Assembly (NCBI GenBank): GCA_030789695.1
Contig: CM061133.1
Coordinates: 98,971,128-99,035,127 of the forward strand
Reading direction: 5' to 3'
DNA from: Scilla litardierei
Lineage: Eukaryota; Streptophyta; Magnoliopsida; Asparagales; Asparagaceae
DNA: 64,000 nucleotides
In this document: positions 1 to 64,000 of the stretch, in pieces
How positions within the stretch are numbered: position 1 is the first letter of the stretch
How the letters are laid out: each line of letters begins with the position of its first letter
Program-made: the position numbers and the translations under genes
Notes under the pieces: generated by a model
The model's database searches: none
The model's input: only the letters and a program-made list of their open reading frames with translations
Told to the model about the DNA's origin: nothing

Positions 1-1085
1 ATAAAACGAAATAATTAACTTAAATGCAATTAATAGTAATAAACAACTAATTCAAAATAGAATAATTGAAAATTTTGAATTTAATAATTAAAGATTTCAT
101 TTGGATTAGAAGTTATCGCAGAATGAAGAACATCTTGCTTGTGGCGTACGATTCCCAAACAAGATTGGGCTGAGTTTGCGAAAATGGGTCAAAGTCATGT
201 TTGAGTCCAAACTATGTCCAAACTAGTTGTAGTAGTAGATAGAGTTGGCAACAAGGAGACCCTACAATAACGGTGGCAGAATTCTAGTTAACGATAAGGT
301 TTTAGGCGGCATCATTGACGAATAACGACAACAATGAAGATCTTATCGGCGATGGCATTAAGGCGAAGATGAATTTGGATAATGATCGAAGAAGAAGACT
401 GGTGACGGCTTTAATCGATGGAGGTGATGATGACGGTATGGGAGAAACGACGACGAAGTTTTGGGTTTGAACGAAGAATACCAAGGTTAGGTTATTATGG
501 CTTGTTGCTAATGATGATGATAGTCAATGATAACGATGGTTGTCTCGAGGATTTGGATTGATGAAGCAAAAGAAAAGGACATGATTTGATTATGCTATTG
601 GGTTTTTAGTTCAACCATATATATGGGCAAATATACATACATGACTTGTGCAACTTATAAATCAATTAAAAATAAAGATAAACTTAAAAATAGAAAAGCA
701 CGTTCTTAACACTTAAAACTCAAAAATAAAATACAATAAATATTAAATAAATATAACCTAAGTCTGGACACCCATCAAAATATTGTATGTTTATTATTTG
801 TGATGATCCATGAATTTTGCTTTACAAATGGTTGTAAGATAAACACGATTAACCCGAGTTCCTTAAGAACTTGTCCTTCCTTTTGGGCATGGTCTTTCGT
901 TGTCTATTAAAGGAAATCCATAATGTATAGAGTATTTAGATTGCACCATATGCATTGTTTACACATGACCAATCAATTTAAGCTTTGTGGGTATGTAACC
1001 CATACATTTACGCAGCTAAAACTTTGTAAGATTGATAGATATAATTAATAATGTCACATATTCTACTGTTGTATTATAGAATTGA
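1..1085. other. AT-rich stretch without recognisable gene
   Basis: No open frame longer than about 60 codons makes sense here. The segment around 300-480 is purine-rich (GAA/GAT/GATGATGA runs) and looks like low-complexity or untranslated sequence. No splice-bordered exon, transposon end or RNA gene was found. Confidence 0.4.
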
Positions 1086-1089
1086 AGCG

Positions 1090-1885
1090 GTATATTATTG
1101 TTTTTGCTATAGTGATTGAGCTGCTCTCTAGGCATATTCAAGATGAGGTGTCTTGATAAATGTTATTTACTGATAATATTGTTTTGATATATGAGATCAA
1201 AAGTGATGTAAATAGAACTTTGACGGCATATATGGAATGCGGGTGATTTTAGACTTAACAGAAACAAGATCGATTTTATGAAATGTAAGCTTAGTAAAAT
1301 GAGACAGATTATAGCATGATGAAACTGGATAAAAATATATTGGTAAGTACTTTAAGTATTTTGAATCGATTATCCAGGATAATCCAAAGATTAAGGAATA
1401 TGTTGATAATAGAATCAAAGTAGGTTGGTTGAAATGGAGAGATACAACATGAGTATTGTGTGATCAGAGTGTATCATTACGATTATAACGTAAATTTATA
1501 AACGATAATTAAACCAACTTTGTTATACAATACAATCAAAAAGTATGAACATGGTATATTTGTATGGTAAAGATGTGAAGTTTATGATGGATGTGTGTAA
1601 ACATTAAAAAAGGTAACATGAGAAACAAGGAATATCCAAGTGAAGGTAGGTGTGGCCTTTATGGAGTATAAAATGAGAGAGTATCTCTTGAGATGGGTTG
1701 ACTATATACGTCGATGATTTATTGATGCGCAAACATATCTATGTTGAGATCAAGAGAGAGAAACGGAGAAATGGAAAGAATTGATAAGATGTGATATGAA
1801 AGATCTTTGTTTGACGGAAGAGAACTTTAGATCTTATTGCGTGAAAAATAAGAATCCGACATCATATATGATGTGATTACGATTA
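1090..1885 (+). pseudogene. Decayed RTE-clade LINE, C-terminal part of reverse transcriptase
   Basis: Reading the plus strand with frameshifts gives fragments typical of the end of plant RTE-type LINE reverse transcriptases: an RHIQDEVSW stretch, then MLFTDNIVLI at the place of the catalytic F/YADD box (second aspartate changed to Asn), then a segment like 'GFRLSRTKTEYMECKF'. Near 1650-1800 come VGVAFMEYKMREYLLRW and the 'LIRCDMKDLCLTEEN' block, which match the family's C-terminal 'KIRENRLRW' and 'RRDLKALGLTEDM' blocks from memory of the family. Stops and frameshifts are frequent, so this is a fossil. No poly-A or target duplication was defined. Confidence 0.65.
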
Positions 1886-1935
1886 GATGTGGTTTTTTAA
1901 TTGTTTGTGTTATTATTGTTTATTTTTATTTGATA

Positions 1936-2278
1936 ATAATGGGTACCATATGTCATATGAGGCTAAACCTTATATATGTAATATGTCTTCAAACCTCCAC
2001 CCGTGATCTTTTAGAAGACCGGAACCGTTGATTTTTATCTACATATTGTGAAACTCCAAAACACCGAATATCTGGTGAACCCAAGGGCTTTTGCCCGTTC
2101 AGTTGTAAATTTAATGGTTTTGCATGGATGAACATGCAAAACCTCTTGGATTCACCTGATATTCGGTGTTTTGGGGTTTAGAATATGAACGGTGCTGATC
2201 CTCCGAAAAATAGTGGAGGGTGGATTTTTAGGTGTCACATATGAGGCTTAGTTTCATATGTCATATGATACCCCTTAT
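1936..2278. mobile_element. Foldback (MITE-like) element, about 340 bp
   Basis: The left arm (from GGGTACCATATGTCATATG near 1941) is the reverse complement, with mismatches, of the right arm ending GATACCCC near 2274. The arms meet around 2100-2130. Inner arm segments such as AACACCGAATATC on the left and GATATTCGGTGTT on the right pair exactly. The flanks read ATAAT on the left and TTATT on the right, which extends the inverted repeat rather than giving a clear direct duplication. There is no coding capacity. The transposon superfamily is not assigned. Confidence 0.65.
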
Positions 2279-2861
2279 TCTCTTTTTATTTTTATTATTT
2301 TATTACTATTATTATTACTATTAGTGTTATGATTATTAATGATTGTTATTATTATTATTATTTTAATATTATTTGCTCTCATTCACTTGAGTCCATGAAA
2401 CCGGCCATAAAATTTTGGGATGAAGGATAATATGTTGACAATGATACACTATGCGTAGACACGCTTGCCTATATGCGTATCCCCCCACCCGCGCCGCACG
2501 TGCGTGTTGGGTGTATGGATATGATACACGTGCTCTCATACATTTCTGTGCATGTAGTTATAACTTATGAAGCATTTATTATCTGTGTTCAAGACACTAT
2601 GTTTTTATGATCCAGACAGGTGGACATCCATGCGGTAGTATTAGAAATATAAAGTTTGAAGTGAAATTTAGCTTGTATCTGTTTTTATATGTTATAAGGT
2701 TTACAATGATGTGTGGATCATGTGCTCTCCTAAGTCCTAACATACACACCACTTTATCATGTCGGTATAGGGTGTTTATTTCAGGTGATGGGTTTTCTGA
2801 TATTGTAGTTATCTTTTTTTGTTGACCATGCATCTGTTGGTCTAACTTTGTCTTTTTCTAG
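2279..2861. other. Non-coding stretch upstream of MATE exons
   Basis: It contains (ATT)-rich sequence at 2285-2370 and a CG-rich patch at 2478-2512. I looked here for the preceding MATE exon, which should end in a motif like AAAGQ, and did not find it. Confidence 0.35.
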
Positions 2862-5800
2862 GTACTGATTGCAAGTTCTTTTGCAAAGTATGAATACAAA
2901 AGAGTGAAAGAGATTACACACACTGTCTTAAAGGTGATACTTTTACTGTTAACTTATATGTTGCTCTCAGTCAGAACTAGCATAAACAAATGTTACAATC
3001 ATTTCTTGGTCATTTTTGTGATCTTGATCTCTTTGCGTAGTAATGAGTTTCTTATGTTTAACTTCAAGTAGTTTAACGACAATTTACTTGACCAGGCAGG
3101 GCTCTTCGCTGGTATTACCCTGGCCATGTTATTGTGTGCATCATTTGGTAATGTTGCTGAATTATTCACCAAAGATGCACAAGTGCTAGAAATTGTTAAG
3201 TCTGGTATTCTGGTAATCACTTGTGCTGATTTATTTGATTTTGATTCTTTAATTCACTTCCTTGATCTCCAGTCTAAGTTATTTCCCCTCCCAGTTTGTT
3301 AGTGCCAGTCAACCAATCAATGCGCTTGCTTTTGTTTTTGATGGCCTCCATTTTGGTGTTTCCGATTTCGCATATGCTGCTTTTGCTATGGTATGCAAAC
3401 TTTTATCATCTACTAGCATTATTTTTATTCATTATCCTTAATATTGTAGTTGCATTCTTTTTGTTGTCACTAACACGGCTTTGGCTGAATAGATGGTCTC
3501 TGGGGCCATAGCTTCTGTAGTTTTGCTGTATGCTCCTCCGTTTTGTGGTCTTGCTGGAGTATGGTCTGGCTTGACTCTTTTCATGGTGTTACGTACTGCT
3601 GCAGGGTTTCTAAGGTAAACCTAAGTGTCTGTAATCTAATGTTGCTTGTTTCATAGTATCATGGTTTGCTGCTGGATTATGGGGAATAACAATAAGGATT
3701 GCTAATTTAATTAATACTTGGCACTTGTATTTGTGGATTTTACATCCACATCAAACAATTACTAGATTTTATAAGATGAAGACAACATCTCACTTCATAG
3801 AAATTTACTTTCAATTGTAAATAATCACTATCTAGAAGAACTTGGCATATACGAGTGAATGACATAGAACTCTAATTAAACCCCAAAAAATAAGGAAAAA
3901 ATATTAATGAAAGCCATGGTATTGGGCTACCTTTCAAGGCATCATTTTTTGCAATTTGTTTGGTATCAAATTGTTGAGTTGGCAACGTAGAAATTTTTTT
4001 AAAATTATTAAAACATCTAACCGTATAAAAAGAAAATTACCACAGTTTTTGGCATATGTATATTTTACTTTTAAAGTCCAATTTCATACTTTGAACCTTA
4101 GATTTCTCATGTTAGTCATCCCTATTCCTTCATGCTTGGTGAGTTGAACTTTGCTAAACTAAGTGCTGGTGCAATTTGAGTAACTTTGAATCAAGTCACC
4201 GAATTTCGTTGGACAGAATCATGAAACTAATTGAATCCATTCCCGCTTGACATTTTTAGCTAGACTTTGGGCATGTGATTTGCAGGTGTGTGTAATTGAA
4301 TGGAAATAAATCATATAATCTTGAAATGATCTTCGGGCCCATAATGATATTTTTTTCCTTTCCCTATTGCTGGTTTCGGACTACTCACAGACTACTCACA
4401 GGCACATGGACAACTTTCAAGTTTCCTAGTTAAATGTCGTGCAAAGAAAATATCTCCTGATCAAGTAATGCATACCACTTGAGCTGCCATTGTCAGGAAG
4501 TTATTGTCTTATAAGAATTTTCTTCTTCTTGTTATTTTAGACTCATGTAGTATGCCAAAAATATTTTTCCTCTTAAGGGATAGCCATTTGATTCTATAAA
4601 CAGTATCTTTCTCAATATCGCCATAATGATGGTTGATCCTAGATAACGAAAGAGGTCCTATTCATTTCTTGTTCACTGATGTAAACTATACCCTATGCTA
4701 AAGTATAAAATGGATAATGAGTTCGGTAACATTTGATGTTTCCATAGTAGGAATAGATGGTGACGGGTTTGTAACATGATGGATAGTTTGATGGGAGTGT
4801 GGGTTCTTCTGTGCGGGCAAAACTGTTCCTATGGCGATTCCTTAAGTAAACTATGTAAAGACATGTGCTAAAATTTGATGGACTATACCAATGGATGATT
4901 CTTGCCATTTGTCATGACCTTTGTCCAAAAATGGTTGTCTTTAAAAAATTCATTCAACGCTAGTTTGACATTGATTAAATGGTCTTAGTTTTTCTAGTAT
5001 TGAGGTCATTTTATGACCATCTGTTGCATCACTGAGTTATAAGATTGGAACAATTTTATATAGACATGCATTTAGATCACGATGAACAGTAACCATAAGA
5101 TGTATGCCGACTCCGTAGGTCGGGGTCAATGTACAAGCACTATTTGTGTATGCATTTGTTGGGGGTGGTTAGCTTTTGTGTGTGGGTGTCATGCACGCGA
5201 CGGGGCGCCCCGGGCAGGTGGGGGGGAGGTGGGGGGATGATGATTCAGGTGACAAAGGGCCTCAAGATAAATGTAATGCTGATAACTTTTTGTCATTTCG
5301 TTCTTTCCTTTCTTGACCTTTGATGTCTTCATGGATCAAAATGGATTTGGAAAGTACAACCAAACTATAAGTGGTTAATGTATATTTGACATGGTTTGTA
5401 ACATTAATGGATTACTCATGACACTCATGAGAGCATTGGGGCTTGCTTCCTGCCAACCCAATCATTCCCTATTAAAACCTACAACTTTATTAGTAAGATC
5501 ACATTGCTGCCCTGTAATTTCCCCACATCCATTTAACCTTCCATCACATATTGTTTCATATTTAACCTCTCATTTCATTATATCAAAATGGTACATATGA
5601 CTCGTAGGTTTCAATTGTTTATATTGTTTATTTTTTGGTTCAGATTTACATATCTTTTTCCTCCTTCCGACATTCTCAAACAAAAATTTCTATTTTGTAT
5701 GCACGTAATTTTCTTCACGATGATTGTACGTTTGTGCTCAATATGATGTCATAACGGCTACATCCCAGTTATGAATGGGATTAAGATATCTTTACCGGCC

Positions 5801-6143
5801 AATCTCAATTTTGCAAAAATTGGTAGGGAAGTCCATGTCTCTGTTTGGATGCTAATTTAATTGTCCTTCCCCATTTCTTTTGATCATTCCCTCCATATTT
5901 TTGACTGAATATTTTATCCATTTTGATTGATTTAATCCAATTTTGTCTTATCCATTTAGGTTATTTGTAATTAATTATCCGTATTGGCATAATGGGTTGT
6001 CCTCAACTGATAGCAATGAGGCCAGAACAGAACATCTCTGGGTAAATAAACTTTTGGTTCCGTTTTGCAGATTATATTGGAAAAAAGGTCCATGGTGGTT
6101 CTTGCATATTGATGGTCAGATCCCTAAGGTTTGTTTACTTTGA
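2862..6143 (+). CDS. MATE efflux transporter (DETOXIFICATION type), 3' exons only
   Basis: Five GT-AG bordered exons read in one frame: 2862-2933 (starts VLIASSFAKYEY), 3096-3212 (AGLFAGITLAM, LFTKDAQVLEIV), 3295-3390 (SASQPINALAFVFDG, GVSDFAYAAF), 3493-3614 (GLAGVWSGLTLFM) and 6071-6128 or 6143 (RLYWKKGPWWFL). Phases fit: the first three exons are whole codons and 122 + 58 nt is again a multiple of three. These motifs resemble the C-terminal half of plant MATE proteins of the DTX42-45 group, which are multi-spanning membrane exporters driven by proton or sodium gradients. Substrate and membrane cannot be told from this part. The last intron is about 2.46 kb. If the last donor is not used, the frame runs five codons to TGA at 6141. 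No exon for the N-terminal half was found upstream, so the gene is either truncated or has exons outside the window. Confidence 0.8.
3615..6070 (+). other. Long last intron of the MATE gene
   Basis: It lies between donor GTAAAC at 3615 and acceptor TTTTGCAG at 6063-6070. It is AT-rich with no large open frame. A GC-rich patch at 5196-5237 (GGGGCGCCCC followed by G-runs) stands out from its surroundings. Confidence 0.6.
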
Positions 6144-8780
6144 TTTAGTTTTTAATAATTAAGAAATGCCATTTTGTTAGCTATCTACTTGATCCATGGA
6201 CTACTTTAAGCAATCTAGTGTATGACTATGATGATATTTAGAAATGATGCAATGATTAAATATTAATTGTTGGGATTTAGAATCCTCAGGAATCTACCTG
6301 CATGTCTAATTGATAGTGAAATCTTACTAGAGAGCATCTGGGGTCACCATTATTTTCATTCTGAACACATTTCATGGTTACATATCTTATTCCATAAAAA
6401 CTTTCATTGTTGACTAGGGAATTTGCATCAAAAAGTACATTTTGAATGTTATTATATCTATATCTACTCTATTGTATGAGCACAAAAGCTCTAGGTTATT
6501 GGCAATCTCTTCCACTCACTTAATGCATGTGTTGCAGCTGTCTTTATAGAAAAAGTATTTACCCCCTTTATTCCTCAAATAACTATTAAATAAAATCTTG
6601 GATTCCATGTTTAATTTACTTGGGGACCACATCAAAACTGCTTTACACGCCTCATTATTAGGACTATTCATATATGCATATCCTCTATATGGCCTTATTG
6701 CATGATATGTATATCATTTACTCATGTAGCATTTTATAAAGCTATGTTGCATGGACATGGGCATGCTGACACAGAGGCAACACGACATGACGACACTTAA
6801 GCAAATTTTGAAAATACACTTAAAATAAAGGTATCACACCTTATTTTAGTGTCCGACACGTATGTCTGACATGAGACGGTTCTGTGGTTAAAGCACGTGC
6901 TACCTAGCTTTGAAGTCACATTCTCATTGGACACAGTGTAAAGCACATTTATTTCAACTCCTCCATTTTGTAAATCTAAAGATGAAAATGCGACTGTGGA
7001 TTGTAAGCAAAATTTTGGTGTTATATATCGAACATAAATCTATTGGGACGTTATTATCTTCTTCTCTTATTATCAACATCCAAAACTACGTAGTATGTTC
7101 TGCAAATCAATATTAACAGGTAGCTTATTGTTAAGGTGTGATATTGATGCTAGAATATATATATAGCATTTACTTGGTAGAGCTTAAGGAGTTAAGGTCA
7201 ATTTAGCTACATTTGTCTCTAAGTAAATACTTTTAGTGAAATAAAGGAGTGTCCTTGACTGAGGGTCTTGCGTCGGACTTACAAGGTTTCTTTTTACAAT
7301 TATTTGAGACTTGGATGAAATGGTCAGGCTTTTTACTTGAGACTATAAGCTGGCTTTATTTTGGTTTGTAATGAATATGAGAATCCATTGCCTTTTTTCC
7401 ATTTAACTTAAATTTCTACCAAGTGATTATGCTATGGGCTTGGGCTTTTTTGCTGTCAAAACTAAGTGGAACAAAAATAATTTTGGGAAAGAAAGCCGAG
7501 TTTATCAAGGTCACAGAAGATTCATTGAGGCTGCCGAAGGTTCGTTATGGTGTCGAAGCATCTTCAAGGTGTTCGAAGTTAGCAGAGAATTGTCGATACT
7601 CCTTGTTAAACTAAAGTGAAAAGGAAGGAGAGGTTGAGAAACGATGGCGGTTTTTGGGTTTTCACTTTCATCAATGGGCAATGGATCTACATATACAAAA
7701 ATATCATTCTGAGCAAGCAAAGTTACCCAAGTCATGACCACATCTATGTCAAATATGATTTTGAACCCGTAACATCGAGGATAGCTTAAATGGGTCGGAT
7801 GCTTCATCCAACCCATATCTGTGTGTCGGTATGTGTTCAAACCCCATTTTATCCGAAGCCATGCATTGTAGATTTTAGAGGGTGAGAGATCATTTAAATA
7901 CTGAAGTGGATGAGCCTCTGAGATCTGAAATGAATGCCATAACTAATTGATTGTTTCTTAAGCAGAAAAGCATCAAACAACCAAAGTGTGTATGATAATC
8001 TTACGGTAGCCATTTTTGTAGAAACTTGGTTTTCCCCTGGAATTTTATGGAACACAAAATCCCCTTTGCTAGAATTCCTTTTGCTTAGTTTTGTAAATTG
8101 AGTTGGTTTTCTTTTATGTTGCATTGAAGTGGCAGCATTAACTAACTATTTCTAATTTAAAATCTAGCCTAGTGATAAAATATATGCTCAGGCTATTCTA
8201 CCATCAATACTGATTAGAAAACTTTAAAATAGAAACTGTATTAGCTGGTTTTATAAGGATTATGATGCACGATAAATCTGCGTCAAGCGTTAAATTTTCT
8301 TGGGAGCCAAAGAAATTCATGTCAATACCAAAGATCCATCGAAAGTGGCTTATCTTTACATGTCAATACCAAAGATCCATCGAAAGTGGCTTATCCTTAA
8401 TCTAAAGCTTATTTAGTTATTTAAGTGTATGTCATTCTAAACGTTGGTTTGTTGTTATGAACTGCCAATGTCAAGTGCTTGCTTGTAGTCCCTAGGAATG
8501 TCCATGGTTAATATTATGTAATTAGGAGGTCCCGTGCATCAGTCAATGTTCCAATAATGATGTCAACGACTCAACATTATAGTAAGTCATCTGTCAATGT
8601 TTAATGTAGAGTCATGTAGGGCTATTCTAGTATCATTATATGCACAGTCCCTAATTACATAAGTTAATAATGTCTTTCAACGATTCTAAATTGGCATGCA
8701 GGTTAAGCAATCAAATTCATATCTAAAGATAAATTTTTGTATAATAATTTAACTGTAGTTAAAGGAGAAATCGGAATCAA
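6144..8780. other. Intergenic stretch, no supported gene
   Basis: Short open frames here (for example minus strand 7511-7840) have no recognisable motif. A patch at 6750-6860 with repeated GACAC/GACATG words looks like an old dispersed repeat, but no ends could be set. Confidence 0.35.
8319..8400. repeat. 41-bp tandem duplication
   Basis: Two head-to-tail copies, both starting ATGTCAATACCAAAG and ending near GTGGCTTATC, begin at 8319 and 8360. They are nearly identical, so the duplication is recent relative to its surroundings. Confidence 0.85.
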
Positions 8781-9790
8781 TTATTTATAATCAGAAATTA
8801 TTTTAAAACTGAAAATTAAACAATTTACACGAAAAGCATTATTTGCAGGAAAACATATACAGCATGAGATCAGATTTACATTTTGGCAACCCAATAAATT
8901 TCCATAGTCTACCAGCCAAAGATGTGTTTTACTAAAATATAAGGATGGGCACAGTAATGAACTACATGTCTTACAAGTAAGCCGTTGAATTCCAAGTAAC
9001 CCCCCAAGCAGGCCCAAGAGCCCGACAATAATAATATGCAAGTCAAAAGAATAATTAGCAACAGTAGACCCAAGTAGAAGGAAGAGCCCTAACGTGGTGA
9101 GCCCACGAATCAGGACAGACGAAACCCAAACAACAAGCAAGTCGGTGAACAATGAACTTCATTGCAAGTGCAACGACGGCAACCACGATCATCAAGCAAA
9201 CCCCACCGGAGGCCAACTTAGCCAAAAGAGATCCAAAAAATAAAGAAAGAAAAGGGCAGCGACGAGATTTGCTGTGAAGCCAAGGGTTGCCAAAAAAATA
9301 TTGAATCCTCGATGAAAATTCCTCTGATTAGAGCCTCAACATCATATCCTAGCAATCGAAAACCAACAACCATCGAACAAGCTCACCTCACCACAGGAAT
9401 TAAAAAAAACATAAACCTGAATTAAAAAAACATAAGCCGAAAAGTTTGAAGAAGATAGAATATACTGCTACTACTGAAGATAACCGAAATCAAGAAACCC
9501 CCAAACTCAATTCCAAAATCAAATTTTTTGAGAAGATGAAGAATATTTTTCGCATCAAACCCTAGAAAACCATCCAGTATAAATAGAGAAGAAAACGCGT
9601 GAGGAGATAATGGAGGAATCATATCGAAGAGGAATTCGTTTCGGATAGGAATTCTGGATTTTAAATCGGAAATCGTTGAGGAGGAGGCGAGCTCGTTCAG
9701 GTCAGGGCTTCGAATCGAAGGCGGCAGCTGGAGATTTTCGTTGGGTTCCTCTCTTCTATTGGTTTAGAGAAAGAGAGGGAGAAATGAGGT
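8781..9790 (-). other. Possible minus-strand transcription unit, unrecognised
   Basis: The minus strand from about 9790 downward starts with a pyrimidine-rich leader-like stretch. It then has a 66-codon frame (9622-9422, start MIPPLSPHAF) and, further down, overlapping hydrophobic frames (for example 9152-8781 with VGLLGLLGGLLGI). None matches a family I know. The two overlapping hydrophobic frames at 9020-9230 cannot both be coding. I see a plausible gene 5' end but no defensible protein. Confidence 0.25.
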
Positions 9791-10200
9791 GGATGGGTGT
9801 TGGCTTAGTTATGGATTTGGACTCTGTTGTTTGAATTTAAATTGGAAAAGAGGAGCGGGCCTCTTTGGCTGAAAGATAAATGAAGAGGAATTAATAGAAT
9901 GGGCCGAGTCTTTGGGCTTGCTTGAAAGGGAAAAAACACAAGTAAAAATATTAATGGGCTGTGACTAAAAAGGACAGAAGAAGAGAAATGAATTTGGAAA
10001 AATTAAATGCATAAAATTATGAGGAAAATATCTGAAAAAATTGCCAAAGTATGGGTCATTACAAGTCTTGTATTTAAAAAATTTGTTGCTTTGCTGCAAA
10101 TATACAGGAGGCAGCTAGCCACCCCCACAAATCGGGTTGGGACTCAGTTGGCCGTTAGTTTTGAATTCTGTAATGATGAGTTAATTAAAAGCCATTTTGT
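9790..10200. promoter_or_regulatory. Probable divergent promoter region
   Basis: The region lies between two outward-facing CT-rich leader-like stretches, minus strand below 9790 and plus strand 10195-10420. It has several GGGCC/TGGGC words (near 9859, 9901, 9914 and 9955). Such 'site II' TGGGCC/T elements are common in plant housekeeping promoters and are bound by TCP proteins. The role here is inferred. Confidence 0.3.
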
Positions 10201-10956
10201 CCTTCCTCTCATCCCCCATTTCCAACCCCAAAACCCAAATCTCATTAATCTCCTTTCTTTTTTGTCCCACCTCAATTTTCCTTCCATTATTCTCCTCATA
10301 AGATTGAAACCCCAAACCGAGGAGAAGCCCTATTCCCACCCCAACCCCACTAACAAACCCTCATCCTCTCCTCTTCCTTCTGCTTGTTTTTTTTTCCTTT
10401 GTTAGCAAATCCAAATTAGAACTCATTCAACTAGTCTTCTCTGCTCTCCCTTTTTGTTTACCTTTAAAATTTAACCATATGGTGAAAAAAATCAAATAGG
10501 GAACTAATCCCCAAAGGGGCATTAATGGAAGATATCTAGATCCAAGAGAAATTGAAAACCATGAAATTTTAATGATCTGAGTAGAAAGTAGAGGATTTGG
10601 ATCTTGTGCTTTATGGAGTCAAGTGGTCTTGAGTATTGGTATGGACCACGATGAGGTTTGTGGTGCCCCATCATTGAGTGGATGCTGGGATTTATGGAAG
10701 GGAAAGACGACTAAAGACCATGGATGGGGTAAGATGGAGGCGGGTCGAAGTGGATAGGTAGGTGATCCGACTAATGGGTTTATGTTTGGACACGCGGAGA
10801 AGAGAGAGAAGAAATGTCAAGGTGACGGAGTTATTAAGATCATGACTAGTGGTTACTGAATTAAAGAAATGATTAAAAAAAGAAAAGCAAAAGAAACAGA
10901 GGAATTCCACCATAATGTGGAGGATATTTCTTTTCTTTTTTCATGGTTAACTAATC
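10200..10956 (+). other. CT-rich leader-like stretch followed by unassigned sequence
   Basis: Positions 10200-10420 are strongly C/T-rich on the plus strand, as in plant 5' untranslated regions. Downstream, 10610-10780 has short frames (an ATG at 10615) without recognisable domains. A real first exon could not be defined. Confidence 0.25.
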
Positions 10957-11142
10957 AGAGCCGGAACCAGGCCTTAGGTTTGGTGGGTCGAGGATACATA
11001 CATATTTTTGATGGGGTACCCAGCACATATATATGTACATACATAATGCATACATACACATATATACATACATACATATAATTTTTTCAATGGTTGGGGC
11101 CGTGCCCCCACAGTCATAGTCATACACCTAGTTCCGCACATG
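10957..11142. mobile_element. Small MULE-type MITE (tentative)
   Basis: The left end AGAGCCGGAACCAGG and the reverse complement of the right end (GTGCGGAACTAGG) are similar. Both resemble the termini of the larger element at 12847. The flanks TAACTAATC and TACCTAATT agree at 7 of 9 positions, consistent with an old 9-bp duplication. The interior contains CATA-type simple repeats at 11015-11080. Confidence 0.4.
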
Positions 11143-11490
11143 TACCTAATTTACACTTCAGCCTCGTCAAGAACTGTTTGCTTTGATCGCAAAGTTTGTG
11201 ACAAACATCGAATTGGCATGATATTTTTGTATTAAAATATTTGTTTTGAGCTATTTGGCCACAAAGAATATGGATATGACAGCTGTTTGTTCTTCAAATG
11301 ATACAATGCTCATTTTATTTTAATGGCCGCTAGTTGTTATTTAAATGATACAGAAACTTATTTTTTTTAAATATGTGAATATTTGGCGTTACATTATTGT
11401 GTATATTGCATCGATATGTAACCTACTTTATTGTCTGTTACCATCCGTGATTGCTAATAATTCCTTGCACTCGTTTGTTGTCTGTTGTAG

Positions 11491-11568
11491 CATCCTGAGG
11501 CTTCAAATTCTGATTTAGCCGCTAGGGCAGATAAAATGCAGATGGATTATGCACTCTCCGAAGAATGA
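11491..11568 (+). CDS. Possible terminal exon of an unrecognised gene
   Basis: After a good acceptor (TCTGTTGTAG at 11481-11490) an open frame of 25 codons ends in TGA at 11566. It reads HPEASNSDLAARADKMQ and then an acidic tail ending ALSEE. The composition (charged, alanine-rich) looks coding, unlike the sequence around it. The upstream exons were not found, so it may be the end of the plus-strand unit starting near 10.3 kb. I do not recognise the family. Confidence 0.3.
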   Translation, partial: HPEASNSDLAARADKMQMDYALSEE

Positions 11569-12012
11569 CATAGACGGCCATTGTCTACGACTCACAATGC
11601 TAGTAGAAGAGAAGAATAAATGAAATCTGATGCCTTCAACCTAAGCGATAGAGCGAACTGTAGCCACTGATTGATACGAGAGTAGTGCAGCATATGCGAA
11701 GGCAGTAGGAATTTATAGTGTAGAAACATTCAGTTACAATTTTCTGTTGTACAGATTGATGGTTGCCTGGTTCAAGCCAGGGAATTAATACCATTGTCTT
11801 TGAAGATTAGACTTAATTTTGCAAGCATTAACTTTTTTTTTCCTTTCGCGTTTAAGCATGCATGTGTACGCTGAATGCGTATAGACGTAGCACACAAACA
11901 TGGGTGGATGGATATTACAATGTTTTTTAGTACTGTTATTAGTATTACTGATATCAAGCCCAAAGAGACTGGAGGAAAGGGTCTCAGTGAAGAGTCTAAG
12001 AGCACATGAGCT

Positions 12013-12115
12013 CCGGTGTCCACCCTAGTGGTTATGGTTGAATCACTCGACTGTCTTGATGGAGGCTCGGGTTCAAATCCCACTAACCATATCTCATTTT
12101 AATTTTCTTCATTTT
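12013..12115 (+). mobile_element. SINE-like tRNA-derived head
   Basis: A box-A-like TAGTGGTTATGG (near 12028) is followed about 40 bp later by a box-B-like GGGTTCAAATCCC (near 12069). This spacing is that of an internal RNA polymerase III promoter. The rest does not fold as a proper tRNA cloverleaf, and an A/T-rich tail follows. A plant SINE or decayed tRNA-like repeat is the best reading. Confidence 0.45.
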
Positions 12116-12524
12116 CAAGCTTTTAGTGTTCCGATGGATATCTGGCTTTTCCGTGTTCGGGGTTAAGCGATCAGGGTGGGTGTATCCGTGTTCGACGATC
12201 CATGTTTCCTTCTTTTCGATGGATTAAAAAAAGAGCATGCACATGAGACCCAACATCCGAGCGGCACTTGACAAGGAGGAAAGATCGTAAGGATCCCAGC
12301 AAAGCAACGTGGTAGGAGATGAAGTACAAAGGAAAGTTACATGGACCAGGGAGGAGAGACCAATGACGGAGGTGTGCTCGGCCGGATATTCCGGTCGCCA
12401 AGCAAAACAACAATCAGCGGGCCCATGATGGGGTGAGGGACGGGAAGTCCTTGATACACCGTGTCTCCATATATCTGTCGTGTTGGAGTTGTGGGTTGGA
12501 AATATGAGAAGCAACCTCATAGAA

Positions 12525-12528
<4 letters not shown>

Positions 12529-12574
<46 letters not shown>

Positions 12575-12579
12575 ACACA

Positions 12580-12634
<55 letters not shown>
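12529..12634. repeat. Compound microsatellite C32-(AC)10-(ATT)~18
   Basis: A run of 32 C (12529-12560) is followed directly by ten AC units (12561-12580) and about eighteen ATT units. The open frames through it (proline or asparagine runs) are artefacts of the repeat. Confidence 0.95.
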
Positions 12635-12846
12635 TATTAAATTGCAAGAAAAAATGTGTATATTTATATAAATGAGTAATTTAAGTGAACAAAAAATAAT
12701 AATTGTGTTAACAAATAATAATTGTGTGGTTAACACGTTTAAGGAATGGATGGTAAAAAAGAAAATAAGAATTTCAACAACTCACCATGTATAATGATAA
12801 TTCTTATGAAAAGGTGAGGATATGGTAGTCATCATTTGTTGATGAC

Positions 12847-14267
12847 AGTGGCGGAGCCAGAAAACGTTGTTAGAGGGGGTGAAAACATAATAATAAAATA
12901 TTTTATTTTCATAAAAGAATACAATTGCAAAAATTAGAGTTTCTTTATTAATATAAAAAATAAATTTACAACACATATCGACCTGTTTTCATATTTTGAA
13001 ATCACTTGATAATTACAATATTACCAATTGTATCAAATATGTATTTTTTTAATGAATGTGATTAAGTTATCATTCATCCACTGATCTTCCATTCGATTTT
13101 GATGATATTCATTGCTGAAAATGATCGTGATATACATCCACAGGCTTCATGATGTACTGCCTCCTCTCCCATTAATTATAGAGATTATTATCAGTTCACT
13201 ACATGTGACCTACCAACTTGAGAAATATAAAAAAAGAAAAGATAAAAATGAGCGAGAGCTCTGCTGGCTTCATGATGGACTGCATCCTCTACCGTTAAAT
13301 ACACGGATTTTTTGTTTGGATATTGAGCTGACCAAGTATATTTTGAAAAGGGTGAACAACTAAATTCGGTTGGATCGAGGAGAACTAATTATAGATTAGA
13401 ATGAAAAATTAATTTAAACTTCCACTCAAATGTTCCTTTATGTCATGTGAAGTATAACTATAGACTAAACAATCAAGCTATAACCAGTGGCCAAGAATTT
13501 TTTTGCCCTGGTTGAAAATAAAGATGATATAAATATTATAAAAATACCAAAACAAATAAATAACGCTAATAAGTAACATGCAACACAAAATTAAACGTTA
13601 AATATATCCAACATGCAAAAAAATGTGTTCACTCTCGTTTTCCCTCTTCCTCTCTTGTGACAAGTTTAGCATATGTTTACAAAAATTCTTTACAAAAATT
13701 AAACGTTAAATAATACCCAACACGAAAAAAATGATAATAAATAACAAATAATAATGAATAAAAAATTATAGCAATGGGTATCAAACCCAAAAACTGTTCC
13801 ATACACATACGCCTTATCCATTAGGACATAAAAAGACGCTGCCTAAACAATACCCAATAAGCAAAACAATAATAGCAAGTAATAAATAATAACGAATAAA
13901 AAATGGGGAATTGCTATGCAAGCAATCATTTTTACTTAGTTCACAGACCACTAAACTTGTATAAAAATACAAAATAAAAGGAAGGGGCCAATTTAAACCT
14001 GAGTCAAACGGTGCGGTTCGAAACCAACCCCATTAATATTTAGCTTACCAATTAATAAGTCAAAACAGCTAGGCAACTGGGTTCGATCCCAAAACCATTG
14101 GTTCCCTGACAGGCACCATATCCATTGGACACTCAAGAGATGATTATAATGAATACTAAAACTTTTTATTTTACTTTATTTCCTTGGGGTCAATTGACTA
14201 GTACATTAAGTTTGGGAAAGTCAGTGGGGGCAATTGCCCCACTTGCCCTCACATGCCTCCGCCATTG
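12847..14267. mobile_element. MULE-type non-autonomous DNA transposon, 1.42 kb
   Basis: The left end is AGTGGCGGAGCCAG. The right end read in reverse complement is CAATGGCGGAGGCATG. It is flanked by a perfect 9-bp direct duplication GTTGATGAC (12838-12846 and 14268-14276), the usual length for Mutator-like elements. The interior is AT-rich with no transposase frame. It contains two diverged copies of a GGCTTCATGATG block (13144 and 13267) and several decayed GGTTCGA-type patches (14010-14110). Confidence 0.7.
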
Positions 14268-14276
14268 GTTGATGAC

Positions 14277-15228
14277 TCATTAATTTTGCTTTAGCACATG
14301 GGCTGTAGATACTGATTCCAACAATTGGTTTCGGCCAATTGGCAACAAAACCCGGCTCGTGAATTGTTGAGGCGTTCTTCCTATTGTGATTCATCTAAGG
14401 CACTGGTTAGAGAGGAGAACGATGCGCTTCTAGTCTTCACCGAAAGAGTTTTGGATCTACGAGTATTGCTTGAGTATACTCGCACAAAGTTATGGTTTTT
14501 ATTCAGTTGTTCATATTAGTATTGCAATAGATCTTTGGGTATGCCGAAGGCTAGTATAGAATTTTTTTTTTAATTTTCTGTCTTCCGCTGCATGATCTAA
14601 ATTGTTTAGATTACTAGCATCATTTTCTTATAGACGTGCACATCTAGTTTAAATGTGCATGCCCACAAAAGACCCATTTTTCCTTATTTTTGACATTACT
14701 TTGTAGGATTGTTGTACACTTCATGGATCATTATCACACTAAAAATCAAGTGAATCCAATGTTATTTGACTCCCAATCTAATTGTTGCAAATTTAACGGC
14801 TTTAGAACAATAGAACTTTTTGCGACAGTAGGATCGAGGGTCACATACCCTTAGTGCGCATCCATATTCGAGGATTTGGGGCGTAATATGTGTACACCAA
14901 TCCTACAAAAAAATTTCCAAAAACAACGAGTGGGGGATTTAAGCATCGATCCACCCTTTACAAAATTTAACAGTTTCTGAAAAGTAGAACTTTTTGTAAT
15001 GCCTTAATCGAGTGTCAAATTTTATTATTTTCACCAATTTTTGAGATGTGTATAAATGCACGAAGTGCAAGATGAAAATTGTTTTTGTAAAAAATGAAAA
15101 AAGCAAAAACATTTCCAGATGGAAAATTTTGTGCGAAATGCTTGCACATGAAATTTGTGTGTGTGTGTGTGTGTATTTTTGTTTGTGTTTGTGTTTGTGT
15201 TTGTGTCTATACACACGCATGAGCAATA
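14277..15228. other. Non-coding stretch with internal repeats
   Basis: A block with AAATTTAACGG and TAGAACTTTTTGCGA (near 14790-14830) recurs, diverged, near 14965-15000, suggesting an old tandem or composite repeat. (GT)n and (GTTTGT)n tracts lie at 15157-15206. A 64-codon frame at 14325-14519 lacks a usable acceptor and is not called. Confidence 0.4.
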
Positions 15229-15608
15229 TGGATGTCAACTAGATGAGAAAAAATTTCCTTCAGGCTAACTGACGCAACCCCATCCACATCATGTTTTTCA
15301 ACAATCGGTTCCATTAATTTAGAGCTTCATTTTCTAAAGTCCCAAACCATCAATTTTCAAGTGAACAGAATGAGTTTTACTTGTTCATCTAGCCATTGCA
15401 AAAAGTTCTAGTACCGCGTAACTGTTAAATTTGCGATAAGTGGATGAATGAGTAAAACACGTTGAATTCACTTGAAAATTGGTGGTATATGGTTTTAGAA
15501 CATGAAGATCAAAATGAATGGACCTGATTGTCGAAAAATTTAGGGTTGGGGGGTTTGGGTTTTGAAACTTACGAAGAAGGAAATTTTTTCCTTAGCTAGT
15601 TGATGCCC
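15229..15608. mobile_element. Foldback MITE-like element, about 380 bp
   Basis: Both arms pair over most of their length around a centre near 15415. The ends are GATGTCAACTAG on the left and, in reverse complement, GGCATCAACTAG on the right. Inner segments such as CAATTTTCAAGTGAA on the left and TTCACTTGAAAATTG on the right are exact complements. No clear target duplication was seen. Confidence 0.65.
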
Positions 15609-16494
15609 GTTTTCACGTTATGTAATGTACTAATGGATAAGCTCTATATATTATGTATTTCATATATTTGATTTTTCTATATAATGCTTCATATTTGCCA
15701 AATGTTCAATAAATAATGTTGTTAACTTCTAGTATTTCTTAGGAAGGTGAAGGCATGTAGCTAATACTGTTATTTACTAATATGTGTAAACTAGATAGTT
15801 TTGTATCACTTGAGTTTGTGGGAAATAAATATCAAATCTGAAAATAGTCAATTTCTTGTACTTGTGATACGATGATGATATTTTATAGTAACTTACATGT
15901 TAGGTTTAATGATATTAATGATGTTTACTTATTTTCAAATCAAAAGAGTAAGATATATTGTTTCATTATCAAGATGAAGATGCAGAGGAGGAAGATTATG
16001 CAGATGCAGATTCAAATGTAAGGGAGGAAGATGATGAAGATGAATGAGATGATAAGGACACTGATGAAGTCTTTGATTCTTTGTATGCTTATCATTACTC
16101 CTGACAATTTATGCAGTTCATGTTTGTTTTTGAGAGTTTTACTCAGTTGCCTAGCTAAGACATTTTAATTATTTTCTATTTTCCAGAATATCATCAAGAA
16201 TTTCATGTCTATGAATCATATATGAATGAGCTTAACACAACAACACAAATTGATCTCTGTAACCTACTAATTTCAAGCCCGATGCATTTCATGTTAAAAT
16301 GTTTATTTTGTAGCAATAACATTTGTTTTCGTACCTATTATTGTCCAAATATATAGCTAATCATCTGTTTTAATTATTTCAGTTTTCTTTGGTATATTTC
16401 ATAATTCTTTCATAATTGTTTCGCTAATCAACTTCTTCTTTGTAAACAGATTCAATGGTGTTTTTTGCAATTAACACTTTTTGGTTTAATAGAT
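15609..16494 (+). other. Non-coding stretch with an acidic coding relic
   Basis: Most of it is AT-rich without signal. Positions 15970-16085 read as an acidic segment (DEDAEEEDYADADS, then EEDDEDE and a stop). Such acidic tails are common at the C-terminus of En/Spm-type transposases, and the next gene downstream is of that group, so this may be the end of its partner transposase. Confidence 0.3.
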
Positions 16495-16822
16495 ATGGCA
16501 GGGTCTCGATTTCGGTCCAATTATCAACCGCATGCATCTCCTCCGATGAATACTGCAATTGAGGTGAATGAGCCTCAGCAATCTAGAAACACATGCTCTA
16601 GCAGGACACGGGGTCCGACTCGGTAGCAAGAAAATCCGTCTGGCCCTCAGCAGCGGATGATAAGGATTTCTTGGAACATGCGTGTATACATAGTTATTTT
16701 AGTTAATGAAAGGACTATTTAATGATATGCTAACAATTCATGTTTTATTTTGTATGAATGCAATGTAGTTTCTCGGATCCAAATGTTATTAGACAACCCA
16801 TGATCATAAGGAGGGGAATGTG
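16495..16822 (+). pseudogene. Transposase_24 (Ptta/En/Spm) gene, 5' exons
   Basis: The first exon begins with ATG at 16495 (MAGSRFRSNYQPH) and contains SSRTRGPTR directly followed by an in-frame TAG, then IRISWNM. The RGPTR and I-W pattern is typical near the N-terminus of plant Ptta/En/Spm proteins. The second exon starts after an acceptor at 16768 and is cut at 16822 by insertion of element E1. With one copy of ATGTG, the exon continues at 60188. It is a pseudogene because of the stop and the 43-kb insertion. Confidence 0.6.
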
Positions 16823-17268
16823 TGTTGGTTCATAGGCTCTTGACCAATGTTGTTTTAATGCTGATCAACATTATATTGTGTGCTAACCATCTCATTTATT
16901 TTAGTCTCAGATTAACAATTGGATTATCTTGATGAGGAGACAAAACAATAAGTGATGGGATGATGGTGGAGATGGCGTCAAGGTTTGGAGCATTGCTTGC
17001 ATGAAGACAATTGAGCTTTAATGTAATTTTACATTTTATCGTCATGTCCTTTTCTCTTTCTTACTTATAATATTTGTAGCCTTGAATAGATGCACAACAT
17101 ACTCATATATGCATTATTTCCATCACAGGGTTCATTAGAAATCATGTTGAACCCATCTCTTTGGTCCATTGCTTTAAACACACACGAGTGTGTATTAGAG
17201 TTGGATCAGGCACCCGGTGTAAGGGCACTCGAAACCTGGCATGTCAGCATTTTTTCTGCTTGACACAG

Positions 17269-20183
17269 TGTCACGCCCCGCTTCCCAAAAATATGGAGGC
17301 AAAGCGTGAGAAGGTCCGCTCAGACTTGAAGCTGCAAAGCTGCAAGTCCGATAAGCGTCAATCAAATTTAAAACTGCAGGTCCTTGCAACGCGAGCGAAA
17401 CAAGATAATAATTATGAAATGAGACAAAAGAATAATCTCAGAACATCCATAAATATAAATTCCAACATCGCAGAAAAGCCACCAGGCTGAAATAAAAGAG
17501 AGACTAAAGGCCCAAACATGGCCAACAAAAGTACATCGTATAAAACAAAGGCGCTACGCACCGACAACTAACAACAGAACCTAAAATAAAAGAAGCTCAG
17601 TAAAATCACCAAGAAAGGTCTCCGGTGTCCACAAAACTCCTCCTAGGCAAACATGGACTCAGGCTCAGCGTCAGCAAAACGCCACGTACTCAGCAACGGT
17701 CTCTGGCTCAGGGTCTAACATGTGACACCCAAAAGAGCAAGGGGCACATGTCAGCAAGTCTACAAGAGACTTGTGCAAGGAAACTGAAAGTAGGCAAAAG
17801 TAAAGCAACCTAGCAGTTCTAGCATGAATGCGATGACATGGCAGTTAAAGTATGAGTGCAACAGGTAAAGTAAAGTAAAGTACGAGCATTGCATTTAAAC
17901 ATGGCATGTATGACAAGTATTACATGAATCATTCACAAGACAAGTACAAGACAAGAAAAGTAAGCACCTCGTGCATAGAGATTCCGTCTTTTGGCTAGAG
18001 GGCTGATCAGGCCACTCCTAAGCTCAAGTGAACGTTTATCCCTACCCCTCCACGTGTATCGAACCAGGGCCTTACCCCCGAACGAGAATGCTCGCTTCTG
18101 GATCACGAGCCAGGAAGTGTTTTTAACAAGTATGTCATAGGGGTGCACCTAGCCGGACCAGGAAACCGGGCATTGGCTTTTGACCAACACATGAGGCCCG
18201 TTTCCCTGGAAGTAGTATTCAAGGAGTACAAGTATTGTAGCGTGTGCTACGAATGCAACAATCAACTTGGATGACATGTAGAATGCAATGCATGGCAGTT
18301 AAAAATGCGTACAGATAAGGAAAGTAAGCGTGACAGTTTAGTATGCATGAACAATAAGTTTAAAGGGTTGGATCTAGCTTCGTTGTCAAGCTAGATCAAT
18401 TAGGTGACGGATCTAGTTTCGTTGTCAAACTAGATCAAGTAGGCGTCTAGCCAGCTATCATTTCACTGACTAGTCTCTTTTACGCTGAAAGAAAGGAAGT
18501 GGCCTAAAAACATGGCCCTAAGCAAGAGTTGGCAAGTTTCACTTACCTGCAAGTATCACGTCTGAGCAACACGTCCAACGAGTCCAAAGTCATAATTACC
18601 CTACGTGCACAAGTCCATCGGCCTAAAGTCCATATTATTAATCTTCATTAGTGAATTTAAAACATTTAAAATACTTTAAAAATACTGATTTTAGTCTTGA
18701 TTAGCAGGCAATGGGTTGGGGGTCCTAAGGGTGCAAAGCGTTACCTCAACACGACGCGAAAGCTACACCGGCGTCGGGTAGCGACGCCGGGGGTTGGAAT
18801 AAGAGAACGCGCTCCTAGTCCAGATTCCAAATTAGTTTCCTCGCTGGAAAATTCAGAGCATCAACCAGAGCAACGGTTCCAGATTCCAAAGCTAGCACGT
18901 GCGACGACGGGCTACGACGTGTCGCAACGTCGTACGCGGCAAATCTTCAGAGAGAAAATACCTAGGTGGGGCCCACAGTAGTTCTAGGGGCCTTTGGGGG
19001 ACCCACAATACCTCTGGAGAACTTGGGGGGCCCACGGTGGCAAGTGGTGCTACGGTTGCGGGGTTGCGACGAATGGCCCTCGGTCGTACACTAGCCTGAC
19101 CGAGAGGATGGCTCGGTCAGACGCAGTGCACGGTGCTGTGCAGCGCTGCGGTCGGTGCAGCAGCGGGTGCGGAGAGCTCCATCGGTCGGAGCGGTCGGTC
19201 GTCTCGGTCGGGCGCTTGGGCGGGTCGTTGCAACGTTGCAACGTCGGTCGGTACGGGTGACCCGCTCGGTCAGACACGAGCGGAGGCGGGCGACAGAAGC
19301 GGGTTGGTGCGGGGCTTGGTGCGGTGCGGAGAAGTGGGCGTGAGCGGGGCGGCCATCGGTCTGACCGAGAGAATTCCTCGGTCGGACACAGCTTGGTGCG
19401 GGGTTGCGATGCAGCGGCTGTGCAATGGTGCGGACGAAGCTTGGTGCGGAGGCAGCTGCCGGTCAGAGCGGGGGAACGGAGCTGATTCCGTCGGTCGGAG
19501 CGGGGGTTGGTGCAGCAACGTTGCGACGATTCGTCGCAACGTGAAATTTGAGTGTTGGAAGCGGCTAGGGTTATTTTCTTGCGAAAATAGGTCTTCCTAG
19601 GGGTTGTTTATATAGTGTAGATGGGTTGACTTGGTCTAGGGCTAAATCTAATAGGATTAGAAGTTTAAAATAATTTAAAATTCGAAATTCAACTTCTCCA
19701 ACTCACCCAAGGATTTGACTTGGTCCAAATGAGCTGGAAATTGGCTCAAAAATTATTTAAAACGTTTAAAACTCAAATAAATTTTATTTGGCCGAAATTA
19801 ATTTAAAAATTAATTATTAAAAATATTATAAAACTTGTTAAAAATATAAAAGTGGTCAAATAAACTCCAAAAATTATAAAATAAATATCGGGGTGATCGT
19901 GATGACGAGAGTGAGCTAACTAAGAAGACGGATCTCAATTTTGACGTCGGACGACGAAACTAAAAATAGAAACGTCTCCCGTCAAAAGTGAAAATCGCCA
20001 CGTCTCATCGAATAAGTTTAAATTGTGGGAAAACGACTCGAGAAACGTCGTTCCAATTTAGTGCCACTATTTAATACTCTCAGAGACGTTCACAACGGCA
20101 TATCACACTAAAGTGTTCACAAACAAACAAAGTCTAAAACAAACACGTGCACGAACAACGCACAACGAAAAGTGGTCGTTACA
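17269..20183 (-). mobile_element. E2: solo LTR of the E3 family, reversed
   Basis: It starts TGTCACGCCCCGC and ends GGTCGTTACA, the reverse complement of the E3 LTR (TGTAACGACC...GGCGTGACA). The 5-bp duplication CACAG flanks it (17264-17268 and 20184-20188). It is 2915 bp, about the size of the E3 LTRs (2960 and 2941), and more diverged from them than they are from each other. No internal region is present, so it arose by LTR-LTR recombination. A TATA box in its own sense lies at 19607-19614 and the GC-rich leader at about 18980-19560. Confidence 0.92.
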
Positions 20184-20512
20184 CACAGCCTTGGGTTAGT
20201 CGCCTGATGGTCTATGACCAGACGTCTGAACAGTGTGTCAATCGGCTGGTTCATGGAATCCAGGCACCTAAAAGTGTGACCAACGTTCTTTTGCTCTCTA
20301 TCTATTGGACCCATATTTGGGAGCCATCCGAAGAAGGCTTCTCAAACCAGCACATTTTCCCAGACGCCTGAGTAGTGTACTCTAGATGTCTGGTTGCCTT
20401 GCGTTAGAACTTCTGCAATCTGTTTCTGACTTCAAACTTGTGTCAGTTTTTTCTGTGGTTGGAATTTCTCTTCCATTCTCAGCCTATTTTATTGCATTTT
20501 TTGTTAGCTTTC

Positions 20513-23472
20513 TGTAACGACCACTTTTCGTTGTACGTTGTTCGTGCACGTGCTTTTGACCGTGCACGTGGTTAATTTAGACTTTGGTTGTTTGTGAACA
20601 CTTTGACGTGATATGCCGTTGTGAACGTCTCTGAGAGTATTAAATAGTGGCACTAAATTGGAACGACAGTCCTCGAGCCGTTTTCCCATGATTTGATCTT
20701 ATTCGATGAGACGTTGTGATTTTCACTTTTGATGGGAGACGTTTCTATTTTTAGTTTCGTCGTCCGACGTCGAAATTGAGATGCGTCTTCTTAGTTAGCT
20801 CACGTTCGTCATCACGAACACCCCGATATTTATTTTATAATGTTTGGAGTTTATTCGACCACTTATATATTTTTTAACAAGGTTTAAAATATTTTTAAAA
20901 GCTAGGTTTTAAATTGATTTCGACCAAATAAAATTTATTTGAGTTTTAAACGTTTTAAATAATTTTTGAGCCGAATTCCAGCTCATTTGGGCCGCACCCT
21001 AGCCTTGGGTGAGTTGGAGAGGGTGAGATTTGAATTTTAAATTATTTTAAACTCCTAATCCCATTAGGATTAGCCCTAGACCTAGTCAACCCATCTACAC
21101 TATATAAACAACCTCTAGGAAGACCTATTTTCGCAAGAAAATAACCCTAGCCGCTCCCAAAACCCAAATTTGACGTTGCGACGAATCGTCGCAACATTAC
21201 GACAGCCGCCCCGTGTCCGACCGAGGAAACGGGCTCAAAACCCCCGCACCGACCGCTAGCTTCCCCCGCTCATCCGCTCCGCCCGCACCGCAGCAGCCGT
21301 CGCTCCGCATCCCCCGTGCCCGACCGAGAGAAGCTCTCGGTCAGACCGGTCGCCCGCCCCGCTCATCCGCATCGCTCCGCACCCGCTTGCAAACCCGCTC
21401 CGCACCCCGCTTTCCCCCGTGCCTGATCGAAGCGCCCGCCCGCTCCGACCGAAGCCCCGCTTCGTTGCAACGTTGCAACGTTGCAACGCACCCGCCAAGC
21501 GCCCGACCGGCGCTGTCTCCCGCTCCGACCGAAGCAAGGCCCCGCACCAAGCACACCCCCGTGCCGCTGCACACCCCCAAGCGCTGCAACCCCGCTCCCC
21601 TAGTGCCCGACCGATGGATCTCCCCGCACCGAGGCTGTCTGACCGAGAGCCAAACGTCGCAACCCCGCACCTGTCGCGCCACTTGCCACCGTGGGCCCCC
21701 CAAGTTCTCCAGAGGTATTGTGGGTCCCCTATTGGTTCCTAGGACTACTGTGGGCCCCACTTAGGTGCTTTCTCTTCAAGGATTCGCCGCGTACGACGTT
21801 GCGACACGTCGTAGGCCGTCGTCGCACGTGCTAGCTTTGGAATCTAGATTCGTTGCTCCGGTTGATGCTCTGAACTTTCCAGCGAGGAATCTATATTAGA
21901 ATCAGGACTTGGAGCACGTTCTCTTATTCCAACCCCTGGCGTCGCTACCCGACGCCAGTGTAGCTTTCGCGTCGTGTTAAGGTAACGCTTTACACCCCTA
22001 GGACCCCCAACCCATTGCATGTTAATCAAGACAAAAATTGATGTTTTTAAAGTATTTTAAATGTTTTAAATTCACTAATCAAGATTAATAATATGGACTT
22101 TAGGCCGGTGGACTTGTGCACGTAGGTTATTTGTGACTTGGACTCTCTTGGACGGTGTCTCTCAGACGTTGTACTTGCAGGCAAGTGAAACTTGCCAACT
22201 CTTGTGTAGGGCCATGTTTTTAGGCCACTTCCTTGCTATCAGCGTAAAAGAGACTAGTCAGTGAAATGATAGCTGGCTAGACGCCTGCTTGATCTAGTTT
22301 GACAACGAAACTAGATCCGTCACCTAATTGATCTAGCTTGACAACGAAGCTAGATCCAACTCTTTAACTTGTTGATCATGCATACTAAACTGTCAAGTTT
22401 ACTTTCCTTACATGTACGCTTTACTACTTGCCATGTCATGTCATCCATGCATTGAATGTCGCATTCGTAGCACACGCTACAATACTTGTACTTGTACTTC
22501 TTGACCGGCTAGGTGCACCCATATGCCATCATGAATACTATGTCCTGGGAACGGGCATCATGTGTTGGTCAAAAGCCAATGCCCGGTTTCCTTGTCCGGC
22601 TAGGTGCACCCCTACACCATACTTGTCAAAAACGCTTCCTGGCTCGTGATCCAGAAGCGAGCATTCCGTGTTCGGGGGTAAGGCCCTGGCTCGATACACG
22701 TGGAGGGGTAGGGATAAACGGTCACTTGAGCTTAGGAGTTGGCCCGATCAACCACTCTAGCCAAAAGGCGGAATCTCTGTGCACGAGGTGCTTACTTTAC
22801 TTGTCTTGTACTAGTGAGTGTTACTTGTATAACTTGTCATCCATGCCATGTTTAAATGCCATGCCCGTACTTTACTTTACTTTACCTTACTTGTTGCACT
22901 CATACTTTAACTGCCATGTCATTGCATTAATGCTAGAACTGCTAGGTTGCTTACTTCCACTTTCAGTTTCCTTGCACAAGTCTCTTGTAGACTTGCTGAC
23001 ATGTGCCCCTTGCTCTTTTGGGTGTCACATGTTAGACCCTGAGCCAGAGACCGTAGCTGTGTACGTGGTTGTTGTTGATGCTGAGCCTGAGTCCATGTCC
23101 GCACAGGAGGAGTTTTGTGGGCACCGGTGGCCATTCTTTGAGTCTTTGCTGAGCTTCCTTTCGCTTTAGGCCATCTGTTAGTTGTCGGTGCGTGGCACCT
23201 ATACTTTGTACTTTTGTTGGCCATGTTTGGGCCTTTAGACTCTTTTCTTTTAGCCTGGTGGCTTTTTCTGTGATGTTGAAATTTATTATTATGGATATTC
23301 TGAGATTTATTCTTCGTCTCATTTCATTATTATTATCTTGTTTCGTTTCGCGTTGCAAGGACCTGCAGTTTTAAAGTTGATTGACGCTTATCGGACTTAC
23401 GGCTTGCAGCTTCAAGTCTGAGCGGATCTTCTCACGCTTCGTCTCCACATTTTTGGGAAGCGGGGCGTGACA
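20513..23472 (+). repeat. E3 5' LTR
   Basis: It starts TGTAACGACC and ends GGGGCGTGACA. TATATAAA at 21101 marks the probable promoter. Downstream comes a GC-rich part (about 21170-21720) with repeated GTTGCAACG words, then twin hairpins at 22291-22356 and CTTTA-type repeats near 22870. It has a 14-bp segment after the TATA box that the 3' LTR lacks. Confidence 0.92.
21101..21108 (+). promoter_or_regulatory. E3 LTR TATA box
   Basis: TATATAAA preceded by a moderately AT-rich U3 and followed by a GC-rich leader. The same word is at 28926 in the 3' LTR and, reversed, at 19607 in solo LTR E2. The start of transcription is inferred to be 25-35 bp downstream. Confidence 0.6.
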
Positions 23473-24858
23473 GGTTTTGTTGGTGGCCCATGCAGGTCCA
23501 GTCTTGCAATTGCAAATTAACGGAACAACGATAATAACGGAATATCCATTAAATAAATTGCAACATCTGAGTCATAAGCCCCGAGTCTAGTCGTTTTCTT
23601 ATGACACTAGGTGGTAAGAAGACTTAGTTAGACGTCGGTGTTTGCTAGATAGAGGCCCTGATTGCTAGTTAGACTCCCTGCTAGCAATTAATTTAATCAT
23701 CGTAGGAGTTACATTAGTGGTTCTTGCCCAGCTATGACCATATTAGACTTCTAGAATTTCCTTTAGTCGTTCGTTTGGGTTCATCGATTTCGGACCAAGC
23801 TGAACGCATTTCATTACCATCTAGCTCCTTAAAGAGTCTTAGCGCTTAGCTTCTTAATACTTAGTTGGTCGACCGTATGAGTCTCCTCGTAGACTTTCCT
23901 GATTCATATCCTAGGCGTATGTATGTGTGACCATCCGACCATTTTCCTTGCCTCGATTCACGAGATCGCCTCTTGACGATCGTCATCAATTTTCAAACCT
24001 CTCCGTTACAAATCTTGAATCTCCTGAAAGTATTTTTCGACTTCCTCCTTTCCGAAGTTTAACCTTGTTCCAAATTTTAATGTATATATACTTATACTTC
24101 ATCCTCCTTCGTTGATTTAAAATTTTAAAACTTTTGTCGGAATTTTTGAACACTAGCTTATAATATTTTTCCAGCCTATATTTTTCGTACTTATGTAAAT
24201 GCGTTGTCCCTTCATATATTAATTTTATTCTGAACCGTACTTTTGCTTTGCCCAATTCGATTTATAATTTTCCTTCTTATTTGTGTTATTCGAATGATAC
24301 GTCGTGTTTACTTTAATATACTTTCAAGTCACATGGAATTTCAGCTTTTAGCAAGTCGGTTTTATGCTCATCGTTTTCGCTATTTCAAAATTTTAAAAAT
24401 TACTATTCCTGGCCCAGACTCCCCATAGTTTGGTTTTAAAGCTTTACTACAGTTTTTGATAATTTCACTACTAAGTTATTATTATCTTTCCGTTCACCAT
24501 ACATACTTTTAGAATAATTTCTAAACTAAATTGAATTTCAATTACTTTTATATCCGTACCAGGTTCGTTGTGCTCGTATGTTAAGAGCTTTGTGTAAACC
24601 AGTTTCATTTTTTTGGCACATCCTGGTTCCTCTAAAAGTAGCACAATATTGGTTATTTTTTAAATTTTCCCTAGCTTAAAGATTTGAAAGTATTTAACAT
24701 GAGTTTAAATTCTCCAGTTCACTTAATTTCATTCTTTGACTTTCAAAACTTTTTGCCAACATTAAATAAATTACTGCCGTATAATAATTTCTAAAAACTA
24801 CGTCCTTAAAATTCGTGTGAATGATTTACTTCCTTTTATAATGATTTTATATAAACCA

Positions 24859-26119
24859 ACTAGTCATAACCCGTGCCCGCGGGCACGGTTCATTTAAGAT
24901 TTTCCCATGCGAAATCTTTGTTCCCCGAAATTTTTTTTTCAAAGCCAAAATTTAAAAGAAAAACAAATTAGTTTACAATATTTAGCGGTACAGGCGTCTT
25001 CGGCGCGGAACAACAAATTCAGAGCATGTGCCTTCGACACAGAACACCAAATTCGATGTAGAACAACAATTTCGGCGCGGGTGCCTTAGGCGCGGAACAA
25101 CAAATCAGCGTTAAAAAATTTAGCTGGCGCCTTCGGCGATGGCTTCATATACATATAACCAGTGCCCTTGGGACACTGTTCATTTAAAAATCTTGGGCCC
25201 ACTAATTTTAAACAAACATCAATAATTATTAGTTTCCCCTGAAATATCAGCAGATGATATCGGAATTTTAAAGGGTTTTGCAACGTTGATCAATGAGTTG
25301 ACAGCATCTCCCGCGTTCATTCTTTCACAGCTCGCGTTCATTCCCAAGATGAGATTGTGTGTATGCACAACATTTTTTTCATAACTAATATTAAAAGGCT
25401 ATTCCTAATTTCAATGCTTTTGTGTATTCCCAACAAATTTTTCTGCGAAATCTTTGTCCCCAAAAAATATTTCTACAGCCAAAATTTAATAGAACAACAA
25501 ATTAGCGTAAAAAAATTTAGATGCACGACCGCCTTCGGCAAGAAACAATAAATTCGGTACTCCTTTGGCGCATAACAACAAATTAGCGTATAAAAATTTA
25601 GCGGGCGCCTTCGGCGCGGGCGCCTTCGGCGCGGGCGCCTTCGGCGCGGGCGCCTTCGGCGCGGGCGCCTTCGGCGCGGGCGCCTTCGGCGCGGGCGCCT
25701 TCGGCGCGGATAGGTTGGTTAGGCCTATGCTTGACGCCCAAAAAACTCAGCCTTCTGCTTGACGCCCAAAAAACTACGCCCGCCTCTTTGAATGCACATT
25801 CGATGTATTTTTTTTGGGTTTCAATTTTTTTGAGGTCAGCCAAAATAAGCTCAGCCGATATAAAGTTCTCTTTTGCATACTTGTAATTTAAGTTGCATTT
25901 TTTTTGGGTTTCATTTTGTGTGTGTTTTTTTGGGTCTCATTTTTTTGGTTCATTTTTGAATGAAGAGTATTAAGTGCTGATGATGCCAATTTCAAAAAAG
26001 AAAAACTTTTGTATTCTCCCAAAAAAATTTCCCCCAACCCAAAAAATTTTCCCCCCAAAACTTGATGTGACATTGCCACATAGGACAAAGTTCAAAAACA
26101 GCTCTCAATTGTAATATAG
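24859..26119. mobile_element. Non-autonomous element inside E3
   Basis: It is flanked by the 8-bp direct repeat ATAAACCA (24851-24858 and 26120-26127). It starts ACTAGTCATAACCCGTGCCC and ends TTGTAATATAG. It contains two diverged copies of a block with GCGAAATCTTTGT (24909 and 25446) and several CCTTCGGCG words that expand into a tandem array at 25603-25707. There is no transposase frame. An 8-bp duplication would suit a hAT-type element, but the ends are not diagnostic. Confidence 0.6.
25603..25707. repeat. Seven tandem 15-bp units, each a hairpin
   Basis: Seven exact copies of a 15-bp unit containing GCGCCTTCGGCGC, which folds into a 5-bp stem with a TTC loop. Frames through it (repeating Ala-Phe-Gly or Ala-Arg-Ala-Glu) are by-products of the repeat. 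Diverged single units occur upstream (near 24985, 25083, 25124, 25528). Confidence 0.95.
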
Positions 26120-28341
26120 ATAAACCATTTTCTCTTATATGTATATTCGACTCAAACTTATTTTGAACAACTCGTTTTATCGATCTCCAAATATTTTTTT
26201 AAACAGACGAGGATTTCAACTTTTGAAGTACGACAGTTTTCAAATTTCACGTATTTTAACTTATGTTATTTACACTATGTTCTTCCTGTATCCTATAAGA
26301 GTATCATTACATCTTTTCTTTTCCCACCTAAACATTCACACTTATACCCTGATTTACCTGACCAACCTGTCTCCTTATCTTCGTCCTATCTGAGCTCGTG
26401 CTTATCGATCCTTCCCTCGCCACGCTATCGACCTCGGTCCCCCTCTGCTGCTTAGGGTCTAGTGCTCGTCAATGACTGTGGCAACTCTTAGTTGTTAGTG
26501 GGCCCTTAGACCTTTGTGATGTTGTCGTAGTGCACGTACCTAAGTTGTGTACGTGGGCTTGAATGAGTATACCCCCATAGTATATTGATGCTTGCCTATT
26601 GTGTGATATATATATATATACACTCGGAGTTATTCGTGATATTATGAAGTTTTTGGTGTGTTAGTATTTATAGACTTGTGTGTGGTTAGCCATACCATAC
26701 TAGGGATGCCTGTGTATATAAGAGTTAGTGTTGGAATATCTAATAGGGTGTATGTAGTTAGGAGATACTTATAATGGTTGAAGTAATATGTTGGTAAAAC
26801 TATGTGTATGCTAGGAGTGATAATAATAGGTGTGCGTATAGTTAAGTAAGTAGGCCTATTGTAGGACCTATATGTTAGTACGTGTGAGCATATGCTCGTG
26901 CGTAGATCCGTATTGTGCTTAGATGTAAGTAGTTATGAATTGTTGCATGAGTATATAGGTGATATACATACGGTAGTAGGATTATAATTTTGATTGGTAT
27001 TGCTTGCTTTTGCGGGATGTGGTATGCGTGCATACCGAGAGGTATACACGACTATTGCACATCTTAATTATGTATGTATAGATGTGTTAGTATACTAATT
27101 ATAGGTAGTAGGCTATGGTGTGAATATATATGTTACATGTGTGTGACTATACGAAGAATGCGTATATATTAAGGAGCGTATTATAATTATACGCGTGCTG
27201 AAGTCTGCATTATTATTATTATGGTATATAGAGTGATTGAACTATGTGGGTATTACCTGACTAAATATTAAGTGTGATTGGCTCATGGTATGTATATGGT
27301 TGTATTGGTAGACATATATATATTGGAGTGGTATTGGTATAGGTATAAATGCCGTGTTACATATATAGGATATTCTGATATGTGTTTTGAGTCTCACTCA
27401 AGCTTGAGTGGGTATACTCTAAGTATATTGTTATGAATGTCTGTAGTTTGAATATAGCGATGATTGATGTATGTATAGTGATAGGAGTGTTGGTGCCTGG
27501 TTGTGCTACGCACATGATTGTGGGTCGCTACACCAAGTATATAGTCATAGGTGTTGGTCTTGTGGTGTAGTTATTTACTAAGGACTTGCTTGTGTGAACA
27601 TATGTGTACTAGCTAAACTAGATGAGTAGTTGTGCTAAGTATATAGTGGTGTGATTGGTATGAATGAAATGTTAGCGTGTATGGGTGTGCACCATGCACG
27701 GGTAAGTATGTGCTTAGTTATAGTTATTGGTGACTATGGTATATGTGGCATGTCGTAAATGCAGTTATATGGCCGTACGTAATGTAAATGTATGGTGAAA
27801 TATTTGAATGCATTGAATGACTATATATATTGTGAAACTATAGTAGTGGTGAATATATATTAGATATAGTGGAACTGGATTTAATTATGGTATGGTGTGA
27901 CTACATGTGTTGATGTGTGGTATGGAATGTACACTAAGAAGTATTAGAGGGTAGTATACCCATGTTGGTTTTGTGCATAGGTAGCTATCTATAGGTAGAA
28001 GCAATGATTGTATTTACTAGTGTGAGACCATACTTATGAGTATCTGAAATATTGTTTTGTGATAGGTAAGTAGTAGTTATATAAGGGATGTATGCTTACA
28101 TATATGATTGAAGTACGTGTATGCATTTGACTGACTATGATAGGTATAAGTGTATGATGTGCGTGAATATATATATGTATACACGTTGGTAGCGTTAATG
28201 TTTGACTACCTAGTGCATATATAAGCACTTGTAATAGCTATACATGGATTAAATTATAACGTTACATGATTGGGGTAGTTACTAGAGCGACTAGATATAA
28301 TAGAAAGTCCGAGGACGGAATTTATTCTAAGGTGGGGAGGA

Positions 28342-31282
28342 TGTAACGACCACTTTTCGTTGTACGTTGTTCGTGCACGTGCTTTTGACCGTGCACGTGG
28401 TTAATTTAGAATTCGGTTGTTTGTGAACACTTTGACGTGATATGCCGTTGTGAACGTCTCTGAGAGTATTAAATAGTGGCACTAAATTGGAACGACAGTC
28501 CTCGAGCCGTTTTCCCACGATTTGATCTTATTCGATGAGACGTGATTTTCACTTTTGACGGGAGACGTTTCTATTTTTAGTTTCGTTGTCCGACGTCGAA
28601 ATTGAGATTCGTCTTCTTAGTTAGCTCACTTTCGTCATCACGAACACCCCGATATTTATTTTATAATTTTTGGAGTTTATTCGACCACTTTTATATTTTT
28701 AACAAGGTTTAAAATATTTTTAAAAGCTAGGTTTTAAATTGATTTCGACCAAATAAAATTTATTTGAGTTTTAAACGTTTTAAATAATTTTTGAGCCGAA
28801 TTCCAGCTCATTTGGGCCGCACCCTAGCCTTGGGTGAGTTGGAGAGGGTGAGATTTGAATTTTAAATTATTTTAAACTCCTAATCCCATTAGGATTAGCC
28901 CTAGACCTAGTCAACCCATCTACACTATATAAACAAATTTTCGCAAGAAAATAACCCTAGCCGCTCCCAAAACCCAAATTTGACGTTGCGACGAATCGTC
29001 GCAACGTTGCGACAGCCGCCCCGTGTCCGACCGAGGAAACGGGCTCAAAACCCCCGCACCGACCGCTAGCTTCCCCCGCTCATCCGCTCCGCCCGCACCG
29101 CAGCAGCCGTCGCTCCGCATCCCCCGTGCCCGACCGAGAGAAGCTCTCGGTCAGACCGGTCGCCCGCCCCGCTCATCCGCATCGCTCCGCACCAGCTCGC
29201 AAGCCCGCTCCACACCCCGCTTTCCCTTGTGCCTGACCGAAGCGCCCGCCCGCTCCGACCGAAGCCCCGCTTCGTTGCAACGTTGCAACGTTGCAACGCA
29301 CCCGCCAAGCGCCCGACCGGCGCTGTCTCCCGCTCCGACCGAAGCAAGGCCCCACACCAAGCACACCCCTGCACCGCTGCACACCCCCAAGCGCTGCAAC
29401 CCCGCTCCCCTAGTGCCCGACCGACGGATCTCCCCACACCGAGGCTGTCTGACCGAGAGCCAAACGTCGCAACCCCGCACCCGTCGCGCCGCTTGCCACC
29501 GTGGGCCCCCCAAGTTCTCCAGAGGTATTGTGGGTCCCCTATTGGTCCCTAGGACTACTGTGGGCCCCACTTAGGTGCTTTCTCTTCAAGGATTCGCCGC
29601 GTACGATGTTGCGACACGTCGTAGGCCGTCGTCGCACGTGCTAGCTTTGGAATCTGGATTCGTTGCTCCGGTTGATGCTCTGAACTTTCCAGCGAGGAAT
29701 CTATATTGGAATCAGGACTTGGAGCGTGTTCTCTTATTCCAACCCCTGGCGTCGCTACCCGACGCCAGTGTAGCTTTCGCGTCGTGTTAAGGTAAAGCTT
29801 TGCACCCCTAGGACCCCCAACCCATTGCATGTTAATCAAGAAAAAAATTGATGTTTTAAAAGTATTTTAAATGTTTTAAATTCACTAATCAAGATTAATA
29901 ATATGGAGTTTAGGCCGGTGGACTTGTGCACGTAGGTTATTTGTGACTTGGACTCTCTTGGACGGTGTCTCTCAGACGTTGTACTTGCAGGCAAGTGAAA
30001 CTTGCCAACTCTTGTGTAGGGCCATATTTTTAGGCCACTTCCTTGCTATCAGCGTAAAAGAGACTAGTCAGTGAAATGATAGCTAGCTAGACGCCTACTT
30101 GATCTAGTTTGACAACGAAACTAGATCTGTCACCTAATTGATCTAGCTTGACAACGAAGCTAGATCCAACTCTTTAACTTGTTGATCATGCATACTAAAC
30201 TGTCATGTTTACTTTCCTTACATGTACGCATTACTACGTGCCATGTCCTGTCATCCATGCATTGAATGTCGCATTCGTAGCACATGCTACAATACTTGTA
30301 CTTGTACTTCTTGACCGGCTAGGTGCACCCCTATGCCATCATGAATACTACTTCCTGGGAACGGGCCTCATGTGTTGGTCAAAAGCCAATGCCCGGTTTC
30401 CTTGTCCGGCTAGGTGCACCCCTACGCCATACTTGTTAAAAACACTTCCTGGCTCGTGATCCAGAAGCGAGCATTCCGTGTTCGGGGGTAAGGCCCTGGC
30501 TCGATACACGTGGAGGGGTAGGGATAAACGGTCACTTGAGCTTAGGAGTTGGCCCGATCAGCCACTCTCGCCAAAAGGCGGAATCTCTGTGCACGAGGTG
30601 CTTACTTTACTTGTCTTGTACTAGTGAGTGTTACTTGTATAACTTGTCATCCATGCCATGTTTAAATGCCATGCCCGTACTTTACTTTACTTTACCTTAC
30701 TTGTTGCACTCATACTTTAACTGCCATGTCATTGCATTCATGCTAGAACTGCTAGGTTGCTTACTTCCACTTTCAGTTTCCTTGCACAAGTCTCTTGTAG
30801 ACTTGCTGACATGTGCCCCTTGCTCTTTTGGGTGTCACATGTTAGACCCTGAGCCAGAGACCGTAGCTGTGTACGTGGTTGTTGCTGACGCTGAGCCTGA
30901 GTCCATGTCCGCACAGGAGGAGTTTTGTGGGCACCGATGACCATTCTTTGAGTCTTTGCTGAGCTTCCTTTTGCTTTAGGCCATCTGTTAGTTGTCGGTG
31001 CGTGGCACCTATACTTTGTACTTTTGTTGGCCATGTTTGGGCCTTTAGACTCTTTTCTTTTAGCATGGTGGCTTTTTCTGTGATGTTGAAATTTATTATT
31101 ATAGATATTCTGAGATTTATTCTTCGTCTCATTTCATTATTATTATCTTGTTTCGTTTCGCGTTGCAAGGACCTGCAGTTTTAAATTTGATTGACGCTTA
31201 TCGGACTTGCGGCTTGTAGCTTCAAGTCTGAGCGGACCTTCTCACGCTTCGCCTCCACATTTTTGGGAAGCGGGGCGTGACA
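28342..31282 (+). repeat. E3 3' LTR
   Basis: The second copy of the E3 LTR, with TATATAAA at 28926 and twin hairpins at 30101-30166. It differs from the 5' copy by scattered substitutions and small indels, for example 3 bp missing near 28542 and the segment after the TATA box. Confidence 0.92.
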
Positions 31283-31818
31283 CTTTCCAATGCATCTTAG
31301 ATCACCTCAATCGGACTTCATTTGAGGCAGTTTTGATTGTTTTAGTGATCTAGTGTTTTCTTAGTTGAGCCTGTTGGAATTTCTGCAATCTGTTTCTGAC
31401 TTCAATCTACTGTCAGTTTTTCCGTGGTTGGAATTTTTCATCCATTCCAAGCTCATTAGATTGCATTACTTGTTAGCTTTCCAACGCATTTTGATTCACC
31501 TCAATCGGAGTTCATTTGTTAAATTTATGATCGATTTGGTAAACAAGTGTTTTTCTGTGAAGAGTCTGTCAGACCAGACGCTACACAACGTCAGACCAGA
31601 CGTTTGGCCACTCTTCATCAGACGTCTAGCCCTTGTACTTCAGGTGTCTGGTCGACCCCAAAATCTAGCCGTTGGGACTTTCCATCTAGCCGTTTTTTGT
31701 CCGTTTGTGGGCTGTTTTGAGGGGCTATTTAAGCTAGTTTGAGAGGCTGTTTTGTGCACTCACTCCACACATATTGATATAATTTGGGAGTGCATTTGTG
31801 GGGGGTTTTACTTCAATA

Positions 31819-31910
31819 GATTCTCTCTCTCTCTCTCTCTCTCTTCTCTCCTACACTAAATGCTCTCCTACACTAAATGCTAAACTAGTAGGTGTCTCTC
31901 TCTCTCTTCT
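31819..31910. repeat. CT microsatellites and a small duplication in the E1 LTR
   Basis: (TC)n tracts at about 31819-31845 and 31894-31908 separate copies of CTACACTAAATGCT. The matching part of the 3' LTR (near 59452-59490) has a single copy and no long tract, so the expansion happened after insertion. Confidence 0.8.
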
Positions 31911-32015
31911 CTTCTACACTAAATGCTAAACTAGCTCAAGGAGAAGCTTTCAAGTGCATCCATGCTCTACATCTTCTAGCACTTAGTGATTTCAATCTTC
32001 ACGCCTTCACACACA

Positions 32016-33515
32016 TGCAGGGTTTTCTGGGACCCTTAGGGCACAAAAACTCTAGTCCCGTCCTAAGTCGAACGGAACATAGACAGAAATGCAGCGGAAA
32101 AATTTTTTATGTTAATCTAATTAACATGCAACCCTAAGGAACCAGACCCTATTAGCCAGGAACTCTGCCAACTTGGGATGGACCAGACCACCCCAAGAGG
32201 GATCTAACTACTGCGAATAATTAAATGAAAACTTAAACACATTCCCGGAATCTCAGCCCTGGGGCAGGCGAGATGTTCCGCGCCGTCTTCCGAGCTGCTC
32301 CCGTCCCACGCCGAGCCGCTCCTTGAACCGCTCCCTGCACCGCTCCTCAAACCGCTCCGCATCCCGAGGCGATCAATCCCCGTGTCGCCGAGCCACCCAC
32401 CACCGAAGAAAGTTTCACGCGAGTGAAACCTCCGCCTAGATTTCGGATCTGAATCCGAACTCCTTTGCGGCTTTGCTAGAGCCCTCAGGAGCAGGCAGAA
32501 ATTTATAGGGAGAGGAGAAATATTAATTTAGCTTAGATCCGAGCGTGCTCCAACATTTACGAGAGCCGCTCAGATCTAGAGCTTGGGACGAGTTTTGAGG
32601 AGGAGAGCAGACCCCTATTTATATAGGCGGCTGACTGCTCCCCTTCTCTCAAAATCCGATGTGGGACTAATAATTAGAGTTAATAAAATCAATTTAGTTT
32701 GCCTTTCACAAAGTGCAAACTTCCGTGAATTTTAACTCCCTCACCGTTGAACTTCAGGATTGATACAACCTATCAATTCGAAGGGTGTTCAACGGTGAAC
32801 GCATAGGAAAAAACCGTTCGTCAATCGGAGTTCGTTTGACCACTCAATTGTATGTCCAAAGTTCAGCCCAAACACACCAAAAACGCAAAACAGCAGCCGC
32901 CAGTTTATTCCTAGGGTTCTGAACCCACGTGGGCCCCACCATGGGGCCCGGATATTTGCTGGCGCGCACAGAACCCAGGCCCACCCGCAATAATGCGGGT
33001 GGGCCCCAGCCGCCCGCTGATGCGGGCGGCTGGCCTTGCTGACGCGGGGCAACCCCACGTCAGCGGGCAATTGCCTTGCTGACGCGGGTGGGCCCCGCGT
33101 CAGCGGGCAGTGGCCCCGCATCAGCGGGTGGGCCCGCTAACGCGGGCGTCAGCCCGCGTTAGTGCGCAGGCTGACGCCTGGGTCAGCGGGCCGGGCCCAC
33201 AGGTTGGTTTTTGTGCCTTTTTTAACAAATAAAAGGGCTTTTAGGCTCTTACTCATTTGGTCTTCTATTTAAACACTTTAAATAGACTTATTGGGCTCAT
33301 TTGGACTCCGTTTCTGACGCGGTTTGAACCTGTGCGTAGACCGGGACATTCCCGTCTTACCCGTGATCTTTTCCTTGCGTTTATATTATTAAATATTGTT
33401 TTAAACTATTTAAAACTTATTTAATCCCTTTTGCATCAAATGCAAAATAGTCCATATCTAGGCTTAAATTATCATTTGCATCAAATACAAATGATCCGAG
33501 GGCATATTCCTCTAC
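32016..33515 (-). repeat. E4 3' LTR (complete, 1500 bp)
   Basis: In the element's sense it starts TGTAGAGGAATATGCCC and ends AAAACCCTGCA. The TATA box is on the minus strand at 32616-32625. A GC-rich part at 32978-33200, upstream of the promoter, is built of perfect hairpins. Confidence 0.9.
32978..33162. repeat. Array of GC-rich perfect hairpins in E4 U3
   Basis: Stems are GGCCCACCCGCA with TGCGGGTGGGCC (32978-33005), CCAGCCGCCCGC with GCGGGCGGCTGG (33006-33033), CTGACG plus GGGG with CCCC plus CGTCAG (33039-33063), CTGACGCGGG with CCCGCGTCAG (33079-33103), and CTAACGCGGGC with GCCCGCGTTAG (33137-33162). The other LTR repeats them at about 38986-39170 with small changes. Confidence 0.85.
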
Positions 33516-34656
33516 ATCTCCCACTTGCACTCAGGATCATTTATCTCGAATGTAGGAGATGATTGCAAACATCTTTTGCAATATTTTATCCCTTGCATCA
33601 AATGCAAATTATTCTCCCTAACTAATTTCTACCTATTACTAGACGAAGATCGCACTCTGTGTGAGACCCTACAGCCTGACCCTTACAACAGGTTGGGCTC
33701 GAAGCCCTATACGGCAGTGACCACGAGCAGTGGTTGCCGTCCCTGCTTCAGGAATCATCATTATGTGGTTAAATCATTGACATGAGTATTGTCGGGACCA
33801 CCCTGACTGCTTCCGTGATGAATTCCGCAGTTATAGTCTTTTCGTCTAAACTATGTCGTGTAGATCAAGTCTAGGGTACGGTCAAACTGTCAACCCCAAT
33901 AACTTGACTCCGGTTAGTTTTTATCGATCTTTTAGTCAAAATGTTGGACTTCTTCCAACATACTCTGGCCAGAGTTTTTACTAAAGACCGAACTAACCCT
34001 ACGACACTAACTCCCATTGACCGGGAGAGACGAATCCTCTCTTGGTCATTACTCTCCTCATACGCTTCAAGTGTCACCCAATCAAAGACCTTTCGACAGG
34101 CCTTGCCTCGAAGCTAGGTCATTTGATCTAAATGGCACCGTTCATGCATAGGTTCTTCAAAATGACCTCAAGTCAAAAGACCAACTAGCCTATCATCACT
34201 CAGAGTCATCATTGACAGATTAGTCAATATAACCATATGATAACTCTTGTGGATCGTTCAGTGAACTCATTCTCTAATGAGCACCTGTGTCTCGTCTACG
34301 ACTTCGCCAAGTCAAGCGATCATGAGATCATCGCCACCGCTAAACGGTGAAGACTAAGACACAATGGTCTATCCGATGTTTCGATATCCTTGTCTCGAAA
34401 CATCTACGACCACGAACCCTTTTAGACTTATGCTACAGACGGTCAAACATTTCTCCATGATCGAGATACTCATCTCGATACCTGTTTGACCTCGCATGAA
34501 GTCTCAGGACTTTGCCTAAGTTAATATCCAATGTTAACTACATTATAACATAACTTTAGATAAATTATTCCCAAACAGCTTACTGTTATTTCGAACAAGA
34601 TGTTTGTGCTATGCACACATGAAGATAGATAGCCTCAAGGGTATCATCTTTCAACA
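33516..34656 (-). other. E4 3' module between RNase H tail and LTR
   Basis: About 1.14 kb of non-coding sequence. On both sides, in the element's sense, stands GAGTGCAAGTGGGAGATG, once just before the LTR (PPT role) and once before TGTTGAAAG at 34656. E5 has the same layout. Confidence 0.7.
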
Positions 34657-34699
34657 TCTCCCACTTGCACTCAGGCCCATTTATCTCGGTATCTCATAC

Positions 34700-34775
34700 C
34701 GTTTTACACATAAGTTTTCTCGACTTCATGTGGTAGAGCCTTCGTGAGTGGATCTGCTAAAACCGTCTACACTAT
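34700..34775 (-). pseudogene. E4 RNase H C-terminal relic
   Basis: The minus strand reads ADPLTKALPHEV, the typical end of Ty1/copia RNase H that follows the connection to the integrase-RT-RNaseH polyprotein. A stop follows soon after. Upstream sequence in the element's sense has only broken frames, so the rest of pol is deleted or decayed. Confidence 0.65.
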
Positions 34776-35364
34776 AGACTCAAGGGGTTTTTATGTTCAT
34801 GTTAGACCAACCATTTGAATCTCATTCAAATAATTCACTTGGTCTATCGGAATCTGTAATATTTAATATACTTGGATCTTATCCAGCTCATCGTACATTA
34901 CGATAATAATTTAAATTAGTTACTGGTCATTTCAAATGGCTCATATCTATTTCTGATAAAGTATCAAACTCTTTGATTACTTAATCAAAATATATGTTCC
35001 ATCTCTTTGATGCCTTGCATGTAATTTATACGCTCCCACTGACCTTGAAAACTCTCTGGCTAATTCATATAAGTTGGTCCGTCTAAATCATATTTAGAAA
35101 AACGAACTTATAAGTGAATGCTCCAATTTTCATGGTCAACATGAGCGTTTTACATCGGATTTGGTCCGAGTAGATCTGTACACATCTGTTGGCGAGACGA
35201 TTTCAACTAATCCTTTTTAAAGAAATTAGGGTGAAAACCGTTTTCGATCAACAAGATTGTACTTTACTATTTTCTTTCTGCACCAATCTTTCAACTTAAA
35301 GATTTACTTACAGAAAGTGAGGAAACATTTTCCTTAGGTACGTAAACTAAATTCTCAAATTTAT

Positions 35365-35556
35365 TTACGCACACGGACCTATTTTTATTGCATCAAGTTT
35401 TAAATCGGAGTTACTACTCCGAATTTCATCCAGGAAGTTGACTAAGTCATCATCAGTTATGATGTCTAACTCGACAATTCGTCTCACGAAATTCGAGTAA
35501 TTATACAACTTCTTTAATGATCGATTTAATGAATATCTTATTGACAATGTCCTCAT
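35365..35556 (-). CDS. Small frame partly conserved between E4 and E5
   Basis: 63 codons, with residues such as DDLVNFLDEIRSSNSD and a polar N-terminal part. The matching stretch of E5 (52085-52255, plus strand) still shows related residues (FLDAIRSS-like with changes) but is broken by stops. I do not recognise the protein. It could be a relic of a former coding region or chance conservation of a structured RNA. Confidence 0.25.
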   Translation of the reverse strand: MRTLSIRYSLNRSLKKLYNYSNFVRRIVELDIITDDDLVNFLDEIRSSNSDLKLDAIKIGPCA

Positions 35557-36425
35557 AGGACATTATCAAAACCTAGGCATTACAATCTGGGACTTAACCC
35601 AGAGAGAGGACTTAACTCAGAGTCACTTACTATGTATCGCACCAAGTCTCACTAAGTGTGATTCATATATTTTAACACACGGATGTGTTAACAGACTTGA
35701 CCTAAGAGAAAATCACATTTTCTTTTAATTACACAAGATTTTATGTAGCTAAGTATTTGACCATTCGATCTAATCGAATCAGTTTAAATACTTTCTACTT
35801 TTCATTCTTTATTTTATCAGACTTGTGTTTCATCAAGAACACGTGTCTTAATAAAATATACGAATAACTTATTTTGGTTAAAATAGACTCGGGTACATCA
35901 GTATGTACGAGACTGAGTTCGACAACTCATTCTTCCACTGTCTTACAGATGGTTTTCAGCCATTATATCTGAGAGGATAAGATTCACAAGTGTCCGTAGA
36001 CTTCATAATACGAGAGGTCAGACCCCTCTTTATGTGACTTGTGAAGCTTAGTCTCTCGACACGGCCTAGTCTATTTTTACCATATAAGTTTGCTACTATC
36101 TTGTGTATTTATATATTAACATTTAATATATATATAGTTATTACAAATTACTTAACACAAAACATTGCTTCCGAAGCAAGGTGACGACATTCGTCAAAAA
36201 ATGTGTTAGACGTTTTGTATAACTATTTATTCTGAAATCGTGACATCAAAATATATCACATTTTCATTTCCTCCTACTTATGCCTTTACTAATGATAAAT
36301 TAAACTAACTTTCTCAATTGACTTTCCGGAGTGCCTTCTTCCTTTTCTAAATCACATTTAGATATTAATTAACCCAACATAAATAGCTTATGCAAGCATC
36401 TTATGTATCCAAACGCTTGAGCTTT

Positions 36426-37331
36426 GCAATCTCGAGTTTAGCTCAAGAAGTTGCTTGTCTCAAGATCCGGTTGGGATACATAGTCTTGCACCGCTCATGC
36501 ACTTGTATTCGACTCAAACGGTTTGATCGAATTCTCGAACTTTGCAGATCAGAATTGTTTGTCCATACAACCTTGAGGGTAGTTCGACAAGTTGTAGAGA
36601 GAAACATACTTCGAATATCCTATATGTTCAAGCTGCCTCATATAGAGACGCGTGACATGTTGCGTGAATTTATTTGTTGGACCCAGAACTTAATGAAATC
36701 ACATTTCTCAAGTCTGTTCTTTAGAAGGTCATTTTAATGTCAACGAGAATATAGTTTTGATTCTATCAATTAGAATTTAACTTGATATTCAATTAATCAA
36801 CCAATTTGACCAATTAACTAATTCCATTAAAATTTATATTTTGATTCCTTCGGTAAACATAGTCTTGCCCTAGTTTAGCATATGTTCAATATTAAATATA
36901 GGTAGAATGGCTTTCATCTATCTATATCCTCCCACTATTTTTACGATCGTTTTAAAGCTTAATAACGAACGATTTAATCGAATTTAAAAATTAGTGAAAG
37001 AGGGATCCAATCATCCCGAACCTCACAACCTTGAGGAGACTCAACAAGTTGATTGGTTCCATGATTGGTAGACTAACTCTTGGTCAATCACATCACATGT
37101 GATTCCCTATCGATTTTTACCCACAGTCACTTATGATCTTGAGGAGACTCAACAAATCATAATGACTGGTCTAGTCAGACCCTTGATTTCGTGTCTAGAT
37201 TTGACTTAGATCGATACTCGAGGAGACCCGACGCATCGATTTGGGTCAAGTCTAGACTACATCACATGTATGTTGGAGTTTGTTCCTTAAAGAAAAACAA
37301 GTCACAGCTTGAGGAGACTCAACAACTATAA
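36426..37331 (-). ncRNA. E4 six-hairpin array with compensated stems
   Basis: Six stem-loops occur in the sense RNA (minus strand). Four have the apex TTGAG-TCTC-CTCAA or a variant and six different basal stems. They lie at 37302-37331 (UUAUAG with CUGUGA), 37210-37240 (AUCGAU with AUCGAU), 37126-37166 (GUCA plus TTATGAT with ATCATAA plus TGAC), 37007-37056 (CCAATCA with TGATTGG), 36566-36596 (TACAAC with GTTGTA) and 36426-36454 (GCAA with TTGC). Several pairs close only as G-U in the sense RNA, pointing to RNA function. E5 has the collinear array. Confidence 0.65.
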
Positions 37332-38006
37332 TTGTCTTCTTTGAGTTACCAAGCTCCAAAATCAAGGAGGGATACGAATTAATCTTTAATAAGATTTATA
37401 ACGCATTGACTAGATATAGTCCATGGTGTCATGCAATCATGATTCGCGACATTGCGGTCCAGCGGAACACAGCCAGGGAATTGACTAAGCCAGGATCACT
37501 GCCCCTTGTACTAGCAAGGGTTGACCCAGAACTCTTAGCCAAGCACATTGACTGGATCATGGTCCATTGAATGAAGCTTGTCATTTTTGTATGTGTGCCA
37601 TAAACTAAACAGCTTTTATTAACAACTAATTAATCCTATCAACTAGTTGCATCCTTAAATTCAAAATTTTAGGATTTGTTTAATAACTTTTATTAAGTCC
37701 TTATCAACTATAAGGTTCACGTGCTATCCTAATCGTTATTAGGATTTTAATAAAATTATTAACCAACGCTAAAAGCGAAGTCCTTTAATGAGAATTAATA
37801 ATAACAATTAGAATTAAGAAATCATTAAAAGGACTACCCTAATCAGGAATTAGGTCTTAAAGGGTTGTTAATATTTTATTAAAACACAGCATGCCATTAA
37901 AATTCAAATAAATAAATTTTAATCATTTTTAATGGCTAACCTAAAGGGTTGTCTTGTGTTATCAATTAAGTGACAAGAAGACATATCCATTAAAAATTTA
38001 CACTAA

Positions 38007-38297
38007 TTTTATCGCATAAAAAGTGTACAACTATTTAACAATTAAATAGACTAAAGTTTATCGCATAAACAATTTTAGCATGCATACTTAAATTCAACAT
38101 TTAAATTTAAAATTACGATTTTTAACACATTTTATTTTATCTCATAAAGTAAAAGCTTGTTTAAAAAATCATAACATTTGCATGCTTCTTTAAAATATTT
38201 ATCGCATAAAAATTTTAAACTTTTAAAATCAGTTTTTAAAAATATCTTATAAATTTAAAACATCATTTAAAAAATTCCATGTTTAAAATTTATCACA
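38007..38297 (-). ncRNA. E4 AU-rich triloop hairpin series
   Basis: Repeated words TTTAT-CGC-ATAAA on the plus strand (TTTATGCGATAAA in the element's sense) have changing outer pairs: TTTTAT with ATAAAA (38007), GTTTAT with ATAAAC (38056), further copies near 38136 and 38200, and a mutated one at 38289. They lie at the start of the internal region. E5 has a counterpart. Confidence 0.55.
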
Positions 38298-38299
38298 TA

Positions 38300-39525
38300 A
38301 GCTGCTCCCGTCCCACGCCGAGCCGCTCCTTGAATCGCTCCCCGCACCGCTCCTCGAACCGCTCCGCATCCCGAGGCGATCAATCCCCGTGTCGCCGAGC
38401 CACCCACCGCCGAAGAAAGTTTCACGCGAGTGAAACCTCCGCCTAGATTTCGGATCTGAATCCGAACTCCTTTGCGGCTTTGCTAGAGCCCTCAGGAGCA
38501 AGGCAGAAATTTATAGGGAGAGGAGAAATATTAATTTAGCTTAGATCCGAGCGTGCTCCAACATTTACGAGAGCCGCTCAGATCTAGAGCTTGGGACGAG
38601 TTTTGAGGAGGAGAGCAGACCCCTATTTATATAGGCGGCTGACTGCTCCCCTTCTCTCAAAATCCGATGTGGGACTAATAATTAGAGTTAATAAAATCAA
38701 TTTAGTTTGCCTTTCACAAAGTGCAAACTTCCGTGAATTTTAACTCCCTCACCGTTGAACTTCAGGATTGATACAACCTATCAATTCGAAGGGTGTTCAA
38801 CGGTGAACGCATAGGAAAAAACCGTTCGTCAATCGGAGTTCGTTTGACCACTCAATTGTATGTCCAAAGTTCAGCCCAAACACACCAAAAACGCAAAACA
38901 GCAGCCGCCAGTTTATTCCTAGGGTTCTGAACCCACGTGGGCCCCACCATGGGGCCCGGATATTTGCTGGCGCGCACAGAACCCAGGCCCACCCGCAATA
39001 ATGCGAGTGGGCCCCAGCCGCCCGCTGATGCGGGCGGCTGGCCTTGCTGACGCGGGGCAAACCCGCGTCAGCGGGCAATTGCCTTGCTGACGCGGGTGGG
39101 CCCCGCGTCAGCGGGCAGTGGCCCCGCATCAGCGGGTGGGCCCGCTGACGCGGGCGTCAGCCCGCGTTAGTGCACAGGCTGACGCCTGGGTCAGCGGGCC
39201 GGGCCCACAGGTTGGTTTTTGTGCCTTTTTTTAACAAATAAAAGGGCTTTTTGGCCCTTACTCATTTGGTCTTCTATTTAAACACTTTAAATAGACTTAT
39301 TGGGCTCATTTGGACTCCGTTTCTGACGCGGTTTGAACCTGGGCGTAGACCAGGACATTCCCGTCTTACCCGTGATCTTTTCCTTGCGTTTATATTATTA
39401 AATATTGTTTTAAACTATTTAAAACTTATTTAATCCCTTTTGCATCAAATGCAAAATAGTCCCTATCTAGGCTTAAATTATCATTTGCATCAAATACAAA
39501 TGATCTGAGGGCATATTCCTCTACA
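38300..39525 (-). repeat. E4 5' LTR, inner end deleted
   Basis: It matches 32293-33515 of the other LTR. The junction with internal sequence is at CACATAA/GCTGCTCCCG. The TATA box is on the minus strand at 38624-38633. The missing part would contain the LTR 3' end and the primer binding site. Confidence 0.88.
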
Positions 39526-40104
39526 ACACATAGGTAATATCTATTCAATGCATCGGTAAGATTGTTGTTTTCGTTTCTTTTTGTTACGAAACCAAATACT
39601 CGGGTCGTGAGTACATTGTGGGGGGGGGGGTACTCCACTTGGAGGGTCACTCCATATCCCGGTTAGGGATTACTCTTGTTTGAGTTTGTGCCCTGGTTAG
39701 GGAGCATTATCCCGGTTAGGGATTGTACTCGGTTATAGTTTCGTTCCTAGTAGGGTTACTCCTTTTTAGCATTTGTACTCATGTAGTAGGAGAGTGCAAC
39801 CAAGTTACCGAGGTGTGGTGTCGTTTGTTTGGACCCGGGTAGGTGTTAATGGAAACCATGGAGTGCGATTGCAACGTGGGATTGGAGTAGGATCGTCGGG
39901 TAGGGATCCGAACCAGGATACATCTTTTTGTTTGTGTATTCGTTGGCGTATCTTTCTTTGTGGTTGTTGTTGAGCACATTCTTTTTATTTCCACTGCGTA
40001 TTGTGCGTCGAATTATTAGTAACTTTTAAATTATGCATATTACTTGCCATTACACTATTTGCGCTTGGAATAGTGTATGCTATGTAGCCACATGTCCCAA
40101 TAAG

Positions 40105-40117
40105 TGGTATCAGATCC
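40105..40117 (+). promoter_or_regulatory. E1 primer binding site
   Basis: TGGTATCAGATCC, two bases after the end of the 5' LTR, matches the 3' end of initiator tRNA-Met (usual form TGGTATCAGAGCC) with one difference. Confidence 0.8.
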
Positions 40118-40140
40118 TAGGTTTGGTTGATTTTGCTAGT

Positions 40141-41338
40141 ATGGCGTCTATGTCTTAACAACCTCCACCTTATTTTGATGGGGAGAATTATGCTCAATTG
40201 AGGACCAAGATGATCGATCACCTAAAGAGCAACAAATTTTGGGATGCGGTGTCTTCGGCTTATTCAAATTTCATGATGGACGCTCAAGCCAAGATGATTT
40301 TGTGCATTTCCACCTTTGATCATGAGTTCGATGAAATTTTATGGATGGAGACGGCACTTGAGGGTTGGAGCTACCTTAAGCCTACATCGAGGGCAAAGTC
40401 TTTGAGGATGAGTCAAGCGAAAATGAGGTATCTCAAACTCAATCTTTTTTTGAGCATAATGTTAGTTCTAAAAGTATACTAGATGCTCATAAGTGTAGTG
40501 CACATCCTCTTCATGATGACACACATGATTGCACTACTTTGAATGCTTCTCACATGTCTATTATTGAATCATTGCAGGCCGAGAAAGAAGGATTTCTTTC
40601 TCAAACTCGTGAGTTGTGAGAAGAAAAATCGTCTCTTATTCGTTGTTTGCACGATGCTCATATTTTGGATTGTGACTATGTCATTCTTGAGAGAGATTCT
40701 CAAATTGACGCTTTGAGAAATAAGACATTGATTCTCAAATCTCAATGTCTTGAGCTTAGCTCACATCTATTCGCTAGGGATGATGACATTTCTTTACTTT
40801 TGAAGAAGTGTGAGCTATTGTCTTCTAAACTTTTGAGTAAAGACAAGGGTTTTGGATTTCCATCTTTGAATTTTTCCAAACCAAGCTCTTCTCTTAGAAG
40901 CACCAAAATAATTTTATGGGGGAGCCTTCTAATTGGGTTTGTCACATCTAAGTCTTCTTTTGGCCAAAAATCAACTTCGAATTTAAAGCCAAAGAAGAAT
41001 CATGCATTTATGTATACTTCATTGCATAAGAAGCCCGTTCAAAAACAAGTTGTTATGAACACTTCTTCGTTGCATATGCATGATGCTTCTACCCTTAGGA
41101 ATGATTTTCTTTCTATGCATGCTAGAATTGAACCCGCTCATTCTTTGCATGCTACTCATGTTCCTATGCTTGGTAGAAAATTATCTTGTGTGAATGCTTT
41201 AAATGCTCACTCACATGATTCACACACGGGACACACCAATGTTTATGGTCCACCTCACAAGCACCCACACCTCCTACTCATCCCCCTACTCGACCACTCC
41301 ATAGGAAACCCAAATCTCTTTCTTTGTGGATTCCTAAG
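40141..41338 (+). pseudogene. E1 gag, first part (interrupted)
   Basis: ATG at 40141 starts MASMS, then a TAA, then QPPPYFDGENYAQLRTKMID, which resembles the N-terminus of plant copia-type gag (DUF4219/UBN2 region). After about 80 codons the frame passes into an acidic and coiled-coil-like part (EGKVFEDESSENEVSQ, a TGA at 40617, then 40647-41380 open). The region expected to hold the CCHC knuckle is missing, probably by deletion near 40385. A frameshift near 41265 precedes the C-terminal RKPKSLSLWIPK. The frame is cut by E5 at 41338 and resumes at 55325-55446. Confidence 0.75.
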
Positions 41339-42557
41339 TGTTGGGAGATGTATGCCCTCAGATCATTTGTATTTGATGTAAATGATTTTTTGAATAATAG
41401 ATGTGGGAATTTTGCATATGATGCTAAGGGAATTAAATGAGTCGTAAAATATTTACGTACATATTTATATAATAAACACGAGGAAAAGGTTACCTAGATG
41501 ACGAGATCGTCCCGGTCTAAACGCAGGTTCAAACCGCGTCAAAACGGACACCAACCGCACAAAATAGAACCAAAACAGTGAAAAAAGCCAAATTTGGCAT
41601 AACGGGCGCCCGACCCGCCTGGAGGTCATGGTAGGGTTTCTTTTAAACCCATTTTTGTGCGACGGCTGCAGTTTTTGCGAAAAACTAGTTTTGGGCCATA
41701 TTTGAGTCCTCGTTTGAGGGGTCAAACGAACTCGGAATGACGTAATGTTTGCTCCTACGTGTTCACCATTCAACCATCTTCGATTTGATAGGTTGTATCA
41801 CTTGCGAAGCTCAACGGTGAGGGAGGAAAAATTTGCTAAAGTTTGGCCTTTGTGAAAGGCAAACATTAATTAATTTTTTCCTACAAAACTTTTAGTCACA
41901 CATCGGATATGGAGTGAAAGAGAGGTGTCGGCCGCCTATATAAATATGGACCTACCCCCCTCCTTGAAACTCGTCCCAAGCTCTAGATCTGTATAGCTCC
42001 ATTAAACGTGAGTAAGCACAAATCTGAGCTTAAATTAAATATTCTCTTTCTCCCTAAATTTCTTCCTTGCTCCTGTTCGGGCTCTAGCAAAGCTACGAAG
42101 GAGCTCGGATCGGATCCGGAGTCTTGATGAAGGATCCACTCAAAGGTGAAATCTACTTCGGCGCGTGGTTGGCTCGGCGACAAGGGTATTTCTCACCTCT
42201 AGACGCAGTGCAGTTCGGGAAGCGGTTTGGCTCGGGGCACGGTTTAGCTTGGGAGATGCGGCGCGGGGCCAAAGAAGTGTTGCTGAAAATGACGCTTCGC
42301 ATTCTGCAAAAACGAAGTGAAAGGTATGTAGTTTAAATATTCATGCGTTTATAAATTGCAATTGTTAGATAGATCTATCCTTAGGGGTTGGTTGGACGCG
42401 ACCCGGGATAGTAGAGTTCTTGGGTAGGGTTTGTTCCCTTTAGGGCTAGAGTTAAAATTGTTTTAAGTTGTTTTTCCGCTGCTGTTTTGATGACTTCGTC
42501 CGACCGACTTAGGCTGGACATCGTATTTATGGCCCTAAGGACCCAGAAAACCCTTCA
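41339..42557 (+). repeat. E5 5' LTR
   Basis: It starts TGTTGGGAGATGTATGCCC and ends AAAACCCTTCA. TATATAAATA at 41937 is the promoter box. It carries only one arm (CGGGCGCCCGACCCGC, near 41604) of a palindrome that is complete in the 3' LTR. Confidence 0.92.
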
Positions 42558-42558
42558 G

Positions 42559-42571
42559 TGGTATCAGAGAC
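42559..42571 (+). promoter_or_regulatory. E5 primer binding site
   Basis: TGGTATCAGAGAC one base after the LTR end, complementary to initiator tRNA-Met apart from the last bases. Confidence 0.85.
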
Positions 42572-42750
42572 AGGTCTACATTGATCTATATATTTGCAAT
42601 TTATAAAATGTATATGATACATCATGTTTTCTCCATGAGATGGAGGTTTTGATTTGAACTTTAAAAATGTCGTTTTAAAGCAACGTTTTTATTTTCGAAA
42701 ATTGTTTTTGAAAATTAGATTTAATTTTATTTTAAAATTAAATCTTTAAA

Positions 42751-42974
42751 AATTATGTGATAATTTTGATGTAACTTAAAATTATGAGATAATATTTAAG
42801 TTGCATGTTTAGCAAGAAATTTTTATTAGATAAATTTTAATTGCTTTGTTATGCAATGCTAAATTGTTTAGTTAATAATTTTTAATGGTTATATTAGTTA
42901 TTTTGATTATGTGATATTTCAAGAAAAACTATTAGGATAGTCATTAAACCTTTCAGAAAATTATGAAATAATTT
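42751..42974 (+). ncRNA. E5 AU-rich triloop hairpin series
   Basis: AATTAT-GTG-ATAATT (42751), ATTAT-GAG-ATAAT (42781), TTAT-GTG-ATA (about 42907) and AAATTAT-GAA-ATAATTT (about 42958). The outer pairs differ between copies but still pair. It is the counterpart of the E4 series. Confidence 0.55.
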
Positions 42975-43538
42975 TTGGACAAGCTATGATTTAAATATTG
43001 TTGCAACATATTAGAATCATGTTTAGGGTAGCCCTCTCTTAATTATTATTTTAATCGTTCTTATAATAATTTCGAAAAAAATGCTATGATTTAAAATTCT
43101 TACAACTTGAAATTTAAAATGCCTAATACATTTTTAGGATAGCACCTTAAAAATCATTATAGTTGATAAGGACATTAATAAAAGTTATTAACCAATCCTA
43201 AAAATTTCGAATTTTATGATTCAACTAGTTGATAGGATTAACTAGTTTTAATGAAGCCATTTCTAATCGTATGGGACAAATATGAATAATAAGTTTCCTT
43301 CAATGGACCATGATCCGGTTTAGTGTTTTTTTGACTGGTGTTGAGGATCACCCTAGCTTGACTTTGGATAGTGATCCTGGCCTAGCCAAATCCCTAGCCG
43401 TGTTCCGCTGGACCGCAATGATGCGAATTATGATTATGTGACATCGTCGATTATATCTAGTCAATTACGTTAAAAATCTTCTTCAAGATTAGCTGTAACC
43501 CTCCTTGTTTTAGAGGTTGTCAACTATAGGTTCTTTGT

Positions 43539-44434
43539 TATAGTTGAGCACACTCAAGCTATGTTATAGATACTTTATGGAAACCAACTTCTCAATGCAT
43601 GAGATGTAGTCTAGACTTAACCCAAACCGTCGCGTCATGCCCATACACCGAGTGCCGGCGTAAGTTAGGCCAGACACGAAAACACGGGTGAGACTAGACT
43701 AGTCATTCTGATTTGGATAAGCACACTCATAATCATAAGTGGCTAGGGGTAAAAACCAACAAGGGAATCATATATGATATGATAGATGAAGAGCCATCTA
43801 CCGATCGCAGAGTCAAGCAATTTGTTAAGCACACGCAAGGTTGTGAGGCTCAGGGTGGTTGGATCTCTTTCCCATTAAATTTATTTAATTAAATCGTTCA
43901 TTATATGGCTAAAATGATCTCAAAATAGTGGGATGATATAGTTAGACAAAACCCATTCTATCTATATTTAAAATTGAACATATGCTATACTAGGCTAGTT
44001 CTATGTTTACCAATGGAATCAAAAACATAATATTCTAAGAGAATAAGTTAACTGGTCCAAATGGCTGGTTTTTGGAATATCAACTCAAATTCTAATTAAT
44101 AGACTAAAATATGTTCTCGTTGACATTAAAATGACATTCTTAAGCACAAGCTTAAGGACAATGATTTCCTTGAGCTCTGGGTCCAACAAAATAAATACAC
44201 GCTACATGTCACTCACCCCTATGATGGGCAGCTTGAACATACTGATGTTCAAAGCAAGTTTCTCCATACAATTTGTTAAGTCAACTCAAGGTTGTATAGA
44301 AAACGGTTTCGAACCACAAAGTTTGAAACTTCGATCAAATTGTTTGAATCAAAGATGAGTGCATGAGCGGTGCAAGACTATGTATCCCAAACGAATCTTG
44401 AGACGAGCAAGTTGTTGAGCACACTCAAGGTTGC
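43539..44434 (+). ncRNA. E5 hairpin array, collinear with E4
   Basis: The best stem-loops are 43539-43563 (TATAG with CTATG, apex TTGAG-CACA-CTCAA), 43709-43735 (TGATT with AATCA, CACA loop), 44266-44297 (ATACAA with TTGTAT) and 44407-44434 (GCAA with TTGC, apex TTGAG-CACA-CTCAA). Degenerate units lie near 43630 and 43826. The apical loop is CACA here but TCTC in E4, while the order of units is the same. Confidence 0.6.
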
Positions 44435-44807
44435 AAAGCTTAAGCATATGGATACACGAGATGTTTGCACAGTTATTATTTGTGTTGAGACGCGCAATAT
44501 CTAAATGAGATTTAGAAAATGGAGAAGGCATTGAGGAAAGTCAATTGAGAAAGAAAGTTTTATCTTGTAGGGATCGTCTAACCCTTGCAATACTAACAAC
44601 ACACACTAGAGGGGGGTGAATAGTGTAATGGCAATAAAATTGTCCAATTAAAATTTAACTTGTAAATGCGGAATTATAAATGCAAGAGGAATTAAACGGC
44701 ACAATCAATCCAAACGCAAACACAAAGTTTTACCATGGTTCCCTAAACTTGGGTACATCCAGCCATACCAATATTCACTATAATCCCACACAGAGAAGCG
44801 AATACAA

Positions 44808-45066
44808 ATCTCACAAGGAGATACCTCACAAAGAGGATTTATGCCCTACACAAGGACCCAACCAATCCTACACAAGGATCAAGACTCCCACACAGAGAAT
44901 CACTAACTCCCACTCAGAGAATTAGGGTTAGCCCTACACTAGGACACACGAACTCCCACAAAGAGAGTTAATTCCCACAAAGAGAATTCCCTAGTCCCAC
45001 AAAGAGACAACCTCTCACAAAGAGAGAAACTCCCACAAAGAGAGTATCCTAATCCCATAAAGAGAA
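44808..45066 (-). ncRNA. E6 mini-hairpin array in R-U5
   Basis: About twelve units, 13-19 nt each, stand one after another with loops ACAAG, ACAAA, ACACA or CCACAAAGA and stems that change in step. They include ATCTC with GAGAT (44808), CCTC with GAGG (44824), ATCCT with AGGAT (44865), AACTC with GAGTT (44951), AATTC with GAATT (44970), GTC with GAC (44994), CTCTC with GAGAG (45012) and ACTC with GAGT (45029). The second LTR repeats the array at about 49693-49930. It lies downstream of the TATA box in the element's sense and so would be in the RNA leader. Confidence 0.7.
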
Positions 45067-45350
45067 ATAGGAAAACCAATTACACCCTGTAAAGTAAATG
45101 CTCTTACCTTTGCCTTGAGATGCTTACTCATGAATGAATGCAAGGCATGGAAGAGGATCTCCAAGTGTTAGAATATGCTTGAGAGCACTTGGATGATTTC
45201 CCTTGAGCTGGACTTCAATGCATGAAGGAAGATTAATGCTCAAAAGAGGGAAATGAGGGAGCTTGAGAGTGGCTTATTGATCTCTTGAGATTTTCTATAG
45301 AGTCAAGAGTTATCAAGTGTTGTCAAGAGTTCTCAAGTGATGGCAGCACA

Positions 45351-45364
45351 CTCATATATATATG
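45351..45364 (-). promoter_or_regulatory. E6 LTR TATA box
   Basis: CATATATATATGAG on the minus strand. The copy in the other LTR is at 50220-50233 (CTATATATATGAG in its sense). It is followed in sense direction by repeated TCAAGAGTT/TCAAGTGTT-type words (read here on the plus strand at 45303-45338). Confidence 0.6.
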
Positions 45365-45448
45365 AATCCTATATCAAGCCCAAAAACCAAAGAAACAGCC
45401 AAAAAACCAAATCTGCAACGGCTAGAAACTGGGTGAAAACGACAAGAA

Positions 45449-45975
45449 CAGTCGACTGATGATCATAAGACAGTCAACTGATCAACGGCTAGAAAATATC
45501 CAACGGCTATAATCTGAGCCAGGACAGTCGACTGACAAAGTCAATACAGTCGACTGATAAACAGGACAGGCGCCTGTTATTCCTTCAGCAGGTGACTGCT
45601 GCAGGGGATGGATCGAAACAGAGAGCTGCACTCTTTCTCCAATTCTTCGCACATGCGATTGATGTTAATACTACAGTCGACTGTCAAATAGTCATGAGAC
45701 TGTACATTCTACATCAGTCGACTACTGTAAAATATAGAGAGAAGACAGAGATGCAGAGATTGCACTTACGCTAGACAGGCGACTGTTGGCCAAATCCCAG
45801 GCGACTGTTAGTATACAGACGACTGTAAACAGATCGACAGACAACTGTGCGTAAAGCTCAAGTTTGAGTCAATTGAAATGTTGACTTGAGCTGTGCAAAA
45901 CAGGCGACTGTAGAAGGATCTACAGGCGACTGAAAATCACCCAGTCGGCTGTGTTTCCCACATCAGGCGACTGCC
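45449..45975. repeat. Cluster of palindromic decamers in E6 U3
   Basis: About seventeen words of the form CAG-NCGN-CTG or close to it. Exact CAGTCGACTG occurs at 45449, 45525 and 45547, CAGGCGCCTG at 45567, and CAGGCGACTG or CAGACGACTG in several later positions. They lie upstream of the TATA box in the element's sense. The other LTR has the same cluster at about 50319-50840. Confidence 0.8.
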
Positions 45976-46416
45976 GGAAAGCCAGAGACTCCAAATGAGT
46001 CTTTGGACAGAGTGAACCTATTGGGTTGGATTCTATGATAATCCTAAGGTTCACTAAGATGGTTAAATGCATGTGCATGAATGAGCAAACCAGCTAGCAA
46101 GGCATTACATCAACCCTAGACTCAAAAGAGAGAGAAAGCAATAAAGTAGATTACATGGATTACAATGCTTTCTTAAGAGTCTAATTCTTCAATCTTGATG
46201 CCTTGATTGCTCTCCATCATCTCCAAGCTTTGGCACTCCTTGAGTCCAAACTTTGGCCCTTCTTCACGTGATGTACATCCTTACACCAAGTGATTAGTCT
46301 CCAAGAAAGATATCATTGAAATAAACGGAGAGACTAAAACATGAGATTCATTAGCAACAACATAATGTTGTGATCATCATCAAAATAAGATTGGTATGAA
46401 GCACCAATACTCAACA

Positions 46417-47350
46417 ATCTCCCCCTTTTTGATGATGACACACATTATGTAAATCATAAAGAATTAAAGCGCAATGCTAATGATCTCCCCCTACTTATAT
46501 GCACCAAGTAATTAATGAGCTACACAAAGGTAAATACTCATAGTACAAATAGAAAACATGGTGACATATAATAGGAATGGATTACATAAACAAATTGCAA
46601 AGAATAAAAGCATGCAAACATGAATGGTTTATCTAATCCCATATATCTCTCCCTATAGAGATATCTCTCCCCATATGCATATGTATATATCTCTCCCCCT
46701 ATAGATATGATTACATAATGCATATATCCTCCCACTTGACATCGTCAAAAAGGTGGACATCAAAAATATCCCCCTTTGTCATCTTAACCAAGATGTGACA
46801 ATATGCAAGAAAAGAAAGATATGTATGATACCAAATTTAAAAATTTAGTGGGTATCAATTCACTATCCCATGCTCCCCCTAGAGCATAGAAATGGTCAAC
46901 TTTTGACTTCTAGGATCTAATACCAAATAATTAATGGAGCCATGGGCCTTAAAAGTGTATCAAAGCAATAGATATGGAAAAATCAAGCTTCAAAAATACA
47001 CAAGGATATTGCCAAAATCAATGAGACATGAACCAAGTTGGCAATACACAACAATAGGTTTGGTTTGAGACCCAAAATAATCAAATGAAAATAATGATCT
47101 CAAATAACCTCCGAAATGAGAGTTAAAATATGTCTTAAAATAATTTAAACATATAATATATTAACTCCCCCATTGACATACACATGGATAAAAAATGCAT
47201 GCATGTCAATAAACCCCAAGGTCCCCATTTTCATGAAAAGAAATAAATTTGAAAATATTTTCAAAATCATGAAACACACACAATCAATGGGTATGCTTAA
47301 AATAAACATAGAAGCACAATACCCATGCAATATGCATATGTGTGAGGAAC
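46417..47350 (-). other. E6 3' non-coding region with several purine tracts
   Basis: Between the gag stop and the 3' LTR. In the element's sense it carries repeated AGGGGGAG-like tracts: the PPT at the LTR border and others near 46487, 46695, 46770 and 46872. No conserved frame was found. Confidence 0.6.
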
Positions 47351-49418
47351 CTAAACATTAGGTAACCAAACCCAAGAGGAGTTTGATTTCCTAACGTAAA
47401 TACACGAGGTGATCACATCCTTAACTAGAGAGTTGATGTAACTATCTCTCTCTTGCACACTAACCTTAGTGGGAATCCATAATCTCAAGGATTTCCTAGG
47501 CAATGGTTCTGCCTTTGCAAGAGGGAAGGATGTGGCATGCTTAGGTGTAAAAACAAATTTCTTAGCATGCAAAGAATGAGGATTTTGCTTCTTAGCAAAA
47601 AATGAAGATTCTTCATTCTTCCTCATCACCTTATGATCTACATGCTTCTTGTTGATGTTATTGTTGTACAAGAAAGCATGGTGATTCTTCTTAGGTGCTT
47701 TAGCAATATTTCTTGTATTTGCACCATAAGAGGAATTAGAGGTGGGTTTGGGAACCACATTTTGAATATAACCCAAGCCTCCTCTATGATTTGTCGGATG
47801 TTGTTTTTCCCACAAATCGTGGAGTGAATCCCTAGAATACACAAAGCTTATGAGCTTCCGGGATTCCTCTTCACATTTCAACGTAAGTTGTTGAATGTGA
47901 GCATCTAAGCTAAGGTTTTGAGCAATGAGTTTTTCATTAGAAAGACTCAATTCCTTAACTTGAAAGAGAGAAGTGTGTCTCTCACACAAGTGTCATAAAC
48001 ATGCTTTTCATCATGAATTACACTTGCAATAACTAGTTCATGCAATCTACTCTTAGCAATCTTATATTTTGTTTTTAATCTATTGTAAGAGTTGATGCAC
48101 TTACTAGCCTTTTCGGAGATCAAGTCAAAATTGATCTTGAGCTCCTCGTATGAGATCCTTTCTTCCTCGATCTCAACAACATCATCATCATCCTTGCAAG
48201 AGCTTGATGACGACTTCTCCTCCGTAGCCATGAGGCATGAATCCTCATAGGAATTGTATGCGTCAAGCCAAGCATCCAACTCTTCTTCGTTTAATCCGGA
48301 GGGGATTGGTGTAGGACCATCCATGGCTACAAAGTATGCGTGAGCATCCTCCTTTGTATCCTCTTCTTTGTTACTCGAAGTGTCCTCACTCGAATCATCA
48401 AAGGTCCCGACAAGTCCCTTCTTGTGATTTTTGGACTTGGACCTTCCTTTCCAATACTTCTTCCCTTTACCCTTGTAAGTTTCTTTGTTGGGTTTGGAAG
48501 GGCATTCGGTGGACAAGTGACCTTTTCCACTGCAAGTGTAACAAGTAGGAACCTTGTTAGAATTGGAGGCAAACTTTGACAAACACTTACCTTGCTTGCA
48601 TTTGAGGAAAGATTTGAATTGCTTGGCAAGATCCTCAATTTCTTCTCCACTTGCATCTTCTTGCTCATCTTCTTCGATAGGAGCTTCTCGATGGAATTTC
48701 CTCCTCCACTTGATTGGCTCCTCCTTGACATGGAATGCAACCCCCTTTTGCTTTTCAAGCTTCTCGGGCTTTGTTGGTTGAATCTCCTTCTTGTGTTGAA
48801 GCTTTACTTCATACGCCATGAGATTTCCAATGCACTCCTCAACGGTATATTTGGACATGTCATACGACTCCAAAATTCCGTTGGCCTTTGACTCCCAACG
48901 AGGTGTGAGAGAGTCTAGGATCTTCTCTACACGATCCTCTTGGGAAATCATCTTCCCGAGTCTCTCCAATGCGTTCACGATATCGGTGAACCTTGTGAAC
49001 ATCTCTGAAATGCTTTCGCCTTCCTGCATCTTAAACATTTCATATTTAGATCTAAACACAGTTTGTTTAGATTTCTTTACCTTCGTTGTCCCTTCATGAA
49101 AAATCTCCAAGGTGTGCCAAATACCATTTGCCATTTTCACATGGAGATGCGGTTGAACTCACTAGCTGAGAGAGCGCAATGTAATGCATTCATAGCTCTC
49201 GCATTGAACTTGATTGAGTCCTTCGCTGCCTTTGTCCTTGAAGCCGCAGGAGTAGTGGGCTTCTCAAATGGCACCTCCGTGATGTCCCATAGGTCTTGAC
49301 CCTCCATGTAGATCATCATTCTGATCTTCCAACTTGGGTAGTTGGTTCCGTTGAAGAGCGGGGGTCGAACGGTTGAGTGACCTTTTTCATGAGACGCGGA
49401 TGAGGCGGTGAATGCCAT
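47351..49418 (-). pseudogene. E6 gag polyprotein, two frameshifts
   Basis: Three frames join on the minus strand. 49418-49137 starts MAFTASSASHEKG and has the PPLFNGTNYPSWKIRM block typical of the gag N-terminus (DUF4219). 49140-47947 has the UBN2-type region (FRSKYEMFKMQEGESISEMF, DSLTPRWE), a basic stretch, and the zinc knuckle CYTCSGKGHLSTEC (CX2CX4HX4C) near its residue 200, then an acidic part. 47989-47351 is coiled-coil-like and ends with SLRLWIPTKV...SWVWLPNV and a stop. The shifts lie near 49139 and 47995. Whole length would be close to 690 residues. Gag forms the virus-like particle that packages element RNA; no protease or pol follows. This copy is probably inactive. Confidence 0.85.
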
Positions 49419-49440
49419 CGTTGCAGTATGCTTTAACCTC

Positions 49441-49452
49441 GCTCTGATACCA
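49441..49452 (-). promoter_or_regulatory. E6 primer binding site
   Basis: TGGTATCAGAGC on the minus strand, two bases inside the 5' LTR border. It is an exact match to the common plant tRNA-Met site. Confidence 0.92.
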
Positions 49453-49454
49453 AT

Positions 49455-51288
49455 TGTAGGGATCGTCTAACCCTTGCAATACTAATAACACACACTACAG
49501 GGGGGAGTGAATAGTGTAATGACAATAAAATTGTCCAATTAAAATTTAACTTGCAAATGCGGAATTATAAATGCAAGAGGAATTAAAAGGCATAATCAAT
49601 CCAAACGCAAACACAAAGTTTTACCCTGGTTCTCCAAACTTGGGTACATCCAGCCACACAAATATTCACTATAATCCCACACAGAGAAGTGAATACAAAT
49701 CTCACAAGGAGATAACTCACAAAGAGGATTTATGCCCTATACAAGGACCCAACCAATCCTACACAAGGATCAAGACTCCCACTCAGAGAATTAGGGTTAG
49801 CCCTACACTAGGACACAAGAACTCCCACAAAGAGAGTTAATTCCCACAAAGAGAATTCCCTAGTCCCACAAAGAGACAACCTCTCACAAAGAGAGAAACT
49901 CTCACAAAGAGAGTATCCTAATCCCACAAAAAGAAATAGGAAAACCAATTACACCCTGTAAAGTAAATGCTCTTACCTATGCTTTGAGATGCTTACTCAT
50001 GAATGAATGCAAGGCATGGAAGAGGATCTCCAAGTGTTGGAATATGCTTGAGAGCACTTGGATGATTTCCCTTGAGCTGGACTTCAATGCATGAAGAAAG
50101 ATGAATGCTCAAAAGAGGGAAATGAGGGCGCTTGAGAGTGGCTTATTGATCTCTTGAGATTTTCTATAGAGTCAAGAGTTATCAAGTGTTGTCAAGAGTT
50201 CTCAAGTGATGGCAGCACACTCATATATATAGGAATCCTATATCAAGCCTAAAAATCCAAAGAAACAGCCAAAAAACCAAATCTGCAACGGCTAGAAACT
50301 GGGTGAAAACGACAGGAACAGTCGACTGATGATCATGAGACAGTCGACTTATCAACGGTTAGAAAATATCCAACGGCTATAATCTGAACCAGGACAGTCG
50401 ACTGACGAAGTCAATACAGTCGACTGATAAATAGGACAGGCGCCTGTTATTCCTTCAGCAGGTGACTGCTGCAGGGGATGGATCGAAACAGAGAGCTGCA
50501 CTCTTTCTCCAATTCTTTGCACAGGCGACTGATGTTAATACTACAGTCGACTGTCAAATAGTCAGGCGACTGTACATTCTACATCAGTCGACTACTGTAA
50601 AATATGGAGAGAAGACAGAGAGATGCAGAGATTGCACTTACGCTAGACAGGCGACTGTTGGCCAAATCCCAGGCGACTGTTAGTATACAGACGACTGTAA
50701 ACAGATCGACAGACGACTGTGCGTAAAGCTCAAGTTTGAGTCAATTGAAATGTTGACTTGAGCTGTGCAAAACAGGCGACTGTAGAAGGATCTACAGGCG
50801 ACTGGAAATCACCCAGTCGGCTGCGTTTCCCTCATCAAGCGACTGCCGGAAAGCCAGAGACTCCAAATGAGTCTTTGGACAGAGTGAACCTATTGGGTTG
50901 GATTCTATGATAATCCTAAGGTTCACCAAGAGGGTTAAATGCATGTGCATGAATGAGCAAACCATCTAGCAAGGCATTACATCAACCCTAGACTCAAAAG
51001 AGAGAGAAAGCAATAAAGTAGATTACATGGATTACAATGCTTTCTTAAGAGTCTAAGTCTTCAATCTTGATGCCTTGATTGCTCTCCATCATCTCCAAGC
51101 TTTGGCACTCCTTGAGTCCAAACTTTGGCCCTTCTTCACATGATGTCCATCCTTACACCAAGTGATTAGTCTCCAAGAAAGATATCCTTGAAATAAACTG
51201 AGAGACTAAAACATGAGATTCATTAGCAACAACATAATGTTGTGATCATCATCAAAATAAGATTGGTATGAAACACCAATACTCAACA
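49455..51288 (-). repeat. E6 5' LTR
   Basis: 1834 bp, highly similar to 44576-46416, with the same TATA box, decamer cluster and hairpin array minus one unit. The high similarity means that E6 is one of the younger insertions, as its position inside E5 inside E1 also shows. Confidence 0.93.
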
Positions 51289-52850
51289 TATCTATCATTA
51301 GTAAAGGCAAAAGTAGGAGGAACTAAAAATGTGACATATTTGATATCACGGCTTCAGGATAACAATTATACAAAATGGAATAGATTGTCATATGTGTTGT
51401 AAAAGGGAGTAATTGTTGTTTCTTGGACCTAACATTTTTGGCTAATGTTGTCACCTTGCTTCTGAAGCAATAAGAAATTTGTATAACGATATTGTATTAA
51501 ATGTTAATACACAAATACACAAGTTATAGAAACTTTATCTATGGCAAAATAGACTAGGCCGTACCGTAGAGACTAAGCTTCACAAGTCACATAAAGAGGG
51601 GTCTGACCTCTCGTATTATTAAGTCAAGAGACACTTGTGAATCTTGATTCAAAGGTATGATGGCCAAAATTCCATATGTAAGACAGTGGGCGAATGAGTT
51701 GGTAAACTCGTAGTCTCGTACATACGGATGTACCCTGACCCAAGTCTAAGTTAGCCTGGATAAGTTGTTCTTATTTTATTACGACACGTGTTCTACCTGA
51801 AACACAAGTCTGATAAAATAGATAACACAATGACAGAAGTATTTGAACTGCTTCGATCTAATCGAAGAGTCGAATTATAATTCTTGTGTTATTAAAAGAA
51901 AATGTGATTTTCTCTCAGGTCAAGTCTCTTAACACATCGGTGTGTTGGAGAGCTTGAATCGTACCTTGTTAGACATGGTGTGATGCATGGCAAGTGGCTC
52001 TGGGTCACAATCCTTCCTCTGGGTTAAGTCCTAGATAGTAATGCCTAGGTCCTTGATGATGTTCTACAAGGACCTTATCAATTTGATATTCATTAAATCA
52101 ATCATAAGGAAGTTACTGGATTACTCGAGTCTCGTGAAACTAATAAGTCGAGTAAAACAACATAATTAATGATGAATTAGTCAACTTCTTGGATGCCATT
52201 CGAAGTAGTGACTCTGATCAATAACTTGATGTAATCCGAATAGGGTCCTTGCACGTGAATACAGTATGGACTTTAGTTTACGTGCCCAAGGAAAGTGTTT
52301 CCTTTGGCTGCAAGGGAATCTTCGAGTCTAGAAGATTGTTGCAGAAGAAAAATAGTGAAGTACAACTTGTGTTGGTTGAGAACAATTATCATCCTAACTC
52401 CTATAAACGAACTATGATGAAATTTTCTCACCAACAGCTGTGTACAGATTTATTCGGATGGGACTCGATGTAAATGCTCATGATGACCATGAAAATTGGA
52501 GCATTCATGTATAGTCTGTTTCTAAATATGATTTAGAAGAATGAACTTATATGAATCGGCCAAAGAGTTTTCAAGGTCAGTGGGAGCGAATATAAAACAT
52601 GCAAGGCATCATGGAGCATGAACATATGGTTTGGCAAAGTGGTCAAAGAGTTTGACACTTTATCAAAAATGATTATGAACCGACTAAATAACCAATAAAC
52701 TTATTTGGATTATTCTCATAAGGTATGATGAGCTGGAGAGATCCAGGCAAGACATTAATTATGGATTCCAAGAGACCAAGGAAATTATTTGGATAAGATT
52801 CAATTATGTGGTCTAACATAAACATAGAAACTCCTTAAGTCTATACAGTA
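51289..52850 (+). other. E5 internal region after E6, non-coding
   Basis: It continues the E5 sequence collinear with E4 (ATCATTAGTAAAGGC follows directly in E4). It includes the broken counterpart of the E4 63-codon frame at 52085-52255. No complete coding region was seen. Confidence 0.6.
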
Positions 52851-52925
52851 GACGTTTGAGCAGATTCACTCACTAAGGCTCTGTCACATGAAGTCTATAG
52901 AGACTTATGTGTAAATGCAGTATGA
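52851..52925 (+). pseudogene. E5 RNase H C-terminal relic
   Basis: The plus strand reads ADSLTKALSHEVYRDLCVNAV followed by a stop. It matches the ADPLTKALP ending of Ty1/copia RNase H and the E4 relic. The rest of pol is absent. Confidence 0.65.
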
Positions 52926-52962
52926 GATACCAGGATAAATGGGCCTGAGTGCAAGTGAGAGA

Positions 52963-54087
52963 TGTTGGGAGATAGGTTTCCCTCGAACTCGAGACAATTT
53001 ATCTCTGTGTAAGTGTACAAACATCTTAGTCAAAATAACAGTAAGCCATTTGGTAAGAACTTACCTAAGTTTAATAATAATGTAAGTATTCATTAGAACT
53101 TAGGTAAAATTCTAAGACTTAATATGAGGTTAAACAAGTATCGAAATGATGATCTCGATCATAGAGAATTGTTTGACTGTTATTAGCATAAGTCTGAAAC
53201 GTTCGTGGTCGTAGATGGTTCGAGAAAAGTATATCGAAACATCGGATAGACCATTGTGTCTTTGTCTTCACCATGGAGTGGTGAGATGATCTCATGGTCG
53301 TTTGACTTGGCGAAGTCGAAGACGAGACACATGTGTGCATTGGAGAATGAGTTCATTGAACGACCCAATAAAATGTATCATATGGTTATGATTGACCAAT
53401 CTGTCAATGATAACTCTTAGTGATGATATGTAAGTTGGTCTTTTGACTTGAGGTTATTGTACGAACCTGTGCGTGAACGGTGTCATTTAGATCACTGATC
53501 TAGCCTCGGGAAAGCCCCGTTGCAAGGTCTTTGGTTGGGTGATATTTGAAGCGTGCGAGGAGAGTAATGCCCAAGATAGGATTCGTCTCGCCTGGTCAAT
53601 GGTACTGAGTGTCGCAGTGTTAGTTCGATCTTTAGTGAAAACTCTGGCCAGAGTATGTTGGAAGAAGTCTAACATTATTTAACTAAATATCGATGGAGAT
53701 TAACCAAGTTCAAGCTGGTAGGGTTGATAGTTGACCATACCCTAGGCTTGACTAAGCGACATAGTTTTGACGAAAAGACTATAACTGTGGTATTCATCAC
53801 AGACACAGTTAGGGTGGTTCAGACAATACTCATGTCAATGAGTTAACCACATAATTATGATACCAAAATAGGGACGACACCTGCTGCTCATGGTCTTTAC
53901 CGTCTGGGGTTTCGAACCCCACCTGTAGTAGGGTCAGGTTGTAGGGTCTCACACAGAGTGAGACCTTCGTCAAGTAATAGGTAGAAATTAGGGAGAATAT
54001 GCATTTGATGCAAGGGATAGAAAACTGCAAAGAGTTTGCAGTTAGCTCCTACATTCGAGATAAATGATCCTAAGTGCAAGTGGGAGA
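52963..54087 (+). other. E5 3' module between RNase H tail and LTR
   Basis: About 1.13 kb, preceded by GAGTGCAAGTGAGAGATG and ended by AAGTGCAAGTGGGAGATG at the LTR border. It begins TGTTGGGAG, like the start of an LTR. Collinear with E4 33516-34656. No conserved protein. Confidence 0.65.
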
Positions 54088-55324
54088 TGTTGGGGATGTA
54101 TGCCCTCAGATCATTTGTATTTGATGCAAATGATTTTTTGAATAATAGATGTGGGAATTTTGCATATGATGCTAAGGGAATTAAATGTGTCGTAAAATAT
54201 TTACGTGCATATTTAATATAATAAATGCGAGGAAAAGGTTACCTTGATGACAAGATCGTCCCTGTCTAAACGCAGGTTCAAACCGCGTCAAAAACGGACA
54301 CTAAACGCACAAAATAGAGCCAAAACAGTGAAAAAGACAAATTTGGCATTGCGGGTCGGGCGCCCACCTAGTGGGCGCCCGACCCGCTTGGAGACCATGG
54401 TAGGGTTTTTTAAAACCCAGCTTTGTGCGACGGCTGTAGTTTTTGCGAAAAACTAGTTTTGGGCCATGTTTGAGTCCTCATTTGAGGGGTCAAACGAACT
54501 CGGAATGACGCGCCGTTTGTTCCTACGTGTTCACCAGTCAACCCTCATCGATTTGATTGATTGTATCGCTTGCGAAGCTCAATGTGAGGGAGAAAAAATT
54601 TGCTAAAGTTTGGCCTTTGTGAAAGGCAAAATTTAATTAATTTTTTCCTCCAAAACTTTTAGTCCTACATTGGATATGTAGTGAAAGAGAGAGGTAGGCC
54701 GCCTATATAAATAAGGGCATACTCCCCTCCTTGAAACTCATCCCAAGCTCTAGATCTGAGTAGCTCTATTAAATGTGAGCAAGTCCGGATCTGAGCTTAA
54801 ATTAAATATTCTCTTTCTCCCTAAATTTCTTCCTTGCTCCTGTTCGGGCTCTAGCAAAGCTACGAAGGAGCTCGGATCGGATCCGGCGTCTTGACGAAGG
54901 ATCCACTCCAGGTGAAATCTTCTTCGGCACATAGTTGGCTCGACAACAAAGGTGTTGCTCACCTCTAGACGTGGTGCGGTTCATGAAGCGGTTTGGCTCG
55001 GGGCACGGTTCAGCTTGGTAGAGCAGCTCGGGGCCAAAGAAGTGTTGCTAAAAATGACGCTTCGTATTCTACGAAAACGAAGTGAAAGGTATGTAGTTTA
55101 AATATTCATGCATTTATAAATTGCAATTGTTAGATTGATCTATCCTTAGGGGTTGATCGGACCCGACCCCATGATAGTAGAGATCTTGGCTAGGGTTTGT
55201 TCCCTTAAGGGCTAGACTTAAAATTGTTTTAAGTTGTTTTTTTCGCTACTGTTTTGATGACTTCGTCCGACCGACTTAGGCTGGACGTCGTATTTATGGC
55301 CCTAAGGACACAAAAAACCCTTCA
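54088..55324 (+). repeat. E5 3' LTR
   Basis: It starts TGTTGGGGATGTATG and ends CCCTTCA. TATATAAATA is at 54704. It contains a perfect 17-bp palindrome with a CTA spacer at 54351-54387. Confidence 0.92.
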
Positions 55325-55446
55325 CTGAGAATGTACCTCAGGATGATATGAAGTCGTATATAGATTCGTATGTTCGTAATGTTATATTTTCATGCGACTA
55401 TATACGGAAACCAAACTCCACTTTTGTTTGGTTTCCATATTGCTAG
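55325..55446 (+). pseudogene. E1 gag, C-terminal end
   Basis: With one copy of the E5 target duplication, the frame from 41338 continues as NVPQDDMKSYIDSYVRNVIF, then SCDYIRKPNSTFVWFPYC and TAG at 55444. This tail is similar to the end of the E6 gag (WIPTKV, YINSLVKDVI, SCIYVRKSNSSWVW), showing that E1 and E6 belong to related gag-only families. Confidence 0.8.
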
Positions 55447-55940
55447 CACTCGCAAACTTTTATTCCTTGCTTGGGTATCATGCTTTTATGCTTACTCTTG
55501 TACCCTCTATTTGTGTAAGATTGTCCATAGCTCCCATATTTGCATGTTTCATATGATTTTGGGGGAGTATGAAGTTTTGCTTACTAGCATGTTGTTTTCG
55601 TTTCATATGCAATGTTTCATGTGATTTACATTATGTTTGCATATGAATAGGTTTTATTTCAAACCCTTGGATTTTATAAATTTGGCAATTTCCCATATTT
55701 TTGATATGCCAAAGGGGGAGAAGTTGTGGTTATGTAAACATATGTACCATATGCTTTTATGCATTCTTTTGTTGGTAGTGTTTTTACATGAACACGCCCA
55801 TCAATATGCCTTATGCTTTAATTGTTCACTTTGTGCACATATACATACTGATAGGGGGAGTTTGTTAGCACACACATTGTATTTCAATGTTTATGTTATA
55901 TTTTTACATAATGTTTTGTCATTATAAAAAATGGGGAGAA
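55447..55940 (+). other. E1 3' non-coding region and purine tracts
   Basis: AGGGGGAG-like tracts occur near 55560, 55705 (CCAAAGGGGGAGAAG) and 55851. The final AAAAAATGGGGAGAA (55926-55940) at the LTR border is the probable primer for plus-strand synthesis. Confidence 0.6.
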
Positions 55941-58900
55941 TGTTGGTTCATGGGTTCATGACCAATGTTGTTTTGATGTTGATCAACATTATGTTGTGTG
56001 CTAATGTAACAACCTGTATTTTAGGCGTGTTTGATTGTGTGTGTGCCTGTATTTTTAATTTTGTTGTCCGAGTGTTCTTCGTCCGAGTGTTCTTTTCTTC
56101 TACGCGTCAACGCCAGCGCGTCTCTGTTTTTGGAAATTTTCACCCAGCTCAACTAATTACTATTACCATTAAACTAATTACTCTAACCCATATTTAATTA
56201 ACCAACCCCACACCCCTTTAATCGCCTCCCTTTGGCAGATGAGATCCGAAGAATTCGGATCTCAACTTATTACATCCTACTCTATTTTGGGACCCACTCT
56301 ATCTTGCCTGCAGACGAAGCCCATCCTCTTCCTTTGGCATCACAATCCTCATCCCCTCTCCTGTTCATCATCCCCCTTCATCAATCAATCAACCCAAAAT
56401 CAAACACAAAAATCAGAAATTGAGAGTGAAAAACAGAAATTGAAAGTGGGAAATAGATTTGAAACCATCAAATTCACTCTCTACATCTCCCAATTTTCCT
56501 CCAACAACAACCAACAAATCAAATCCATCCTCCCCTTTCCTGTTCTTCCCCCTCCCCCTCCTCCTGGCTGCAGCGACACCACCAAACCCGCGCGCACCCT
56601 GCCCTAGCTCCGCCATGCGCACCTCCGCCCACAGCCGCCCGCCACCTGTGCCCAGACCCGCAACCCCCCTGCTGAGCCGTGCGCACCTCCACCTGGAAGC
56701 CTCCGCATGCCCTTGCACCCCATCCACCCTCCTGGTCACTGCCCCCGCACACCCGCACCCCCCGCCCCACTGCCAGACCCGTGCCCTCCGCTTGCCGAGC
56801 TGTGCGCCGTCGCCCCCGTCGATCTCCCCTCTACACAAAAAAAAGAAAGAAAGAACAAGAAAGAAGAAGAGGAAACAGAGGGTTAGAGGAAAAGGTGAGC
56901 AAGAGAAGTAAGTGTATAAGTTATTTTATATAATATAATACTTATAAAATTTTATAAACATATATTAGTATAATATGTAAGTAAGATATGTAATTTATTA
57001 TATAAGGTATTAATATATTATAATATAGTTGTTAGTAGTTATTATTATATAATGTGTTATTTATTATAAATTATTTTCAGAATAACATGTTTTATATAAA
57101 TTCTTTTTAATTTGTGTTGCTAACTCACTTTGTAATACATGTGAACCCAGGTATCGTTACCGCTGATCGAACCACGTTTTTCACGACACATCGTATCGGT
57201 AACTCATCATACCCTAGCTATGGGTTTAAAAACTATAATAAATGCATGTTAAAACTAGTTTCATTTCATTTTCAAAGTGTTTCATTAGAACAGTTAGCTA
57301 AGCTTGATAAATTGCACCGTATCGTAAAAGAATCGATCGAACTATGTGTCGTACTTGACTGTAAAAGTGTTAATCTAGAAAATGACTCGTAAATTACAAA
57401 TATGGTAACATCACAGACACTTGGGGTTTTTGGGGTAACTTATAATAGCGAATGTGCGGGAGCGACCAGTTCAGTCTTTGTTGTTGTTGTTGTCCTGCTC
57501 GTCAAGTGACAAATTCACAGACATGAACCACATATTATTGAACAGTATCGTATTTGTTGCACAGTTTTGGTTTAACCCGGGTACGCATACTCTTGGTATG
57601 AGATGGACTCTTGGTTGCTCACTGTACTCCGCATTATAAGTCACGATCTAGGGTCGGCACAGTTATACTCTCGTAACCTTGTCATCTTTAATAATGTTTT
57701 CATTTAATTGCTGATAAATTGTGAAAGTTGTAAATCTACAAAGCTACGTTTCTGCTCTATTTCCATACCATTATTGTATGCACTTTTACCTCTAGTCTCT
57801 GCTAGTTTTCCATACTTGTATATTGTTTTGAATTCCATGCTAGAGATACTTGAGTTACGCCTGATTCTGGCGACCCCTTCTTTTTGTGGTGGACCTACCA
57901 GATACCTTACAGGTGGACGAGGTGACACCTTAATTAGCAGACGTCGAGCTCGCAGTTGAGTTTGACTAGGAGGATGCTGGTTACTGAGAGTGAGTGTTAG
58001 AGTGTTATGTTATCTTAAGCTTTTCATTTCCAGAGTGTGGCTTGGTGTGTATTTGTATTCGGGCTGTATTTTCCTTTTCTGTACGCTGCTGGTTTGTAAT
58101 AAGGTTGAATTTCATTTTCATGTATGAGTATTTGGCATATTTCTGCAACGGAGTCTGTATTGACTTCATTGGTGCCTAACAGGACTTGGGCATGTACCGA
58201 ACAGTAACGGGCCCCAGGAGTAGGTCGTTACAGCTAACCATCTCATTTGTTTTAGTATCAGATTAACAATTGGATTATCTTGATGAGGAGATAAAACAAT
58301 AGGTGATGGGATGATGGTGGAGATGGCTACAAGGTTTTGGAGTATTGCTTGCATGAAGAAAATTAAGATTTAATGTAGTTTTACATTTTATCTTCATTTA
58401 CTTTGCTCTTTCTTACTTGGAATATTTGTATCCTTGAATGGATGCACAACACACTCACATATGCATCATTTCCATCATAGGGTTCATTAGAAATTATGTT
58501 GAACTCATCCCATTTGGTCCATTGCTTTAAACACACATGGGTGTGTATTTTAAAGCTAGATCAGGCCCCTAGTATAGGGGCACCAGATGCCTAGCGTGTC
58601 AGCATTTTGTTCTGCTTGACACAGCCTTGGGTCAGTCGCTTGATGGTATATGACGAAGTGTCTAAATAGTGGGTCATTTGACTGGGTCCTGGACTTCAGG
58701 TGCCTGGACAGTGTGAGCAACGTTGTTATGCTCTCTGTCTGTTAGACCCATATTTGGAAGCCGTCTTAAGAAGGCTTCTCAGACGCCTACACAGTGTCCC
58801 AGACGCCTGAGTGGTGTACTCCAGATGTCTGGTTGCCTTGCATTGGAACTTCTGCAATCTGTTTCTGACTTCAAACATGTGTTAATTTTTTTGTGGTTGG

Positions 58901-60182
58901 AATTTCTCATCCATTCTAAGCACGTTTGATTTCATTCTATTTTAGCTTTCCAACACATCTTAGATCATCTTAATCGGACTTTATTTTAGTCAGTTATGAC
59001 TATTTTAGTGATCTAGTGTTTTCTCGGTTGAGTCTGTTGGAATTTCTACAATCTGTTTCTGACTTCAATCGACTGTCAGTTTTTCTATGGTTGAATTTTT
59101 AATCTATTTCAAGCCGATTAGATTGCATTACTTGTTAAATTTCCAACGCATCTTGATTCACCTCAATCGGAGTTCATTTGTGAAAGTTATGATCGCTTTG
59201 GTGAACAAGTATTTTTCTGTGAAGAGTCTGTCAGACCTGACGTTGCACAATGTCAGACCAGATGTCTGGCCACTCTTCATCAGACTTCTGATCCTTGTAC
59301 TCCAGGTGTCTAGGTGACCCCAAAATCTAGCCGTTGGGACTTTCTAGCTAGCCCTTTTATTTAAGCTAGTTTGCACTGCTACTTTGTGCACTCACTCTAC
59401 ACATATTGATATCATTTGTGAGTGCATTTGTGAGGGTTTTACTTTAAGAGATTCTCTTCTCCCTCTCTTCTCCTACACTAAATGCTAAATTAGTGGTGGT
59501 TTAACCCTAGCTCAGGGAGAAGCTTCCAAATGCATTCATGCTCTACATCTGCTAGCACTTGGTGATTTCAATCTTCATGCCTTCACACACATAGGTAATA
59601 TCTATTCAGGGCATATGTAAGATTGTTGTTTTCGTTTCTTTTTGTTACGAAACTTAGTACTAGGGTTGTGAGTACATTTTGTGTGTGTGGGTGTATGTGT
59701 GTGTGTGGGTGTGCGGGTTACTCCACTTGGAGGGTTACTCCATATCGAGGTTAGGGATTACTCTTGTTTGAGTTTGTGCCTCGGTTCAGGAGCATTGTCC
59801 CAGTTAGGGATTGTACTTGGTTAGATTTTTCGTCCATAGTAGGATTACTCCTTTTTGGCATTTGTACTCCTGTAGTGGGAGAGCACAATCATGGCACCGA
59901 GTTGTGGTGTCGGTTGTTTGGACCCGATAGGGTTAGTGGAAACCACAGAGTACGATTGCAACATTGGACTGGAGTAGGATCGTCGGGTAGGGATCCGAAT
60001 CAGGATACGTCCCTTTGTTTATGTATGCATTGGTGTATCTTTCTTTGTGGTTGTTGTTGTTAAGCACATTCTTTTTATTTCCGATGTGTATTGTGTGAAT
60101 TATTAGTAAATTATGCATATTGCTTACCATTACACTATTTACGCTTTGTATATTGTATGTTGTGTAGCCATAAGTCCCAACA
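55941..60182 (+). repeat. E1 3' LTR, split by E7
   Basis: The pieces are 55941-56004 and 58233-60182, about 2.0 kb joined. It ends CCCAACA followed by the target duplication ATGTG. A TATA-like TTATTTAA is near 59357. It is clearly diverged from the 5' LTR, as expected for the oldest element. Confidence 0.88.
56005..58232 (+). mobile_element. E7: solo LTR, gypsy-like
   Basis: It runs TGTAACAACC to GGTCGTTACA with the 5-bp duplication GCTAA (56000-56004 and 58233-58237). It contains a C-rich leader-like block (56300-56830) and an AT-rich block (56920-57080). The frames through the C-rich block are low-complexity and not called as genes. It shares only the terminal motif with the E2/E3 LTRs, so it is another family. 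Confidence 0.85.
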
Positions 60183-60187
60183 ATGTG

Positions 60188-61510
60188 GACTACAGCATTG
60201 TCACCATTTGGAACAGTGAATACTAACCACAATCAGTATATGTGGGATGCCACGAAGGTAATTCACACATACTGGTGCTTATATACATGCACTTTAGTTT
60301 TATCATTATGTTATATATATAAATATATATAAATATACATGTGTGTGTATGTGTGCAATTTGTTTCTTCACATTTTTATAGCAAATGTACCCTCTGCATG
60401 ACCAAGTCGATAATGAGCATGCTTATGGAATATGGTTCCACCACCAGGTGGGCCACAATATGTCTAAGGACCTCCGCTCTGTTGGGGAGAAAATGTTAAA
60501 CCATGAAACCAGGATGGATGCTAGAAGAAATCTTGGTGGAGTTATGTGCCTACTAGAATACATATAAGTGGAAAAATATGTGGACACGGAATAAGAGGAA
60601 TAGGATCGGTGATTCTCCTCCTGATAATATACCTATCACTCACTGTGGGGGCTCTATTATCATTGATCAGCATCGAGATAAATTGCAGGTCTGTTTGCTT
60701 TTACTACATGCTACCAGAGTTATTACTTTCCATTTTTGTTGCAGCTCATATTTTTTACTTAATATTTGTTTGAACTTACAGAGGAGTGCACCTAAGGGAC
60801 ATAAGGTGACCCACCTAGAGGTATTCGATTCGACCCATCAGAAGAAAGGAGGGTTTTTGTTAGCGACTGATCTCGAGTTGTCTGCGTAAGGTCTTTTTTA
60901 ATATATGTTGAATGCATATTTTATAGTTATTATCAATTTGGATAACTTATATCGGGTAGGAGACCTATCGGGAACGGATGACACAAGTACACTGGGAAGA
61001 CCCCAGCTCTCACCCCTATTTTTACACTTCATTATAGAATGAAGTGACTGGTGGGCCGACTCGATCTCATGTGTTTGGGTTTCCTTTGGCTGCTAAACCC
61101 TCACAGGTATTGGGGACAACTTGTTCTACCACTTGTACCGCTTCCTCCTATGGGTTTAATACATAGTTAATGGAGGAGAATATGCAAAAATAGACTAAGA
61201 TAACTTCAATTGAAGATTTACTTTTTATATGGCCGAAATGTGGAGTTGACATTTTGTCCCTATTCTTGGCACATGTATAACTTCTTAGTTATTCAATATA
61301 TGCTTCAAATTTCTATTTTTAGTTCTACTTCTATTTCACTTGTTTAATATTTGCAGCTTAATTAATATTTTAATTGTTTACTCATATGTAGGACACAACA
61401 GCTGGTGCATCAACAGCTTCAACTGGTGCACCATCATCTGCACCAGCTGTAGGTGCCCATGATGATCAGGACCCTACCGTCGATGAACCTCAGCATCTTA
61501 CTGACATATA
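60188..61510 (+). pseudogene. Transposase_24 (Ptta/En/Spm) gene, 3' exons
   Basis: It continues the exon cut at 16822: MWTTALSPFGTVNTNH up to a donor at 60259. The next exon, from about 60381, reads MYPLHDQVDNEH, IWFHHQVGHNMSKDL and, after frame breaks, NKRNRIGDSPPDN, ITHCGGSIII. The exon from 60781 reads VTHLEVFDSTHQKKGG. The exon from 60960 reads ETYRERMTQVH and EVTGGPTRSHVFGFP. A further exon follows at 61392-61510. The order NK-NR, GG-S, EVF-THxKKG, then a glycine-rich GxxxxVFG block is that of plant transposase family Ptta/En/Spm (PF03004 type). Frameshifts and stops (for example TAG at 61034) make it a pseudogene. Confidence 0.72.
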
Positions 61511-61822
61511 TGTATATGTTTATATATTAATTTTACATCTTAATGATGGAATATTGATTTTGTAGTGTGGAGTTCTGCTAGGTGATAGCTAGTATGTTGG
61601 TTTCTTAAGCAACTAGTTAGTATATGAGTGCATATAATGGCTTAGTTTGGAAACACTAGGTAATAAGTTTAAAGGATGCTAAAATAAGATTAAAGAAGAG
61701 AGATTTCAAATTTCATAGGGATTTCTTGAGGGATAAGAGAGGGAACAAGAGCTGGGCTTTATGGAATCAAGAAAACCAAGAAATAATTAGACGAAACTGT
61801 TCTACATGAAATATTTAATTTT
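61511..61822. other. Short AT-rich stretch before E8
   Basis: No gene or repeat was recognised. It separates the transposase relic from the LTR of E8. Confidence 0.4.
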
Positions 61823-61941
61823 TGTTATGAATCGGCCCATGAGGCCCATTGGGTATCCACTCATTCATTGAAAGCTATATATATGAGGGTAGGGGGCTCC
61901 TAACTCCTTACACCTATTACTCTACTTTTCCCTTCACAACA
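61823..61941 (+). repeat. E8 5' LTR, 119 bp
   Basis: It runs TGTTATGAATCGG to CCTTCACAACA, with TATATATATGAG at 61876. CGTTATCAGTACGATC directly follows, a start seen in many plant copia internal regions and probably the primer binding site. Such short LTRs are known in several copia lineages. Confidence 0.65.
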
Positions 61942-63379
61942 CGTTATCAGTACGATCACGCTCATAGGAAAAGCCGACGCTGCTCAAGGAGGGAATATTT
62001 CATCCAATGCTCAGTTTTAAGAAGATCGTATTCTTCTCAACAGGGAGCGTAAAGGGCATCCTTCATCAACCGTCGTCTAGATTCCTTCGTCGAATCTAGA
62101 GGTAAATCATCAAATTTTTAGATCTAAAACTTGTTTTTCCAGTAGATCTGCATGTTTTATGATCAAATAGTTTATAAAACACGGTAAAAATAGCATTTTT
62201 TAGATCTGCATGTCTAAAATCATTGAAAATCAAATTTTTACCAGTAAAAAACAATTTATAGATCTAAATCTCTAAAAAAATAGGATTTTTTATGATTCCC
62301 CATGATCCAACGGCAGGGCCGCGTCCTTAGGGCACGGCGGCGGTGCTCTGCAGGCGCCGCCGGCTGCCAGCGGCTACGGCCCGCCGCCAGCGAAGCCGTG
62401 GCCAACGGCCACGGCCGCTGGCCAGTGAGGCCGTGGCCAGTGGCCATGGCCCCACGGCCAGAAAGCTGTGGCCAGAAAGCCGTGGCCAGCGGCCATGGCC
62501 GACGGCGGCGACACCGGCCCCCTGGCCGCGGTGGCCGTGCCCATGGGCACGACCAACTGCCGCGGCCAGCCGTCGGGTGGCCTCCGCTAACCCCCCCAGT
62601 CTAGGGTTTTTCGAAACCCTACCCCTAACGTGCTATTTTTTTGGGGGAAGCCCAATTAACCCTATTGGGTTGTTTTCATGGCCCAAAAGCCTGGAAATTA
62701 GCCCACTTACACATAATTTTTCTTTTTTTATTTTGGCCTCAAAAGCCCAATAATTAAAGAAATTTTAATTTTGTGATATGGTTAAGCGAAAAGATAAATA
62801 TAAATGAAATGGATCAGGATTAAAAGTTTTTAAAATTATTTTTAGCACGTCACTTTATTTCTAGATTATTTATTAATCTTTCATATACCTGTGACATATA
62901 ATATCCACGTGGTTGTATAACATATAATATCTGCGTGGATGTGAATTTAGGCTATGTGTTTAGGGATCGGCCATTTTTCTGAAACTCTTACTTTTTTGTA
63001 ATTTTTTTCTTTTTGAGAGAAATTTGTAAGCGAGGTTATACATGTAAAAAGTCGAAGCTGAAGGACCACCCCATCGAGATGAAGGCGCTAGCTTAAAGAA
63101 AAAAGGGGCTTTTTCTCAAAAGTTCCCGAGTTGTCTTTAACTTTATGCACTTTTTATGGGATGTAACTTCTTGGACTTTTATTTTTTTAGTATCGGCTGG
63201 CTGATCCCCATAGCTCTAAATTATTTTTCTTGCCTATACATTAAATGCGTGGATGTTTTACTTTAAATAGTTAAATAATTCATGTTATCTTAATGTTGCA
63301 AGATTATATGCGTGGATGTTTTACTTTAAATAGTTAAATAATTCATGCTATCTTTCGTTTATGTTGCTAGATTGCTCAA
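61942..63379 (+). other. E8 long untranslated leader
   Basis: It contains a GC-rich block (62300-62600) built of GGCCGTGGCCA-like words, whose frames are repeat artefacts. It also has a tandem duplication of about 66 bp (63240-63292 and 63307-63355) that includes TTGCAAGATT and TTGCTAGATT. A donor-like GAGGTAAAT at 62099 and an acceptor-like GTTGCTAG just before the gag start would allow removal as an intron. This is inferred only. Confidence 0.5.
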
Positions 63380-64000
63380 ATGGCCAGACTTGCAAATGTT
63401 GATTTATCGGTACTGAAGGCCGATGGGTCGAACTACTTGAGTTGGCAGTTGGACCTGAAGTTCCACCTGCGCTCTCATGGGTTCAGTCTAACACCCACTG
63501 AAAATGCAACAACAAGTACTGCCGCAACTGAAAAGGATGCTTCTAAAGAAGCCTTTAATGCAGAAGAAGTTTCCGATATACTTAAGGTGAACGCCATTAT
63601 TTATATCAGGAAACACTTAGACTCGACACTGAAGGACGAGTATCTTACTGTAGAGGATCCTTATGAACTGTGGGACGCACTTGAGGAGAGGTACAGACAT
63701 CAAAGGGATGTCATACTCCCCCGTGTACAGTACGAGTGGACTCACCTCCCAATACAGGATTACAAAACCGTAGCGGAGTACAACTCAGCACTATTTTGAA
63801 TCACCTCACGCCTAAAGTTGTGTGGTGAGAATGTATCTGAGAAAATGTTGCTAGAGAAGACGTTTACGCCTTTTCATGAGAAGGACATGATCCTCATGCA
63901 ACAGTACTGTGAGAGAAAGTTCACTAAGTATTCTGATATGCTCTCATGCCTCCTAATGGCTGAACAAAACAGAGATTTGTTGGTTGCCACTCACAACCTG
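63380..64000 (+). pseudogene. E8 gag (partial at window end, one internal stop)
   Basis: ATG at 63380: MARLANVDLSVLKADGSNY, then LSWQLDLKFHL, the DUF4219/UBN2-type gag start. It continues with YELWDALEERYRHQRDVILP and YNSALF. A TGA at 63797 stands where family members usually have an arginine codon (F-R-I-TS pattern), one change away from CGA. The frame then reads on as ITSRLKLCGENVSEK to the window end (LLMAEQNRDLLV). The protein would form the particle shell. Confidence 0.82.

Follow-up and report, generated by a model that had tools for sequence, protein, structure and literature searches.

A hairpin array under selection in the sense RNA of a LARD-like LTR element family of Scilla litardierei and its possible role in RNA capture

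Non-coding LTR elements depend on the Gag of a partner for packaging, and to our knowledge it is an open question in plants how the RNA of such elements is chosen by the partner's particles. The window analysed here (the whole stretch of 64,000 nt from Scilla litardierei) contains two elements, E4 and E5, in which a sequence-only reading had noticed the same series of six hairpins, considered to be under selection in the sense RNA and possibly to act as a packaging, dimerisation or trans-factor binding array. Are these hairpins a selected structure, in which strand did selection act, and what might read them?

Two non-coding LTR elements and their hairpin units

E4 and E5 both belong to one family of LARD-like LTR elements, which are non-coding and whose primer-binding site (PBS) is of the Copia type (Table 1). 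The LTR copies of E4 share 98.6% identity across 1226 nt and those of E5 89.4%, hence E4 is young and E5 is old. The PBS of E4 was removed by a deletion, and its relative L032 retains both the PBS and the missing LTR end. E5 is split by a nested LTR element at about 44563-51289, and its flanks, CTAAG and CTGAG, are read by us as a decayed target-site duplication. The PBS of E5 (TGGTATCAGAG) is of the initiator-Met-tRNA type. A polypurine tract (AAGTGGGAGA) precedes the 3' LTR of E5, which thus has the two LTRs, PBS and polypurine tract of a LARD; LTR pairs and a PBS were also found in L032 and L072.

Within E4 and E5, excluding the nested element, the only start-to-stop frame of 150 aa is one whose end lies just within the 5' LTR of E5. 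Stop-to-stop frames in E4 and in E5 51200-54200 do not exceed 119 aa, the longest of E4 (119 aa) lying in the LTR, and they reach at most 152 aa in the longer copies L071 and L072. As in LARDs, the internal domain is without coding capacity; one decayed relic, ADPLTKAL, was read as the end of a Copia RNase H. The original LARDs have LTRs over 4 kb, and those of Sukkula are likewise longer than the 1.2-1.5 kb observed here, for which reason the family is filed as LARD-like only. TRIMs are described as having short LTRs and a nearly absent internal domain (PMC7215508). Membership in this group was rejected, as the internal domain of L032 measures about 5 kb.

Other features of the window were also recorded. 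The terminal repeats of the nested element match at 44565-46028 and 49454-50900, and its minus strand carries a Copia-type gag with a zinc knuckle (47947-49140; Retrotran_gag_2, E 4.5e-22). This gag was the only Pfam match above the curated cut-off among nine ORFs of the window; two weak sub-threshold matches on another ORF were disregarded. Large direct and inverted repeat blocks at 17538-31021 (20.5-21.4 kb with 28.3-29.2 kb; 18.4-19.1 kb with 21.6-22.4 and 29.4-30.2 kb) represent another nested repeat family. Searches of the window yielded no tRNA and no Rfam match above the gathering score.

The six collinear hairpins were recovered as folds in both elements, at 37335-36416 on the minus strand of E4 and, in the same order, at 43531-44444 on the plus strand of E5. 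Each unit consists of a variable lower stem, a 2-nt 5' bulge (mostly UG), an apical stem of 5 bp (mostly UUGAG/CUCAA) and a loop. The loop is specific to the lineage and has four or five bases, more in E5-like unit 2. Units 2, 3, 4 and 6 carry additional outer helices. In relatives of E5, unit 3 has the apical stem ATGAG/CTCAT, a swap from U-A to A-U relative to E4. Two of the E5 units had been described as decayed. The apex of unit 2 is indeed rebuilt, in relatives as well as in E5, but the damage in units 3-5 is mostly private to E5 and the relatives keep these stems.

Table 1 Positions of the elements and hairpin units in the window (copy L032 where indicated)
Feature	Position	Strand	Description
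E4, LARD-like LTR element	32015..39525	-	LTR pair; relative L032
E4 5' LTR	38300-39525	-	3' end truncated, PBS lost
E4 internal domain	33517-38299	-	
E4 3' LTR	about 32015-33516	-	
E4 unit 1	37298..37335	-	loop TCTC (30/30 E4-like copies); predicted fold
E4 unit 2	37193..37257	-	loop TCTC; outer stem GTCTAGA..TCTAGAC; fold -30.2 kcal/mol
E4 unit 3	37124..37168	-	loop TCTC; fold
E4 unit 4	37007..37068	-	loop TCTC; three stacked helices
E4 unit 5	36562..36598	-	loop CTACC; damage to the apical stem in E4 and in one more of the 30 copies
E4 unit 6	36416..36464	-	loop CTAAA in E4; CTACA in 29/30 E4-like copies
E5, second family member	41339..55324	+	LTR pair
E5 LTRs	41339-42557 and 54088-55324	+	89.4% identical
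E5 primer-binding site TGGTATCAGAG	42559..42569	+	directly 3' of 5' LTR
E5 unit 1	43531..43571	+	loop CACA; without two bulge bases present in relatives
E5 unit 2	43609..43675	+	outer stem retained; apex rebuilt, loop CCCATAC
E5 unit 3	43699..43746	+	loop CACA
E5 unit 4	43801..43862	+	loop CACA
E5 unit 5	44263..44300	+	loop TCAA
E5 unit 6	44397..44444	+	loop CACA
PBS-proximal mini-hairpin series	L032:6310-6830 (minus); E4 about 38010-38310 (minus); E5 42610-42970		TTTAT-GNG-ATAAA, varying stems

The pattern TTGAG-N3-6-CTCAA occurs six times in the window against 0.37 expected, and five of these occurrences lie within E4 and E5. A covariance model of the unit, applied to both strands of the 64 kb up to an E-value of 5, recovers only its 11 source units. 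In the longer copies L031, L032, L071 and L072 it finds 6, 6, 5 and 5 units, respectively, all in sense direction. A longer form of the core pattern had no match in viral contigs, a set from which records of the source genome were possibly excluded.

In the genome of 3.68 Gb, two 0.9-kb queries from E4 and E5 gave 4052 and 6712 first-look candidates, respectively, and the family is apparently present in thousands of copies. The exact hairpin core with a C- or T-first loop has 6161 matches (3066 + 3095; reversed control 0 + 0), to which a single element can contribute up to about three. Forty candidates were scored per query (40/4052 and 40/6712) and 30 of each 40 were retained, with pairwise identities of 95-99.8% (E4-like) and 89-99.8% (E5-like). 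Together with five complete copies of further lineages they form the 65-copy set used below. The further-lineage copies stem from eight loci picked among 59 matches with A- or G-first loops, a choice biased to ACAA and GCAA; three of these loci (L065, L066 and L069) are incomplete and were omitted from the alignment. Three small alignments, A3, A4 and A5, comprise 15, 16 and 15 of the 65 copies, with L068 removed from A3 and L045 from A5.

Selection on the folded sense RNA

Hairpins of this kind could be chance inverted repeats in AT-rich, decaying sequence. The structures were initially chosen by eye, and pairs taken from a single copy look better on that copy's own lineage, as seen in the control outside the units. 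Of the 117 pairs of the E4 fold (six units and one small hairpin between units 3 and 4), 77 are the same in E4 and E5 and 13 differ on one side. Compensation accounts for 8 pairs (null 2.8, P 0.003), and 19 are broken (null 28-30). When the 11 units are treated as paralogues, 81.0% of the cells are paired, with 17 double-changed cells versus 5.9 in shuffles and a covariation score of 0.343 versus 0.144; taken by itself, this comparison is not unbiased, as the E4 units had been picked as hairpins.

Standard counts for single units in the small alignments point the same way. In unit 4, 97.7% of the cells are paired across 15 copies, 18 cells are double-changed versus 4.6, and 6 of the 23 pairs are changed on both sides (shuffles 3.2). 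In unit 3, 93.8% of the cells are paired and double-changed cells number 6 versus 2.0; pairs changed on both sides (2 versus 1.4) are not unusual in this unit alone. RNAalifold of 15 copies of unit 2 found compensated changes in 4 of 13 pairs.

Selection along the lineages was assessed with a branch test, for which the 65 copies were aligned, a tree was built and substitutions were placed by parsimony. Expected values come from 2000 random relocations of the substitutions among columns sharing the parental base. Pairs derived from E4 bias the path to E4, as suggested by the outside-unit control, which gave 46 breaking changes versus 82.2 expected and 6 compensated doubles versus 1.8 on all internal branches; this apparent conservation is taken as ascertainment bias. 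The main result is therefore that of the internal branches off the path to E4 (61 branches, 387 substitutions). The sequence-only reading had named a covariation test as a check, and ours, which is based on parsimony and not on R-scape, came out in favour of the stems: pair-breaking changes in the units number 14 versus 52.6 expected, a value as low as in none of the 2000 relocations. Changes from Watson-Crick pairs to A-C are likewise depleted (6 versus 23.1 expected, 0/2000 as low), those to G-U are near expectation (28 versus 24.0), and single pair-keeping changes amount to 45 versus 31.1. These counts were nearly constant over 12 random tie-breaking seeds. Outside the units, the same branches show 45 breaks versus 59.9 (P 0.0175), 23 changes to G-U versus 25.1 and 19 to A-C versus 24.6, a mild deficit which may reflect further structures outside the units or a small remaining bias.

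On terminal branches, which mostly represent decay after insertion, stems break at a near-background rate, with 175 breaks versus 198.5 (P 0.027; a slight deficit), 63 changes to G-U versus 69.9 and 80 to A-C versus 86.6. Because breaks are depleted on the off-path internal branches and mostly not on the terminal ones, selection acted on the folded RNA while the element replicated and was relaxed after insertion. The signal persists in the off-path test, which removes the bias of choosing structures by eye, and structures from other lineages predict the E4 pairs. Both results refute chance inverted repeats, whose probability we regard as negligible.

An excess of compensated doubles is seen on the E4 stem branch, where they number 5-8 versus 1.1 expected if the structures are those of four non-E4 copies. 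The E4 structure reveals no excess on the off-path internal branches (1 versus 0.54). The asymmetry between G-U and A-C is absent from the E4 stem branch (3:3, 2:4, 5:5 and 3:4).

This asymmetry also bears on the question of the strand. The apical core is a perfect DNA palindrome except for the loop, as would suit cruciforms or sites for a dimeric DNA-binding protein. However, a function in double-stranded DNA does not predict that G-U is tolerated and A-C removed on the sense strand, and the bulge is one-sided, so that we consider palindromes acting as DNA very improbable. G-U and A-C are mirror images of each other on the two strands; the asymmetry therefore points to selection on the sense RNA rather than on DNA palindromes or antisense RNA, in support of what the sequence-only reading had proposed from G-U pairs in E4. 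Its examples are family features only in part. UCGGG/CUCGA is kept. Of the two G-U pairs in UUAUAG/CUGUGA, however, one is replaced by U-A in 21 of the 30 E4-like copies; the change in CUUGAG/CUCGAG of unit 6 is private to E4, with A at this position in 29 of 30. At the level of lineages the argument stands.

A further variable pair was observed in E4 unit 2 (window 37240-37210), with G in 5 and A in 25 of the 30 E4-like copies on one side; the opposite side has T in 5 copies and C in 25. In four E4-like rows of alignment A5 the two sides are G-U or A-C together, and the alternation is possibly an isosteric wobble swap.

Loop sets across lineages

Loop classes are grouped within elements. E4-like units 1-4 have TCTC in 29-30 of 30 copies and units 5 and 6 have CTACC/CTACA. 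In the E5-like copies, CACA is found in units 1, 3, 4 and 6 (24-28 of 30 copies), TCAA in unit 5 (23/30) and CCCATAC in unit 2 (21/30). The apical loops had been given as TCTC in E4 units 1-4, which is correct, and as CACA in E5, which applies to units 1, 3, 4 and 6 and not to units 5 and 2. Outside unit 2, the five further-lineage copies mainly have NYAA, chiefly TCAA and ACAA, the latter favoured by the choice of copies. Among the 59 purine-first matches, 53 are one step from TCTC, CACA or TCAA and 6 are two steps away (own count).

A loop census was based on the first 100 of the 6161 pyrimidine-first matches listed, all on C1, with units 1-3 mostly outside the fixed flank. Among these matches 44 have TCTC, 31 CACA and 16 TCAA. 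They form 22 groups of neighbouring units, or 19 if one local tandem array is counted once. Neighbouring loops are identical or one step apart in 17 of these 19 clusters among the matches listed, compared to a shuffle mean of 5.7, a contrast whose significance is overstated by the shuffle since neighbouring copies of one lineage are non-independent events. Two of the 19 clusters mix TCAA and CACA. On C1:62321052-62329347, four groups of CACA units are spaced at about 2.55 kb on one strand, probably by local tandem amplification of part of a CACA-type element.

Seven loci were picked from clusters in the census list. TCTC occupies all six units of L079 and every unit detected in L081 (5) and L083 (4). 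In a tree of the whole region with the cores masked, these three copies group with L077 and L080 with full support and apart from E4. As judged from these comparisons, sets of four to six loops differ as wholes between lineages, which is in line with the earlier suggestion that the loop set had changed together.

For E4 itself, the pattern of TCTC in four of six units may come from recombination. Trees of the unit 1-4 block and the unit 4-6 block conflict on the placement of E4 relative to the TCTC lineage, as would be expected if E4 were a mosaic, and it may be one whose TCTC block was shared with a relative. Extended to the whole family, recombination or gene conversion between elements and units could produce the loop coordination with selection on the stems and not on the loops, and loop sets shared in blocks are what such exchange would leave. 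Conversion of long cores alone is insufficient, however, since E4 unit 2 carries TCTC on TCGGG/CTCGA and E5-like unit 3 carries CACA on ATGAG/CTCAT, each a lineage loop on a unit-specific stem; any conversion would need tracts as short as about 6-12 nt. TCTC in six out of six units of L079 also speaks against this explanation, which we consider possible, though doubtful.

Possible roles of the array

Among the roles first suggested, dimerisation is disfavoured, and a trans-factor or packaging array is, we infer, the best one remaining. We give a probability of about 0.55 to the reading that the units are protein-recognition hairpins in the sense RNA, bound by the Gag of a partner for RNA capture, with loops that switch along with the partner. 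Each unit would display its loop on a near-constant stem of five pairs above the two-nucleotide 5' bulge, and in the lower stem pairing would suffice, with the sequence free. A one-sided bulge, a constant apical stem and an exposed short loop make up the kind of site that RNA-binding proteins read. A trans-acting RNA-binding protein, most likely the Gag of the autonomous partner, would bind several units cooperatively, with the six copies supplying avidity, and the bound element RNA would be captured into particles and then copied. As one protein would have to read all units, the loops would change together, shifting as a set when the specificity of the partner, or the partner itself, changes. 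Binding by a protein, the identity of that protein as Gag, encapsidation as the purpose and a change of partner behind the loop switching are thus all parts of a proposal.

Two features of dispersed packaging signals were found: stem-loops occur in series, with a loop motif in common and stems of free sequence, and their structure is under selection in the strand that would be packaged, as indicated by the asymmetry of G-U and A-C and the depletion of breaks. Several observations count against the proposal. In L032, the PBS and the array are about 1.3-2.2 kb apart, a greater distance than a minimal packaging signal would require; the E4-like loops are a mixture (TCTC four times, CTACM twice) and E5-like unit 5 is off its set; and recombination could account for part of the loop coordination.

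Contacts between RNAs would be another use of hairpins, either through kissing-loop dimerisation or through base-pairing between the loops and a single site in another part of the element. Ty1 RNA has two hairpins with complementary 7-nt motifs in a model of dimerisation and packaging (PMC5454406), and palindromic stems might in principle make extended duplexes. However, the loop classes TCTC, CACA, TCAA and CTACA all lack self-complementarity, mutually complementary loops were not found, and four bases are short for kissing. For the one pair of classes compared at fixed alignment positions, no aligned site had GAGA in L032 and TGTG in E5. Such contacts therefore appear quite unlikely.

The array might also, with a host protein in place of Gag, control another RNA step in cis, be it nuclear export, stability, a block to translation or evasion of silencing. 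The leader contains a second, AT-rich series of mini hairpins with minimal upstream reading frames (Table 1). Over the 1480 nt that precede unit 1, 28 of the 30 E4-like copies contain TTATGNGATAA 5-8 times and the other two lack it, and the 30 E5-like copies contain it 0-5 times; the total is 294 on the sense strand, none antisense and one after shuffling. The middle loop base is C in 137, T in 88 and A in 69 cases and never G, so that each mini hairpin spells a minimal upstream frame, AUG-CGA-UAA, AUG-UGA or AUG-AGA-UAA, possibly acting as a translation block. Selection on the sense RNA and coordination of the loops are compatible with any sequence-specific RNA-binding protein, but a stable host protein would not obviously require switching of loop classes, as a co-evolving partner would. 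On this basis a host protein is an unlikely reader of the array. Between E5 51430-54240 and the matching part of L032, identity is mostly 77-85%, at least as high as in the hairpin block, and the remaining non-coding internal domain may hold further functional RNA structure.

A search for Copia gag yielded 111,024 first-look candidates, of which 150 were scored and four loci sampled with 1.6 kb upstream each. No unit, and thus no autonomous carrier of the array, was found in these four upstream regions, in which leaders are short and the PBS lies 86-193 nt before the gag match; this result, too, counts against the proposed capture by Gag. The array is therefore not a general feature of Copia elements.

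BARE2 retains coding sequence other than that for Gag. It is described as a plant Copia element which, unable to make Gag, uses the particles of its partner BARE1 for packaging, with mention of conserved dimerisation and packaging signals; the passages on BARE2 describe no hairpin array (PMC3735527). In the RNA of Ty1, also an LTR retrotransposon, hairpins close to the 5' end act in dimerisation and packaging, and a mini element is mobilised by a helper (Ty1 TIPIRT, PMC5454406), but the Ty1 loops are complementary and lie in a pseudoknotted leader, whereas those of E4 and E5 are non-complementary and the unit is repeated six times. By analogy, the closest working model for the array is that of the packaging signals of satellite tobacco necrosis virus (STNV). 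These resemble it, as do those of MS2, in that several degenerate stem-loops show a short loop motif, and in the STNV aptamer the loop (AXXA, e.g. ACAA) matters and the stem sequence does not (PMC3593212). The viral signals belong to genomes with their own coat protein and were studied in vitro, whereas the E4/E5 elements are protein-less and have their units confined to one block of 0.9 kb.

Conserved RNA structures specified by LARDs and TRIMs have already been reported (PMC7215508). The family shares with LARDs such as Sukkula the LTRs, the absence of encoded proteins and a conserved non-coding internal domain; it differs from LARDs and TRIMs in that a single hairpin design recurs as a collinear array, with loops specific to the lineage, a structure tested here along lineage branches. 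In the open-access literature, we came across no account of a repeated hairpin array whose loops switch between lineages.

If the preferred reading of Gag-bound hairpins is taken one step further, the loops could form a recognition code, in which the UCUC, CACA and UCAA sets would be alternative specificities for partner Gags, parasites would switch partner by rewriting or swapping loops, and the set would name the autonomous element that mobilises them. We hold this extension only tentatively and think it more probably wrong than right.

Comparing G-U with A-C on off-path branches can serve more generally to tell transposon structures that function as sense RNA from those that function as DNA. 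The family studied here has a compact RNA module, clearly marked by selection on the sense strand, whose loops differ set by set from one lineage to another, and its numerous copies in the genome are a natural record of mutagenesis. The array is a defined, swappable sequence and a candidate packaging code.
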